64,000 nt of DNA from Cloeon dipterum (taxonomy: Eukaryota > Arthropoda > Insecta > Ephemeroptera > Baetidae). Each line of letters opens with the position of its first letter. The first letter of the stretch is position 1. The notes beneath the pieces were generated by a model. That model was not told the origin of the DNA and searched no databases. It saw nothing but the letters and a program-made list of their open reading frames with translations. The position numbers were made by a program, and so were the translations under genes. Shown here piece after piece: positions 1-64,000 of the stretch. The DNA lies in NCBI RefSeq assembly GCF_949628265.1, contig NC_088787.1, positions 31,546,844 to 31,610,843 on the forward strand. The letters are read 5' to 3'.

Positions 1-119
1 CACTTTAAGCAAATAATATGACTGCCACCTAAAAATTTCAACGCTGTAAAATCGCGTCCAATCGACCTCCAATATCACAAAACTGCTTAATTGAATTTTA
101 ATTAATTTTTTAACAGGTC

Positions 120-484
120 TGATGTAACTACAACTAGAGATAAATAATTTAACAAGGGACGTTCACCGGGCAGCTAGATCTACTACTTGGCCAGATTTAA
201 CAAGCAGGACAGCACGTCATGGGTAAGTGTTTCACAGTAAAATTGTAATAATTTTGCAATTTTAAGATTGAAATATAATTTAGATGGTTAAAATGTTTTA
301 TCTCCACAGTACCAAGTGCATGCTGAGACACAAGGGCACTGCACGACACTACGAGTTGCAGCCGAAGCCAATACAGATGTTTCTGCGCGGTCTGCTCGTC
401 TTCCGAACAAGAATGCAGAAGCGAGGCCAGGAAGAGCAAAAGAAAAAGAACGTTCACCATTTATGTAAGCCCTTGGTGTTCTAA
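120..484 (+). other. possible spliced exons, 3' end of an unidentified transcript
   Basis: A good acceptor (pyrimidine-rich tract ending in CAG at 119) and a good donor (GGTAAGTG near 221-223) bound one candidate exon. A second acceptor (TCTCCACAG) ends at 309 and is followed by a frame open to a TAA at 482-484. If the first exon starts at 120, all three of its frames contain stops, so the pair cannot be ordinary internal coding exons. It could be untranslated or non-coding RNA, or chance splice signals. Possible polyadenylation motifs (ATTAAA-like) follow at about 540. I recognise no protein similarity in any frame. Confidence 0.2.
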
Positions 485-560
485 GCAGCCAGTTGGACAT
501 TGCACAGTAGTAGGACTTGAGTCTCAAGTCAAAGCATAATTAAAGCATTTAAAAAAACAT

Positions 561-1014
561 GCTGGAGCAATCCTCTCTCTGGTGGCTTTGAACACCAAGG
601 GCATCCGCAAATGGTGAATTTTCGCTTCCCAATTTTGTAAAATTGTTCAGTTCAAATTGAAGAAATTTATAAGGTAAATCAAATAGCTATGCTGTGAGGA
701 AAGAAGTGTTTTCTCGTACACTGTACAGCAGCAGTTTCAGCCTTCCTTCTCAACATGTATACTTCACCTCTAAAACACATTCAAATATACGCATTACCAT
801 ATTGATTTGGGTAGCCGAAACAGCTGCTTCACTGTACATGAACATAAAATCTTTTTATATTTCATAAATATTTTAATTATCACTACAAGATGAAATAATC
901 CAGACTTAGTTTCCCACGCTAGAGCCATTCAGATTTCATTATATTCATGATTACATCTCATCATTGTGTTTTTAATTTTGTTTTACTGTGAATTATTGTT
1001 AAAGAATTAACCAA
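561..1014. other. AT-rich intergenic stretch, nothing recognised
   Basis: No ORF, repeat or RNA signature was seen here beyond general AT richness. Confidence 0.4.
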
Positions 1015-1024
1015 TTGCGAAAGA

Positions 1025-1275
1025 TTAAGTGTTTGAAGCTGTAAACGGATCGCGCCACTGTCTAAAACCGTGTACTTCTGATATAAAGTTCTCAATCCTG
1101 CTGCTTATGCATTCTGCTCGTAAAATGAATTATTTGTAAGTGTTGAAACTCAAAATAAGTCCAGCCAATCAACACAGCATCGCGAGAAACATATTTTGCC
1201 ATGAAAAAGTCATTCCCGGCAATTCTGTTTGCGGCGATTGGCTGGGCTGAATTTTCTTTCAGCATACATCCAAAG
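1025..1275. repeat. Family D palindromic repeat, diverged copy
   Basis: The segment begins with a GTGTTTGAAGCTGTAAACGG-like stretch and contains GGCGATTGGCTGGGCTGA toward its right side. Both match positions of the better preserved family D palindrome at 1510-1905. The copy is diverged and its right end looks truncated. It is non-coding. Confidence 0.5.
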
Positions 1276-1509
1276 AAATCTAAATAGCAGGATGCATATG
1301 ATAGCAGGAATAATTCTAATAAGTGTTTTCAAATGAAAATTAACTGTTGGTGCCATTTATTTACAGCTTAAAAACTATTTGTATGAGACTTTCGCAACTG
1401 TTAAAATTGTAGGGAACATTTTCAAGCTAATTACGCTTACTTGGTGTGATATAAAGTATTGTAGCTATATACTTCAATTTAATTGGCAGATCTCAATTGA
1501 CTAGTTGTA

Positions 1510-1905
1510 TAAACCCGGTGTTCGAAGCCGTCAACGGATGGCGCAACCATAGACTTTCTTAAAACTTTAATTTTTAAGGCACATCCGTTGCGATTTCAGA
1601 CTCAATCTAGCTACCGTGCATTCTTAATTAATTATGCTCACTTTTGATGTGCTGAAAACTAAAATCAGTCTAGCCGTTCGTCGTAGGAACGTTAGAAAAC
1701 ATTTTTTTATTTCAAAAAATAGTTTTTCACGTTTCTACGGCGATTGGCTTAACCGATTTTCGTTTTGAGCGCGTCAAAAGAAAGCATTTATTTAATTAAG
1801 AACGCACGGTAGCTAGATTGAGTCTGAAATTGCAGCGGAAGTGCCTAAAAACTAATATTTAAGTCTCTGGTTTCGCCATCAATAGGCGGCTTCGAACACT
1901 AACGG
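1510..1905. repeat. Family D fold-back element (MITE-like)
   Basis: Two arms of about 190 bp face each other. The left arm runs from GTGTTCGAAGCCGTCAACGG (about 1520) to about 1695. The right arm, read on the minus strand, starts at GTGTTCGAAGCCG (about 1890) and repeats the same order of blocks, including TTTCAGACTCAATCTAGCTA. The centre (about 1700-1725) is an A/T-rich loop. It has no ORF, so it is best described as a non-autonomous hairpin element. I could not define a target-site duplication. Confidence 0.65.
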
Positions 1906-2014
1906 TTAATAAAACTGGTCAATGAAAAAGAAAACTGTGTATTTATAGTTAAAATGTATGTTATGTTTTGAAATGAATAAAATATTTATTGAATTTTGAA
2001 AGAATAGAACCAAT

Positions 2015-2310
2015 GGATTTAATTTTGAAATTCAGCCTTGATTCTTTGTTGATTTGGTCTTGACGTCAAGGAAAACAAACTTAAGTTAAAAACGTGATTA
2101 ACCGAAAAACAATGCGAAAAAAGTGAAATACCCGCAAGGGGAATTTTTGGCTGACTTTGAAATTCAAGATTGATTCAAGTCTGGATCAAAGAAAAAAAGG
2201 ACCATTCCAGATATTGAATCAATCTTGACGTCAACCTTGAATCAGATTTGACGCCCTTGAATGTCAGCCTTGATTCAATTTTGAATCAGCATTGAGTGGT
2301 TACTAGGGGA
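2015..2310. repeat. Short-motif repeat cluster (CTTGATTCAA-like)
   Basis: Variants of CTTGATTCAA, TTGAATCA and CTTGACGTCAA recur at irregular spacing on both strands within about 300 bp. This looks like an old palindromic or tandem repeat. No coding potential was seen. Confidence 0.4.
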
Positions 2311-3689
2311 AATGTAATGAGTCATGAACAATAAACAACAACTAGTTGTAGCAACTACTGTTTTTCTTCTTGTGCAAATGTAACTATGTATGTGTTTGTG
2401 TTTTGCAATTGGATATATGTATTTGATTTGATACATTTATTTTGTTAAGTTATTTACATGCCAAAAGACAAAAATAAAGATTGTTCTTATTATAACTTTT
2501 GACTCAAGTCCCTGCCAGTAAAGGGTAAATGATCCACTGTAAGCTCAACAATGTATTTTTTAAATCGTTAATTTTTTGTACCTTTGGAGCCTCCCTGCTC
2601 GTCAAGGAAATAACATTAATAATAACGTTTAGGAGAGAACATCGGTAAAATATAAAATTGAAGCCGAAAACGTGTTGATTACGTCTCAAAAACCGTCTAG
2701 TTTCCTCCGAACAAGAGTCTGAAAATATTTTCGGCCTTAAGTATAATGAAGAATTACATCAGGGGTACGAGTTTGGCTTTATTATTTAGCAAAAATCTTT
2801 TCAAATTCTGGGAGCCATTTTTCATATTTTCCCCTGCCCAATTTATCGGGAAAGCTGTTTGAAATGTTGATTCAAACTTAAAAAATAATATTTCTGTATA
2901 TTTGATTTTCCCAGAGAGAAAATGGGGAATGTTCCGAACTCTTTTGAAAGTATGAAAATGGCATATCATTCGATTAAGGCAGTTACAAATTTTCTAACAA
3001 TTTGTTCAACAGAGGTTTCAAGATTAAGAAACAATTCTGCTAATAAATTGAAGTTTGTTCAGACACCGCCTATTTAACGAAAACTGTCACAGCGACTTAT
3101 TTATCCTAAAAATACATGTGTGTCAGTATATCGGGAGACGTTAGAACGCGGATATAAGTTTTTATTTATGTGCCCAGTGTGCGTAGTAGGTAATACCCGA
3201 GCAGCTCTAGAATTCAAATTTGGCAAGAAAAAGCCGACTGGATTTACGGCACGCCGCCGCACGCGTTCACTCGGTGGCATTTGCAATCGACAAAGCAGCC
3301 GCTCACACACTTTTGTCTTCCTCTTTCGCTTTATTTGGTAGGAAAGTTTGTTGTTCGTCTGCCCACTCGACTGGAGTGTGCCAATAACACAGAGAGACAG
3401 CACGGGAAATTTGAGCTCGCGCTCATAAATTACAAAATAGACATTATTTCCGACCAGATGAGAATGAATACGCTCGCCGGAACAAACATAAAATTTTATT
3501 TTCTGGCGCTTTATGCTGGGGGGAAATTAATTAATTTTGATTTGCTGAAAGGTTAAAGATTTATTTTCTACATTTTGAGTTCATGAAATTGGCATGAGGT
3601 CAAGCAAACTAAACGAAATGTACACCAGAAATTTTGTTTTTTTAATAGGTTTGCGCCATAAAAATATATTTCGACAAATTGTTCATTTT
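2311..3689. other. AT-rich intergenic stretch, nothing recognised
   Basis: Only short ORFs of random appearance occur, some open on both strands at once around 3100-3400 where GC is higher. No domain or splice-supported exon was found. Confidence 0.35.
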
Positions 3690-4170
3690 TACGGGTTTTA
3701 CGGGAAAATGTTGTTTTAAAAACCTCAGTAACTCATCTCCCCGTGGTGCGATTTCAAAAAACATAGTGTGCTTTGGATTCCTCTCACCGAGCCCGATTAA
3801 ACTAACACAAAATTTAATGTCCTTTTAGGTCAAGGTCAAAGGTCACTGTTAATTTTTGTTTCAATTTTTAATTTCGTAAATATGCTCGGATTTTGAATTT
3901 TTTGTGTGCATTAAAGTTGTCCTACGACATGCGTGAGCATTTCTGATTTGAGTTCTTTTCCTGTTTTCGAGCTATCAAAACTCGAAAAACACGATTTGTT
4001 CGACTTTATGTCTTTTGCAAATATTTGAAATTCGGAATATGGGTCCAAACTGTCAGAATTTCAAAAACCACCCACCATTAGACTCGTCTTAACCTCCTCT
4101 GACCAGCTGAAGGGTTTATAAGAGGGTTGATTACCCTCCACTCCCAAAATGGTACGTTTACCCCCTTGAC
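3690..4170 (+). repeat. Family A repeat arm
   Basis: The block order matches other family A arms: an ACGGGTTTTACGGG start, then a CCCGATTAAA-like block, three AGGTCA half-sites (3827-3832, 3833-3838, 3840-3845), and finally the TTAGACTCGTCTTAACCTCC core near 4080. The closest ordered match is the arm at 12345-12897 read on the minus strand. Non-coding. Confidence 0.55.
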
Positions 4171-4785
4171 AAATTAATAACTTTTTACAACGCTGGATTT
4201 TATTTTATATCTTTTTTGTTTAATTCACTTTTGAAACAAGATAATTTTTTGAGTATGAGTTTTTGTAAATTTTAAATATTTTGAATCCCTGAGGATTTTT
4301 TACTCTGCTAAAAACTGTAGCAGGGGGATTGAAACGGAATCACTGGTGGGAAATTCTTAGTTTTTTTTCGGCAGGTCAACGTTGCTGATGGGCATTGTGA
4401 CACTCGCCAAGAGAGCAACAGGAGTCGCGCTGAAGGGCCACTTTGCCTGGACCTTTTGTGATTGGACTGAGCCACCACTGCACAGCACATTTTAAAGCCG
4501 GCGAGAATTCGAGTCGCACACCGACCCAAGGGGACAGTTGAAAGCTGTGCGAGAAATTCAATGGCGTTTCCAGTGGTTTACTTCTAAATACGCAGTTAAC
4601 TTTTTGCACACAGAGAAAGTAGTTTTATTTATTCTGTACAATTGTTTCGTTCAATTGTAAAATTTAAAATACTCGGTCTTAATAAATTATTTCCAGGAAA
4701 GTTCTGGCAGGGGAATTAATTTATTAAAATTATTTTGCTCACACTATTCTCTATTTCACCGAAATCGCCGTTGAGAAATCCTTGA
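4171..4785. other. Spacer between family A arms, no gene recognised
   Basis: This is AT-rich DNA with a GC-richer patch at about 4370-4560. Short ORFs on the minus strand overlap each other and show no recognisable motif. It may be the interior of a family A element. Confidence 0.3.
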
Positions 4786-4789
4786 ATTT

Positions 4790-5760
4790 TCCATATTTGC
4801 GGGTTTTACGGGCACTTAAATTTCGATTTTTGGAATTTAAAAGTTTTCTGTAAATAGGTTCAAGTTGGTCGTAAAATTTGACACCGTTGAGCTCGTCTCA
4901 TCAATAGGACAACATTCCTGTCGACCTCAAAGTGGTAGGCCAAAGGTCAAGGTCACTGAAATCGATTTTTCGTTATAGAACTCAAATTTGACAATAATAA
5001 AATATTTTTTAATTTTGAGATTGCCATCTTGTGGGCTGGATAAGTCAAAATTGGGAAATCTGGAGAGTTTTGATCTAATTTTTATTAAAAAAATAAAAAC
5101 TACAAAATTTTTAGGATTTAAAAAAAAATGTTTTCACGCTCAAATCTCAGCTTGTACCGATCAGATTTTCGAAAACTGCACAGCATTAGAATATTATTTT
5201 CCTTTCCTAGATAGCTGAAGAAGGCTGAGGGGGCCTACCCTTCAACCCCCTTTTTGCACCCCATAAACTGTAACCTTCATGGGGTTGAAAATGGGTTGAC
5301 ATATTTTGATTGTTTTCGAAATCTGTGGGAGATCCTGTGCAATGTTTGTAAATCTGATGATTAAAAGCTGAGTAAGTGTTTTTTTGGAGATAAGCATAAT
5401 CAATAACAGGTGCGACAGCTAACAAAAATCACAGTCTACAAGAGCCGCAATATTTACGGAAACTGCATCTTGCTCGACTATCATTTTCACGTTCCATGTT
5501 GCAATGAAGGAGTTCCAGGGGGATAAACTTCATGTACGGTGCAAACAAACGTTTTTTAGGGTACAAAGGGGGGTTGAACGGTTGGCACCCTTAGACTTCT
5601 CAGGCTATCTAGGGGAGGTTGAGACGAGTCTAGCATTGTGCGGGTTTTGAAAATCTGAAAACTGGAAGCTGAGATTTGGAAGTGCAAATATTTATTAAAA
5701 ACCGAAACACACAGATTTTGCAGTCGATTTTTTTCAAAATACAACCAAACAAAAAAATCT
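4790..5760. repeat. Family A repeat, second subfamily, compound
   Basis: The stretch at 4790-5290 aligns by eye with 59880-60420. Both have TATTTGCGGGTTTTAC, then a CTCGTCT block, then AAAGTGGTAG followed by AGGTCA half-sites (4944-4949 and 4950-4955), and later a CAAATCTCAGCT block with an AAAACTGCACA-like run. Further inverted core modules occur up to about 5700, including CTATCTAGGGGAGGTTGAGA. No transposase was found. Confidence 0.5.
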
Positions 5761-6760
5761 GAGACTTGTTAATTAGCCTAGTAATTTGAAATCACTAACC
5801 ACCAATGTTTAAAATTTTTTTAAGCACTTTTAACTTTTATTACCGTGGTTACCACCTCTCTCGGCTCTAACTTAACTTTCTTAATTTGGATTAAATATTG
5901 CTTTTTTTATTTGTTGGCAAACTGTTTTTTAACATGTATGTACATTTATATATGGTGAGAATAAACAAACATAATAATTAAAATTTTATGCTTATATAGC
6001 AAACCCACACGAACACAGGGATCGCAAAACCCGCATTTTTTCGGCAAACCAATTACATCGCATAGAAACTGTTTTAGCTGGTTTCCGAAATTTTGCGCAT
6101 TTTGAATGCATTTTTTCCAAAATATGGATATTAAAGTTGTAGAAGTTTAGTTCATAAATGGGAATTAGATAAATTAGCAATTATTACACCTTTAATACAA
6201 TATGAAACTATAGGCATTATTACTTGGATGCGAGGGGACAACACAGCTCATCCCCGCCTCCAGCTGCCCCCGGCGAGAACCGCTTTTGCGGCCGAAGCCC
6301 CTTTTTATACAGGGTATGCAAGCCCTGGAACGACCGCCTGCTACCAAGTTTAGAGGACTGTGACGCATCAAAATTCCCATCCCTGTGCGAGCAATTTTTC
6401 AAGTGTTTGTGAGTGTTTAATTTATTAATTTACCGCAAATTATAAAAATGTCTGGCTTTTTAATTTTAAAAAAGGCAAGATTTCAATTGTTAAAAAAATC
6501 TAAGCTTTATCCGAGGAAAAACTGAACACACTTGACGGTTGTGATGAGTGTTTTCCCAAATATAACCGAAGATAATGCTTCTCCCGAAACGGCCAAAATA
6601 TTTTGACCAAGAACAATAGTAGACAAAGGAACAGATCATTCCAAAATGCCCAATTAGGTTGGTTGAGAGCAGCGATCTCGGCTCATCACGAATGAGTGAG
6701 CGTGAGGAGGCGTGCGTGCGTCGGGGGCGGTGGAGACATGCGCTCGGGGGCGGTGGAGGC
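5761..6760. other. Intergenic DNA upstream of the CCHamide-2 gene
   Basis: AT-rich except for a GC-rich island at about 6225-6380 and the promoter-proximal GC-rich block from 6655. The island has overlapping ORFs on both strands and no recognisable product. It may be regulatory. Confidence 0.3.
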
Positions 6761-6805
6761 GGCTTTTAAGGCAGCGCCGGCGGCCGTGCGGTCTCACTTG
6801 CTCCG
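6721..6805 (+). promoter_or_regulatory. Candidate core promoter and leader of CCHamide-2
   Basis: A GC-rich block contains a direct repeat of CTCGGGGGCGGTGGAG-like sequence, then a TATA-like TTTTAAG at 6764-6770, then TCTCACTT about 25-30 bp further on, which could serve as an initiator. The start codon follows at 6806, so the leader would be very short if this start site is used. This is inferred from position only. Confidence 0.3.
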
Positions 6806-9800
6806 ATGGCTTCCACCAGCAGTCTAGCCGCACGCGTTCTCCTGGTGCTGGCGGCCGTGGCCGCCTTGGCCACTGCCAAAAGTAAGTGAACATTTTTGCC
6901 TCTCCAATTTGAAAAATTGCACCTTTATGCACCGAAAAAGGCATTACCTGATGTAAATTATATTTCCTCCGATTGAGAGTTAAAAACGAACTAAAAAAAT
7001 ATATATAAAAAAAAAATTATTGGTTCTTTAGTGAATGGTATTTTTTTCAGTTTGCTCTCAACTGTTGCATGAAAAACCGATCCAATCTGCTTTCGACCCT
7101 TTTTAATTTTAAAAAAAGGTCTGCCAGCGTTTGTCATGAGTCATGACGCTTTCTATTCGAATATTGACTATTGTATTATCAATTTGCGTCAGAAACAGGA
7201 CAAAAATACCACGCATCATTTTTTGTTTTGCATTTTGGAGGGTGACTGCTGCTGTGCCAAAGAAACGCATCGAGAATAAGTCTATTTCGTAGAAAATTGT
7301 AAAGCTATTTCTAGGCGCATTCAACAATCACACTCATACGATTTATATTTCTATAATGTGATGAGAATTCAATGAAGCGTAACTAGAGACGGAGTAGGTG
7401 TAGGGTAAATAATACCCTCTAGACACGTTATTGTAAGTTACATAATCAGAAATACGAGAGCGAAGTATGAACAACTTTTTTTGTTTCTACTTCTGCATAG
7501 AGCACGTGCAGCGAATTTTAATGCTTTGAGATCGTCATTCCTGATCTGCTTGTTCTATATTGTCTACAGATTAGAGAGTTTGTGGGGAAAAATGAGAAAC
7601 TGAACAGTATCATAATATGCCTTAATTTGCAATCCTCTCACAGCTCTTCTCCAGCAATTAGGGCATTTTTCCAGATTAGGGTTTTTACTACCGGAAATTC
7701 ATGCAAAATAATATCGTTTTTTTGCTACCAAAATTATGACAATTTTCCAAATAGAAGCAGAGTTTTAATTTTTTCTAAGATGGGTTGCATTAACTCAAGC
7801 TTCATTTTGGACAATTAAATATTTTCTGGGAAATTGGGAGAGGAATATTCCTCCAGAACTTGTTAAAAATTAGAATTTGCCTAAATTTTTGCACTCGAAT
7901 TCAACATTTTAAAAAAAAAATTGTTTTCAAAATGATTTTGAATCAAATGACCAGCGATTGGAAAAGTGACGTTAATCGCGCCTGTTGCAAACAGCAAATT
8001 CACATTTTGGATTGAATAAATTCTCTGGTGGCAAAGTAGTGCGTAAAACGCATCAAATATTTCGACAGTTAAACAGCTCTGACGGCCGGGGAATGAGTGT
8101 GCAGCTACTAAGCGCGTGATTTGATTAGCGCGACACACACTCACTCTGCCCGCGCGCGATATTATTCAAATCAATTGGCTCTCCGCAAAATTTTAATCAA
8201 ACCGGAGAGCTCCTTAAAAGGACAAATGCGACACATTTCGCTCGATTAATGAACGCGTCAGGCGAGAGAAGTGTGTGTTGCTAAAATTTGCATACAGCTT
8301 TTGTTTGTTCACCAGGCAAATTGTGCTTGGCGTAAAAGCGGTATGCTATTTTCCTTATTTTGATTGCCACTGAGCGTTCGGAAACCACGTTCTGGATTGA
8401 AATCGTTAAACATAATTGCGGTCAAACTCTAACTGAGCACTTTGAAGTTTCGTCATAATTTTACCTGATAACTGAGCCTACGCGCTAGAAACCAATTTGT
8501 GCGGATAGTTCGAAGTTCGAAGTACATTTTTTTGGTACGGAATGTAAGCCCGGAAATTAAAACCAATTATTAGAGCAGAAAAAAGCTTAAATTAGCCCAA
8601 ATATCTTAACTTTCGTCATCAATTAATTTTAATCATTTGATAATAATATTAATACAACATTCAAAACGAAAAATTTCGGATTTTAAGTTAGTCTCGTTGC
8701 GTTAAAAACTTCTTCCTTTGGTATTTCAATCCGAAAAGTTTTGTTTTTAATTATTTAATATTTGGACAGACCACCAAATAAAACTTTACCGCTGAAACTT
8801 GTCAGAGGGAAATATTAAACGAGGATAAAGTCCGTTTTAATTACAATTTGGAACAACTAACCCCGAGTGTCGACATTTCAACTATAATTAATCATCTCGT
8901 CTATCCTAATTTTAAAACAAAGCGACGAAAACAAGACGAATCACATTTGTAAATTGCATTATATTATTTCTATCCCACTTTAGCAAGGACGCTTATGTCG
9001 ATCTTGAGGATTGATTGAGATTGCACAATTAATATAAAGCTGAAAATAACTGACGTGCGCTTTAGTTAAGAAATAGACTCAAATCAATAAACCAAACACG
9101 ATTTTAATTTAGCAAATAACAACTTTCAAATTTCAGCGGTCATTTTCTATCAATAAATGCTCTAAATCAATGCCAAACTGTAACATAAATTGCAGTTTTA
9201 AAAGTTTTGGACCTGTAATGGACCAAATTTTGATAACTGGGAAGACATGACAATTTTTACAGTTTAAAATAACTAATTTGATAATTAAAAGAAGTCTTCA
9301 AATCAACAAGTTTGGCCAAAATCTTTACTACGAACTTTTTGAATCAGTACAATTTCAACTAAAATTAAAACAAATATATGGACAAAATGGAAAAATTAAC
9401 CTAACCAATTATTTTTAATTAGATTATAGAATTTGATCTCCTGGAAAATATTAGCTCCATAGGAATAAATTTATATTCATATATGTCTATTATTGTTAAC
9501 AAACATTCCGTAGATGAAAAAACTGGAGTCTATGTGTGATTAAATAATTCGACTCTGTCGAAAAAAATCAAATTTTGCGCAAAATGTTCAATTTTAAAGT
9601 AAAGCCAACAATTACGGAAATTTTGCATTGTTGGCAATAGCAAGAAGTGGTTCGTTGAGCTTTTGTTTTGTGAAATTTAGGGACAATTTACCTCTACAAT
9701 GAAGTCAGGAACAAAGAAACAGTTAAATTTCAAATTTTGCCAAATTTGTCGAAAAATTAAATGATTTTTTCGCTTGATTTCGATTATTCTCCCGTCGCGA

Positions 9801-12800
9801 TCTATTCAATAGTTGGTGAATTTTGAGGTAAAAGTCCCTAAACTGTGATTTAAATCGCAATTTTACAATAAAGAGACAGTGTGAACTTGCAACTTGAATT
9901 AAAGAGCCCCGCCGATATATTTTCACCATTTGTTCAGCACACTAGAGGCTAAATTTTACGCTATTTCAAGAAAGAATCTGAGGCTGCACATTTTGAGATA
10001 CTTTTGATTCAAGAAATTACGTGCCAATTAGTGAATTTAAACTTTCAACTCATAAATTCTCGATACTTCAAAATTTCTAACAGCGACTCGAGATTTGCAA
10101 AAATCCCCCTAATTCCCGACAACTATTAGCAATTGGCATTAAAAGACTCATAAAAACACACACTATATTTTTAGTCTGTAACCACAGCATTCATGATGTT
10201 AAATTGTAGATAAGCGCGCATCATCACAGATTAAAACAATACCCTTTTGTAAATGCAGCACATCGTTAATATTGCCCATACGTCCTAATGGAAGCGCCAC
10301 AGATGAAGAGTGGGAATTTTTTATCACCTTTTACCTGCCAGCACGCGCATACAATGCTTTTTTCATGCCCATATACGTTTCCGAGTTTTCCCAAGCCATG
10401 CTCGAGCGCCCGAGAGCATGCGATAGATCCGAGCAAAAAAGAGTATATTATACGAGCGAGGGAAAAAGCTGCAAGGTTTGAAAGACAGAGAAGCAGGCCA
10501 AACAGGTGGCAGGCACCATTTGTTGAATTGAGTCTCATTTCATAAATTGCAAAATGACAGCGGCAGCACACCGGCAGGGCGAAACAAAAAGCGGCAGCGC
10601 TTTTGTGCCCGAAAATCCCACGCCAATTTCAACAATCGACTCAACCTGCCCCCTGCCCGCTATAAATCTCAATTGAGCAGCCCCTCCTCGCGCGCTCGCA
10701 CTTTTTATTTTGTATTTTCGCGTCTGAAACTGAAAGAGCAGGACTGTCTCCCGTTTCAGAAGGGCGGAAGGCAATCCAGCGGGAACGCTTACTTCGCAAT
10801 TTTGTGATGAATTAAAATTGCGCACATTTTTTATGTTTTCTGTGGAAAAGTCGATTATTTTCAAATTAAAAAATAAACAAGTAGAGTGTAAATCACGGGT
10901 CGTAAGATGGTTTCGGGAGTGTCAAGATAATCTGACGAAGACTTTCATTTCTGAGGGCTTTGCGGGATATTTTTACTAAATTTTGAGAATACAATAACTA
11001 AATTTAAAAGTAATAAGGTGTGCGCTGAACTCCTCTCGTCATGTCCGATCGAATGCACACCAAATTTGAGGTCATCGGTCAAGGTCAAAGGTAATTTTCC
11101 AACATTTGTTTTTTTAGGATTTTGAAAATCAGTGCCATACTTTAAAAATCCGAAACGCCCCTTAAAAGTTGTCTCAGGGTACGTGTGAACTTGTGTAAAA
11201 ATTTCTAGGTGGTATTTTGCGTCGTTTAAAATTTTGAAAAACCCAAATTTTAAAATTTTTGCAAATGTTGCGATCGCCAAATCTCGGGTTCTAATGGTCA
11301 GAAATTAAAAAACTGCACACCGTTCGACTTGGCTTGACTTCCCCTGGCGAGCTGTATAATTTTCGGGGTGCTCACCCCCACGGGCCATAATTTCACCCCC
11401 TATCTGATTTTTTTAATCCGTCACACTTTTCCTTCCAACGGTTGACACGTGCAAATTGATTATTTACTCTTTCGAGTGGAAAAAAGCACTGATGGTTGTC
11501 AGCAGAAGAACTAAACTCTCATCAAAATATATTATTTTTGCACATGACCAATTTTGGGCAAATTCCGTTCAGATAAAATGAGGCGATCCGGTGGAGCGAG
11601 GGGCCGGCCGAGAATATTAATTCGGCGCGGTCTTTTCTGCTTTTCCCGCCACCACTTTGCGACCGTGCGTGCGATATAAATGCGCGATTGGAAACGTGCG
11701 AGCAAGCGAGCGTGAATAAATACACGAGCTGCGGCAAATGGAACGAGCGGCACACAATACGTGTGCTATATGGGTGTCTCCTGATGCAAACATTTGCCAT
11801 TGAGAAGTTCACAAAGCGCGTAGGGAGTCGGATCGGAATTCCGATTTGCGGTCTTTCTACATACACCTTTCCTAATCAAACCCACCGGCATGAGTTCTTC
11901 CGCGCCCGAAACCACCAATTAGCACAAATTGATACTCCGACAGGCGTCGTTATTCAATTCCAATCAAAAGCGATATATAGTGAAGTGATTGATGAAAATA
12001 GCTCACAGCCCTTTGCCAAGTTAGAAAGTTGTCCTCTGCTGATCCAAAGGTCAACAATTAGAACTAAACGGAAACTTCTTCTTCGTCGATTCTCGTGTGG
12101 GCTCAGCGCTCCACCTCAATGGAAATATATCGCAGTGTTTGAAGTTCACTGCTTGTTTATGCTCTCACCTTGGAGAATACACCACCGCAATTTTGTCAAA
12201 AAGGCAAGGCAAACGACGTTGAAAAGGGTCTCGACTAAAAATACATCCGACGGGTTGCGTTGTGAGACTCTACCACCTTGCGAAGAGAGGAAAAACAGTT
12301 CATTAGTGCGGTTGAATAATAAAAAAATAATAACAATGAAATTATGGCCGATAGGGGTTTAGGGTTGAGGGGCGAGCATCCCAAAAACTATACAGATCGC
12401 TAGGGGAAGTCAAGCCAAGTCGAACGGTGGGCAAGTTTTGCATTTCTGATCTTCTGAACCCGAGATTTGGCGATCGCAACATTTGCAAAATTTGAGTTTT
12501 CGAGATTCAAATTTAATTTTTTGAAAATGAAACCAAAAACCACCTCGAATTTTTACACAAGGTCACACGTACCCTGAGATTAATTTTGAATGACATTTCG
12601 GATTTTTAAAATTATGGGGTTGGTAAAAAACACCCAAAATTTTTGGAAAATGAGCCTTGATGACCTTTGACCTCGATCGGTGACCTCAGAGTTGGTGTTC
12701 ATTCGATCGGGCTTGACGAGAGGAGTTTAAAGCACACCTTAACTTTTGATATGAGTTATTCGCCCAAAATGTTCCGTAAAACCCGTAAAAATGAAAGTTT

Positions 12801-15800
12801 TGACAATGTTTCTTTGAGTTAAGACTGATCGATGGTTTTAATTACTTCAGATTATCTTAACACCACCGAAACCGTCAACCTACGACCCGTGATTTTCGCT
12901 AAAAATGAAATTAGAAATAATTCAACTGTCCACAAAAATTAACTGTAGCATTTTTATAAATAGTTCTACATTTTCTTGTGAAAATTCATCTAAACTAAGT
13001 TTAAATAAAAATATCAGGATATTTTCTGAAAATAAGCAACATTTCAATTGCATAACCTTCTTGAAAATGAAAGCTATTTTAGGATTTTCAGTGTTAATCG
13101 TTTTTTCTAATGTTGCCGATTGTTTTGGAATACATTTATTTTTAATTTATAGTTTCTTTGTTTAATAAAAATAGAATCTTCACGGCCCTAAGTATACGTG
13201 AATTTCCTAAAGAAATTGGAATTAAATACTTGCAGCTGCTTTTTTGTGGCATAATTATATTTCACCGTTTTATCACATTTTAAACATTTCATTTGTTCTG
13301 ATTTTGACATAATCTTTTAAAAATTGTCAGAAATATATCGGGGGTTGAATTTTGCGTGCGTGCAGTTGATGTGTGTTAAATTCGGTCTTTTAGTGGCCAT
13401 TTTTCATATTTCAAAGGCGCGGTCACGGCGAAAACGAGCGGTGCTGTCAGTCTTCGCACCCCCGCCTTCCTTTTTTCCATTTTCCATTAGCCGGCTTCTT
13501 TCTCTTCTCGGAAAAAACACTAACTGCAGAGTGTAGTGCAAACATTTCGGAGAGAGCAGATTTCAGACCAAGAAACTTGATGTTTCGCAACGCACTATAC
13601 ACGTGTCGTGCTCCTTTTCTTGAGTGCGCGACAATTCAAACAGCCGGGATTCCCGAAAGGGGAGAATGATTGTGGTGTTAATTCTCTATCTTTAATTTTC
13701 TCGAATGATTCTTTTGAACGGTGCCAGCAAAAAAAGGGAAAAAATTATTACAGAAATTCAGATAGTTATTATAAAAATCAAGCGAATGACTTCTGGATGA
13801 AGGTGTGAAGTTATCTTTATTAATTCTCTAAAAATTTTAACAAAAATATCAATTTGTTGAAGTTTATCTGGATTTTTAAAGTGATAAAGTATGAGTACTT
13901 TTGTTGCTCGACTGTAACACCAAGAAGAGTGGAAAGACGGCACATCATTTTTCAAAGGTTTATCACTTGGAGAATTGCTTGATGAGTTTGTCGCAATTCC
14001 AGAAATGGCATGCTTTTAAAGAGGAATCCCGCTAAATCCCGGAAAATGCTTGTTGCGAATGTATGAACTCATCCCTTAGTATTGTTGAAGCTAAAATTTA
14101 CTTAAGTTAATTACAGAGTAAATTTTTGAGAAAAGTGGCTGCAAAGTTAGCATGCTTTTCAAATGGCCAGGACTGTCTCCTTATTCTAAATCCTATTTAA
14201 TTTCTCAACGAAGAGTTTCCCCAAAAGGTGTCATACATTTTTGAATAGATCTCGACGAGAGAAATCGAAATCTGCCAAGAAATAGTGGTCAACATAAGTG
14301 TTGTAAATTTTGGATAAAGTTTGAAAAATTGGAATTGTTACTGTAGCAAGGTCCTTTTTTGAATATCGCAAATTGTTTATCGATCAACTGCTTATTACAT
14401 CTAACAATCCAAATAATTTTCAATGCTTGTCCTGTATCGATCCATTTGAAGGACTTAAAGATTTTATCTCTACGTAATGAATTAAATTTTGGCAATGTGT
14501 TTCATATCCAGCAAGAAAATCGAAACTATATTGCAAATCCACGTCTCCAAACTAGCAATTTCGTGTTAGTTAGTGAGCTTATATCTTTTGGAAATCAAGT
14601 TAAGTCGGATTTCATTCAATTGTGGGCGAAGTTTTGATTGTCTTCATGCGCGAACGAGGTAACTTGCTTTCTCGCCTACGCGCGTCACCGTTCATTTAAA
14701 TTGGCGCCAAGCAAAGTGCAAATTCGACACACACGTCACTCGCTCGCTCACAACATTCAGATTTGATCGGCACTCACTCGATCGAAAGCATTATTGCGGC
14801 GCCGCCACCCTTTATGAGCCATTAATTTGTAATTGCACTCGCGCGGCGTTCTCGTAATAATTATTTCTCTTTCTCTCTCGTCGTGTTTTTGATTTTTCCG
14901 GCTCGCCGCGTTTGTTTGTCACTTTTGTTAACTTTGTAATTAGAAAACTTCTTCTTGCCGCGGCTGCAGTGTCGATTTTGCGACTTTTGCGTAATCCCTC
15001 CCCTCGCGGCGGGCGCTATTTCGCCGGACACTGACGCAATGCGCCCACAGCTTTTCAAATGTTAAAAATGTGATTAAGAGACAGAATTTTTAATGGGCTC
15101 AAATGGCAACACTTTGTGGATTTTTGAAAGCGTTTCTGCTTTAAAGACCACTGGGAGTCAAACGTTTTTAGCGTGAATTGAAAGTTAAATTCTGTTCTAA
15201 ACTGCGCATATCGTTAACCTATATATATATGCCCGGTGTTTTCACACGAGTTACAATAAAAAACTGGTGTTGGTATTTTGCGATAGAAGAGCTTTAACTC
15301 TTAAGTCAAATAACCCGCTCTTTTTGCGTTTCTGTAAAAAGTCAACTATTTTTGGACTGTTTTCCAGAGCAATTTAGTCGGGTTTTTTAATAACTCTCGC
15401 CTTTGGAGTCGACCCCCGGGGAATCTGATCTGAAGAAAGAAAAATATTTTAAACAAAAAATAATATTTATTTTATGAAGTTTAATGCAAGTCCGGCTTAC
15501 TTTTAGTGGAGTTACAGGCCGGTGCTCCTGTGGCTGTATGTGCGCAGCAGCAATGCCGGGCATAGATAATAATTTAAACAATAGAGGTATGCAATGCAAA
15601 AAAAAACTAATAAAAAAATTAAGCAAGGGATGCATAATTTAGAAAAAATAATGTGATTATAATAATAACTTTATTTGACGTTCAAATCTATGTAATTCTA
15701 TAACAATTCATGTGCTCCCTTAGACAGCCCATGTGTTTTAGGTTTTACCTTTTCTCTCTTTCTCTACAAAGGGTAAAATGGGGTAGTTCGGGGTAGGTTT

Positions 15801-18800
15801 TTATTAATTTAAGTGAGTATGTTTGTGAAAGTGCTAACGACGCGATTTTTATCGATACTTCAATGCACAGGGTGAGAGGGGGATGAGGGTTGATCACCCT
15901 CAAAACCATTTGGCTATCTAGGGAATGTTGAGACGAGTCGAACGGTGTGCAGTTTTTGCATTTCTGATTCTTATAACCCGAGATTTGGGGCTGACAATAT
16001 TGGCAAAAATGGAACAATTTAGATTTGGCTCAGAAAAAAAGATGATGATCAACTTAAATTAACTACCCTATTTATAAGTCAATATAAATAAATAGAAACG
16101 TTTATTAATATCATTTAAACCAAATCGTACCTATTTTTAGCCAGTTTTGGGCAATTCGTGATCCACACGCTCTCTTTAAATCGTTGAGCGCGTATAATTT
16201 GATTTGATTGATTCGAGCTGCCATTGAGTTGTGCCGCTTTTCCGTACTTGATGATGCACTCGCTGGATACACGAGATGTAAATCGTTTCGGAATATGCAT
16301 CCACCCGTGCTCACTTAACTACCGCGCAAAAGGATAATGCTGGCGGCCATTAGCCATTAATTATTTATATATATGTATACCTTTGTGATTTGCCCCTGTA
16401 CTTTCGCAAATAGCTGCGTGTGTTCCGAACGGAATGAGAGTAGGCAGAACATTATCAAAATGATTTGAGATTTGCGGTTCGGAGGCTAAGCCGCAAAATG
16501 CCCTCGTTCAGCCGCAAAACCCGCGATTGGCTGCGTTTAATCAACTGCCGCGCGTGCACTTTTCCGGCTTGTAAGGTAATGAATAGCCTCACTCATCAGA
16601 AATTTGATACATGAAACTGTGTGTAGTCTGAATAATTCCAGCGCGTGGCAAATGTATTGTTATTTATTAAAAGAAGCACCATGCACATCAACACATAATG
16701 CTCGATTAGGGTTATTAAAACATTATATGCAAATTAATCTGTGTTTTTTACATATTATTTTTCAAAAAATGGTTTAACAATAACTGACGATAAGTGTTTT
16801 CATTTTTTTTCCCGGAAATAACAAAGAACCTATTTCTTTTTTTCAGACTGATTAAAATGCAAACTATATGTATTTTACAATAGGTAATATTATAAAATTT
16901 AGTTTCCAATTTTATTTTAGTTGTCCTTTATTATGCACCTTTAAACTTACTAAACAACAAAAAATGCTTGGGAACATTTTTAAATGATGTTTTTTTTTAC
17001 TTTGCAATTTAAAAAATTAATTTAGAGTTAAGGAATGGCGTTATAATTTAGATTTATAATTAACTTAAAACCTTTAAAAAATACTTAAAATATTTTTATT
17101 TAAAGGTACCAAGCACTAACCTCTTCTTATATTACACCAACATTGTACTCACTTCGATGCGTTTAAGTGTGGTCTAAAAAATGTAAAACTGTTAAGTGCA
17201 TGCTGATCCAAAAGATAACAGAGATCGGAAAAATTAGCTGACCGTTCAAATTTGCCTGATCTCATTAGAGCTTTTTTCGTGGCCTGCTTACACATTTATG
17301 AACATTAAGTGCAGGCATTTTTCTTTTCCACTTATAAAAAAATTGATTCAGCGGCGTTCACTGCAGAAAAAAGTGCTTAGCTCGTATCTTTGATTAACTA
17401 TTCACGAAATGGCTTTTCCTGAAAAACAAATGCAAACCAGGAAAGCGGGAGCGAAAAACTGAAATGCAATCTGCAATATGTCGAAATCCCTCGCTGAGCA
17501 AACAGATGAAAGCGTAAAACAGCAGAAATAGACCACGGTCTCGTCAAGTTTGTGCAAACACGCAGAGCCACTTGATGTTTGTTCGCAATTACCAGCGAGT
17601 GCAGAGATGGAAACAATAATCGCGTGCAAATAATCAAGTCTCTCGCTCTGCTTTGCATGTCACGAGTCACGACGGGCGGTCCAAAACCGCCACCGCGCCT
17701 CGTGACTCGAAAAGCCCCGCCGACAATTTCTATTTGCGATCGCTCGCGTAAAAGGCCATGCCTAATTATTGTTGCAGATACGAGATACATGCGGTGGCTT
17801 TTGATTGAAATGTCCGGCAGAGTGAGCAAAACGACACTTTTGGCAAAACGCGCGCGGGGGAGTATTTTTACGCGAATGAGTTTCCAATCGCAATTAGCGC
17901 GCAATTTATGCGGGCGATCATCGTGTGGATGATTCAGTCTCCCCTAGGGCACTGGTTTTTCCGAACAAATATTGAACGCTTTTTTCTATAATTGTTCCAA
18001 AGGTTTAATTAGGAAAACTCGTTATTTTGTAATTTCTCGCAAAATGTCACGGGCTGGAGAACAAAATATTTGCACGAAGTCGAGCAAAAGATACAACATA
18101 AATTAGTCCGATAAAACCGATAAAAATTATTTAAAATATGACTACATATTTTAATTTTTCGATGGCCTTAAAATGAGTAATTGTTGTGTCCAGAAATGGG
18201 ACGATTTTTATTTTTATCAATTTAGGAAATATCTGTTCCCTTCTGTGATATTGACCTGCAAATTTTCATTAATTTTTCTTGATCTATAGCAAAATATTAA
18301 AAAAAACATCTATTGTCTGGAAGAAGCCAGTGTATTTTTTTAAACGCACTCTATTCGGCCTATTTTCCTAATCTTCTGCCAAAGGTAAAAAACCTGCTTG
18401 AAATCGGAGGGTAATCGAGTTGAAGCCGCCAATCAAGGCAAATTGCTGCGGTCATCCCTGCGCGCGTGCACCTACGCGCGACAATCGGCGCATCCGAGAG
18501 GCGAGAGTCACTCGAGCGTCGTCGGCAACGAGGGTGAAAAGTGGTTAGGCGTAATTAGCCCCCCTTTCACCTCTTGCGGATAGTCCAACAAGATTTTCTC
18601 TCGAGAATCGAGCAAGGAGCAAGGAGGCTCCTCTTCTTACGTTTCGAAAACTTTAACTAAAATTTTCTCCCGTGAGAAAACATGGATTAAAATTTGTAGT
18701 GTCTTTTTTGAGAAAATCTGTGTTAAATTAGAAAAAACGTGTTTTTTGAGCCCTGAAAAATCGAGAATTTTTATTTGGCAATTTTTTAGCGGATTTAACA

Positions 18801-21800
18801 CAAATTTGAATGAAAATAGTGTCGTGGTCGGGGGTGAGACCTACCCCTGCCCCCTGGGGGTGGAAATTTTGAATAGATTAACTTGGTGTTTCAACTGAGT
18901 GTTCTTGGTGTCGTTTTATATGTTTTTCACCACGAGAAACTCATTTCTGGACTTCATTTCATCCCTTTGAAAACAATGCGAATGGTAAAAGGTTCCCAAA
19001 GTAAAATTTGAATTTATAAAATTAAAAAAATGACATTGTGCAGTTTTAAAGCTCCATTTAAAGAAAATCCTGGTGTGCAACTGGAGTCAGAGCGAGTGTG
19101 GACGACCACGGACATTCTGGATCGATCTCGCTTCTCTTTTTTGCGGTCTGCATATATGTGCAATATGAAATTTTTTCATTTCGACTCGCCTCAGGGCAAG
19201 AGGATGCTGAGGTTCAAAAGCAAATGTTTAGCTTGTGGGACGTGTTTCCATTTTCACGGCGCTCACTGGGTGGTCAGCCGTGCAATTTACTCTTTTCTGG
19301 CTGAACGAACAAATTTTCCGCACACCAGGTAGAAGAGTAAAGCCTTTTTAATCAAATAATGAGGTTGCAAATATATATACAATTTCTCGCACGCGCTTTT
19401 GCAATTAGAATTCGCGGCTGCCGTTCTGCCTCATCACAGCAGAGAATTATTATTTACCTCCGCGTCGTCGCTGAATGTAATCGCGGCGTGCAAAAGAGAG
19501 CCGCAGGGCTAAATTGGGAAACGCAAACAAAGGGCTCGTCGGCGAAATAATATTTTTGGACGCGCAAACCTTAAATATTATTCAGCACACACGCAAAATA
19601 AAATCAAGCTATATGGGGAGTTCAAAATTGACTCGAGGCTGTGCTTATTATTATTTGCAACAGTTTATAAATGCTTGTGCGTGGTTGATGAATTTATAAA
19701 GTCAAACTTGGAGCAAACATTTTTAAATACAAACTTTCTTGAGGTCCTTAAAAATTAATTGTGAGTTTCCTTGAAAAAAATATTTATTATTGTTTCAAGA
19801 AAAACCGAGGAAAGATTAAATTTCCCTTTCTACCATCTTGAAATTAGACGAAAATTTGTCATTTATCATTTTCTCATCGCAGAGATTTTAATTTGGCCAA
19901 ATTTCGATCTAATTAACGCATTTATTTTTGTAATAATTTTTATTTTCCTTGTCAAACCTGCACCGCCCTGCCACTTTTTGCCTGGCAAGCTGGCAGCGTG
20001 CAATTATAACGCAAGAATTCGCGACGATGAGAGCAAAAGAGAAAGAGAAAAGGTCATCTGCTGGAAACGCGGGCGGGTGTACCTTGTCTGTCCATCAGAG
20101 ACAAGAGCACGCCTTGGCTTGTTGAAACATTAAAAAAAAAAACACCGTCCTTTGCCCCACTTGACGTCGGGGCACACTTTGCGCGCGATGAATTTTTCAG
20201 CACGGTTTGCACTAAATCAGATACGTCGGCTGAAACGCCGCCTTCATAAAAAATAATTAATATTTTACATCATTTGCTCTCGCGCGGCGGAACTTGCGAT
20301 TGGATCGGAATAGATATGAAAATAACTCCAGAGATTGGAAAGCGATGTATTACATATCCTGCTGTCAGTCAGTCGGAAAGAGCATCCGAGGAGTGTAATA
20401 AATCCCAGCGCAATACATAAATTATGCTGAAAGCTAAAAGGGGCGTGCAGTGCCGGCGGATTAAAAGCAGCCTCAAGGGATTCTATTTTAAAAGTAAAAA
20501 TAATCAAAATTCATAGTTAACTCATAGTTAAAAGGCGGACAGAACAATTAAAACGGACCTGCTGATTTTATTTACCAGGGAATGCAATTTTTTCCCTCAA
20601 ATGCGATCACTCTTTGGATGTTTATATGGACCTCAAGTCCTAAGCTTTAATCTAGCATTATTTACTAGTTACGGACTGGAATAATTGTTAGGGTAAACTT
20701 TGGGCTCACTTCGGCTATGTCCTCCTGGACAAAGTCTTAGAAACTTGTTTCCCAGAAGTGTCGCCCTTTCTCACATGCTTTTTTCCTATTTGTAAACTGA
20801 CCTGTGATAACATGAATGTACTTTGACAAATTGTGAGAATAAAGAGCTAAACTAAAACTTTAAAATTCAATTTGAATATTCGTATTCAATCTTTATTACC
20901 AAAAAACTATACATTTTTTACCAACATTGTCAACGCCAAATGTCGGGTTTAAACCATCAGAATTACAAAAACTGAACTTCTTTGGACTCGACTCCACCTC
21001 CCCTAGAGAGCCGATGGGTTTTGGGGATGGGGATGATCGACTACTAGTTTTTGCAATTCTTGCTCTTAGAACCCGAGATTTGGTGCTCACAATATTGGCA
21101 AAAATGAAACTTTTTTCTGTGCAAATTCGGATGAAGCCAACAGTTGGCCAAATATATGGTTCTGCGCCTTCAATTGGTCTAAAATATTGTCTAGACTTAG
21201 GTCATGGCTCAAAGGAGAAAATGAACAGCAATTATTGGAAAAAAGATTGCTGGAATTCATCGCTGCCATGGTGAAATAGTCAATATACCTAATTTTTAAT
21301 GAAAAAACGTGTAAAAAGACAAAGTTGATGCCAAACTGAACAAGTTGGACGGATTTTTAATCACTTTAAGGTGGTTTTAGATGGTTTCAAGAGTATTATT
21401 AGGCTTTATAAAGATTGCATAATTCGTGCTCATTGAATAACAAAAATACAGTCGATCGTTTGAAATTCACAAACTGTGAAATTAGCATTAATATTCCATA
21501 TATCCTGAATAAATTGAAAAAAGGAGGCTCCTCTGTCAAGGTTAGGCCCTTGAAAGCATTTCTATCGGTACAAGGAAAAAGAGCTCAGCTTTGGCCCCTT
21601 TGGAGCTGTTAACCTTTCCGCGTTTGGCTGGCCCTCGTAAGTTCCGTGGGAATTGATACTAATAAATCCTTTAATTATTTTGCGAACCAGAAGAGCGCAC
21701 AGCACAGGAAGCGTTTCGGTGAGTGAATTAGTAAATAACGCAGAGAACACATTGGCAATAAACGCCAAACGCCCACAGCCTTTTATTGTTGTTGCTCAGT

Positions 21801-23630
21801 GAAAAATTCAAACGCTCGTCGCGCGAGTTGTTTATCTGTGTCTGATAAATGAAACGCGGCGTGTTCTGTGTTCAATTAGCCGACATTTCAATTAGACGCG
21901 TGTGCTTTTAGAAAAGCAAACGTTTGCAATCGATTGTGCTACGTTTTGTGCCCACAGAGAATGGTGCTGACAGCAAAAATTGAAGCTAGCGATAGCAAAA
22001 AGTTTCTTATATGAGAGGGGGGGGGGAGAACGCCTGCCTTTAATCCGTGTATGCAACCGGCCCGGCATGACTCGCCTTTCTTTTTTGTATGGAGTGTGTG
22101 CGGTGCGCATCTCCATGAAAACCAAAAATAGTCGTTTTTGTTTGCGCGCACTTTACAGCACGAGTTTATTATTTCATTGTCCTTCTTCCCACACATATAT
22201 TTTTGCGAAAACTCCGAAAACTGAAATTTTCACTCATTTATTTGAAGTGCTGCTGGATGCTATATTTTCATTCAAAATTTTCAAGGCCAGTTCGTATCTA
22301 GTAATTTTTAGATTAAAAAGTTGATTAGTACTGAAAAATTCTGATTAATACATTTTTCCTCAAATATTTTTTAAAAATAAAAAAAAGTCAGCACATACTC
22401 TTCAAATGGTAAGGACTGTCACCCTACTTTTGAAATATGATTTTGATTTTATTTCAAAACAAAGAGTTTCCCCAAAAATTTTCATTTGGACAACGTTGGA
22501 CAGATCTCGACAAGAGGAATCGAAATCTGCCAAGAAAATGTGGTCAAGCGCTGGAAATTTATGAGAAAATTTGAAACAGTTGAATTTGTGCTCTGTGTGC
22601 AAGGTCCTTTTTTAATATTGCAAATTGTGGAACAAATTGTTTATCGATCAACTGCTTATTGCATCGATCAATTCAAATATATGTCAACTGTCGCCCTGTA
22701 TCGATCCACTTTTAATTCGCCAAGTAAATAGGGAACTTAAGCTCATAATTCGCACACCATTGGATATTCGCGATAAGGAGAATTGAAATTAAGCGAAAAT
22801 CACTGACATAAAAACCGTGTAATTTTTGAGATATTTAATTAGCAAAATCTGAAATTTAATTGTTTATCTCAATCCTAATTTGATTATTGCAAATTGTTTT
22901 TTTCCTTCACGATTTTATGTATCAGAATCAACTCATAAATTAAAATTCCTCTGTATTAATTTATTTTTTATCTCTGTGATTGCAGGAGGCTGTTCTGCCT
23001 TTGGTCACTCATGCTTCGGCGGGCACGGAAAGCGCTCAGACGGCGGCGGCGGAGAGCAGATGCCGCCAGAGCTGCCCGCTCTCGAGACGTTCGTCTATCC
23101 GGCTGGACCTGACTCCTTCCAACCTTTACTTCCACCTCGCGGCGAGCCCACCCTCCGAAGGGCGCAGCCTCTGATCGCCATCGACAGGTTGCCCCCTGCT
23201 CTCAGACAATGGGTAAACAATTTTTGCATTAAAATCTCTTGGTTAAGAAAAATTAAACAATCTAAATTTTTGTTTTGACAAAAATTAAAACATTAATTTC
23301 AAGGGATGTTTTTTAATATTTGATCTGCATCCATGAAAACTACTCTTTCGTTGGGAGTGGCAAATCTGGAATCCGAGTTCTAAATTCATTGCGAGGAAAT
23401 TGCGCCGTTCAAAGGAGAGCAGTGCAGTGGAAATGGCTTTTGCTCTCATGTCTTGCGTAGGAAATTGCTTTTTCTCCTGCCGATATTGCACAATAATGCG
23501 TGCATAAAAATTACTGTCCCTCGCACTGCGTGAAATTGTTCAATTTCTAATAGATTTTTCTTTTCAGTTTGAATCAGTGGCAGCCCGGTCAGCCGACGGC
23601 CTTCCGGTGCTGGAGCGTCGCAAGAAATAA
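6806..23630 (+). CDS. CCHa2: CCHamide-2 neuropeptide precursor
   Basis: Secreted precursor of an insect peptide hormone, which in the family acts through a G-protein-coupled receptor in gut-brain and feeding signalling. Exons are 6806-6881, 22986-23212 and 23568-23630; phases agree and give 121 residues. Exon 1 encodes a signal peptide (MASTSSLAARVLLVLAAVAA, then LATA). The codon split by intron 1 restores Arg of a Lys-Arg site directly before the mature peptide GCSAFGHSCFGGH, which is followed by Gly-Lys-Arg for amidation and cleavage. The two Cys are at peptide positions 2 and 9, the usual disulphide. Peptide placement right after the signal sequence is typical of this family. The remaining Pro-rich C-terminal part ends in RRKK. 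Intron 1 is 16,104 bp and full of repeats. The Gly-Cys start and GGH end favour CCHamide-2 over CCHamide-1. Confidence 0.93.
6882..10891. other. CCHamide-2 intron 1, left part: no gene seen
   Basis: The stretch is AT-rich with many homopolymer runs. A GC-richer island lies at about 8060-8290 (several GCGCGATAT and TCAATTGG motifs), and another at about 10250-10800 has ORFs open on both strands. I found no splice-consistent coding exon, so the islands are best read as possible regulatory DNA. Confidence 0.35.
10892..12897. mobile_element. Family A inverted-repeat element, about 2 kb
   Basis: Terminal inverted repeats of about 500 bp face each other. The left arm (10892-11400) starts AATCACGGGTCGTA and the right arm (12345-12897) ends TACGACCCGTGATT. 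Both arms share the ordered family A blocks: AGATAATCTGA, CTCCTCTCGTC, the AGGTCA cluster, CAAATCTCGGGTTC, and the TTCGACTTGGCTTGACTTCC core. Arms are diverged by substitutions and indels, so this is an older copy. The interior (11405-12340) is GC-richer and contains one long ORF listed separately. No transposase motif or clear target duplication was seen. Confidence 0.65.
11688..12362 (+). CDS. Uncharacterised ORF inside a family A element (doubtful)
   Basis: An open frame of 224 codons lies between the arms of the 2 kb element. A TATAAA is present at about 11676, too close to the ATG to be its ordinary promoter. The predicted protein is basic and Ser/Cys-containing, with no signal peptide, membrane segment, zinc-finger spacing or transposase acidic triad that I can see. 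Its final part runs into the right repeat arm. Composition looks like translated non-coding DNA, so I give it little weight. Confidence 0.12.
   Translation: METCEQASVNKYTSCGKWNERHTIRVLYGCLLMQTFAIEKFTKRVGSRIGIPICGLSTYTFPNQTHRHEFFRARNHQLAQIDTPTGVVIQFQSKAIYSEVIDENSSQPFAKLESCPLLIQRSTIRTKRKLLLRRFSCGLSAPPQWKYIAVFEVHCLFMLSPWRIHHRNFVKKARQTTLKRVSTKNTSDGLRCETLPPCEERKNSSLVRLNNKKIITMKLWPIGV
12898..13984. other. Intronic DNA, nothing recognised
   Basis: Only short ORFs of random character occur. The stretch at 13340-13640 is GC-richer. Confidence 0.3.
13985..14520 (+). repeat. Family C repeat copy
   Basis: The ordered blocks GGACTGTCTCCTTA, GAGTTTCCCCAAAA, AGATCTCGACGAGAGAAATC, AATCTGCCAAGAAA, AAGGTCCTTTTTTGAATA and TTTATCGATCAACTGCTTAT recur at 22385-22750 and 56380-56640 on the same strand and at 58700-59180 on the opposite strand. 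The left flank (about 13985-14150) also matches the 59040-59180 end of the minus-strand copy. It is non-coding although short ORFs run through it. Confidence 0.7.
14521..15885. other. Intronic DNA with a GC-rich island
   Basis: The stretch at 14640-15050 is CG-rich (for example GCGTCACCG and CTCGCGCGG) against an AT-rich background and holds no convincing exon. A short TA microsatellite lies at about 15220-15230. The rest, including an unusual GC-rich patch at 15490-15560, was not recognised. Confidence 0.3.
15890..16030 (-). repeat. Family A single-arm fragment
   Basis: CTATCTAGGGAATGTTGAGA is followed by GACGAGTCGAACGGTGTGCA, then a GCATTTCTGATTCTTATAAC-like block and CCCGAGATTTGGGGCTGACA. 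This is the inner part of a family A arm in minus orientation. No partner arm lies next to it. Confidence 0.55.
16031..20918. other. CCHamide-2 intron 1, central part: no gene seen
   Basis: This is AT-rich intron with CG-rich islands at about 16120-16580, 17390-17950, 18390-18620, 19080-19700 and 19960-20480. The 17.4-17.9 kb island has long open frames on both strands over the same bases, which points to base composition and not to coding. No island is bounded by splice sites in a consistent phase. Confidence 0.35.
20919..21112. repeat. Family A mini-palindrome
   Basis: Two short inner-arm segments face each other. The left contains AACGCCAAATGTCGGGTTTA, and the right, on the minus strand, contains ACCAAATCTCGGGTTCTAAG followed by GCAAGAATTGCAAAAACTA. 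The element is about 190 bp, consistent with an internally deleted family A copy. Confidence 0.55.
21113..22384. other. Intronic DNA, nothing recognised
   Basis: A G-run (9-10 G) lies at about 22017-22026 and a GC-richer island at about 21600-22200. No exon was supported. Confidence 0.3.
22385..22910 (+). repeat. Family C repeat copy
   Basis: It shows the same ordered blocks as the copy at 13985-14520, such as GGACTGTC, GAGTTTCCCCAAAA, AGATCTCGACAAGAGGAATC and TTTATCGATCAACTGCTTAT. An extra right-hand part (22740-22900) with TTCGCACACCATTGGATA resembles 55930-56060. It ends about 80 bp before CCHamide-2 exon 2. Confidence 0.65.
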
Positions 23631-23892
23631 TCAACCCTCGCTAGAAACCATACCGACTCTATTTGAGTGACCCCAACACCTCATCTCATGATTTCCATCC
23701 GGGCCACGCGTCTGCCGTTCGTTCTCATCAACCCCTATAGTGAAAAATCAAAACATCGCTTCCATGAAGGCTGGGACTTTGGATTGAGTTTACCTTCACT
23801 CTCTATGCGAAATTCCTTTCATCGTTTCGTAGTTCGACACATACACACACAAAATTTGAAATTCAAAGTATTGCTTGGATATATATAAACGT
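23631..23892 (+). other. CCHamide-2 3' flank / probable 3' UTR
   Basis: The 262 bp between the stop codon and the next transposable element contain no AATAAA. The first AATAAA after the stop lies at 25108-25113, just beyond the element, so the element may have landed inside the 3' UTR. This is inference from signal positions only. Confidence 0.3.
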
Positions 23893-25092
23893 CACGGGGT
23901 AAGGCTCTAAAAGGGGTCGCACTTTATTCTCCCTTCCACGCGTGCCGCCTGTGACATCAGCAACGGAGACTCGGCCAATGAGCCAAAGGTGTCAAATCCT
24001 TTATTATTGGTCGGCTGGGCGTCGGAAATTGCATGAATTTAGTAGCATTCAAAAGCTACGCTCTTCCTCGACCAAACGCAACAAAAACGACATTCCGTTC
24101 TCGTTCAGGAGCCGCGCACACAGCGAGCAAAACGACGTCGGAATTTGATCTGTAATCCCACATGCCATGAATATCATTTTCTGCTCTGGGAAATTAAACG
24201 AGCTTTCCAGTGATTTTTTTTGCTCTTTTTATCCCTGTCCGAGGACCGGGAAGGGCGCGCACTGCACTGGCACGAATGCTGAAACCCGGGTGCCAATAAC
24301 ACCGCGAACGGATAACATGGGCGCGCAGGGCCCACTCAAGGGCCACTTGCCTCCGCACCGAGGACTGCATTGAAACGCTATCTAGACATTCGTCCCGTGA
24401 AGCCAAATCACGCATGCTGGAAAGGTGCAAACCAGCAAGTAGCGAGTCGGCGCCGGTGCGCCTCCCAGCCTGTCGAGCAATTTGAGCATTTCGAGTCACT
24501 AAACTAACCACTTTTGCAATGCGAGCCAACGAGCTGGTTTGGGAAAATTAAACGAGCTTTCCAGTGATGTGATTAAAAAATTTTGAAAATAGTTTTTTCA
24601 AATATCGATATTTTTTCAACTCCAAGTCTCGGGTTCTATTAACCATCAGAATTGCAAAACCTACGCGATCACCCCTGACGAGCTGAAGGGGTGCTTGCCC
24701 TCCGCCGCTTTTTTACTTTTATCGCTGGGGTTGACGAAGTATAGCAACTTAGGGGTGGAGGGTCGGCACCCCTAAACCTTCCAGTTCGTCAGGGGAGGTC
24801 GAGTTTAATCGTTGCAATAATAACGATATTTGAAAAATTCCTTTTATCTAACATTTTTCTGCGCGGAGATCGCTATTATTTGGAAAGTTTGAGGCCAACA
24901 AAATTTGTTAAGCACACTACTGGAAAGCTGGTTTAATTTCCAAGAAAATGATGATGATAAGTGGGGTTACAGATCAAAATTCCGACGTTGTTTTGCTCGC
25001 TGTGCGCGGCTCCCGAACGAGATTTCGTTTTTGTTGCGTTTGGTCGAGGAATAGTGTAGCCACTTCTTTTAGAGCCTTAGAAACACCCCGTG
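23893..25092. mobile_element. Non-autonomous inverted-repeat transposon with 10-bp TSD
   Basis: The element starts CACGGGGT and ends ACCCCGTG (with one further C before the final run), and is flanked on both sides by the identical 10-mer ATATAAACGT (23883-23892 and 25093-25102). The arms share AAGGCTCTAAAAG, CTCGACCAAACGCAACAAAA, GAGCCGCGCACA, GCGAGCAAAACGACGTCGGA and AACGAGCTTTCCAGTG, and meet near 24725. The inner halves are related to the 28794-30477 hairpin and so to family A. The left arm is longer because of extra segments, including 24215-24540. No transposase was found. A 10-bp duplication is compatible with Mutator-like elements, but the superfamily is not proven. Confidence 0.8.
24188..24568. 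repeat. 27-bp direct repeats around a 326-bp GC-rich insert
   Basis: The sequence GGGAAATTAAACGAGCTTTC(CAGTGAT) at 24188-24214 recurs almost unchanged at 24541-24568. The 326 bp between them are GC-rich and absent from the right arm of the same element. A minus-strand ORF of 111 codons crosses it without recognisable motifs. The structure suggests insertion or template-switch capture inside the transposon. Confidence 0.5.
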
Positions 25093-25102
25093 ATATAAAC
25101 GT

Positions 25103-25945
25103 ACATAAATAAATAGTGATTATGATGATAGTGTAATATGTTGAAATAGTCCAGGATAATAATGTTAAATAGCGCAAAATAAAATCGAGGTTGGTCATTC
25201 TTTATCATATTAAACTTCATTGTGGATGTGAATCAATCTGAAGTTTTATTGATTTCTTCATACCTTAATTATTCTCTTAACTTTTGACTTATAAATTCAA
25301 GGGATGACTCAGTAGCTCAGGTTGCATAATAAGTTCAAAGCTTTTTTGCACTCAAATAATTAATCTAATAATATACAAGGAATAAATAGAAAAAGATAAT
25401 TAAGTACAACTTTTGAAAACTGTAGAAAAACAGCCTCAGGGACATCTGGTAAGTAAATTAAAAAAAAGAGAGAGAAATACAAAAAAAATTTAAAATTAAT
25501 TCTAACATATGAAAGAAGATATAGGCTTTAATTAACAAGATTTGATTTTAATTAATATAATATCATAATTATTATGCACCTATTTTTCTAAACTGATATT
25601 TTTTTGGCCCTTATGCAATCTAATTTAGAATTGAAAAATCGAGCACGATTTTTGGCGGTGGCTCTATTTATGCCAGCACCAAAGACCTGTTTAAGAACAA
25701 TTAATCTGCAAACCAGGGCTAATATAGCCTAATGGGAAAGACACAATCCGACTGCGCAGCCCTGTCCAACAGTTAATAAAAATCCTAGACCCACGTGGGG
25801 GGCGTGTCATCAGCTGTATTCTTCTTGTATGTGTTAATGTGTTGACGGCTGCCTTTCGAGTTTCGAGGTCGAGTTCAGTCGCACTCTGTTACGTAAGATA
25901 CAATAAAATGCGGTCGGCGGTTTAGATTGACTGAAATCTGCGACA
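25103..25945. other. Intergenic DNA and COQ8 5' flank
   Basis: AT-rich up to about 25640. Closer to the gene there is an E-box palindrome CCACGTGG at about 25791-25798 and GC-richer leader sequence. No TATA box was obvious. No ORF is supported. Confidence 0.35.
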
Positions 25946-28367
25946 ATGGCGTTGGGGAAAGACGTGGCCGCCTTGATGCGCGGCCTGCAGCTGGTGGCCA
26001 AAGAGGCGGCCAAGTTGGGAGAGGCCGAATGTGCACGCCGGCTGGAAAACTCGAGCATTCGGGCCCTCTTGAACACGGAGGGTAAGAAGCTGAGCCAATG
26101 TCTGGCCGAGGCAGTTTCAACACCAAATTTACAGGTATGTACATCTACATAATTTATTGACACTAAATAATTTTAAATTCAATGCAGGATCGAATCGGCA
26201 AGGCTGCAGTTGAGACTGCAGAGAGGTCTCAAATGGTTGTGGAAGGACTCCGAGCGATGGCCTCGCACTACGCAGGAAAACCTTGTAGGTTTTCTTCAGG
26301 AATGAACTACAAAATAAATCTAAAACAAAAAATTAAATTTTAGACACTGCATCAGGGGGTGCAGCTCAAAGTTTGGAATCTCTGCAGGGTTTTAAAATTC
26401 CGGATGACCCGTTTGGGACGTTTCAAGAGTCGTTTGAAAAAATTACGCCAGTGAAAAATGAAGTCAAGAAAGATGAGCGAATTGTGAAAAGAACACCACC
26501 AAAACCGGTCGAGGAAGAACCAAAAGTTCCAAATATTCAAAAGCAATCGGTCAAAACTAAACCAAAAGTGAAAACAACGGTAAACACACTCGGTTCATTT
26601 TTGAATGTGGTTAAAAAATAAAGTTTCCTCTTTCGCAGCTGAGTGAAAACGCAAAACAACGAGCCGTCCCGTCGACTCGCATCGGCCGCTTGATATCCTT
26701 TGGAAGTCTGGCGGCCGGTCTTGGTGTTGGCACTGTGGCTGAGGCTTCGAGAAGAGCTCTGGGCCTGGCTGAAAAAAGTGGTCCAGTATTGGATGCCAGC
26801 TCCTTTCTCAGCGAGGCGAATGCTGAGAGAATCGTCAACACTTTGTGCAAAGTCAGAGGTGACCTTGAAAATTTCCTATTAATATCATTGGATCATTTTG
26901 CTAACTAAACAGGAGCCGCTCTGAAGATTGGACAAATTCTTAGCATTCAGGACAACAGTATCATCAGCCCTCAACTGCAAAAGGCCTTCGAAAGGGTTCG
27001 TCAGTCTGCAGATTTCATGCCGACCTGGCAAGTTGAAGTGAGTACATTTTTAAGAGATTAAAATTGTAATTACGCATTTGTTAAAATTTGGTATAAATAT
27101 ATATAGTTCAAATTTTAATTTTTCTATAAACAAAGTAACACAGAATCCTTTCGACGCCCTGTTTTTCCTTGCAGAAAGTGCTAGCGTCTGAGTTTGGGTC
27201 TGACTGGCGCTCTAAGGTGGCCTCATTTGAAACAAAACCTTTCGCGGCCGCCTCTATTGGGCAAGTGCACCTGGCGACCCTGCACGACGGCACGGACGTG
27301 GCCATGAAAATCCAGTATCCAGGCGTAGCAAAGGGAATTGAAAGCGACATCGACAACCTGGTGTCCCTTCTCAAAGTGTGGAAGATTTTCCCTGAAGGCT
27401 TGTTCATTGACAATTTGGTGGAAGTGGCTAAAAGGGAGCTGGCCTGGGAGGTCGACTACGAGCGGGAGGCGCAGTGCACCAAGCGCTACAGAGAAATGAT
27501 GGCCCCTTACCCTGAATACGTCGTGCCGAATGTTGTTGGTAGGGAGTTTGTTAAAATTATGTTAAACAGTTTTTTATTGTTCAATTGGTTTAGATGAGCT
27601 CTGCACGAAGCAAATTTTCACCAGTGAGCTGATAAGTGGAGTGCCGGTTGACCAGTGCGTAAATATGGACGAAGAGACGAGAAAGAGGATTGCAATGCTC
27701 ATTATGGAACTCACCCTGAAGGAGCTCTTTGAGTTTCGATACATGCAGACCGACCCGAACTGGTCCAACTTTTTCTATGATCCTGACACAGGAAGGGTAA
27801 TCAAAATCTCAGTTTATTTTAATATTATCATATTATATGCAGATACAATTTTAAATTTAATAATTTTCTTGCTCTCCTTTCGATAATTTAAAAAAAAATC
27901 GAATTTCCTCCTGTCTGATTAAATCAATAATTAATTTCCAGCTGTGTCTCTTGGATTTTGGCGCCACGAGAGAATACGACAAAGCCTTCATGGATATGTA
28001 CATCCAGGTTATCAAATCGGCAGCCGATGGAGACCGCGAGGGCGTGCTGAAAATGTCCCAGGCGATGGGATTCCTCACCGGCTACGAGTCGAAGGCCATG
28101 GAGAACGCTCACGTGGACACGGTCATGATTCTCGGGGAGACTTTCCGGTCGGACGAGCCTTTCAACTTCGGCCGGCAGAACACGACCCGGCGAGTTCAGT
28201 CGCAAGTGCCGACCATGTTGGCGCACCGCCTCTGTCCGCCGCCAGAGCAGATTTATTCGCTGCATAGAAAGCTGTCTGGTGTGTTTTTACTGTGCGCCAA
28301 ACTGAATGTAGCTATTTCCTGCAGGCCAATGCTCCAGAGAGTCTGGCTTGATTACAGATTTGGCTAG
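25946..28367 (+). CDS. COQ8: Atypical kinase COQ8 (ADCK3/4 family), mitochondrial
   Basis: Member of the UbiB/ABC1 atypical kinase-like family. In animals it sits in the mitochondrial inner membrane/matrix and supports assembly of the coenzyme Q biosynthetic complex through ATPase activity. Exons are 25946-26134, 26188-26284, 26344-26579, 26639-26858, 26913-27037, 27175-27538, 27594-27796 and 27942-28367; all phases agree, giving 619 residues, close to animal COQ8 length. Family landmarks are the KxGQ motif KIGQ (about 252-255), the Ala-rich loop AAASIGQVH (about 313-321) in place of a Gly-rich loop, the VAMK lysine (about 334), TDPNWSNF (Asp about 464, Asn about 469) and DFG (483-485). The N-terminus is an amphipathic helix with few acidic residues at first, consistent with import. 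Reading through the GTGTGTT after 28275 gives the family's usual C-terminal LHRKLSG...LLCAKL segment, so no intron is placed there. Confidence 0.95.
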
Positions 28368-28793
28368 TTTAGCCACTTGTTTTGCTTCGATAATATGTGA
28401 TAATATTTAATTTATTATAGAGATAAACTGGTGCTGTAGATTTATTAAAAAAATTTGTATAAAAATCATTTTCTTACCGTTTTATTATGAATTTCTTTTA
28501 TACTCTGATACATTTTGTTGAAAATCTAGAACCATTTTTCTATTTTCCCGCCTGATTCCTAAATTCTGGGACTTTCTCGTAGTAAAAATAAAATTTGTAT
28601 ACCATCCAGTATTATATAGAGTACGCAGAGTAAAAGTGTGTCATCACAAATATCATGAAAATTAGATTTATAAGTTCATTTTGAATATATTTTACTACGT
28701 TAAATCCCTCACAATCAGAGATGCCGGCGAATTCTGAAGACAGTATAGCAGTGATTGTCTTGGAAGAGTGGAGGAATTCCCCATCTGACATAA
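28368..28793 (+). other. COQ8 3' UTR / intergenic
   Basis: AT-rich. AATAAA at 28587-28592 is a possible polyadenylation signal for COQ8. Nothing else was recognised before the inverted repeat begins. Confidence 0.4.
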
Positions 28794-30477
28794 GACGATT
28801 TTCGCGATAGGATTAAGGCTAATTGTCAATTTTTTCCGACTTTATTTGCCCATCCTGAATTTTACATATGTTGTTAGGGATGTTTCATAGTGTGTAACCT
28901 GAAATTTTGAGCAAAAAATTCGGGGGCTTTTGTTGGGAAATCGCGATTTTCGAAAATTGAAAACTTCAGATAGTAAATCCGAAATATCAAGGTATCTTCG
29001 GTCCAGATTGGAATTTCGATGTGGTTTTTTCACCTCCAGGCGTAACTTTTTGAGTAGAACATGTTTGCCATTGATCAAAAATTTGTAGGTCAAAGGTCAA
29101 GGTCACAAATTCGCATGCCAAATGTTTGGTTAAAAATATCGCAAAATACGCCCCCTCGGATTTTTTTCATGAAAACGTAAAAAATGTAGCCCTGAATGCG
29201 TAGAATTGAATGGTGAAGAGAAATCGATGGGCACTCTCATAGATCGCGAGATATATTGAATTTAAGGATTCGTGTCGAGCGTCCGGCACGACGACAACAT
29301 CATCCGCCGATTTTACTTTCGTAATTTACGTCGCAATTTGATCTGTAACCCCACATGTTATGCATATGATTACCTAGAAAAATAAACGAGCTTTCCAGTG
29401 GTGTGTTTAAAATTTTTCTTGGTCTCAAACTTTTCAAGTAATAGCGGCGCGCGAAAAGAAAATATAAAATTTTCAAATATTGACATTTTTGCAAATCTCA
29501 AAACTCGGGTTCTAATAATCAGAATTGCAAAAACTACCCACCGTTGGACTCGTCTCGACCTTCCCTAACCAGCTAAAAGGTTTAGGGGTGCTTTTACCCC
29601 CTACCCCTAAGTTTATATACTTAAACCCCCCTTAAAAAAAAGTAAAAAAAGTGTAGCATCTTAGGGGTAGGGGGTAAAAGCACTCCTAAACCTTTTAGCT
29701 GGTTAGGGTAGGTCGAGACGAGTTCAACGGTGGGTAGTTTTTGCAATTCTGATGATTAGAACCCGAGTTTTGAGATTTGCAAAAATGTCAATATTTGAAA
29801 ATTTTATATTTTCTTTTCGCGCGCCGCTATTACTTGAAAAGTTTGAGACCAAGAAAAATTTTAAACACACCACTGGAAAGCTCGTTTATTTTTCTAAGTA
29901 ATCATATGCATAACATGTGGGGTTACAGATCAAATTGCGACGTAAATTACGAAAGTAAAATCGGCGGATGATGTTGTCGTCGTGCCGGACGCTCGACACG
30001 AATCCTTAATTTCAATATATCTCGCGATCTATGAGAGTGCCCATCGATTTCTCTTCACCATTCAATTCTACGCATTCAGGGCTACATTTTTTACGTTTTC
30101 ATGAAAAAAATCCGAGGGGGCGTATTTTGCGATATTTTTAACCAAACATTTGGCATGCGAATTTGTGACCTTGACCTTTGACCTACAAATTTTTGATCAA
30201 TGGCAAACATGTTCTACTCGAAAAGTTACGCCTGGAGGTGAAAAAACCACATCGAAATTCCAATCTGGACCGAAGATACCTTGATATTTCGGATTTACTA
30301 TCTGAAGTTTTCAATTTTCGAAAATCGCGATTTCCCAACAAATGCCCCCGAATTTTTTGCTCAAAATTTCAGGTTACACACTATGAAACATCCCTAACAA
30401 CATATGTAAAATTCAGGATGGGCAAATAAAGTCGGGAAAAATTGACAATTAGCCTTAATTCTATCGCGAAAATCGTC
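28794..30477. repeat. Near-perfect long inverted repeat (two 817-bp arms)
   Basis: The arms 28794-29610 and 29661-30477 are reverse complements with no indel (the coordinates sum to 59271 throughout where checked) and only scattered substitutions. They are separated by a 50-bp loop. Mirrored ORFs of 83 and 64 codons in the two arms differ at only one to two residues each. Both ends read GACGATTTTCGCGATAG, and the four bases ATAA occur immediately outside each end, a possible target duplication. The inner arm carries family A blocks and AGGTCA clusters (29087-29105, mirrored at 30166-30184). It has no transposase and is non-autonomous. The small ORFs are not considered genes. Confidence 0.9.
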
Positions 30478-31101
30478 ATAACCATGCAACGTGTGCTGCT
30501 TGGTTATGTTTATGTGATTTAGAGTAGAGTAAGGAGAGTCTCCTTAATTTAGAGTCCTAAAGGACTCTAATGTGATTGCATGCGGAATAGGCAATTGGAG
30601 GGGGAAAGAGTGGGCGATATATCATTCACTCTTCTCCCTCCACTCGTAAGGGGCAACCTTTCTGCGTTTCTCCGCTCTTCACACTACTCCAGCTGGCTGG
30701 AGGGAGGAGGGACTGGTTGGCGGACGGCTTGACAGAATTTTAAATTTGAATACTGTTAGCGCAAGCGCAAAAACCAAATGGAAAAAAATATTGATAAAAA
30801 GTGAAAAAACGAAAAAGATAAATCAGCTTGTTTAATCTTATTTTATATTTTTTATTGTTCTCATCACATTATATCATTTAACAGAGTAAAAACCTGAGCT
30901 AAAATTTTTTAAATAAAATAACCTGCATTTTGTCCATGCTCTGAACGTCATCTGAACTAGTCTCAACACGCTGCATTGGTATGCAGAATGCAAAAATAGT
31001 TGAGTCGAGCTGTTGCAGAAGTGCAGCAGCAGCACCGTCGCTCGCTGCTTTCGTTTCGCTAGTGACGTCACTCTGCGAGTGACAGTCAGCACCAGCAGCA
31101 G
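30478..31101 (+). promoter_or_regulatory. FBXO33 upstream region with CRE
   Basis: A palindromic CRE, TGACGTCA, lies at 31063-31070, about 30 bp before the FBXO33 start codon and set in GC-rich sequence with CAGCAGCAG runs. Further upstream there is a perfect short hairpin (TTAGAGTCCT at 30549-30558 against AGGACTCTAA at 30561-30570). No TATA box was seen in the proximal part. Confidence 0.45.
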
Positions 31102-33527
31102 ATGAGCAGGCGAGAATCGGCGGAGTTGGGCAACAAACAAATGGCTGGGCAATGGGAACGGGTGCCCAGCGTCGTTTTGCACGAGATTTACCTGCTGTTG
31201 CCGACGGCGGACCAGCTGCGTGCGTCGGCGACATGTCGACACTGGCGTCAGGTGTTTTACCAGTCGTTCTCGCCCTCCAAGGTCACCCTCAGGGTGCGCG
31301 CGGGCGACCAGAATAGCTGCGAGCGCAGCATCTTCCTGGCCAGCTGCTGGGGCAACAAACTGCGCCACGCAGTCACCGAATTCGACTCGGCCAAGGACGG
31401 CGTGGCCGAAATTGTGGCCGACCTGCTGCTGCTGCTCGCTGAAAAGGGCTGTCAACTCCGCTCGATCGCCCTGCGCCCCTCGTACTGTCGCCTACTCGTG
31501 CCCCATCGACAGCCCACCTTCCTCGACAGGTACGTTCTCGCCGCGACATTGACATTCCAGGGTGGTTTTTGCGTTTTTTAGCCAATGACGCGTTATCTTT
31601 TAAAGTTGTAACATTGTTCTCGGAGAAATCTGCTGCGCGGTGCGAATTTCATTTCGCGCACATAGATACACGTTGTATGCACTTTCTCCTGCTTGTCATC
31701 GAGTTACACCGCTGTATTTGCGTTGCAGAATTATTTATGGATGTGAAACTAATTAAAAAGAAAGAATGAGTGGCACACTTTCCGGTAATTTCCTGTTTAT
31801 TTCTGCTCTGAACAGGCGAATAATGGAACCTCTGCGAAGCATAATTTCAAAAAGTAAGCGGCTCGAATTAGTCAACCTAGGCGGTCTCGAGGACCTGGCA
31901 CCGTACCTGAGCGAGCTGTTGCAAGTGCTGGCCGTGTGCCACGGCAAACACCTGCGAACCCTGCATGCCAACACCCTGAAAGCGATTCCTCAAGTCTACA
32001 AGATATACGACCTGGATCCAGGTCACTTCTCCAGGTTCACCGCCCTGACCGAACTTAGTCTTGACTACGACTACTTGACCGATAAGATGCTGCAAACTCT
32101 CTCAGGTCAGGGCAAGGACCTCAGGGTGCTGAATGTGTTCGTGCATGGCGTCGACGAGGACTTGCTGCCGCCTTCGAACCAAAGCTGGACAGCTTTCAGC
32201 AAACAAAAGTGAGTTTTTAAAGGATATGTGCGTCGAAAAAATTTTAATTGGATATTTTAAGCTAAAAATTCTGAAAGTCTGAGTGACGTGTGAATTTTTT
32301 GAATCGGTCTCCGCGTTGAGCCATTAAACACTAGACTAAGGGAGCGGCCATGTTGTGACGTCATCAGTGTCATGGCCGCTGATGTTCATTCAGGTTTTAA
32401 AAGCATGATGGCTGAGTTAGTAAAATTGACGCATCCCTGAGGAATGATGACGTCACATGATGACCAGCGCTGAGACTGATTCCAAAAATTTCAAAACTCA
32501 TTTTTAATGGCTTTCATGAATGTCGGAAAACCTTTAAATTTGTTATACAAATGCTGAATGTCAGGGTGGCGTTGGAATTGTTGTGAACAAAGTTTGCCGC
32601 TTTCTTTGATAGCGCTTGACTGCTTAACGGGAAGACTTGCTTCAAAAATTCCAACGGCATTCTGATTTTCAGAATATTCTACTCCCCTCAAAAAAATTAT
32701 TTTATTTAAACCTACATTTCCTTTAATATTCAAAATTTGACAGTGAAAACTGTGAACTCCGGCTGTGCTTGTTATTCTCCTGCGAAGCGGTTGAATTCCT
32801 TTCCTCTGGTCTTCTGCAACCTTCAATGCCACTGACCCAGTTGAAAGTTCTATTTTGTGAGATGGTGCGTATCTTAGAGAATTTAATATATTTTAAAATA
32901 ATAATTTTTAAAATTAATTCATCAGATCAGTGTAGAAGCGTTGCATCTGTTGTACGACTGGTACTGGTCAAAACTGACCAGCCTCTGGTGGATCGACGTG
33001 GCGGACGAAAATGCTCCTCTCGACGCGCTTGAAATTTCCTTTGGGCAGCCGCATCCTCTGGTTATGGTCGCTTGGCGTTGTGTCAACTTGCGCGAGCTCG
33101 TTGTTATCGGTACTCAAGCTCGCATTGTCAAAGGCACGCATTTCATCGCTTGTTTATAGGTTATGATCTGTTGGATGACAACATTATCGCTATCTCCCGA
33201 CTCAGAGGCGCACTTTTGAAACGCCTTGACATTCCTGAGAGCAACATTTTCTTTGACGAAATTCCAGATGGCTCGCCGCATGATGCGAAAGTCAAGGTAT
33301 TCATTTTTACTTCCTTGATTTTAAGAAGTTAAAAAAGGATGATTGGTTTACATTTTGAAGCCAGAAAGAATAATTTTTTTATTTTGTTCCAGCTGGTTGA
33401 GGAAGTGAGTGATTCGTTGCAGCGAAAATGGGCGCCGCTGTCAAACAAAGACATGCCGGCAGCTCTGGTCAACCCGTCGCTGGAAAGTGCCATCGAGTTT
33501 GCGCTGGCCTGCACGCAGCCGCACTAA
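31102..33527 (+). CDS. FBXO33: FBXO33-like F-box/LRR protein
   Basis: Substrate-binding adaptor of an SCF (SKP1-CUL1-F-box) ubiquitin ligase; vertebrate FBXO33 is reported to target YB-1. Exons are 31102-31529, 31816-32208, 32744-32864, 32926-33109, 33160-33296 and 33393-33527; phases agree, giving 465 residues. The F-box lies at about residues 20-55 (VPSVVLHEIYLLLPTADQLR then ASATCRHWR), followed by leucine-rich-repeat-like segments. The C-terminal part has HPLVMVAWRCVNL and NIIAISRLRGALLK, which correspond to DPLVLLAWRCTKL and LIAIARLRGSDLK as I remember vertebrate FBXO33; that similarity decides the family. A second in-frame ATG (31141) could also serve as the start. It lies between a large hairpin repeat and p66 on the same strand. 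Confidence 0.88.
32266..32510. repeat. Small fold-back element in FBXO33 intron 2
   Basis: Inverted segments are present: TGTGACGTCATCA at 32354-32366 against TGATGACGTCACA at 32445-32457 is an exact 13-bp match. The outer parts (TGAATCGGTCTCCGCGTTGA near 32299 against GCGCTGAGACTGATTCCA near 32468) are imperfect complements. It is a MITE-like hairpin that carries two CRE-type TGACGTCA sites inside the intron. Confidence 0.5.
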
Positions 33528-34291
33528 CACAGCTTTTCGAATTACCTCTTTGCGAATCAGGCCGTTAGTTGTTTTACGAATCAAGCCAAATTATTTTTCT
33601 AACTACGAGCAACAAGAGAGAAGCGGTCGTCGGAGATTTTATTAGTCGCGTTCGCACTAAGCAAATTGCCAACAACTCTAAGAAACAAACCATTGTGAAG
33701 ATAGTAACACCAGCTGTGATATCTGAGGCTCTCCCAACGATTAAGTTAACATACAAACCGCTCAGAATAAGCGAAGCCTAGTTTTGTAACGCGCGAGAGA
33801 GCTAAAAGAGACTGCAACCACCGAGCGAAATTTACATTTGCGTCGCCCTGACTTGCCAACTTAGTCACTTTCAAGGTACTTATTACCACGAGCCAGGCGC
33901 ACACTTCGTAGGGTAAATAGTCAGTCGATTGTACTCGCCGGCCGTCGGTGTGAAGATTGAGAACGATTTAACAGAGTTTAATTATACAAAGAAACCGTGT
34001 TGCCAGCGCACACACTAAACCCGGCTGGAGTCAACCAGTTTTCACATTCCAGATGAGAAAGAGAAACGGTGCAAAAACATTCACAAAATAGCTCATCTAT
34101 TTTATTAATCTATTCTTAACTTGTTCGATTGCTTCTAATTTTTAAACAAACTCGACATCAGGTGATCAATATTTTATCCTTTTTGGGGAGGCAGAAAATT
34201 AGACCTGCGTTTATTAGCTATTTAGAAGCGAGAAATCTCTGCACAAATATCGAGATTCGCCAAGACACTCAAGCTGAAAATGTGATGAAAC
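33528..34291 (+). other. FBXO33 3' UTR / intergenic
   Basis: No further gene was recognised. Short ORFs on both strands are of random character. No strong AATAAA occurs close to the stop. One lies at about 35096-35101, beyond the family B element, so the 3' UTR may be long. Confidence 0.3.
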
Positions 34292-34576
34292 TTGGAATGA
34301 CACTGTCAATCGATTCCTGAGGATCGAATCGGGTCGGAAAGTCAACAAAACAAGCCGAAAATCGACGAAAATGTTAAAACCCTATTTTACTTTGGCGGTT
34401 TTTCTTTTGAACCTGGTCACAGGAACCAATCAGAGAGGGCAACTCCCTGGTCTGATTGGTCGCTGGCTAGGTTCAAACCAATACCCGCCAAAGTAGCATT
34501 ATAAATTATTTTCGGCACGTCCTGACCTGATTCAAGCCTCAGGAATCGATTGAAACTGTCAAAAATACAATTCCAA
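34292..34576. repeat. Family B hairpin MITE, compact copy
   Basis: The ends are TTGGAAT and ATTCCAA. Arms contain CAATCGATTCCTGAGG against CCTCAGGAATCGATTG, TACTTTGGCGG against CCGCCAAAGTA, and AACCAATCAGAGAG against TCTGATTGGT. The whole 285 bp can fold on itself. No ORF is present. Related copies lie at 36200, 48937, 50123, 53090 and 57519. Confidence 0.7.
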
Positions 34577-36199
34577 TGCTACTTCAAAGCCCTTTTGTCG
34601 TCGAAGAACAAGACATGTTCCTAGCAAAGGGAATGTTACGACCGCAGAAATCTGCGCGCGAACGCGAACAAGCGAGGGACTGATTCGTAGAGCCATTCCT
34701 GTTCTAGTTGGCCTGGACTGCTGGCCGAAAAAGCTGCACAACAACTGACACAGTCGCCAGTCTGGTTTTATTAATTGTTACACACAACACAACACACACT
34801 CTCAAACGGCGTATGTTTAATTTTAAACTATGTAACCTCAAATTATCGAGCGCGGGTCATCTCCCACAGCTTTTCGTGGCTCTCAAGGCAGCCTCAACCA
34901 TTCCATCTTTGTGAACCGCACTGTGATATTGCAATCTTACTTTACAAGACTTGGAGATGAGCCGTGCTGCTACTGTTACATTCGTTCTACGCACTAGCTC
35001 TGTTACATACATACGCCTTTTTTATCATAAGACTTTGTTGTGCTGTATCTGTTTTAAGCGAGTTGTCGTTTGTGCGAAAACCAACCAGCTAGGAAAAATA
35101 AAAACTCGACTGAGATAACAAGTAATTTTAAGATCGAGCCAGCATTTGAACGCGCAGGAATTCAAGTCCCCTGACACAAAAATCAAGTGTGTGATAAGAC
35201 CAAATAATAATTAATAGCTGAATAATACACCGCGCTAAATTGAAATCGACTATTTTTGAAATCAGAGAGAGTCATCTTCGAGGCGGAGAATTTTTAAAAT
35301 CTTGCAATTTTATTGCCGCTGCTTATGACATTTGAGAATTTATAGAGGAAATTTGTGACCGCTCGGAAGGAAATATTCTGATATTTTTAACTAACGAAAA
35401 CTTGAAATTACGATTTTCTGAAGATACTTATATGCGAGCTATCTTTTTGTTTTTCGCAGAAAATACGTAACCGAATAAGTGTGGCTAGATTGAAAATTTC
35501 TGGAAAAGCGTCACATGTTCTGAGAAAACGTTGTGAAAAATGCTTTCGACTCGTCTCCGACACGAAATGAAATTGTAAAATACATTTAACGGAATGCAGA
35601 TGTTATTGTTGTAGCAGGAAAGTGTATAATAATTCATGTAGTTACTTACGCGCATACTGATATATATATATATATGTTGTAAAGCAAAGTTGTAAATCGA
35701 TAGTTCGAAAAATTGAAATCCACAAAAATGTTAGCAAAAGGTCGACTGTCAGGAACTGTTTTTGATGACCAGTTTGACTCTTGGATTTAGGCCAAAAAAT
35801 TTGGTTGCAACTTTAAATCGTAAATTTGTTCAATTAAGGCGTGTAGTATTTTTCTTCAACGAATTTTGTTCGAAGTGGTAAAAAATTTGTAAACTGATGC
35901 GTACTGAAAGTATTTTTTAATTGCAGAAACACCCTCAATTGATATGGTATCATTTTTTACCTTTTGCGGCGTGTCTAGTTTACGAAATAAAAGGTATTAT
36001 CCACAAAGTTACAAAAGGTTATAACGCAATAAATTGTTTTACTTTTGTTATTATTGGTCCTCAAAATAAATTTGCTGTAAAATTGTTGTATCGTATTTTT
36101 AAAAAATTATTTGAAAATTGTGACACAGCTCAAGTTAACCAATGTCGCCGTGTGAAAATCGGCTCCGAATTTTAACTAATTAAAATAGCAATGGAATTT
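34577..36199. other. Intergenic DNA between FBXO33 and p66
   Basis: AT-rich, with a (TA)n microsatellite at about 35660-35675. No coding or RNA gene signature was seen. Confidence 0.35.
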
Positions 36200-36560
36200 C
36201 ATGATGTGCCAAAATCAGTACTTTCAAAGTTGAATCATGCCAGATAGCCGATTCCGTTGGTCTAATAAAATTCAACATGACGTACCAAAAATGGGGTCTT
36301 TTGACCTAAACCTTGCAATAGGTCGCAAAGGAACGCCAACGACCAATCAGAGAGTGAATGAACGGCTCACTGATAGGCTCTTTTGGTTGACACAGCGGAA
36401 GCTAGGAGTGAAGCCTCTTGTTGCTTCCGCTGGCTATCACTGTGGCGCTGCAGTCTGGAGTCTGGACATCTGGCTACGTCAATAATAGTGAGAGCCTCTC
36501 TCTTAACTGATTGGTTGCTGCTGGCGTTCATGTGGAAATTTAAATTGATTCCCATTAAAA
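36200..36560. repeat. Family B MITE, diverged copy
   Basis: It contains CGACCAATCAGAGAGTGAAT, the Trp/Ser-codon-like GGCTATCACTGTGGCGCTGC core and AACTGATTGGTTGCTGCTGG on the far side, in the family B order. Ends are eroded. Open frames across it (for example 36237-36485) are by-products of the palindrome. Confidence 0.55.
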
Positions 36561-37100
36561 AAAAACGATTTTTACGTCACCCTCCGTCTTAGGCACGTTG
36601 TGATTTGGCTGCCTGACCTATTACGATTCGCAGGTATAGATTTTGCTGCCTAAAAGTGATAATTTCGTCTTATGTCACTTATTGTCACTCTAATGAAAAT
36701 CATGATTAAGGGTTTTATTAACCCCAAAATTCGCATGCCGTTGAATATAGAGTATATACAAATTGCGATGAAAGAAATTGATTTCTAGGTAAAAAAAACA
36801 TGGAAAAAAGCTATTTTTTATTTCCTGGAATAATTTCAGAACATCTCGAATAATACTTTTTCACTTTGAATTACCCGCTTTCATTTAATAAAATTTCATT
36901 CATTCACCCAAAAAAATCCCTAACGCAAAGCCAGGTAAGAAGCTCAACATTACTACAACAAACACTCCAGAGAAGAAATAGGCGTTCCGCCGTCCGTGGC
37001 CCTGCGGGGTTGCTGTCAAGTACATAAGAGTGGACGCGAGCCGCACCGCATCAATATCGACATAATAGGCATACTACTAGCGTCCTTTACACTGCTTACT
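36561..37100. other. p66 upstream intergenic region
   Basis: AT-rich until about 36970, then GC-rich toward the p66 first exon. Nothing else was recognised. Confidence 0.3.
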
Positions 37101-37355
37101 ACCTAGTACCGTCTGCTTGTCTGGCGCGTTCGGCAGCACGTGCTTTTGTTTACTGTCAACATTACGAGATTGCGGTGGAGGTGGCGAGGTGGGACTCCGT
37201 GCGGAAGCGATGGAGGCCCCGTAGAAGCGACCGAGTCGGTCGGAAGAGAAAAGAGACAAGGCCGCGCCATTTTGGATCAGTCGTTAATTTTTGCGTGGAT
37301 GCGGCGTTAATTTTTTTCAAAACACCTCCGCACGTCTGCTGCGATCCGATCGGCG
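37101..37355 (+). other. p66 first, untranslated exon (start approximate)
   Basis: A CpG-rich block ends at a consensus donor (GGCG then GTGAGT, junction after 37355). The next acceptor (TTCGTTGCAG, ending 38231) lies 41 bp before the p66 start codon, so this block fits as a non-coding first exon with an 876-bp GC-rich intron. CCATTTTG at about 37267 resembles a YY1/Pho site. The transcription start was not located. Confidence 0.45.
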
Positions 37356-38272
37356 GTGAGTACCCCCGAGACCCGGGCGACCCCCGGGGCCCCCCCACGG
37401 TGGCCCCGCGAGCTGCACGAGACGCAGCCGGCGGTGCCAAAACATCCCGCGACCGCACTCTTGTAATCGATAACTCTGGAGTTTACAAATTTGGAACGGC
37501 CTTGATTGACCCCGACTTTGGGAGGCCGTTGGCGCCGAAACCCCCCAAGTGGGGCCTCTATCGACTCGTCTCGTCGAGTGGGACCGCGATCCGGGCCCCG
37601 GCTGGCGCCCGAATGCGGCCCGGGCGAGAAATTCGGGCGGAAAGACGCTCGCCGGCTAATTGCTTGTGGGTGTCTAATTAATTAAGATCGAGCGTCGGCA
37701 CGGGTACTCGGGGCCCCAGCCTGCCCCTGAGATACTGGGGCTGAGAGGCGCAAAGCGATCTGCCCTCGGAATTGGGGAGGAAGCCGCGTTGACCGGGTCG
37801 GGGGCGTTTGTTTACGTCGGAAACCGAGGGGAGTGACCTCGCAGAAGCCGAGATTTAGGCGATTCGGGCCTTCCAGCTTCCTGGGGCATCAAGGGGATCT
37901 AGGAATTACATGTATTTCCGAATATAGGAATTTTGGGGAACATGGCTGGTATTTTGTCGTCGTCATCGGATGCGACGCTCGCTTTGTTGATAACATTAAT
38001 TGTTTCCCGAAAATGGCCTCCCTCACACTCGTCTCTAGCATTGCTCAATTAATTTAATTGCGTCACTGCCTCTTCGTTCCCCCTGGTTCCCCCTGGCTGA
38101 CCCTTAATTCATATTTCGGCCCCGAATGCAAATCGCCGAATTATTATTCGGATTATAATAAATATCAGTTCCGCGTTTGCTCGTGGACCGCCTTTTAAGG
38201 CATTCAAATTTGAACCAAATTTTCGTTGCAGCTTCTGCGCTTGCCAATCGGCCGAAAAGACGATTTCTGGCC

Positions 38273-41174
<2,902 letters not shown>

Positions 41175-42420
41175 TCTGGCCCCCGCCGAGCGTCCCAAAA
41201 CTGACCAACCTGACTTTCCGCCTCACCAGCGACACGAGTGTATGTACACGGCGCGGCTCGTCACTAGTCAAGGCAGCCACTCGACACAACCGTGCATTGC
41301 CAGGTTTTTTATCCGCTTTTCCTTTCAAGGGTTGCTTGCACTCTCGTACCGAGAATATTTTAGCCAATTTTCTTTCTCGCCCGAAGAAAGAACTTTGTGC
41401 GGCGCTTTTGTCCTCCTCTTAATGGAAAATTAGTCCTTTTTTCTGACTTTCCGATTTTAAGAAATTTGCTTTTGAGAATTGATGATTTGCTCGCACAACA
41501 AAATTTAATAAAACAATAATTTCTTTCTAATAAGAAGTCTGAAAACTCTTTTAATTTACGTTAGTGCTATTGGCTTGAATCTTGTAATATAAATATTCCT
41601 TTTCTGGAACTGCCGGGATTCCATTACTAATTCCGTTCCTTATATTAGAACACAATCTGACTGGGTTTTAGTTTTTGGTTTCTTTTCATGACGTGAACCA
41701 GGCTGAAATTGTTTGATTCGACGATTTTAGTTATGTTGTAGCATCTTCACAATTTGAAATTAATATCTGGCAATATCCGATGACGCGAATTGTGATGCGC
41801 CTTGACGCGTGAAACAGCCGCAGACATGGTGTCCACTGGCTCAAATCTGTCTGCGTGATTGTGTTTTTTTGCAAGCGATTTGCTAGTGTTTTCCTCACTC
41901 TCGTTTCTAAAGACTAACTTGCGACTCGTTACGTTGAGCTCTAATTGTGATACTCTATTCTATGACATGAGGACTGTTTCTTGTCGCACTGCTCCTTTCA
42001 TAAAGGGGCCCACTTTAAAAAGCCAAATTCAATTCCACCGCTGAGTAATATTTGAGTATTATTTATCGCCCGTATTTATATTGTTAGTTATGCTTTGGTG
42101 TTATTCTATTCCTGATTCAAATACGTTGTTTGATGTTGTCTTCAAGTTGAACGCACTTCTTGGTCATTTTAATCCATTAACGAGTCGTATAATCTAAGTA
42201 ATGAGCGTTAAACACACACACACACACACACACACGTTAGGGAGTGCAAGGTGATTTTCAGCAGCACGAATGTTCGTGTCACAGTCGCGAATCCACTAGG
42301 GCGTATTTCTACTTGGTAAGATTTCAAATCTCTTTGTCTCATCATGTAAATTGTAGGGATCTGAAGGAAGCGCGTAAATTCATTGTAGATTTCTTAAAAT
42401 AAAGTACTGTGAACTCTTTT
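41175..42420 (+). other. p66 3' UTR
   Basis: About 1.2 kb of AT-rich sequence without ORFs lies between the p66 stop and AATAAA at 42398-42403. An earlier ATTTAATAAAAC at about 41502 may be a proximal signal. An (AC)n microsatellite of about 12 units lies at 42212-42235. Confidence 0.55.
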
Positions 42421-42423
42421 ATT
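42398..42423. terminator. Back-to-back polyadenylation signals of convergent genes
   Basis: AATAAA on the plus strand (42398-42403, p66) and AATAAA on the minus strand (42418-42423, the secreted-protein gene) lie 14 bp apart and point at each other. Cleavage 10-30 bp downstream of each would make the two mRNA 3' ends overlap by a few tens of bases. Confidence 0.5.
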
Positions 42424-42475
42424 TAAACACTCGCTTATTCTCACTTCAAATAAATACCAAACAAAATTATACATA

Positions 42476-43506
42476 TCAAGCCGCGTGGAAGCACTTCTTG
42501 AAGCGTTTCATGCAGAAGGGCAGCAGTTGCGGCTGGTCGCACTTTTGGCACGCGAGAGCGACGTCCGCGCAGCATCGGAAGTGCGTCTCGCAGCACGACA
42601 GCCACTCCGTCGGCCCCTTGCCGCCGCAATTTTGACATTCGGTGCAGTCACCCCCTAAAAACATAAATATTTACTCAATATTTTGTCTCAATGGAGTTCA
42701 GGGGTTGCACAATGGTTCCATTAGATGTTACAGGAATTTTCATGTAATTTTACGTGGGGACTAGCAGAGTCAAAAAGCTACCAAAGAGCGAAAACCGATT
42801 GTTTTTTCGGATATGCGTGTTTTTACTCGCATATTATGTGTTTCTTTGATTTGAAACTAACTCTTAGTAGACGCAGTCATACTGTCAATTGTCAGCTCTT
42901 TTATGAAATCCTGCTTTGATATTTGATATTTTTGTATTTGATGTATATGTGACATAGAAAGAAAAACAAGAATAATAATAAAGAAAAATCGTTACCAGAC
43001 ATTTACATTTGGTTAAAATAATCTTTCAAGAGTTTTTCATTTTCTTGCTCAAATGAAAGATTAATTAGCTGCAACATACCAAACAAAATAGACTTTCACA
43101 AATCAGCTATTCTAAATAGAAGAAAGTGAAATTAATTACTATCGGTTTGAAGAGAAAAAATTGAAACCTGTGTGGTGACACGAGTCCGCTCCACTTCGAG
43201 CCTCCTGCCGGCGACACTCGAGGCCGTCCTCACCAGTCGGACATTTTGAAGAGTCCTTCATCATTTCCTCGCCAAGAAGATTTTTCGCCTGATTTTAAAA
43301 TAAAAATCATAAAAATAAACAAATTTATGCATAAAAGGGATGATTTGATTTACCTCTTTAGCAAAAGCTCCAGGTTTTGAGAGCGCGGCTACAAATTTTG
43401 ACAGTGGTGAAGATTTTATGGCCGTGGTCTTATTCGCGTTTTCGAGAGCGAAACAAATTTGAAAAACGAGGACTGCGGCCAGAAGGAAAAGATATGCCTG
43501 CCTCAT
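42476..43506 (-). CDS. Secreted cysteine-rich protein, unknown family
   Basis: Coding exons on the minus strand are 43506-43354, 43288-43168 and 42654-42476; phases agree, giving 150 residues. Residues 1-20 form a classical signal peptide (MRQAYLFLLAAVLVFQICFA). A short Lys/Ser/Ala-rich segment with an NKT N-glycosylation sequon follows, then a Cys-rich half. The last exon has the spacing C-x2-C-x2-C-x10-CC-x5-CC-x6-C-x2-C-x8-C-x6-C and exon 2 adds three Cys, so the mature chain has 14, enough for seven disulphides. A basic segment (MKRFKKCFHAA) ends it. I recognise no family, whether hormone, protease inhibitor or antimicrobial peptide. A spliced leader is likely (acceptor just above 43519, donor at 43588). 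Confidence 0.8.
42680..43167. other. Intron 2 of the secreted-protein gene
   Basis: AT-rich intron (42655-43167) bounded by consensus sites on the minus strand. No nested gene was seen. The short plus-strand ORF at 42725-42919 has no support. Confidence 0.5.
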
Positions 43507-43587
43507 TTTGAAAAGTTAGCTGGAAACAGTAAAAAATTGAATTTAGAAAATTTTAATTAAAATAATCTTCTAAAAAACATTTCATAC

Positions 43588-43660
43588 CTCTTCTCTGTAA
43601 TGTGTTGTAGTGGATGCTGGTGTAAAAGTGATTGCACGTCGAGGAAAAATCGCAAAAATT
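43588..43660 (-). other. Probable 5' leader exon of the secreted-protein gene
   Basis: On the minus strand, AGAAGAG followed by GTATGAAA is a good donor with its junction at 43588. The matching acceptor (GTTTCCAG) sits just upstream of the start-codon exon, at 43520-43521. The upstream limit of the leader is not visible, so the right coordinate is approximate. Confidence 0.4.
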
Positions 43661-45047
43661 GGCGAACAAAGTGTCGGTTTCGACAGGCTGAATGCGTTAT
43701 GAGGATTGACGAAGCAAGCGATTGCACTCACACTCACTCACCGCTCCTTTTCAATACTTATTGGCAAGACCAACGCTCTCGCTCTCTGCAAACGCGAAGC
43801 GACCGAGCGGTTTTCCTTGAGTGTCACGGGAGGAAAGCGGCGCCGCGCGACTCGAACACGAAAAGCAGGCGGTGGTCTCGATATAAAATTGTCACTCTGC
43901 TCTCGCACGCGGTGTCCATTTTCGATTCGACCCTGCCTGCAGTTTTTATCCTTGATCGCGCAAATTTGTTCCTGCTTTCGGGCCTGATTTGCATATTATG
44001 AACCAGTTCAGTTTTTTGTCAGCTCTCGTGTCTGCTTCCCCAATTGCAAAATCGCTATGCTCGTGAGTGATCTTGAAAGGAGGTTAAACAAGGGGAATAA
44101 CGGCTGAGGCGAAACAACAATCGAAACGCCGCTTTCTGTAATTAAGTGCTCGTCTTTATTATACAATTACTTAAATGGAAATCGAGCATGGCCGAGCTAG
44201 AGACGATGCAGTGAAAATGCCCCACATTCATATGTAATTATGTCGACATTCTTCTCGTCGGAATCCAAATAATTTCATTTTCATTATTTTGCTGCATAAA
44301 TGTTATTTTCTAAGCAAAAATATAGAAATCACTTTAGTTTCTTGCTCAAGGCAAACGTATGCCGTAGTGCATTACTAATTTCCAATTTCCATGCAAGTTG
44401 TATCGCTTGAAAGTGAATGCAACACACTCAGTCTCTCATTATTTATTACAAGGTGCGTAAAGTGCAATAAAATGGTACATTTAAGGAAATTACATGAGTA
44501 ATGCAAGACGTTATTTATTTTGTTTGTTAATGTAATTATCTCTCTTTATTGACTTTAGATTTACTAAGTAAGCGGAAATTTTTAATTTAAAAAAAGCTCT
44601 TCATGATCAAAACAGCCTTTTTATTATTTCCTGCTTTGAAGGCTACCGCACCGCAGAGAAGTGTTGTTTATTAAATAACAAAAACAACAACATCAAACAA
44701 ACAAATCGATTAAATTCATCTCGTGTGCTCTGCCTCTCAAGGTGAAAAAAATACGATTTTATTAAAATTTTCGAAATTTTCTTCCCGTCCTCTAGATTAT
44801 TTTTTCATTCATCAGTGCCGATTGAACACAAAAAGCAAATTAAAATAAAAAAGTAAGAAGCTTTAAAAGTCACAAATCTGCGGTTAGTGCGGTCAAGTCG
44901 ATTTTCACGTCCCTTTCTCGCCTTTACACGCACGATTCGCGCTTTTCGGGGCCAAAACCACATTCAAGCAGTGCTGCCAACACACGCCCAGCGACGACTC
45001 GCGCAATCAGCTGGCAGGGGCGCCGCCTTTCGCGCGTTGTTGTTCTC
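43661..45047. other. Divergent intergenic region between secreted-protein gene and MAU2
   Basis: GC-richer and CpG-rich near both ends (43680-44030 and 44880-45060), AT-rich between. It probably contains both promoters. The 133-codon plus-strand ORF at 43600-44001 overlaps the minus-strand leader and looks like composition, not a gene. Confidence 0.35.
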
Positions 45048-45055
45048 TGACGTCA
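45048..45055 (+). promoter_or_regulatory. CRE palindrome in MAU2 promoter
   Basis: A TGACGTCA octamer lies 35 bp before the chosen MAU2 start codon within a CpG-rich, TATA-less promoter. It is the consensus site for CREB/ATF bZIP factors. Confidence 0.5.
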
Positions 45056-45089
45056 CTTGCAACATATGAACGGGCAGAGAAATGTCAAA

Positions 45090-48000
45090 ATGGCGTCGTC
45101 GCAGGACGCTTGGTATCTTTCTCTGCTGGGGTTAGCGGAGAATTTTCGCACGTCGAGTCCGCCCAACTTCAAGTTGTGCATTCAGTGCCTTCAGGCGGTG
45201 TTCAACTTCAAGCCCCCGCATAGGGTGGAGGCCCGCACGCACCTGCAGCTCGGCAACATCCTCCTCACGCACACCAAGAACATCGACCTGGCCCGCAACC
45301 ACCTCGAAAAAGCGGTTCGTTTGCCGTTTCCCGCCAGGGTCCCGCTCCCCTTGGTCCTCCTGAGAGCCCGATCCACGGCCTGCCGCCCCTTCGAAGGCTT
45401 CCCGTGTGAAATTTGTCTGTGCAATGATTTCAGTGGCTGCTGTCGCAGAGCATCAACGGCTTCGACGATGTCAAGTTTGAGGCGGCGTCCGTGCTGGCCG
45501 AGCTGCACGATCAGCAGAAAAACTCGAACGCTGCCAAGCCCATCCTGCGAAAGGCCATCGAGATCTCGCAGAACAGCGTCTACTGGCACTGCCGACTCAT
45601 TTTCCAGCTCTCTGTGAGTCACGCCCCCTTAACCCTCACTCACACCCACACCAAATCCCCAGATTGAGGCCTGGATTCTTCATGTTCGTTGATTAACCTT
45701 TTTTGTTTCCAGCAAATTCACGCCAGCGAGCGGGACTATGATCTGGCCAGCAGCTTGCTCGGGGTTGGTGTCGACTATGCAGCTATTTCGCAGGCAAATT
45801 ATACCAGGGTGTTGTTTCTCCTCAGCAAGTGCATGGTAAATTTTGCAACACTGAAAATAAATTAATAAAATTTAAGGGTGATGGACGAAAAAGTGGGGAA
45901 ACATCAATTTTTTTATTAATACCTCTTTCTTGATGTTCAGTTGTAAGGTGATTTAATTCATTAAAATTTTAATTCTTTGACATTGTATGTAAAGTTTTTA
46001 AATTGGTATGTATTTTTTGCTTAGCTCCTGCTGATAGACAAGAAATTCCAAGAGGTGAATCAGTTGCTGGCACAAGCGGGACACCTTGTCGACACCTGGG
46101 GCGGATCGCAGCACCAAAAGGAGTACCTTAAAGTTTTCTTCCTAGTGCTTCAAGTGTGCCACTACCTTTTGGCTGGGCAGGTGAAGAGTGTCAAGCCTTG
46201 GCTCAAACAGCTTCAACAGAGCATCCAAATCATTATGCAGCCCTCGTGGCCATCTGATGAAGGTAGGTTTTACTTCTAAATTTAGATTTTCTACGAAATA
46301 ATTGGTGAAATTTGCAGTGTTGACCGCTACTAGTCCTGGAGATATGTTTATTTGGATGCCAAAAGAGCATCTATACGTGTTGGTGTACCTGGTCACTGTG
46401 ATGCACAGCATGCAGGGGGGCTACATGGACAAGGCGCAGAAATACACCGACAAAGCCTTCACCCAGATAGAGAAGCTCAAAAGTAAGTCTCAAAATGATT
46501 ACTCTTTTGGAATGACCGATTTTTCTTATGAAAAAACTGTTATTAATACTCTCTATTGACTTTTGGCGAGGTCATACATCAGAGATGGTTACATTCCAAT
46601 AATTTGCCCCTCAATTGCAAATCACATAAAGAAATCATAACTTTCTTAAAAAATCAATAAATTCGGAAGAATCGTTAAACTTCTTGAGGAACAAAAAATC
46701 TTTCAGGGCACTCACGAATTGCTCATAATATCGCGTCTCAAGCCACAGCGAAACTGGCATAGCATTATAATACAACCAAATTTTGTTATTTTGAAAAATA
46801 AATAAGAAATAATCATTCAACAGTCGTGGACAACAAGCCAATCCTGTCGGTGTTCCACCTGATGCTGCTGGAGCACATAATCATGTGCCGGCTGGTGATG
46901 GGCAACAAGTGTCTGGCGCTGCAGGAGATCTCGCAAGCGTGCGCGCTGTGCAAGAGCCATCCGCGGCTGCTGCTGACGCACCAGCCGCAGATCCACACGC
47001 TGCTCGGCCTTTACGCAATGAGCATGAACTGCATGGAGGCGGCCGAGGCGCAGTTCCTGGCGGCGCTCAGGGTCAGTACTCCACGCCCGCTTGCTTGACG
47101 GTGTTTCAAACTCTCGTTTCAGGAGCTAAGCCAAAGATTTCAAATCTTTCAGACGTCGTCCGAGCGCGAGCTGTGGAATTTCGCCAACTTGAATTTAGCC
47201 ATTGTGTACCTACGCGCCAAGCGGGAGCCCGAGTTCACGGCCCTGCTCGAGCGCATCGACCCAGAGACTATCACCTCCAATTCGCACAGCATTCGTGCCG
47301 CCGCCTACTATGTCCAGGGCCTCCAGTCATTCTTCCAGGCGCGATACAATGAAGCCAAGTAAGCTCATTTTTTACTTTTGACATGTACATAACTCGACAA
47401 TTGATATCACTTCATGCCGCGGAAATTTGGCCGCATGAGTCAGCTGATTGGAGTACAGTTAGGACCTCTCCGAGTACTATCACGTAGAGCTTACTTCAAT
47501 TCAATCAGAGGGATATAAAAGTGGGCAGGGTTAACGATCGGCCAAATTTCCGCGGCATGAATTACATCCAATTGCTTTTTAACGCAAAGGAACGATCATA
47601 CAACTAGAGAGAAACATCTCAACGCAAGCGAAATATTCTTTAGCACAGCAAAATTGTTTTTATTAACAAAATCACTCAGCGCAGCGACAAATTTCTTGAG
47701 GTGCGGCTCAAGACGCAGACACAAACACTATTTCGATTTTTTTCTTACTTATTTTATTAAATTCAAATCTTGATTTTTCTAATTTTTTAATTCGTTCAGG
47801 CGATTCCTGCGCGAGACGTTGAAGATGGCGAACGCGGAAGACCTAAACAGACTGACCTCATGCTCTCTCGTGTTGCTCGGCCACATTTTCCTCTCACTCG
47901 GCAACAGCAGGGAAAGTATGAACATGGTCACGCCCGCCATGCAGCTTGCCTCCAAAATACCTGACGTCCACGTTCAACTGTGGGCCTCTGCCATTCTTAA

Positions 48001-48288
48001 AGGTATTTAACCCTGAAACATTTGATTAAACCAATTTTTAATATCAATATTTTGTTTCATATTTCGAATGATAAAAAATTATTCAATTTTGCAGATCTGT
48101 ACAGGATGTGCGCGGACCACTCGCGAGAGAACGAGGCGTACACGATGCACTGCAACTTCTCGCAGATGCTGCTCAAGGACCACTTCCAGGCGTCCAACAT
48201 GCGCGAGCACGATCTGATCAACTGGATCGAGGGCGCCGTGCCTGTAGTGAGTGGCAACCCACCAAGCACCTCGTCGGCCATCCTCTGA
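45090..48288 (+). CDS. Mau2: MAU2 chromatid cohesion factor (SCC4)
   Basis: TPR-repeat protein that wraps the N-terminus of NIPBL/Scc2; the pair loads cohesin onto chromatin. Exons are 45090-45314, 45434-45613, 45713-45835, 46025-46262, 46318-46482, 46824-47071, 47153-47358, 47800-48002 and 48095-48288; phases agree, giving 593 residues (about 610 in vertebrates). Family segments are [72 protein letters not shown] then [23 protein letters not shown] and [20 protein letters not shown]. The start at 45090 has a strong context (CAAAATGG) and fits the family's DSWYL-like N-terminus ([20 protein letters not shown]); two upstream in-frame ATGs exist (45057 and 45066). Exon 1 ends at an unusual GTTCGT donor, required by the conserved EKAWLLSQ junction. 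Confidence 0.95.
47411..47561. repeat. 151-bp MITE with perfect 23-bp TIRs in MAU2 intron 7
   Basis: The left end, starting TTCATGCCGCGGAAATTTGG (47411-47433), is the exact reverse complement of 47539-47561. The interior also has partial symmetry (TGATTGGAGT and TCAATCAGAGG) and a TATAAAAG at about 47514. It is too short to encode anything. No clear target duplication was found. Confidence 0.75.
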
Positions 48289-48936
48289 TGCGGTGGAGGA
48301 GCAGAAGCGCCGGCCTGCCCCGCGATTTGCAAGGACTTGTGTTTTAATGTGATAACTGACGACAAAGACGTGACACAGGGAGCAGCGCGCAGACTGAAAC
48401 TGCCGCTCTCCCGGCACCACGAGTGCTCCTCCGCGCCACGACTCTTTAATACTCCTGCTTTTAATAAATGAAGACAGACCACACTGTGTACGTACAAAAA
48501 AGGACCCGAGTGGTGCCCACCGCGATTACTAACTGTTAAGGCAACCCTGGTCAGTTTCGCTCTTGATTTAAATTTCTACTATTTTGGATCAGAAATGTTC
48601 ACTTTTGTGAGTTTTGCGTCTACCACCAGTCCCAAAATTTTCGATCTAGTGTTGTTTCCGAGCCCAGGCCAAGACATATTTCATTTTAAACCGTTATATA
48701 AGTCTAATTTTTGTTTGATCGTGATGACTTGTAGTGTTTAAATTGATAGATGAGTCATTTTATAATTTCCGAAATTCATTGGAAATTTTTAAACCAGCTT
48801 CAAAGCTGGTATTTTAGAAAAATTTCTTGCAAACTAAAACATTCTCTGGAAGCTAATAAAATTTGCTGTATTTTCATTAAATGTTTATTTATTTCTTTAA
48901 ATTCAACTACTCTAATTATTATAAAGTAGCAAGTAG
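48289..48936 (+). other. MAU2 3' UTR and flank
   Basis: AATAAA at 48463-48468 is the likely polyadenylation signal, giving a 3' UTR near 200 bp. Beyond it the DNA is AT-rich and unremarkable. Confidence 0.5.
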
Positions 48937-49375
48937 CACTGGAATTTCATTTTTGACAGTGCGGATCAGTTCCTAAAGGTTGAATTAATTTGGTCAGCCG
49001 TTCTCTCTGTCAAAAATTGGGTTCAACATTGGTTTCATTTTAACCTAGTCGTAAGAACGCTGCCGACCAGTCAGAGGAGAGATTGGTTCTATCTGATTGG
49101 CCAGATCGAGACAGTGGCAGCCAGAGCAATTGGCAGGCAGGTCATCCAGCAGCACTGACTTCCGCTGGCTGTCGCTGTGGCGCTGCTGTCTCGATCTGTT
49201 CAGCCAGAGAGCCACTCCCTACTCTGATTGGTCGCCGGCGTTCTTATGATCAGGTTCAAATGAAAAACCGCCAAAGTGTGTACTTTTCAACCAATATTCG
49301 ATCAATTGATTCAGCTGCCTAACCTTATCTGACCCTCGGGAATCGATTCGCTCTGTCAAAAATAAAATTGCAGTG
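48937..49375. repeat. Family B MITE, full-length copy
   Basis: It starts CACTGGAATTTCATTTTTGA and ends TGTCAAAAATAAAATTGCAG(TG), an imperfect terminal inverted repeat. Inside, GATCGAGACAG...GGCAGCC faces GGCTGTC...GCTGTCTCGATC, and CTGATTGGCC faces a TCTGATTGGTCGCC-like block. About 440 bp and fold-back, without a coding frame. Confidence 0.7.
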
Positions 49376-50122
49376 AAAATTTGCACACAGGAGCAGAAGG
49401 AACGCAGGATTGCCTTTTTTGTACCCAACTCCCGCGCGTTGCACAGCGAGTGATGTCGATTGTATATTTTTATTACGGTGCTCGCCTGCTCGCTCGCAAG
49501 AAATGATCACGTTGTGCGTGTCTGCTACAGAAAGGTTGCGTTTTTATTTTGTTTTAAATGAATTTACCATTAATTTATATACATGAAGGAATATGCAACT
49601 GTTGTGAATCAATGTGGAACCTGAACGATGACTTTTTGACACCATCTCACACACATCATTATTGTTTCTACGGGAGACATTTATTTGTGTCCATTAACCT
49701 TTTCAGAGCAATAAAAAAACAGTTGTCCACGGTTTTAGAACATGACTTGTATTTCTTCCACAAAAAAATTACAAGGTTTTGACTTGAGGGAAGGTAATTG
49801 ATAAAAAAAACTGCCCTGTTGGCAGTTAAATAATTATTGAATTGTGTTTAAAACGTATTAAATTAATTAAATCTACAAATTTTTAGAAAATTTGCATAAT
49901 TAAAAAATTTCCTTTTAAATTGAGTAGTCTGTTTTCTTCGTGTATTACAAGCACAGCCAGAAAAACAAAAAATTTAAAAAAAAATACAGAATTTACTATA
50001 TTTTGTATGTTTCTAATTTTAAATCAATTTGGATTTTGGATATGAATTGATTTTTCCAGATCAATATATATTTTACGAATATTAAAAGCCAAAGAAGAAA
50101 TTTAAATAGTGGTAGTGTGTAT
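49376..50122. other. AT-rich intergenic DNA
   Basis: Nothing was recognised apart from homopolymer runs and an AT-rich stretch with several TTTTAGAAAA-like palindromes. Confidence 0.3.
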
Positions 50123-50480
50123 CACTGGAAATTCATTTTTGACAGTGCCAATCAATTCCTGAGGGTTGAATTAGGTATAGTAGCCGAATCATTTGGTCGA
50201 CGATTCGATACACGAAGTGCCGAGTTTCATTGAAAACGTAAGAACCGTGTCTTTGGCGGTTTTTCGTTTGAACAAGAACGCCTGCGACCAATCCCAGAAG
50301 GCCAGCTCAAGCAAGTGAAATAAACGACAATTAAAATCAGCCATCAATGCCATTAAGGAGAGTGTGCCTTTTGCCGCTTCCAATGGCTGTCGCAGTGGCG
50401 CTGCTGTCTCGATCTATGGCTTTCTTAAAGAGCCAATCAAAAAACTGGCCGTTTCTATGAATATGGTCACAGGCATTCTT
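50123..50480. repeat. Family B MITE, right end eroded
   Basis: It starts CACTGGAAATTCATTTTTGA like the 48937 copy, followed by GTCGACGATTCG, the TTTGGCGG block, GACCAATCCCAGAAGG, and GTGGCGCTGCTGTCTCGATC. The terminal right arm is missing or too diverged to place. Confidence 0.6.
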
Positions 50481-50844
50481 TAGACACTTCATCGCCGATT
50501 ATCTGCTCGTTGTGCCGAACCATTATTGACTGTTTGAGCAAAATTTTCCCTCAGAAAAAAGCGTTTTTGAAAATTCAATCATCTTTCATCTTTCAATGGT
50601 TTATTTACAGTCATTAATTCGATGTCCATCTTTTTTTTATTTTTGGAATAGCCATCTCAAGTAGCCAACCAGATTGTAATTTTCAATTCAACCATCAGTA
50701 AAAATAGTGTGGACATAAATCTCAATCACCCCTCAAGTGGTGACATCATTCTACAATTTCGCTTTTCGCTCCAGTCCTTTTATAATTCACACCCGGAACG
50801 AGCGCCGAGAGGAGGCGCAGTGCTCGCTGCCGGTCAGCCTTGAC

Positions 50845-50970
50845 ATGAGCACGGAGAATAAGAGCGCCCGCCGGTTCAGCGGTTCAGTTGCGAGCCGGCT
50901 GCCAGCTGAAGCACACGCCGAAAGCAAATTTCTCCTCCCTGGCAGGCAGCTGTCTTTGCCAATTTTTCAG
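50845..50970 (+). CDS. Candidate first coding exon of an unidentified gene
   Basis: An ATG at 50845 opens 42 codons that end exactly at a strong donor (TTTTTCAG then GTAAGC, junction after 50970, phase 0). A TATA-like TTTTATAATT lies about 60 bp upstream (50777-50786). The peptide is Ser/Arg/Ala-rich without a recognisable motif. The frame is also open upstream of the ATG, so it could be a non-coding leader. No matching second exon could be fixed; the next splice-bounded block is at 62 kb. Confidence 0.28.
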
Positions 50971-53089
50971 GTAAGCTTCTTCCTTTTGATTTTTATCCGT
51001 GCATTATTTTCCGGAGAGGAAAATCAATAACACAGTCTCTAATTAATGGAATTAATGGTTTCAATTTTTGTGATTAACGAACAGATTTTATTAAAATTTG
51101 ATACATCAGTTGATTTTGTTTAAAATATTTTGATTTTTTTAAATGGAACTTATAATTTAAAATATTTCCTAAATTGTATGGCCAGAAAGAAATAAAAACA
51201 AAAATTTACCTAAAAAGCAATTTTAGCAATCCCTGATCTTATTTTCTTCAATTTTATGCTAAAAAGACAACGGTTTGTCGAATTTTCGTATGCGCATTAT
51301 TAAATGAATATAGTTTACGTTTCGTCGTCAACACCTGGTCTGCTTGTTGCTTGAAAAGGAAGGCTCGTTATTGTGCTTTCGATCCCTCAAGCGCACACCT
51401 GCCTTCGTCTTCTTGGTAAATGTTGGAGCGCTACCCCCTTCTTCCGATGAGAGCTCTTTCATTCAATCGACCCTCTCTGTGTATATATCCACGCATCTCG
51501 CTCAAATGATCACATGCAGGCAGACGCAATTATCGAGAAGCGAGTTGAGTTTGCAATTTTCCCGCTGCTTCATCCTCGTTCGAAACTTTTTGCATTACTA
51601 GAGCGTAGGATGGAATATATTGCTGTGGGAAATTTCCAGAATAGCCTGAGTACTAAACTAGTGATTTATTCCCTAGTAATACCAACGCAATTGGCAGGGG
51701 AAAATAGTAAAAATCGAATAAATCATTAATTTATTTCAACCAAAATAAATTCGTAAAATGCACCTTTTTTACGTTTAAAAAAAGACCCGAACAGGAACCA
51801 GAATAAATTTAAGATCAATGCAAACCATAATTATCTTTAAAATTAATTGTTAGTGATATTTTAAAGCCCAATTATAAATTTTCTCAGAAATTGAAATAAA
51901 TCGATTAATTTTATCAAAGGCTATATAAAAACCAACGAAATTTTAGAAAATTAAGGGAGATTCATCAAATAAAACAAAAATAACGGTATGCAGTTGGTGG
52001 AAATTTCCGATCCGATTTTCGGATATTCTCAGAATGTGGCCTGAAATTCCAAAATTAAATTACAGCTATTTTGCTCACAAGTTCTAGACACTGTTCAACA
52101 ATTAAATTTTAAACATTTTCCCAGTTACAAATATTTTAGTTTCCCCCCCCCCCCCCCCCTTGAGAAACTTTTCAATCAATCGTAATTTTGCTACTATTTT
52201 ACGAGTTTCAGCGGGTTGTTCGCTAACACTACCAATGTCTTATTTCTCCTAATGTGATTTTCTTGACTTTAAATGTTTGTAAAATAATATGACCTGTTTG
52301 GAGAAATAAAAACGAATTGAATTGAATGGAAGGCTCAAAAGTATAAAAGTGCGCTCAATTCCAAAGACCATTGCACCGTTTGGCCTACGATATCAGTGAC
52401 AGTCATGCAGACGTCGCAATTCAATAAATATATATTTATTCATTCCTCTCCCCGCCGCAACGCACACAGAAAAAATAAGGCTCTCGTTTGACGCTCGCGG
52501 CATTTCAATTCGGAAACTTTGGCAGGCGGGCACAATCCACGTTGATTTGCAATTCAAATTGCGTCTCTGCACAACAACGATCCATATTAGCAGGAACACG
52601 TGCATTGGGTGAAAATTTTGTTCGGATGAAGGAAATGGAAAAAAGAGCACGACGTAATCTGCTATTGTTTCATCAATTTCACGTTGCGTATAGTGAATTA
52701 TCACAATCATATAATTCGCGTAGCGCATTGGATCTAGTCCCGCGGGGAAACAGTTTGATGAGACGCATGACACGAGAGAGCGGTGCAATGTGACTCTCGT
52801 GTGATGAAACTCGATACGCGCACGTTGTGTATTTAATTTTTATCAATCGTGCTCACTGTTTGCGCCAAGCCTCATCTGGCCAAGCCTCCAAAGACTTTAC
52901 ATATCTGACTGTTGATGGGAGAAAACGGTAGTTTTTTTTATTCTTCTGATACGTAATTATATAAAATTGCCCATGGCGCATTCTTTTCTTTTGATGTTTA
53001 TTTCATCTCAAGTTTTCAAGGTCTCTAAATCATTTTTTTCTGCTGAGAATTGTCAATAACTAAACGGAAAGATGTTTTATCAAAGGATA
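50971..53089. other. Intergenic or intronic DNA
   Basis: AT-rich with GC-richer islands at about 51330-51600 and 52380-52900. A 17-bp C homopolymer lies at 52143-52159. TATAAAAG occurs at about 52340 without a supported gene behind it. No exon was recognised. Confidence 0.3.
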
Positions 53090-53518
53090 CCTGGAATTTC
53101 ATTTTTAAAAAAGTCAGTCGTTTCCTAGGGGTTTGAATTAGAGAATTAGCCTCGTAAGCCGAATCACTCTGTCGAAAATTAGTTCAAACTTTGGCGGTGT
53201 TTGGTTTGTAGAACGGTGTTTGGCGACCAATATCAGAGATAAGAGCGGTTGTCTCTGATTTGGCGATTAGATCGAGACAGCAGCGCCACAGCGACAGCCA
53301 GAGCAAGCAAGCGACAGGGTAGGACAGCAAGCAGCACTGATTTCTACTGGCTGGCAGCGTTTTTCTGGCTAGGTTTCAAGCGAAAAAATGCTCAAGCATA
53401 ACGGTTTTTATATTTTGGCAGATCGATCGTTTTGAATTTTGAACCGAGAACCGTGAGATTGACTGCTCAACCAAATTTGACTCTCGAAAGTCGATAGGAA
53501 ATTTATACTTCAGCAGTG
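53090..53518. repeat. Family B MITE
   Basis: The left end, CCTGGAATTTCATTTTTAAA, and the right end with AAATTTATACTTCAGCAGTG face each other imperfectly. Inside are AACTTTGGCGG, GATCGAGACAGCAGCGCCAC and AGCGACAGCC, in the family order. Non-coding. Confidence 0.65.
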
Positions 53519-55785
53519 CTACTTTAAATAAAGAATTATTGCTTTACGTGACTTGAAATTTAGATTATTCAAGTAAAATACCAGAAAGATGAAAACTTTC
53601 TAATTTAAACTTTTTGTATCCTGCAAATTGGAATAAACAGCAAAATGGACAAACAATCCTTTGTGATGTTTTGCTATACACAAGGTCCCAATTTGGAATA
53701 AATTTAAGATGAGAAATGACGTTCTCTGGACCTATTTTCTATTTTAAATTTACGTCTCGGTGCACATATTAATTAGCTAAATATAGATCATCGCTCATAT
53801 TTCAATAGCCTAAAATCGAGTCATTTTCACGCCTATATATAGAATTAAAAAAACAAACATTTTTTTAATATAAAAAATTGGTTCTATGGGAGAAATTCTT
53901 CGTGGTAAAATAAAACCTTACATTTCAGTTGGCAGATGAAGGTAAGGAAATAAACTGCGAGGCTGATTTTCTTGGAAAATTAAACATACAATTAAAGAGA
54001 AATGTTAAAAATGGATTATTTCTGTGACCTTGCGGCACCATTCCACTTTCAAACACACGCATTCATTTATTTAAGAAAAAACAACACAGAAATAATGCTT
54101 AACGGTGCTCATTTATCAATCAAATCGAGGCCTTTACCAGGTTGATGAAGAATTAAAATAATTCTGAAGCAAAAAACGTCAATTTGTATAATGATATTTT
54201 TCTCGCACTACTTGCGCTTTTCCTCATCTGACGCAGGCAGGCACGCCGCGGTATTTTTTGCCCGTCTCCGGATTTTCCGCGAACAGCCCATTAGACGAGA
54301 GAGGCCAGGCGTCTGCTGCTTTTTACGAGCAGCCAAACGATCTCTTTTATGTTTTGATAACAGAGAGGCTGCGCGCTTCTTCATTCCGCGACAGCACCGA
54401 AATTCAATTAGGCCCGAGCACAATGCGCCACTGTCCTTCTCCCATGATTAATCTCGGTTTTTGCACTCGTGCGGTTCAGTCATTTTTAAAAATTGGTTCG
54501 CGCCCCGCGACAAAAACACGGCGGCGCGGCGGACTGGAAATATATTCGGAGAGCCGCCAATTGAATTAGAACCGAACGGAAAGGGCAATTTGCGTCTCGT
54601 CCCGAAAATAGAGCCTTTTCATTTGATTTGCAACGGCGGAAGGGCCCAATATTTTGCTAAAAATCTTAAATAAATTTTCTTCTATTGCCACCCCATTTTA
54701 ATCAGAAATTCATCGTCGGTGCATGACATTTTAGTTAAATCAAAGGGATGAATTTTATGTATATTCCGACCCCTTTCGATTTCACCCCTTCAAAAACCAC
54801 CTCTTTGTTTACGGATATTTTCTTCAAACAAATAAATCAACCTTTGGACTGATTTTGTTCAGCCATTCGATGCCCACCCCTGAAACATTTTTGGTGCCTT
54901 TTCTCTTGTTTTTTTTTCATAATTTGTCCCATTTCAACGCCCAAAATAAATTTCATGCTAACCAATAGCAATTTCAACCCTAATTCATTCCCTCAAAACC
55001 TATACATTGAAAGAATTTTTTATTTTTATTTATTTTCATCATGATTTTTAACCACTTTTCAACCAAAAAAATGCATTGGTAGAGCCTGGACTGATTTTAT
55101 TGAACGCATCAACCCCTAAGCATTTTTTGGACTTCAATATTGGTGAAAAGAAATTCTGTCAGAGAATATGAAGTTTAAAAAAATATTTTTCATAAGATTA
55201 TCAGCCCTACAGCCGAGGCTATATAAATTAACAATGAAGTTGAAACTCAAACGAAAGGGCAGACGAAATTTTCTTTGTGCGACTCGAAGAATGCGAAGAA
55301 ATTGTGGCTGCCAAGTGGTTGTGTGTTGAAATATTCATGGCTGAGAAAGAGAAAGAATTCGCCACCGCGGGCTCTTATTATTTCAAGCCTCCGGCTGTTT
55401 CGTCTCCACTGAAGTGACACACACCTGATTGTGAATTTTCTCAGCCGCTTACAAAACTTCGTAACGCAGCGCTCAATCGAGTTCATTGATTTGGGTTTCC
55501 CGGCGGCGAGCCCCGACCGGACGCAGGCAAATATCGACACATTTTTTCGCCCTTGGATTTGCAAACATGCAGAAATGGCGTGCTGAGAGGTGTGCCTGCT
55601 GCCTGCACTGCACTTACATAGACATCATAGCCTTCCGCGTATAGCAGGCAACAATCAATATGCCAGGGCTGCTATATGCATTCGAGACACTGACTGCCTC
55701 TTCACCACACAAACCACACGACTCTATTTTAGATCAAAGCCGCGGCTGCATGATTAATCTGTATCTATTCTTGGCTTCTTAGCCG
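53519..55785. other. Intergenic or intronic DNA
   Basis: AT-rich with GC-richer islands at 54190-54620 and 55240-55760. The stretch 54700-55110 contains repeated phrases such as GAATTTTATG and CACCCCTGAAACATTTTTGG that look like an old repeat, but I found no partner copy in the window. No gene is supported. Confidence 0.3.
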
Positions 55786-55789
55786 CTTC

Positions 55790-56165
55790 AGATATTATAA
55801 CCTTTGCAGACATTTGTGAAATCAGGGGAATACATTTTTTTTTTTAATTTGAGATATAATCGGCTTAAAAGTTTGCATGTTAATATCTCTACTGCAAAAT
55901 AATTACGATTTATTTCATTATTTGAGGCATTTTTACTAAAAAAAAATCGCACACCCATGGGATAGATCGCGATGAGAGGGATCGAAATCAAGCAAAAAAA
56001 TCATTTGCAACACGAGCAATTTGGAAAAATCAGAAATTTAACTGTTCCTCGGTCCTGATTTGAGATATTTTGTATAATATATATGTGTGTGTGTCTACAT
56101 CTCATTTTTTAAATTATTTAATTTAATTTTAATTAAATAAATAATTTAATTAATTTATAATCAAG
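55790..56165 (+). repeat. Fragment related to family C
   Basis: The block CGCACACCCATGGGATAGAT with GAAATCAAGCAAAA and GAAATTTAACTGTT corresponds to 22750-22880 beside the family C copy in the CCHamide-2 intron. A short (TG)n and AT-rich palindrome follow. Confidence 0.4.
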
Positions 56166-56169
56166 AGCT

Positions 56170-56660
56170 GTTTAACATCGTATGAAACCATTTTGAAACT
56201 CTTTGTTTTGAAATAAAATAGGATTTCAAGCAAGGAAGCAGTCAATTTGAAAAGCACGTTAACTTTCATTTCCCCATAGTTAATAATGATTTGTCTTTGT
56301 TTTGCATAAAACTTAAAAATTTAAAAAAGATAAAAATTAGTAGAAACTTTGTGGAAATGAAAGTAAGCGTGCTTTTCAAATGGTTAAAGACTGTCTCCTT
56401 ACTTGAAATCTTATTTTTTTTACAACAAAGAGTTTCAAAGAAGGATTCATATACGCTGTTGAACAGATCTCGACGAGGGGAATCGAAATCTAACAAGAAA
56501 AAGTGGTCAAGCGATGTAAAATTTAGAGAAAATTTTGACTTTTTTTTCTGAATATAGCAATGTCCTTTTCGATTATTGAAAATTGTAAAACAAATTGTTT
56601 ATATAGATCAGCTGCTTATTGCATCCAACAATTCGAATAATTGATCTACTTCGGGATGAA
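56170..56660 (+). repeat. Family C repeat copy
   Basis: It contains CTTTTCAAATGGTTAAAGAC, TGTCTCCTTACTTGAAATC, AAAGAGTTTCAAAGAAGG, AGATCTCGACGAGGGGAATC and GATCAGCTGCTTATTGCATC in family order. It also begins with an inverted partial repeat of its own 5' part (GAAAAGCACGTTAACTTTCA near 56248 faces GAAAGTAAGCGTGCTTTTCA near 56358), so it folds back. Confidence 0.6.
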
Positions 56661-57518
56661 ATTCATTGCCAATAGAAAGGAATTAGACCTCATAGACAGA
56701 AGGATGAGTCTCTGATTGCATTTCTAGCCTATAACGACATTCACGACTGCATTTTCTCTTCAGCCAATTGACCTGCATTTGCATTGGATCTCGATGTCAC
56801 CCGTGTGTAATTGATTGCAAATGAATGCAATATAGTTTCTCTCCGCGTACACAATTATGCCGACTTGGGGCTGTCCAAAATACGGGCGTGTCGGCTGCGC
56901 GTCGAGTCAACGACCGCTCTATTCGTACGCGCAAACAAAGTTAAAAAGTTTTGCAATTATATCGACACCCCGTGACAGCCGTTCTGCTTTTCAGGGAAAT
57001 TCAGTCTAGTGGTTTTTGGAAAGGCTCTTTGAGCGCGAGCGGCTGCTGAGTAAACAAGCAGAAAGCGCGCGTTGCGTTGCGTGTGCAGACGGCCGAAATT
57101 GATTTTTGCCTCTCGTGTGCGGCGCGCCGGCCGTTTCTTTCCACATACACACACACGAGAGTGGCGCAGTTCTTAAAAAATTTTGACCCGCGTGCCAGTG
57201 CGAAATAAATACGAATTTACGGCGAGCGGCCAGCCCTCCAGGAATTGCGGCGGTTGTTGTATTTTTTCCCCTGCTGAATATGGTTCGCGAAAACGAGTTA
57301 CGGACGGTGAGTCAGAGCAGCAGGACAAACTCGTAGCGCAAATTACCTTTTTCAATGCGGCAATGGTGTACGCGAAACTGCTCATGGAAATTAATTTTAT
57401 TGCGTGAGCACGACGGAGCGGAAATTATGTTCATTCGGCTCTTCATGCGAATTCCACGCCCTGTTGTCGCCTCTATTTCAGCGTTTGAGACGCACTTGCC
57501 CGATTCAACGAGCCAAAG
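56661..57518. other. GC-richer island, no gene recognised
   Basis: The stretch from 56740 to 57500 is CpG-rich relative to its surroundings, with GCGCGCC-type motifs. ORFs are open on both strands and lack supporting splice sites or motifs. It could be a cis-regulatory block. Confidence 0.3.
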
Positions 57519-57778
57519 CACTGGAATTTGAGTTTTATCAATTTGTGCGAGGTTTAAATCAGGATGAGCAGCCGAATCCGAATCACTCTATCGAAAACTC
57601 GACACGACGTGCCAAAAATCTAGCGAAAAATGCCAAATTAAAGGACCCCGGCGACCAATCAGAGAAGCGAGTGGTTCTCTATTTTTGGCCAGATCGAGAC
57701 AGCAGCGCCACAGCGACAGCTACCGCAAGCAACAAGAAGGCAAATTTAGCCAGCCTTGTATGGCTACTGCTGCGTTGA
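57519..57778. repeat. Family B MITE, truncated on the right
   Basis: It starts CACTGGAATTTGAGTTTTAT and contains GCGACCAATCAGAGAAGCGA and the invariant GATCGAGACAGCAGCGCCAC(AGCGACAGC) core, then breaks off before the mirrored half. It abuts a family A arm at about 57796. The ORF running through it is a by-product. Confidence 0.6.
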
Positions 57779-57795
57779 ATGCAAACCAAATCTAA

Positions 57796-58110
57796 GGTCA
57801 CTAATGGTCATTTTCGATCATTTCCGGGTGTTTTTTTGAGATTTTGAAAACCAGCTCCACACTTTAAAAATCAGAAACGCACCTATGAAAATTTCAAGTT
57901 GGTTTTCAGCTTCCTTTTTGAGAAATTCAATTTTGAATATCGAAAAACGCAAAATTTTCAATTTTTGATAATGTTTGTGAGCGCCAAATCTCGTGTTTTA
58001 ATGGTCAGAAATGCACAAACTGCACGCCATTTGACTTGGCTTTTGCGACTTCCCCTGGAGATCTGAATGATTTTTGGGGGTCACCCCTGAACCCTAATTA
58101 GCCATAATTT
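57796..58110 (+). repeat. Family A repeat arm, single
   Basis: The block order matches the left arm of the 10892-12897 element: an AGGTCACTAATGGTCA start, a GTGTTTTTTTGAGATTTTGA-like block, GCGCCAAATCTCGTGTTTTA, AATGGTCAGAAATGCACAAA, then CTTCCCCTGGAGATCTGAAT and GCCATAATTTCATCCC. No facing arm is nearby. Confidence 0.6.
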
Positions 58111-58699
58111 CATCCCGTGTCGAATTTTTGTTTTATAACTGGAATTTGGAAATTTGAAACTCCTGTATTGAAAACAGGAAGAGGGAAGCAGAATGATAAT
58201 TTAAACAATAAAACCGTCTCATTTTGTAGCTCAATTGTGTTGAAAAATCCTGCTGAAAGATGCAATCTCAGAGAGATTTGGTTTTTAAAATTACTAATAT
58301 ACAAAATAACTTAAACTAATTTTCCTTCCATACTTTTTATGTTTCAAAAGAGAATCTTAATTTTAATAGAGCGTTTTATATTTAGGTTAAATTCGACCGA
58401 AGAGACTTTCGTCGTATCTTGAGACTAATAATCAGAAAGACCATTTTCCTTTTTGTTCTACGTGCGGTTGCGGTCGCGCGACTGGAAATATCATACGAGT
58501 GTAATTGGCCGGCATTGAATCTGAGACTTTGCTTTGATCCAAGGTGCAGCCTGCGTTCTCGATTGCGCGCATTCATAATTAATTTATGCTCATAGTATGA
58601 GAGAGCAATTGAATTTCACACTGCAATTGGTCATTCAATACGGTAATACACACTTTGCTGCCCCAGAAAAATTATTGGAATTGAGTTCATGCAGACGAG
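58111..58699. other. Intergenic or intronic DNA
   Basis: Nothing was recognised. A small GC-richer patch lies at 58430-58600. Confidence 0.3.
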
Positions 58700-59180
58700 G
58701 TATAACAATAAAACATATCTATTGAAAATCACGATTTATTTCCATCAGGAGGAAAATTTAGCTACTAATTATTTGAATTGTTGGATTTAATAGGCAGTTG
58801 ATCGATAAACAATTTTGATTCAAAATTTTGCAATAATCAGATATGACCTTGCTACAGTTAAAATTAAAAAATTTCAGATTTTCTCCAAAATTTTCAGCGC
58901 TCGACCACATTTTCTTGGCAGATAGATTTATATTCCTCTTGTCAAGATCTGTCCAACAGCGTTTAGGGAAAATCGTAGTTGCGTGGAATAAAATATAGGA
59001 TTTATTTCAAGAAAGGAGACAGTCCTCGCCGTTTGAAAAGCATTATAACTTTGTAGCCACATTTCTCATAAATTTAGAATGCTACTCAAGTCAATTTTGG
59101 TTTAAACTGAATCCTATGGGACGAGTTTATTCATTTTCCAGGATTTCTAGCAGTGTCTTATCCTCTTTAAATACATATTT
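58700..59180 (-). repeat. Family C repeat copy, minus orientation
   Basis: Read on the minus strand it gives GGACTGTCTCCTTTCTTGAA, AGATCTTGACAAGAGGAATA, AATCTGCCAAGAAAATGTGG, AAGGTCATATCTGA and GTTTATCGATCAACTGCCTA. Its far end matches 13990-14150, making these two copies the most complete pair of the family. Confidence 0.7.
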
Positions 59181-59860
59181 TTAGTCATTCCAATCCTAGA
59201 TATTCAATTTCCTGGCTATTATTGATTGAAAACTAATTCGCATCTGTCGAAGCATCGCCTTTCATGTTGCGATGCAGCCAGCTTACACACGAATTGATTT
59301 TGCCTGAATTATACCGATAACCCCTTTTCACCCCAACTTGGCGGCGCGGGTGGGTCTCGTGTCACGTTCCTGCGGCGCTGCGATTTCCGAATCCGGTTAG
59401 CTGCACAAAGTTAGTTGTTTGTTGTCGAGGTCAACGGCGCCAGCGAACGAGCGGGAGAGCCGGGGGTGAAACAGGTGGTGCGCACAACCCTTTTGTTGCC
59501 CGTCTGCCCGCGACTTGACCCACATCGCCGCTGGCTGCCAGGCCGCAAGAACCCTTTGATCTGCCGCGGATTACGCAACAGTCCCGTGCGAAGAAAGCGC
59601 GCGAACAGGGGGTAATGTGAATATATGCATCGTCGCATCGAGGCAATTAACTCTCGCACGTGCCCACCCGGCAAGTGCCCACTCTATACTTGACATGATA
59701 TTTCGCACTCGCGCGAGCATGTAGGCTGCGCCACAATAGCAACGGGGAAATTTAATTTATGACTGATTATGCCAGGAGAGATACATAGTTCTGGATTGAG
59801 CGCAAAAGGATCATGTTGGAAATATTTTTAATGAAACTAGACACCATTTGAACAAAAAAA
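59181..59860. other. Intergenic DNA with a GC-rich island
   Basis: The stretch at 59320-59720 is GC-rich with ORFs open on both strands and no recognisable motif. A 14-bp A run closes the region at 59855-59868. Confidence 0.3.
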
Positions 59861-59869
59861 AAAAAAAAC

Positions 59870-61150
59870 CGACATTCCAATATTTGCGGGTTTTACAATT
59901 GAATTTCGAGTTTTGGAATTTTTTAATTTTCTACAAATCGGTTTAAACTGACGTAGCACAAAAATTTGGATACCGTTGATCTCGTCTTATCTAAAAGAAC
60001 CATTCTCCAGTAAACCTTAAAGTGGTAGATCAAAGGTCAAGGTTAATAAAACTAAATTTCCGAAATGGAACTCAAATTTGAAAATGAATGTGTTGAAATT
60101 GATTAATTTTGATATTTCCATTTTGTATGGCGTAGAAAATTATGTTAGATGAATCAAAGTCTTGAACAGTTCAATGTGTTTTACCTGTTTTACTTTAATT
60201 AAAAAATAAAAAATTGGTGCTTTTACGTGTATTCAAAACGGGTTTGCGCGCCAAAATCTCAGCTCCTAATTATCGGATTTTTAAAAACCGCACACCACTA
60301 GACAAGTCTCAACCACCCCCAGACAGCCAAACCCGTCTAAGAAAGAGTGCTAACTCTTCAACTCTCCATTTTTAAATTTCTAGTCGTTTGACGAATTTTA
60401 TTATTTATCGCCCTAAAATTACTTCGGTACATCGTAAGACTTGAAGACGAGTAAAATGATATGCAGTTTTTGTAAGTTTGACTCTTAGAACCTGAGATTT
60501 AGTTGACACACTGTTCTATGATGGACGAAAGAAAAATAAATTATTCACCAAAACTCGGCTTCTTAAGCGTCAGATTTGCAAAATTTGCACGCCGTTCGAC
60601 TCGTCGTGACCTCCTCTAGATAGTTGGAGTACCAGGAGTATCAACCCCTTCAGCTCCTATTCAACCCAATAAAATGAACAATACCTTTTTCAGCATGAAT
60701 TTACTCAGTGCGATATTTTTCCATTCTACGTGGAGTTGAAATGGGGTTGGCACACTTCAGCTATCTAGGGAGGGTCATGACGATTCGAGTGGTGTGCAGC
60801 TTTTGTGAATCTGATAATTATAAACCCAGATCTGCTGATAAACGGTTGTTTTTTCGGAGACCATACAGCATAATTAAAATCAGTGTGAAAGCTAAATCTC
60901 GAATTCCAAGAGTCAAATTTACGAAAACTGCATATTGTCCACTTCGTATTCACGTCCCGTGATCAACTGAAGTGATTTCAGGGTGATAAAAACTGAATTC
61001 CGTTGCACAGTGAGGTGCAACAACAAAAATTTACAAAATATTACGTGTTTTTGGAGGTGTAAAAATTGATTACAGGGTTGACACACTCAGAATACTTCGG
61101 ATATCTAGGGTATGTTGAGAGTAGTCTAGTGGTGTTTGGTTTTTTAACCG
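59870..61150. repeat. Family A repeat, compound copy
   Basis: The stretch at 59880-60350 matches 4790-5290 in order (TATTTGCGGGTTTTAC, CTCGTCTTATCTA, AAAGTGGTAGATC, AGGTCA at 60034-60039 followed by AGGTTA, CGCCAAAATCTCAGCTCC). Further inverted core modules follow: CGTTCGACTCGTCGTGACCT at about 60592, AGCTATCTAGGGAGGGTCAT at about 60760, and TATCTAGGGTATGTTGAGAG at about 61101. This looks like nested or rearranged copies. No transposase was seen. Confidence 0.55.
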
Positions 61151-62036
61151 GGCGAGTAAATTTTTTGAAACCTGAAAAAGTACAGATTTTGTATTTTGTT
61201 ATTACTCCTCAACCTGGATTTATTAAAAAATATAGGTAAAACGCTATTCAAGATTTCAACGATTCTAACCTATTTTTAGCACTATGGACTGATGATTTTT
61301 TTTACAAAATAGTGACTAAATAAAACGCGTGTCTCGTGAATTGTCAGTTGGAATCAAAGGCACTCTTCCGATTTTGGTTGATCACGAAAAGGGGCGCTGA
61401 ATTATTAGATCAATTTAAGAGCCTCTGTTTACCAAAAGAATTCATTAAATACAGTTTCACAAGGGTAAAATCTTGAAAGCGAGTTTTTACATTCACATGG
61501 AAAAAATGATTTAAATAATTTCCTCGTAGCTCAATCTTGAATTAAATTTCGAGCCTTTGAGACGGATGTGTGTCTTTATTAAAACTGCAAGCATAAATAA
61601 TTTTTGGCGTAATGCAAAAACCTCTATTTTCACTGGTATTCGGTCCTTGCCTTGCGGTCGCACTCTCCCATTTCCGCGTCGTAACCGTTGTGAAAGGATT
61701 GGAGAAAAATCCCACAACAAAAGCGCGGCATAAGTGAAATAATCGACGAGAGTCAAGACTGAATATCAAATTTTATTTCCCGAGAGAATATTATGAGATT
61801 CGGTCGATGCGCACACACACACACGGCAGCAATCTTTGTTTTCACACTCACTGCATTATTCATGTCATTGTCGGCATTTATATTTAAATGCGTGTGACGC
61901 GCTGCTGGCAAGAAAGAGAAAAAAATAACCCACTCGGCATGCAGAACCGGTTTTCAATTTGCGTGCACACCAGGGTGTTTATTGATTTTCATATCGCAAT
62001 CCGTGCTTGACTTTCTCGATTTGTGTGTGTCGGCAG
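61151..62036. other. Intergenic or intronic DNA
   Basis: AT-rich, then GC-richer from 61560. A short (CA)n lies at about 61811-61823. No gene is supported. Confidence 0.3.
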
Positions 62037-62327
62037 ATCGTCCTGAGAGCGGAAGGCAGGCAGCGTGGCGGCGTCGACAATAATTCAGGCTTGCAGCCCC
62101 CTGCTCGAGGACCTGGGAGGCTGGCTCGTCTTCGGATGGATCAACAGCAAACACTCGTTCGAATCCCCGGCCAGTAAGCGTATTTGCATTTTTAATCTGC
62201 AGTCTTTATGTTAACCTTTTTGTTTTGTTCCCACTCCTTTTTAGATAATAGTTGACCCAGTTTTGAAAATTGTGGACGTTCCGTGCTTTTTGGTTTTTAT
62301 TCCTTGTGGCGTCACAAATGGCAACTG
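62037..62327 (+). other. Two candidate 5' exons with a possible start codon
   Basis: The first block (62037-62173) lies between GTCGGCAG and a consensus donor GTAAGC. The second (62245-62327) lies between CCACTCCTTTTTAG and GTGAGT. All four junction signals look good. The second block ends with CACAAATGGCAACTG, an ATG (62318) in a favourable context ten bases before the donor. A model of a leader exon plus an exon that carries the start codon is therefore possible, with the rest of the gene beyond the window. The frame that would cross both blocks has a stop upstream and no other ATG. Confidence 0.3.
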
Positions 62328-64000
62328 GTGAGTTCCCTCTTGCACTCTTTCTTTATTTTATCCTTAATTATAGGGCTGTGAATTTTGGATGGTTTTTATA
62401 ATTTTATTTAAACTGATAAAACCAGAAACATTGCAAGGAAAAAATTGCACCATGTCATTTTATTATAATTGCAATTTTAGAAAAATATGCATAATAATCG
62501 TTCAAAATTCAAAGTCCTTTTAATTTTAAGTGTCATACAAGTAAAAGCTCTAAGTTTCCCGCTTCTGCCTTAGGTTTTTGCCAATTTAAAAATTGATTTT
62601 TATTAAAAAAAAAAATGCCAGGTATCAAAATTATGCAAAAAAGCACTCAGCACATTCATGGAGCTTTTAAATTTTGCATGTTCTGATGAATTAATTTTTC
62701 CCAAGCATTAAGATTTGTTTCCGTCTGCGCATGAGCATACCAGGTTGATTCCCTTGGTTTAGGTGGCTCTGGAGGGGGGGGGGGGGTCAGCCAATCAAAG
62801 ACATCCACCAACTTGTCCCTCCAGCTGGAGAAAAGTGGAGAAAGTTCGCTGTTTGCCACTGTAGCTGGGAGTGGAGGGGGACGAGACGATCAAAGCATGT
62901 TCTTTCGCCTCCCCATCCACTGCCCGCTTCGCTACGATGGTTGCGAAACTCCCTACTTCTCCGAGACAAATAACTGACCTCCTTTATAATTTTATATATA
63001 TTATTTTTGGCGCCTTCTTAGAGTGAAAAATTGAGTGGAAAAATATATCCAACAGATTTTACGCGACAAATCATCACAGAAAAGCCCAAATTATTTAGTA
63101 GCTTTATTAAACAAGCATTTCTCTTATCATCTAGATCATATTATACTGAAAAGCTTTTAGTTTCGTAGGCATGACCGTGACGATGTCGTGTTTCGTAAAA
63201 CAGCCTTGCGACTATGATCACCATGCCAACCCGCGGCTACATAATCACTGCTATCGATTGAAGTTCAATCATTTTTTGCGTTTTAGTACAAATAAATTCA
63301 AGCTCAATAACGCCGCGATTAAATCAAAGAGTTTAAAATTAATTAAAATATTCACACAAAAGAAATATATATTAATATTTTTCTTTGAAGTTTGGCGGTG
63401 TAAGAAAAAAGCAATCTCTTTTGGGAACAAAGGCTTTTTGTGTGCAGAGTAGAAGATCCACTAGTTGAGAGCTAAAACAGGCACACGTATCTTTTTCTGT
63501 TTTGTTTGGTGTGAAGACGCGATACATGTGAGCGTGTACTGTACACATCAGTCGGCCAGCTCCCGCCGGGCTCGAATTCTTTCTCACACTAACTGCGCCG
63601 GGCTTTTTAAACACAATGAAAGAGCACTCTTCTCACAGGCTAAGAGTGCCGTTTATTGATTGTCCAGGATAATTTCAAACAAATGTGAGAGATTAGGATG
63701 GCAAAAGAGATTAATTGAATCCCAAGATATAGCTTCGGATTTGCCAGCTTTGGGGTCTGTTTCGGCTCAGCCAGCGCATCAAAAAAGCAATAAAGGAGCC
63801 CAATTCACTGGAAACGTTTATGGTACGCACCAATTCGTGCTAGCTCATCCTGATCACGCACTCGGAAAATCGCGGAAAAAGCAAATAACTAAAGGGTTAG
63901 AGTGGGCGGTTGTTTTTTCTGTGGAATTTAGCGGACCAATGATTTTTTAATTACTTTTACGCAAAGTGAAAATCGATGCGGAGAATTTTTAATGAAAAAT
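62328..64000. other. Right-edge DNA, no gene recognised
   Basis: AT-rich with a 13-bp G homopolymer at 62774-62786 inside a GC-rich patch (62740-62980) and another GC-richer patch at 63480-63650. The ORFs at 63171-63452 and 63660-63950 show no motif and no splice support. Confidence 0.3.

What the first reader, a model, noticed from the sequence alone, without database searches (positions are those of the whole stretch)
28794..30477. Almost perfect 817-bp-arm hairpin between COQ8 and FBXO33
Two 817-bp arms are collinear without indels and differ at few positions, with a 50-bp loop. Arms this long and this similar are either very young or kept alike by gene conversion. If transcribed, the RNA would be a long duplex, a natural substrate for Dicer-2 and endo-siRNA production (hpRNA loci in insects). 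The arm contents link it to a family of more diverged elements elsewhere in the window, so the siRNAs could target many copies in trans.
Basis: partly seen in the sequence, partly recalled or inferred. Interest (0 to 1): 0.75.

Follow-up and report, generated by a model that had tools for sequence, protein, structure and literature searches.

The report
Palindromic jumping-gene copy beside COQ8
The long DNA hairpin is one copy of a family of jumping genes found across the genome; each is almost wholly two mirror-image arms, the arms of a copy seem to stay alike by copying each other, and damaged copies usually break at the hairpin tip.

Summary
The hairpin is real: two 817-bp arms, 10 differences, about 50-bp loop, at 28794-30477. 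It is not a one-off locus. It is a complete copy of a dispersed, non-autonomous, foldback-type DNA transposon, flanked by a 4-bp target-site duplication (ATAA). Copies share exact ends, and 31 of 34 two-ended copies examined first have 4-bp duplications. A second subfamily differs in its outermost 19 bp.

In 21 full-length copies the arms of one copy differ by 1.6% on average, arms of different copies by 5.4%, and left/right identity is lost. In 22 of 29 copies the two arms are sisters in a tree. The arms therefore evolve in concert, with patchy tracts in some copies. The window copy is average (1.2%, median 1.24%), and its differences look like ordinary mutation since insertion.

Of 37 part-armed copies, 29 have a breakpoint within 40 bp of the loop (4.6 expected): an arm is erased from the hairpin tip outwards.

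No transposase partner was found. Expression and siRNA could not be tested. Diverged relatives in the window share no 19-mer with it, which weakens the local siRNA-target idea. Nearest known kind: two-TIR and solo-TIR Galileo/foldback elements. The tip-anchored loss looks new to me, on a limited literature search.

The parts
28790..28793 (+). target-site duplication, left copy (ATAA)
   Evidence: equal to 30478-30481; 4-bp duplication in 31 of 34 two-ended copies, 13 of 1122 mismatched pairs
28794..29610 (+). left arm (arm a), begins GACGATTTTCGCGATAGG
29611..29660 (+). asymmetric loop, recognisable in both subfamilies; gives the orientation of each copy
29661..30477 (-). right arm (arm b), inverted, 10 of 817 positions differ from the left arm
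30478..30481 (+). target-site duplication, right copy (ATAA)
24055..25060 (.). diverged relative: palindromic element carrying the same inner-arm segment, with a retroposon-like insert in its left half
10885..12900 (.). diverged relative: foldback element, arms 10885-11378 / 12369-12900 (71%), 990-bp middle, inner-arm segment shared
27139..28364 (+). last exons of the upstream ABC1-kinase (COQ8-like) gene; not part of the element
   Evidence: Pfam PF03109
31066..31578 (+). F-box exon of the downstream gene; not part of the element
   Evidence: Pfam PF00646

Best explanation
28794-30477 is one insertion of a non-autonomous, transposase-less DNA transposon family whose whole body is a palindrome. 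Shown: shared precise ends, 4-bp target-site duplications, two subfamilies, dozens of copies on all five large contigs, within-copy arm homogenisation, and deletions anchored at the hairpin tip. Inferred: a transposase supplied in trans moves it by cut-and-paste. When a copy is broken or its excision gap is repaired, one arm is re-copied from the other (arm-to-arm gene conversion), which wipes out left/right differences. If repair synthesis stops at the hairpin tip and the ends are simply joined, a one-armed or part-armed copy results. The window copy is an ordinary member, average in arm divergence, lying between two genes.
For: Dispersed copies, 40 scored of 1370 first-look candidates. End motifs: 79 places (subfamily 1) and 104 places (subfamily 2), both with 0 control hits. 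4-bp duplications in 31 of 34, 2 of 3 and 8 of 9 two-ended copies. Within-copy arm divergence 1.56% against 5.43% between copies (21 copies); 0.65% against 2.03% (8 copies of subfamily 2); 0 of 20000 permutations reach the observed value in either set. Distances a-a, b-b and a-b between copies are nearly equal. Arms are sisters in 22 of 29 copies. Private variants present in both arms of one copy: 68 and 32. Patchy arm identity: 8 of 16 tested copies at p<0.05, 2 of 16 after correction (L023, L034). Tip-anchored breakpoints in 29 of 37 informative part-armed copies, 4.6 expected, and in 19 of 26 found by the end motif alone, 3.3 expected. In 11 of 12 copies examined the junctions show 0-5 bp overlaps or single inserted bases, as in end joining; L056 has 13 unaligned bases. 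The two arm ORFs scanned give no Pfam hit.
Against: No autonomous partner or transposase was found: the one long pair of like ends in the listed places, 8.9 kb (L051), shows only a reverse-transcriptase match. 7 of 29 copies do not have sister arms (L010, L029, L030, L034, L041, L043, L045), and 8 of 16 tested copies show no significant patchiness. 8 of 37 part-armed copies break away from the tip. Homogenisation at transposition and conversion in place cannot be told apart without the same insertion in relatives. Tip breakpoints could in part reflect trouble reading or assembling palindromes, though no N occurs in the 82 loci.
Confidence: 0.85

Rival explanations
1. A dedicated hairpin-RNA locus: the palindrome is transcribed and diced to endo-siRNAs, and its arms are kept alike by selection for a duplex.
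For: A transcript would fold into a duplex over 98% of its bases (MFE -1492 kcal/mol). 27-73% of the 21-mers of the 28 other full-length copies compared match it exactly.
Against: The same hairpin lies at dozens of sites with target-site duplications. The window copy is average in arm identity (1.22%, against median 1.24%). No 19-mer is shared with the diverged relatives in this window. Selection at one locus does not explain alikeness across the family.
Confidence: 0.07
2. Arms are renewed only at birth: transposition or its gap repair makes both arms of each new copy from one arm, and after that the arms drift apart without further conversion.
For: The window copy's differences are evenly spread and its private variants lie in one arm. 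Several copies have almost identical arms (0.12-0.37%: L009, L013, L015, L016, L024, L037, L039).
Against: L023 has a 602-bp and L034 a 426-bp identical run beside dense differences (p = 0.0002 each), which whole-arm renewal does not give; recombination with other copies could.
Confidence: 0.35
3. The one-armed, tip-broken copies are artefacts of sequencing or assembly at palindromes.
For: Long palindromes are hard to clone and assemble (recalled). The breakpoints sit at the loop.
Against: No N in the 82 loci. Of 12 tip-broken copies that keep both ends, 11 also keep the 4-bp duplication (L011, L028, L033, L044; 7 of 8, L056 not), and their outer endpoints differ. 32 copies of full length with both ends are assembled (29, the window among them; three).
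Confidence: 0.12
4. Assembly duplicate of a single arm in the window (no real hairpin).
For: none found
Against: 10 differences between arms, an asymmetric loop, a target-site duplication, and sister copies of the same architecture.
Confidence: 0.01

Closest known systems
Galileo two-TIR, solo-TIR and chimeric copies in Drosophila mojavensis (PMC3573991; passages read)
   Same: long TIRs make up most of the non-autonomous copy; TIRs of one copy 98-100% alike while subfamily means between copies are 92-97%; solo-TIR copies common (64 of 170); chimeric copies with unlike TIRs and mismatched duplications (as L029 here)
   Different: 7-bp duplications and a P-superfamily transposase there; 4-bp duplications and no transposase found here; in the passages read no anchoring of deletions at the hairpin tip is reported
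Tetris, a foldback element of Drosophila virilis (PMC4079207; passages read)
   Same: foldback structure, no coding capacity, TIR repeats grouping together in two of three complete copies with homogenisation suggested
   Different: Tetris has 8-10-bp duplications and internal tandem repeats; no tandem repeat was found in this element
Sola2 elements (PMC3627910; passages read)
   Same: 4-bp AT-rich duplications (AWWT there; 7 of 31 here are AWWT, A first in 20 and T last in 18 of 31)
   Different: 12-13-bp TIRs there, 817-bp arms here; no Sola2 transposase identified here
Palindromes of mammalian sex chromosomes (PMC8981503, PMC3723533; search listing only)
   Same: arm-to-arm gene conversion keeps arms alike
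   Different: large host palindromes, not a dispersed transposon; no sign of GC bias here (W>S 24 of 60 changes in both arms against 31 of 84 in one arm)
Insect hpRNA loci (PMC10317233; search listing only)
   Same: long inverted repeat able to give a duplex RNA
   Different: here a dispersed transposon, no RNA evidence

Membership tests
Non-autonomous TIR (foldback-type) DNA transposon | many dispersed copies with identical ends | tested here: met
Non-autonomous TIR (foldback-type) DNA transposon | target-site duplication of fixed length | tested here: met
   4 bp in 31 of 34, 8 of 9, 2 of 3
Non-autonomous TIR (foldback-type) DNA transposon | long inverted repeats forming most of the element | tested here: met
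   817 + 817 of 1684 bp
Non-autonomous TIR (foldback-type) DNA transposon | no transposase gene of its own | tested here: met
   longest stop-to-stop ORF inside an arm 84 aa; the two arm ORFs scanned gave no Pfam hit
Non-autonomous TIR (foldback-type) DNA transposon | an autonomous partner with the same ends | tested here: inconclusive
   no long pair of subfamily-1 ends in the lists; one 8.9-kb pair of subfamily-2 ends (list cut short by the tool) without a recognisable transposase in the 10 ORFs scanned
MITE as defined in iMITEdb (PMC5199201, passages read) | length under 800 bp | tested here: not met
   1684 bp
Galileo / P superfamily | 7-bp duplication | tested here: not met
   7-bp match 0 of 34
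Tetris / Mutator-type foldback | 8-10-bp duplication | tested here: not met
   8- and 9-bp match 0 of 34; 10 bp not counted
Sola2 | 4-bp AT-rich duplication | tested here: met
   AWWT strictly in 7 of 31
Sola2 | Sola2-type transposase in an autonomous relative | not tested
   no Sola2 transposase profile was searched
hpRNA locus | transcribed and diced to siRNAs | not testable with these tools
   no RNA data
hpRNA locus | a locus of its own rather than a dispersed repeat | tested here: not met

The most novel reading that the evidence does not exclude
The palindrome renews itself by snap-back synthesis. During gap repair or replication, the new strand copies arm 1, the loop and up to about 40 bases of arm 2, folds back on itself at the hairpin tip, and primes a fresh arm 2 from arm 1. 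Successful events make both arms identical. Failed ones leave the tip-broken copies, i.e. one full arm plus loop plus a stub of up to 39 bases. Synthesis running past the end into the flank would give inverted flank copies, as the 113 bp of mirrored flank beyond both ends of L051 might show. One process would then explain arm identity, loss of left/right history and the deletion hot spot.
Probability: 0.2. Interest if true: 0.7.

Novelty: new member of a known kind. Interest (0 to 1): 0.42.

Why it matters
Long near-perfect palindromes are usually unstable (recalled), yet this transposon keeps them at dozens of sites. The family is a natural experiment on how inverted arms are kept alike and how they are lost: 29 complete copies compared for conversion, 37 informative broken copies for the place of breakage, and duplications that fix each insertion site. 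It also warns that a near-perfect hairpin in raw sequence need not be an RNA-interference locus, and that arm identity cannot be used naively to date such insertions, because arms are reset.

Tried and rejected
Autonomous partner: end-motif pairs further apart than 1.7 kb were looked for by eye in the lists (the list was cut short by the tool; end motifs with more mismatches were not searched). One pair of like ends facing each other was found, C2:7976140-7985057 (L051). It has inverted repeats of about 557 bp reaching 113 bp beyond the element ends, and of 10 ORFs scanned 1 gives a match, RVT_1. Rejected as the autonomous element. A pair of unlike ends 9.7 kb apart (C1:23595297 subfamily 2, C1:23605041 subfamily 1) was followed up only at its right end: L066, an arm cut at position 473. 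A 2-mismatch end at C1:35766716 was not followed up.

Rfam on the window: 0 matches. GC-biased conversion: no clear difference. Gradient of arm divergence from end to loop: within/between ratio 0.13-0.45 in subfamily 1 and 0.14-0.63 in subfamily 2, highest in the bin next to the loop in both; not tested for significance. Duplicated insertion as a test of conversion in place: L052 and L053 proved to be separate insertions, matching only within the element; the C5 array (L048-L050) lacks a full pair of arms. Duplication sequence just after the junction of one-armed copies: looked at by eye, inconclusive. Literature on arm conversion in palindromic transposons; the tip anchoring was not seen in the listings or passages read, which is a weak negative. 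The host species was not identified.

Rows dropped: 11 of the 40 scored copies (L011, L012, L017, L019, L021, L025, L028, L033, L038, L040, L044) lack part of an arm and were left out of the arm comparison. L052-L054, fetched later, were not added to it. L071, L079 and L081 were left out of the breakpoint count (cut by the edge of the fetched stretch; the script had counted L081 as informative and so printed 29 of 38). L048-L050 counted once. L051 not counted (it would be a non-tip case). At least 14 further unpaired ends were not fetched. Eleven of the 37 breakpoint copies came from the arm search, which favours copies with one intact arm; the 26 others did not. The breakpoint numbers per copy were entered by hand.

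Full report
OBSERVATION. In 27500-32000 there is one long inverted repeat, 28791-29622 / 29649-30480 (832 nt arms, 98% complementary). Cut to the boundaries that other copies share, the arms are 28794-29610 and 29661-30477, 817 bp each, 10 differences and no indel, with a loop of about 50 bp.

WHAT IT IS. A search of the window's own assembly (190 Mb, 10 contigs) with the left arm scored 40 of 1370 first-look candidates and found 75 matches of 75-100% identity (the window's own two included), mostly as mirrored pairs about 1.68 kb long, on all five large contigs. Aligned, the copies of each subfamily start and stop at the same bases. The end motif GACGATTTTCGCGATAGGATTAA, up to 2 mismatches, occurs 40 + 39 times, with 0 for the reversed control. 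A second subfamily shares the body but has another outermost 19 bp, GTGTGTGTTCRGGAGTCTT; its end motif occurs 50 + 54 times, control 0. Immediately outside the ends lies a 4-bp direct duplication in 31 of 34 two-ended copies; lefts paired with the wrong rights agree in 13 of 1122. Of the lengths 5 to 9 only 6 occurs, once (L035). Of the three exceptions, L020 differs at one base, L035 has the 6-bp duplication, and L029 has neither. The window copy has ATAA on both sides. Later copies: 8 of 9 (L056 not) and 2 of 3 (L053 not). So the hairpin is a transposon insertion. No coding sequence was recognised: longest ORF in an arm 84 aa, two arm ORFs without a Pfam hit.

ARMS EVOLVE IN CONCERT. The loop is asymmetric and recognisable, so each copy can be oriented. 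If the two arms had simply been inherited, all a arms should resemble each other more than any b arm. Instead, in 21 full-length copies of subfamily 1 the a and b arms of one copy differ by 1.56% on average (median 1.24%), while between copies a-a, b-b and a-b distances are 5.44, 5.40 and 5.43%. In 8 copies of subfamily 2 the figures are 0.65% within and 1.90, 2.11, 2.03% between. In neither set does any of 20000 random pairings reach the observed value. Six columns split consistently between a and b; from the per-copy lists these are columns 828-833, where loop residue was left at the end of the alignment. Later tests use columns 1-815. In a likelihood tree the two arms are sisters in 22 of 29 copies (17 of 21 and 5 of 8); the exceptions are L010, L029, L030, L034, L041, L043 and L045. 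Variants private to one copy and present in both its arms number 68 (subfamily 1) and 32 (subfamily 2, 21 of them in L047), against 110 and 26 in one arm only.

PATCHES AND CHIMERAS. In 16 copies with at least 6 substitutions between arms, the longest identical run is longer than random placing gives in 8 at p<0.05 and in 2 after correction (L023: 602 bp; L034: 426 bp; both p = 0.0002); the other 8, the window copy among them, show no significant patchiness. This fits conversion tracts in some copies, or exchange with other copies. L029 has arms 6.4% apart that group with different copies and no matching duplication, as expected of ectopic recombination between two insertions. Chimeric Galileo copies with mismatched duplications are described in PMC3573991 (passages read). 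The window copy shows no sign of conversion since insertion: its 10 differences are evenly spread (p = 0.50), 7 private variants are in one arm and none in both. Its arm divergence is about the family median.

LOSS FROM THE HAIRPIN TIP. Many copies lack part or all of one arm. Mapped on a complete copy, 29 of 37 informative ones have a breakpoint in the loop (9) or within 40 bp of it (20); uniform breakpoints would give 4.6 (tail 1e-20). Among the 26 found only through the end motif, and so not selected for an intact arm, it is 19 against 3.3 expected (1e-12). In 26 of the 29 one arm is whole and is followed by all or part of the loop and up to 39 bases of the second arm; in L048, L064 and L072 neither arm is whole. 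What comes next is either the outer 19-689 bp of the second arm with its end (12 copies, 11 of them with the 4-bp duplication) or, in most of the rest, sequence not matching the element. Junctions examined in 12 copies (L055-L064, L072, L073) show 0-5 bp overlaps or single inserted bases in 11; L056 has 13 unaligned bases. The 8 non-tip cases are L017, L057, L065, L066, L067, L069, L070 and L078; L051 would be a ninth. No N occurs in the 82 loci.

MECHANISM. Shown: mobility in the past, concerted arms, tip-anchored loss. Inferred: cut-and-paste by a transposase in trans, and repair of a broken arm from its partner. The tip is where repair synthesis stops or where the extruded hairpin is cut. 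I favour arm-to-arm conversion during break or gap repair; renewal of arms only at birth is a serious rival. The bolder reading, snap-back synthesis that rebuilds arm 2 from arm 1, would explain both the alike arms and the stubs of up to 39 bases, but rests on inference.

PARTNER AND CLASS. No pair of facing subfamily-1 ends lies further apart than 1.7 kb in the lists. One long pair of subfamily-2 ends (8.9 kb, L051) stands in the list, which the tool cut short; of 10 ORFs scanned in it one gives a match, to reverse transcriptase. A 4-bp duplication does not fit Galileo (7 bp, PMC3573991) or Tetris (8-10 bp, PMC4079207) and agrees with Sola2 (4 bp, AWWT, PMC3627910; passages read), but no transposase was identified, so the superfamily stays open.

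RNA INTERFERENCE. A transcript would be paired over 98% of its bases, so dicing is possible if it is ever transcribed, which I cannot test. The diverged relatives in the window share mainly the inner part of the arm, at 67-92% identity, with no exact 19-mer; siRNAs from this copy would match them poorly. They would match other family copies better (27-73% of the 21-mers of the 28 compared).

VERDICT. It is a new family of a known kind of element, with an unusually clear record of arm homogenisation and tip-anchored arm loss.

Noticed in passing
window 24191-24568: A roughly 330-bp insert (about 24215-24544) that begins with a run of T and is flanked by a 24-bp direct repeat (24191-24214, 24545-24568) sits inside the diverged palindromic relative 24055-25060; it looks like a retroposon (SINE-like) insertion.
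   Followed up: partly
window 10885-12900: An older foldback element with arms 71% alike and a 990-bp non-palindromic middle; shares the inner-arm segment with the finding.
   Followed up: partly
window 4005-5739 and 60254-61147: Further weak inverted repeats carrying the same inner-arm segment; probable old relatives.
   Followed up: no
L048, L049, L050 (C5:2556800-2576300): Three closely similar element fragments 8-10 kb apart in the same orientation: the element may lie inside a tandemly repeated stretch.
   Followed up: partly
L051 128-684 and 8714-9267: Inverted repeats of about 557 bp, 98.9% alike and 8 kb apart, hold the outer 445 bp of the subfamily-2 arm and continue about 113 bp into the flank on both sides; a reverse-transcriptase fragment lies between (6610-6975).
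   Followed up: partly
L029 (C3:12053929-12055613): Chimeric copy: arms 6.4% apart grouping with different copies, and no matching duplication; a possible rearrangement breakpoint.
   Followed up: partly
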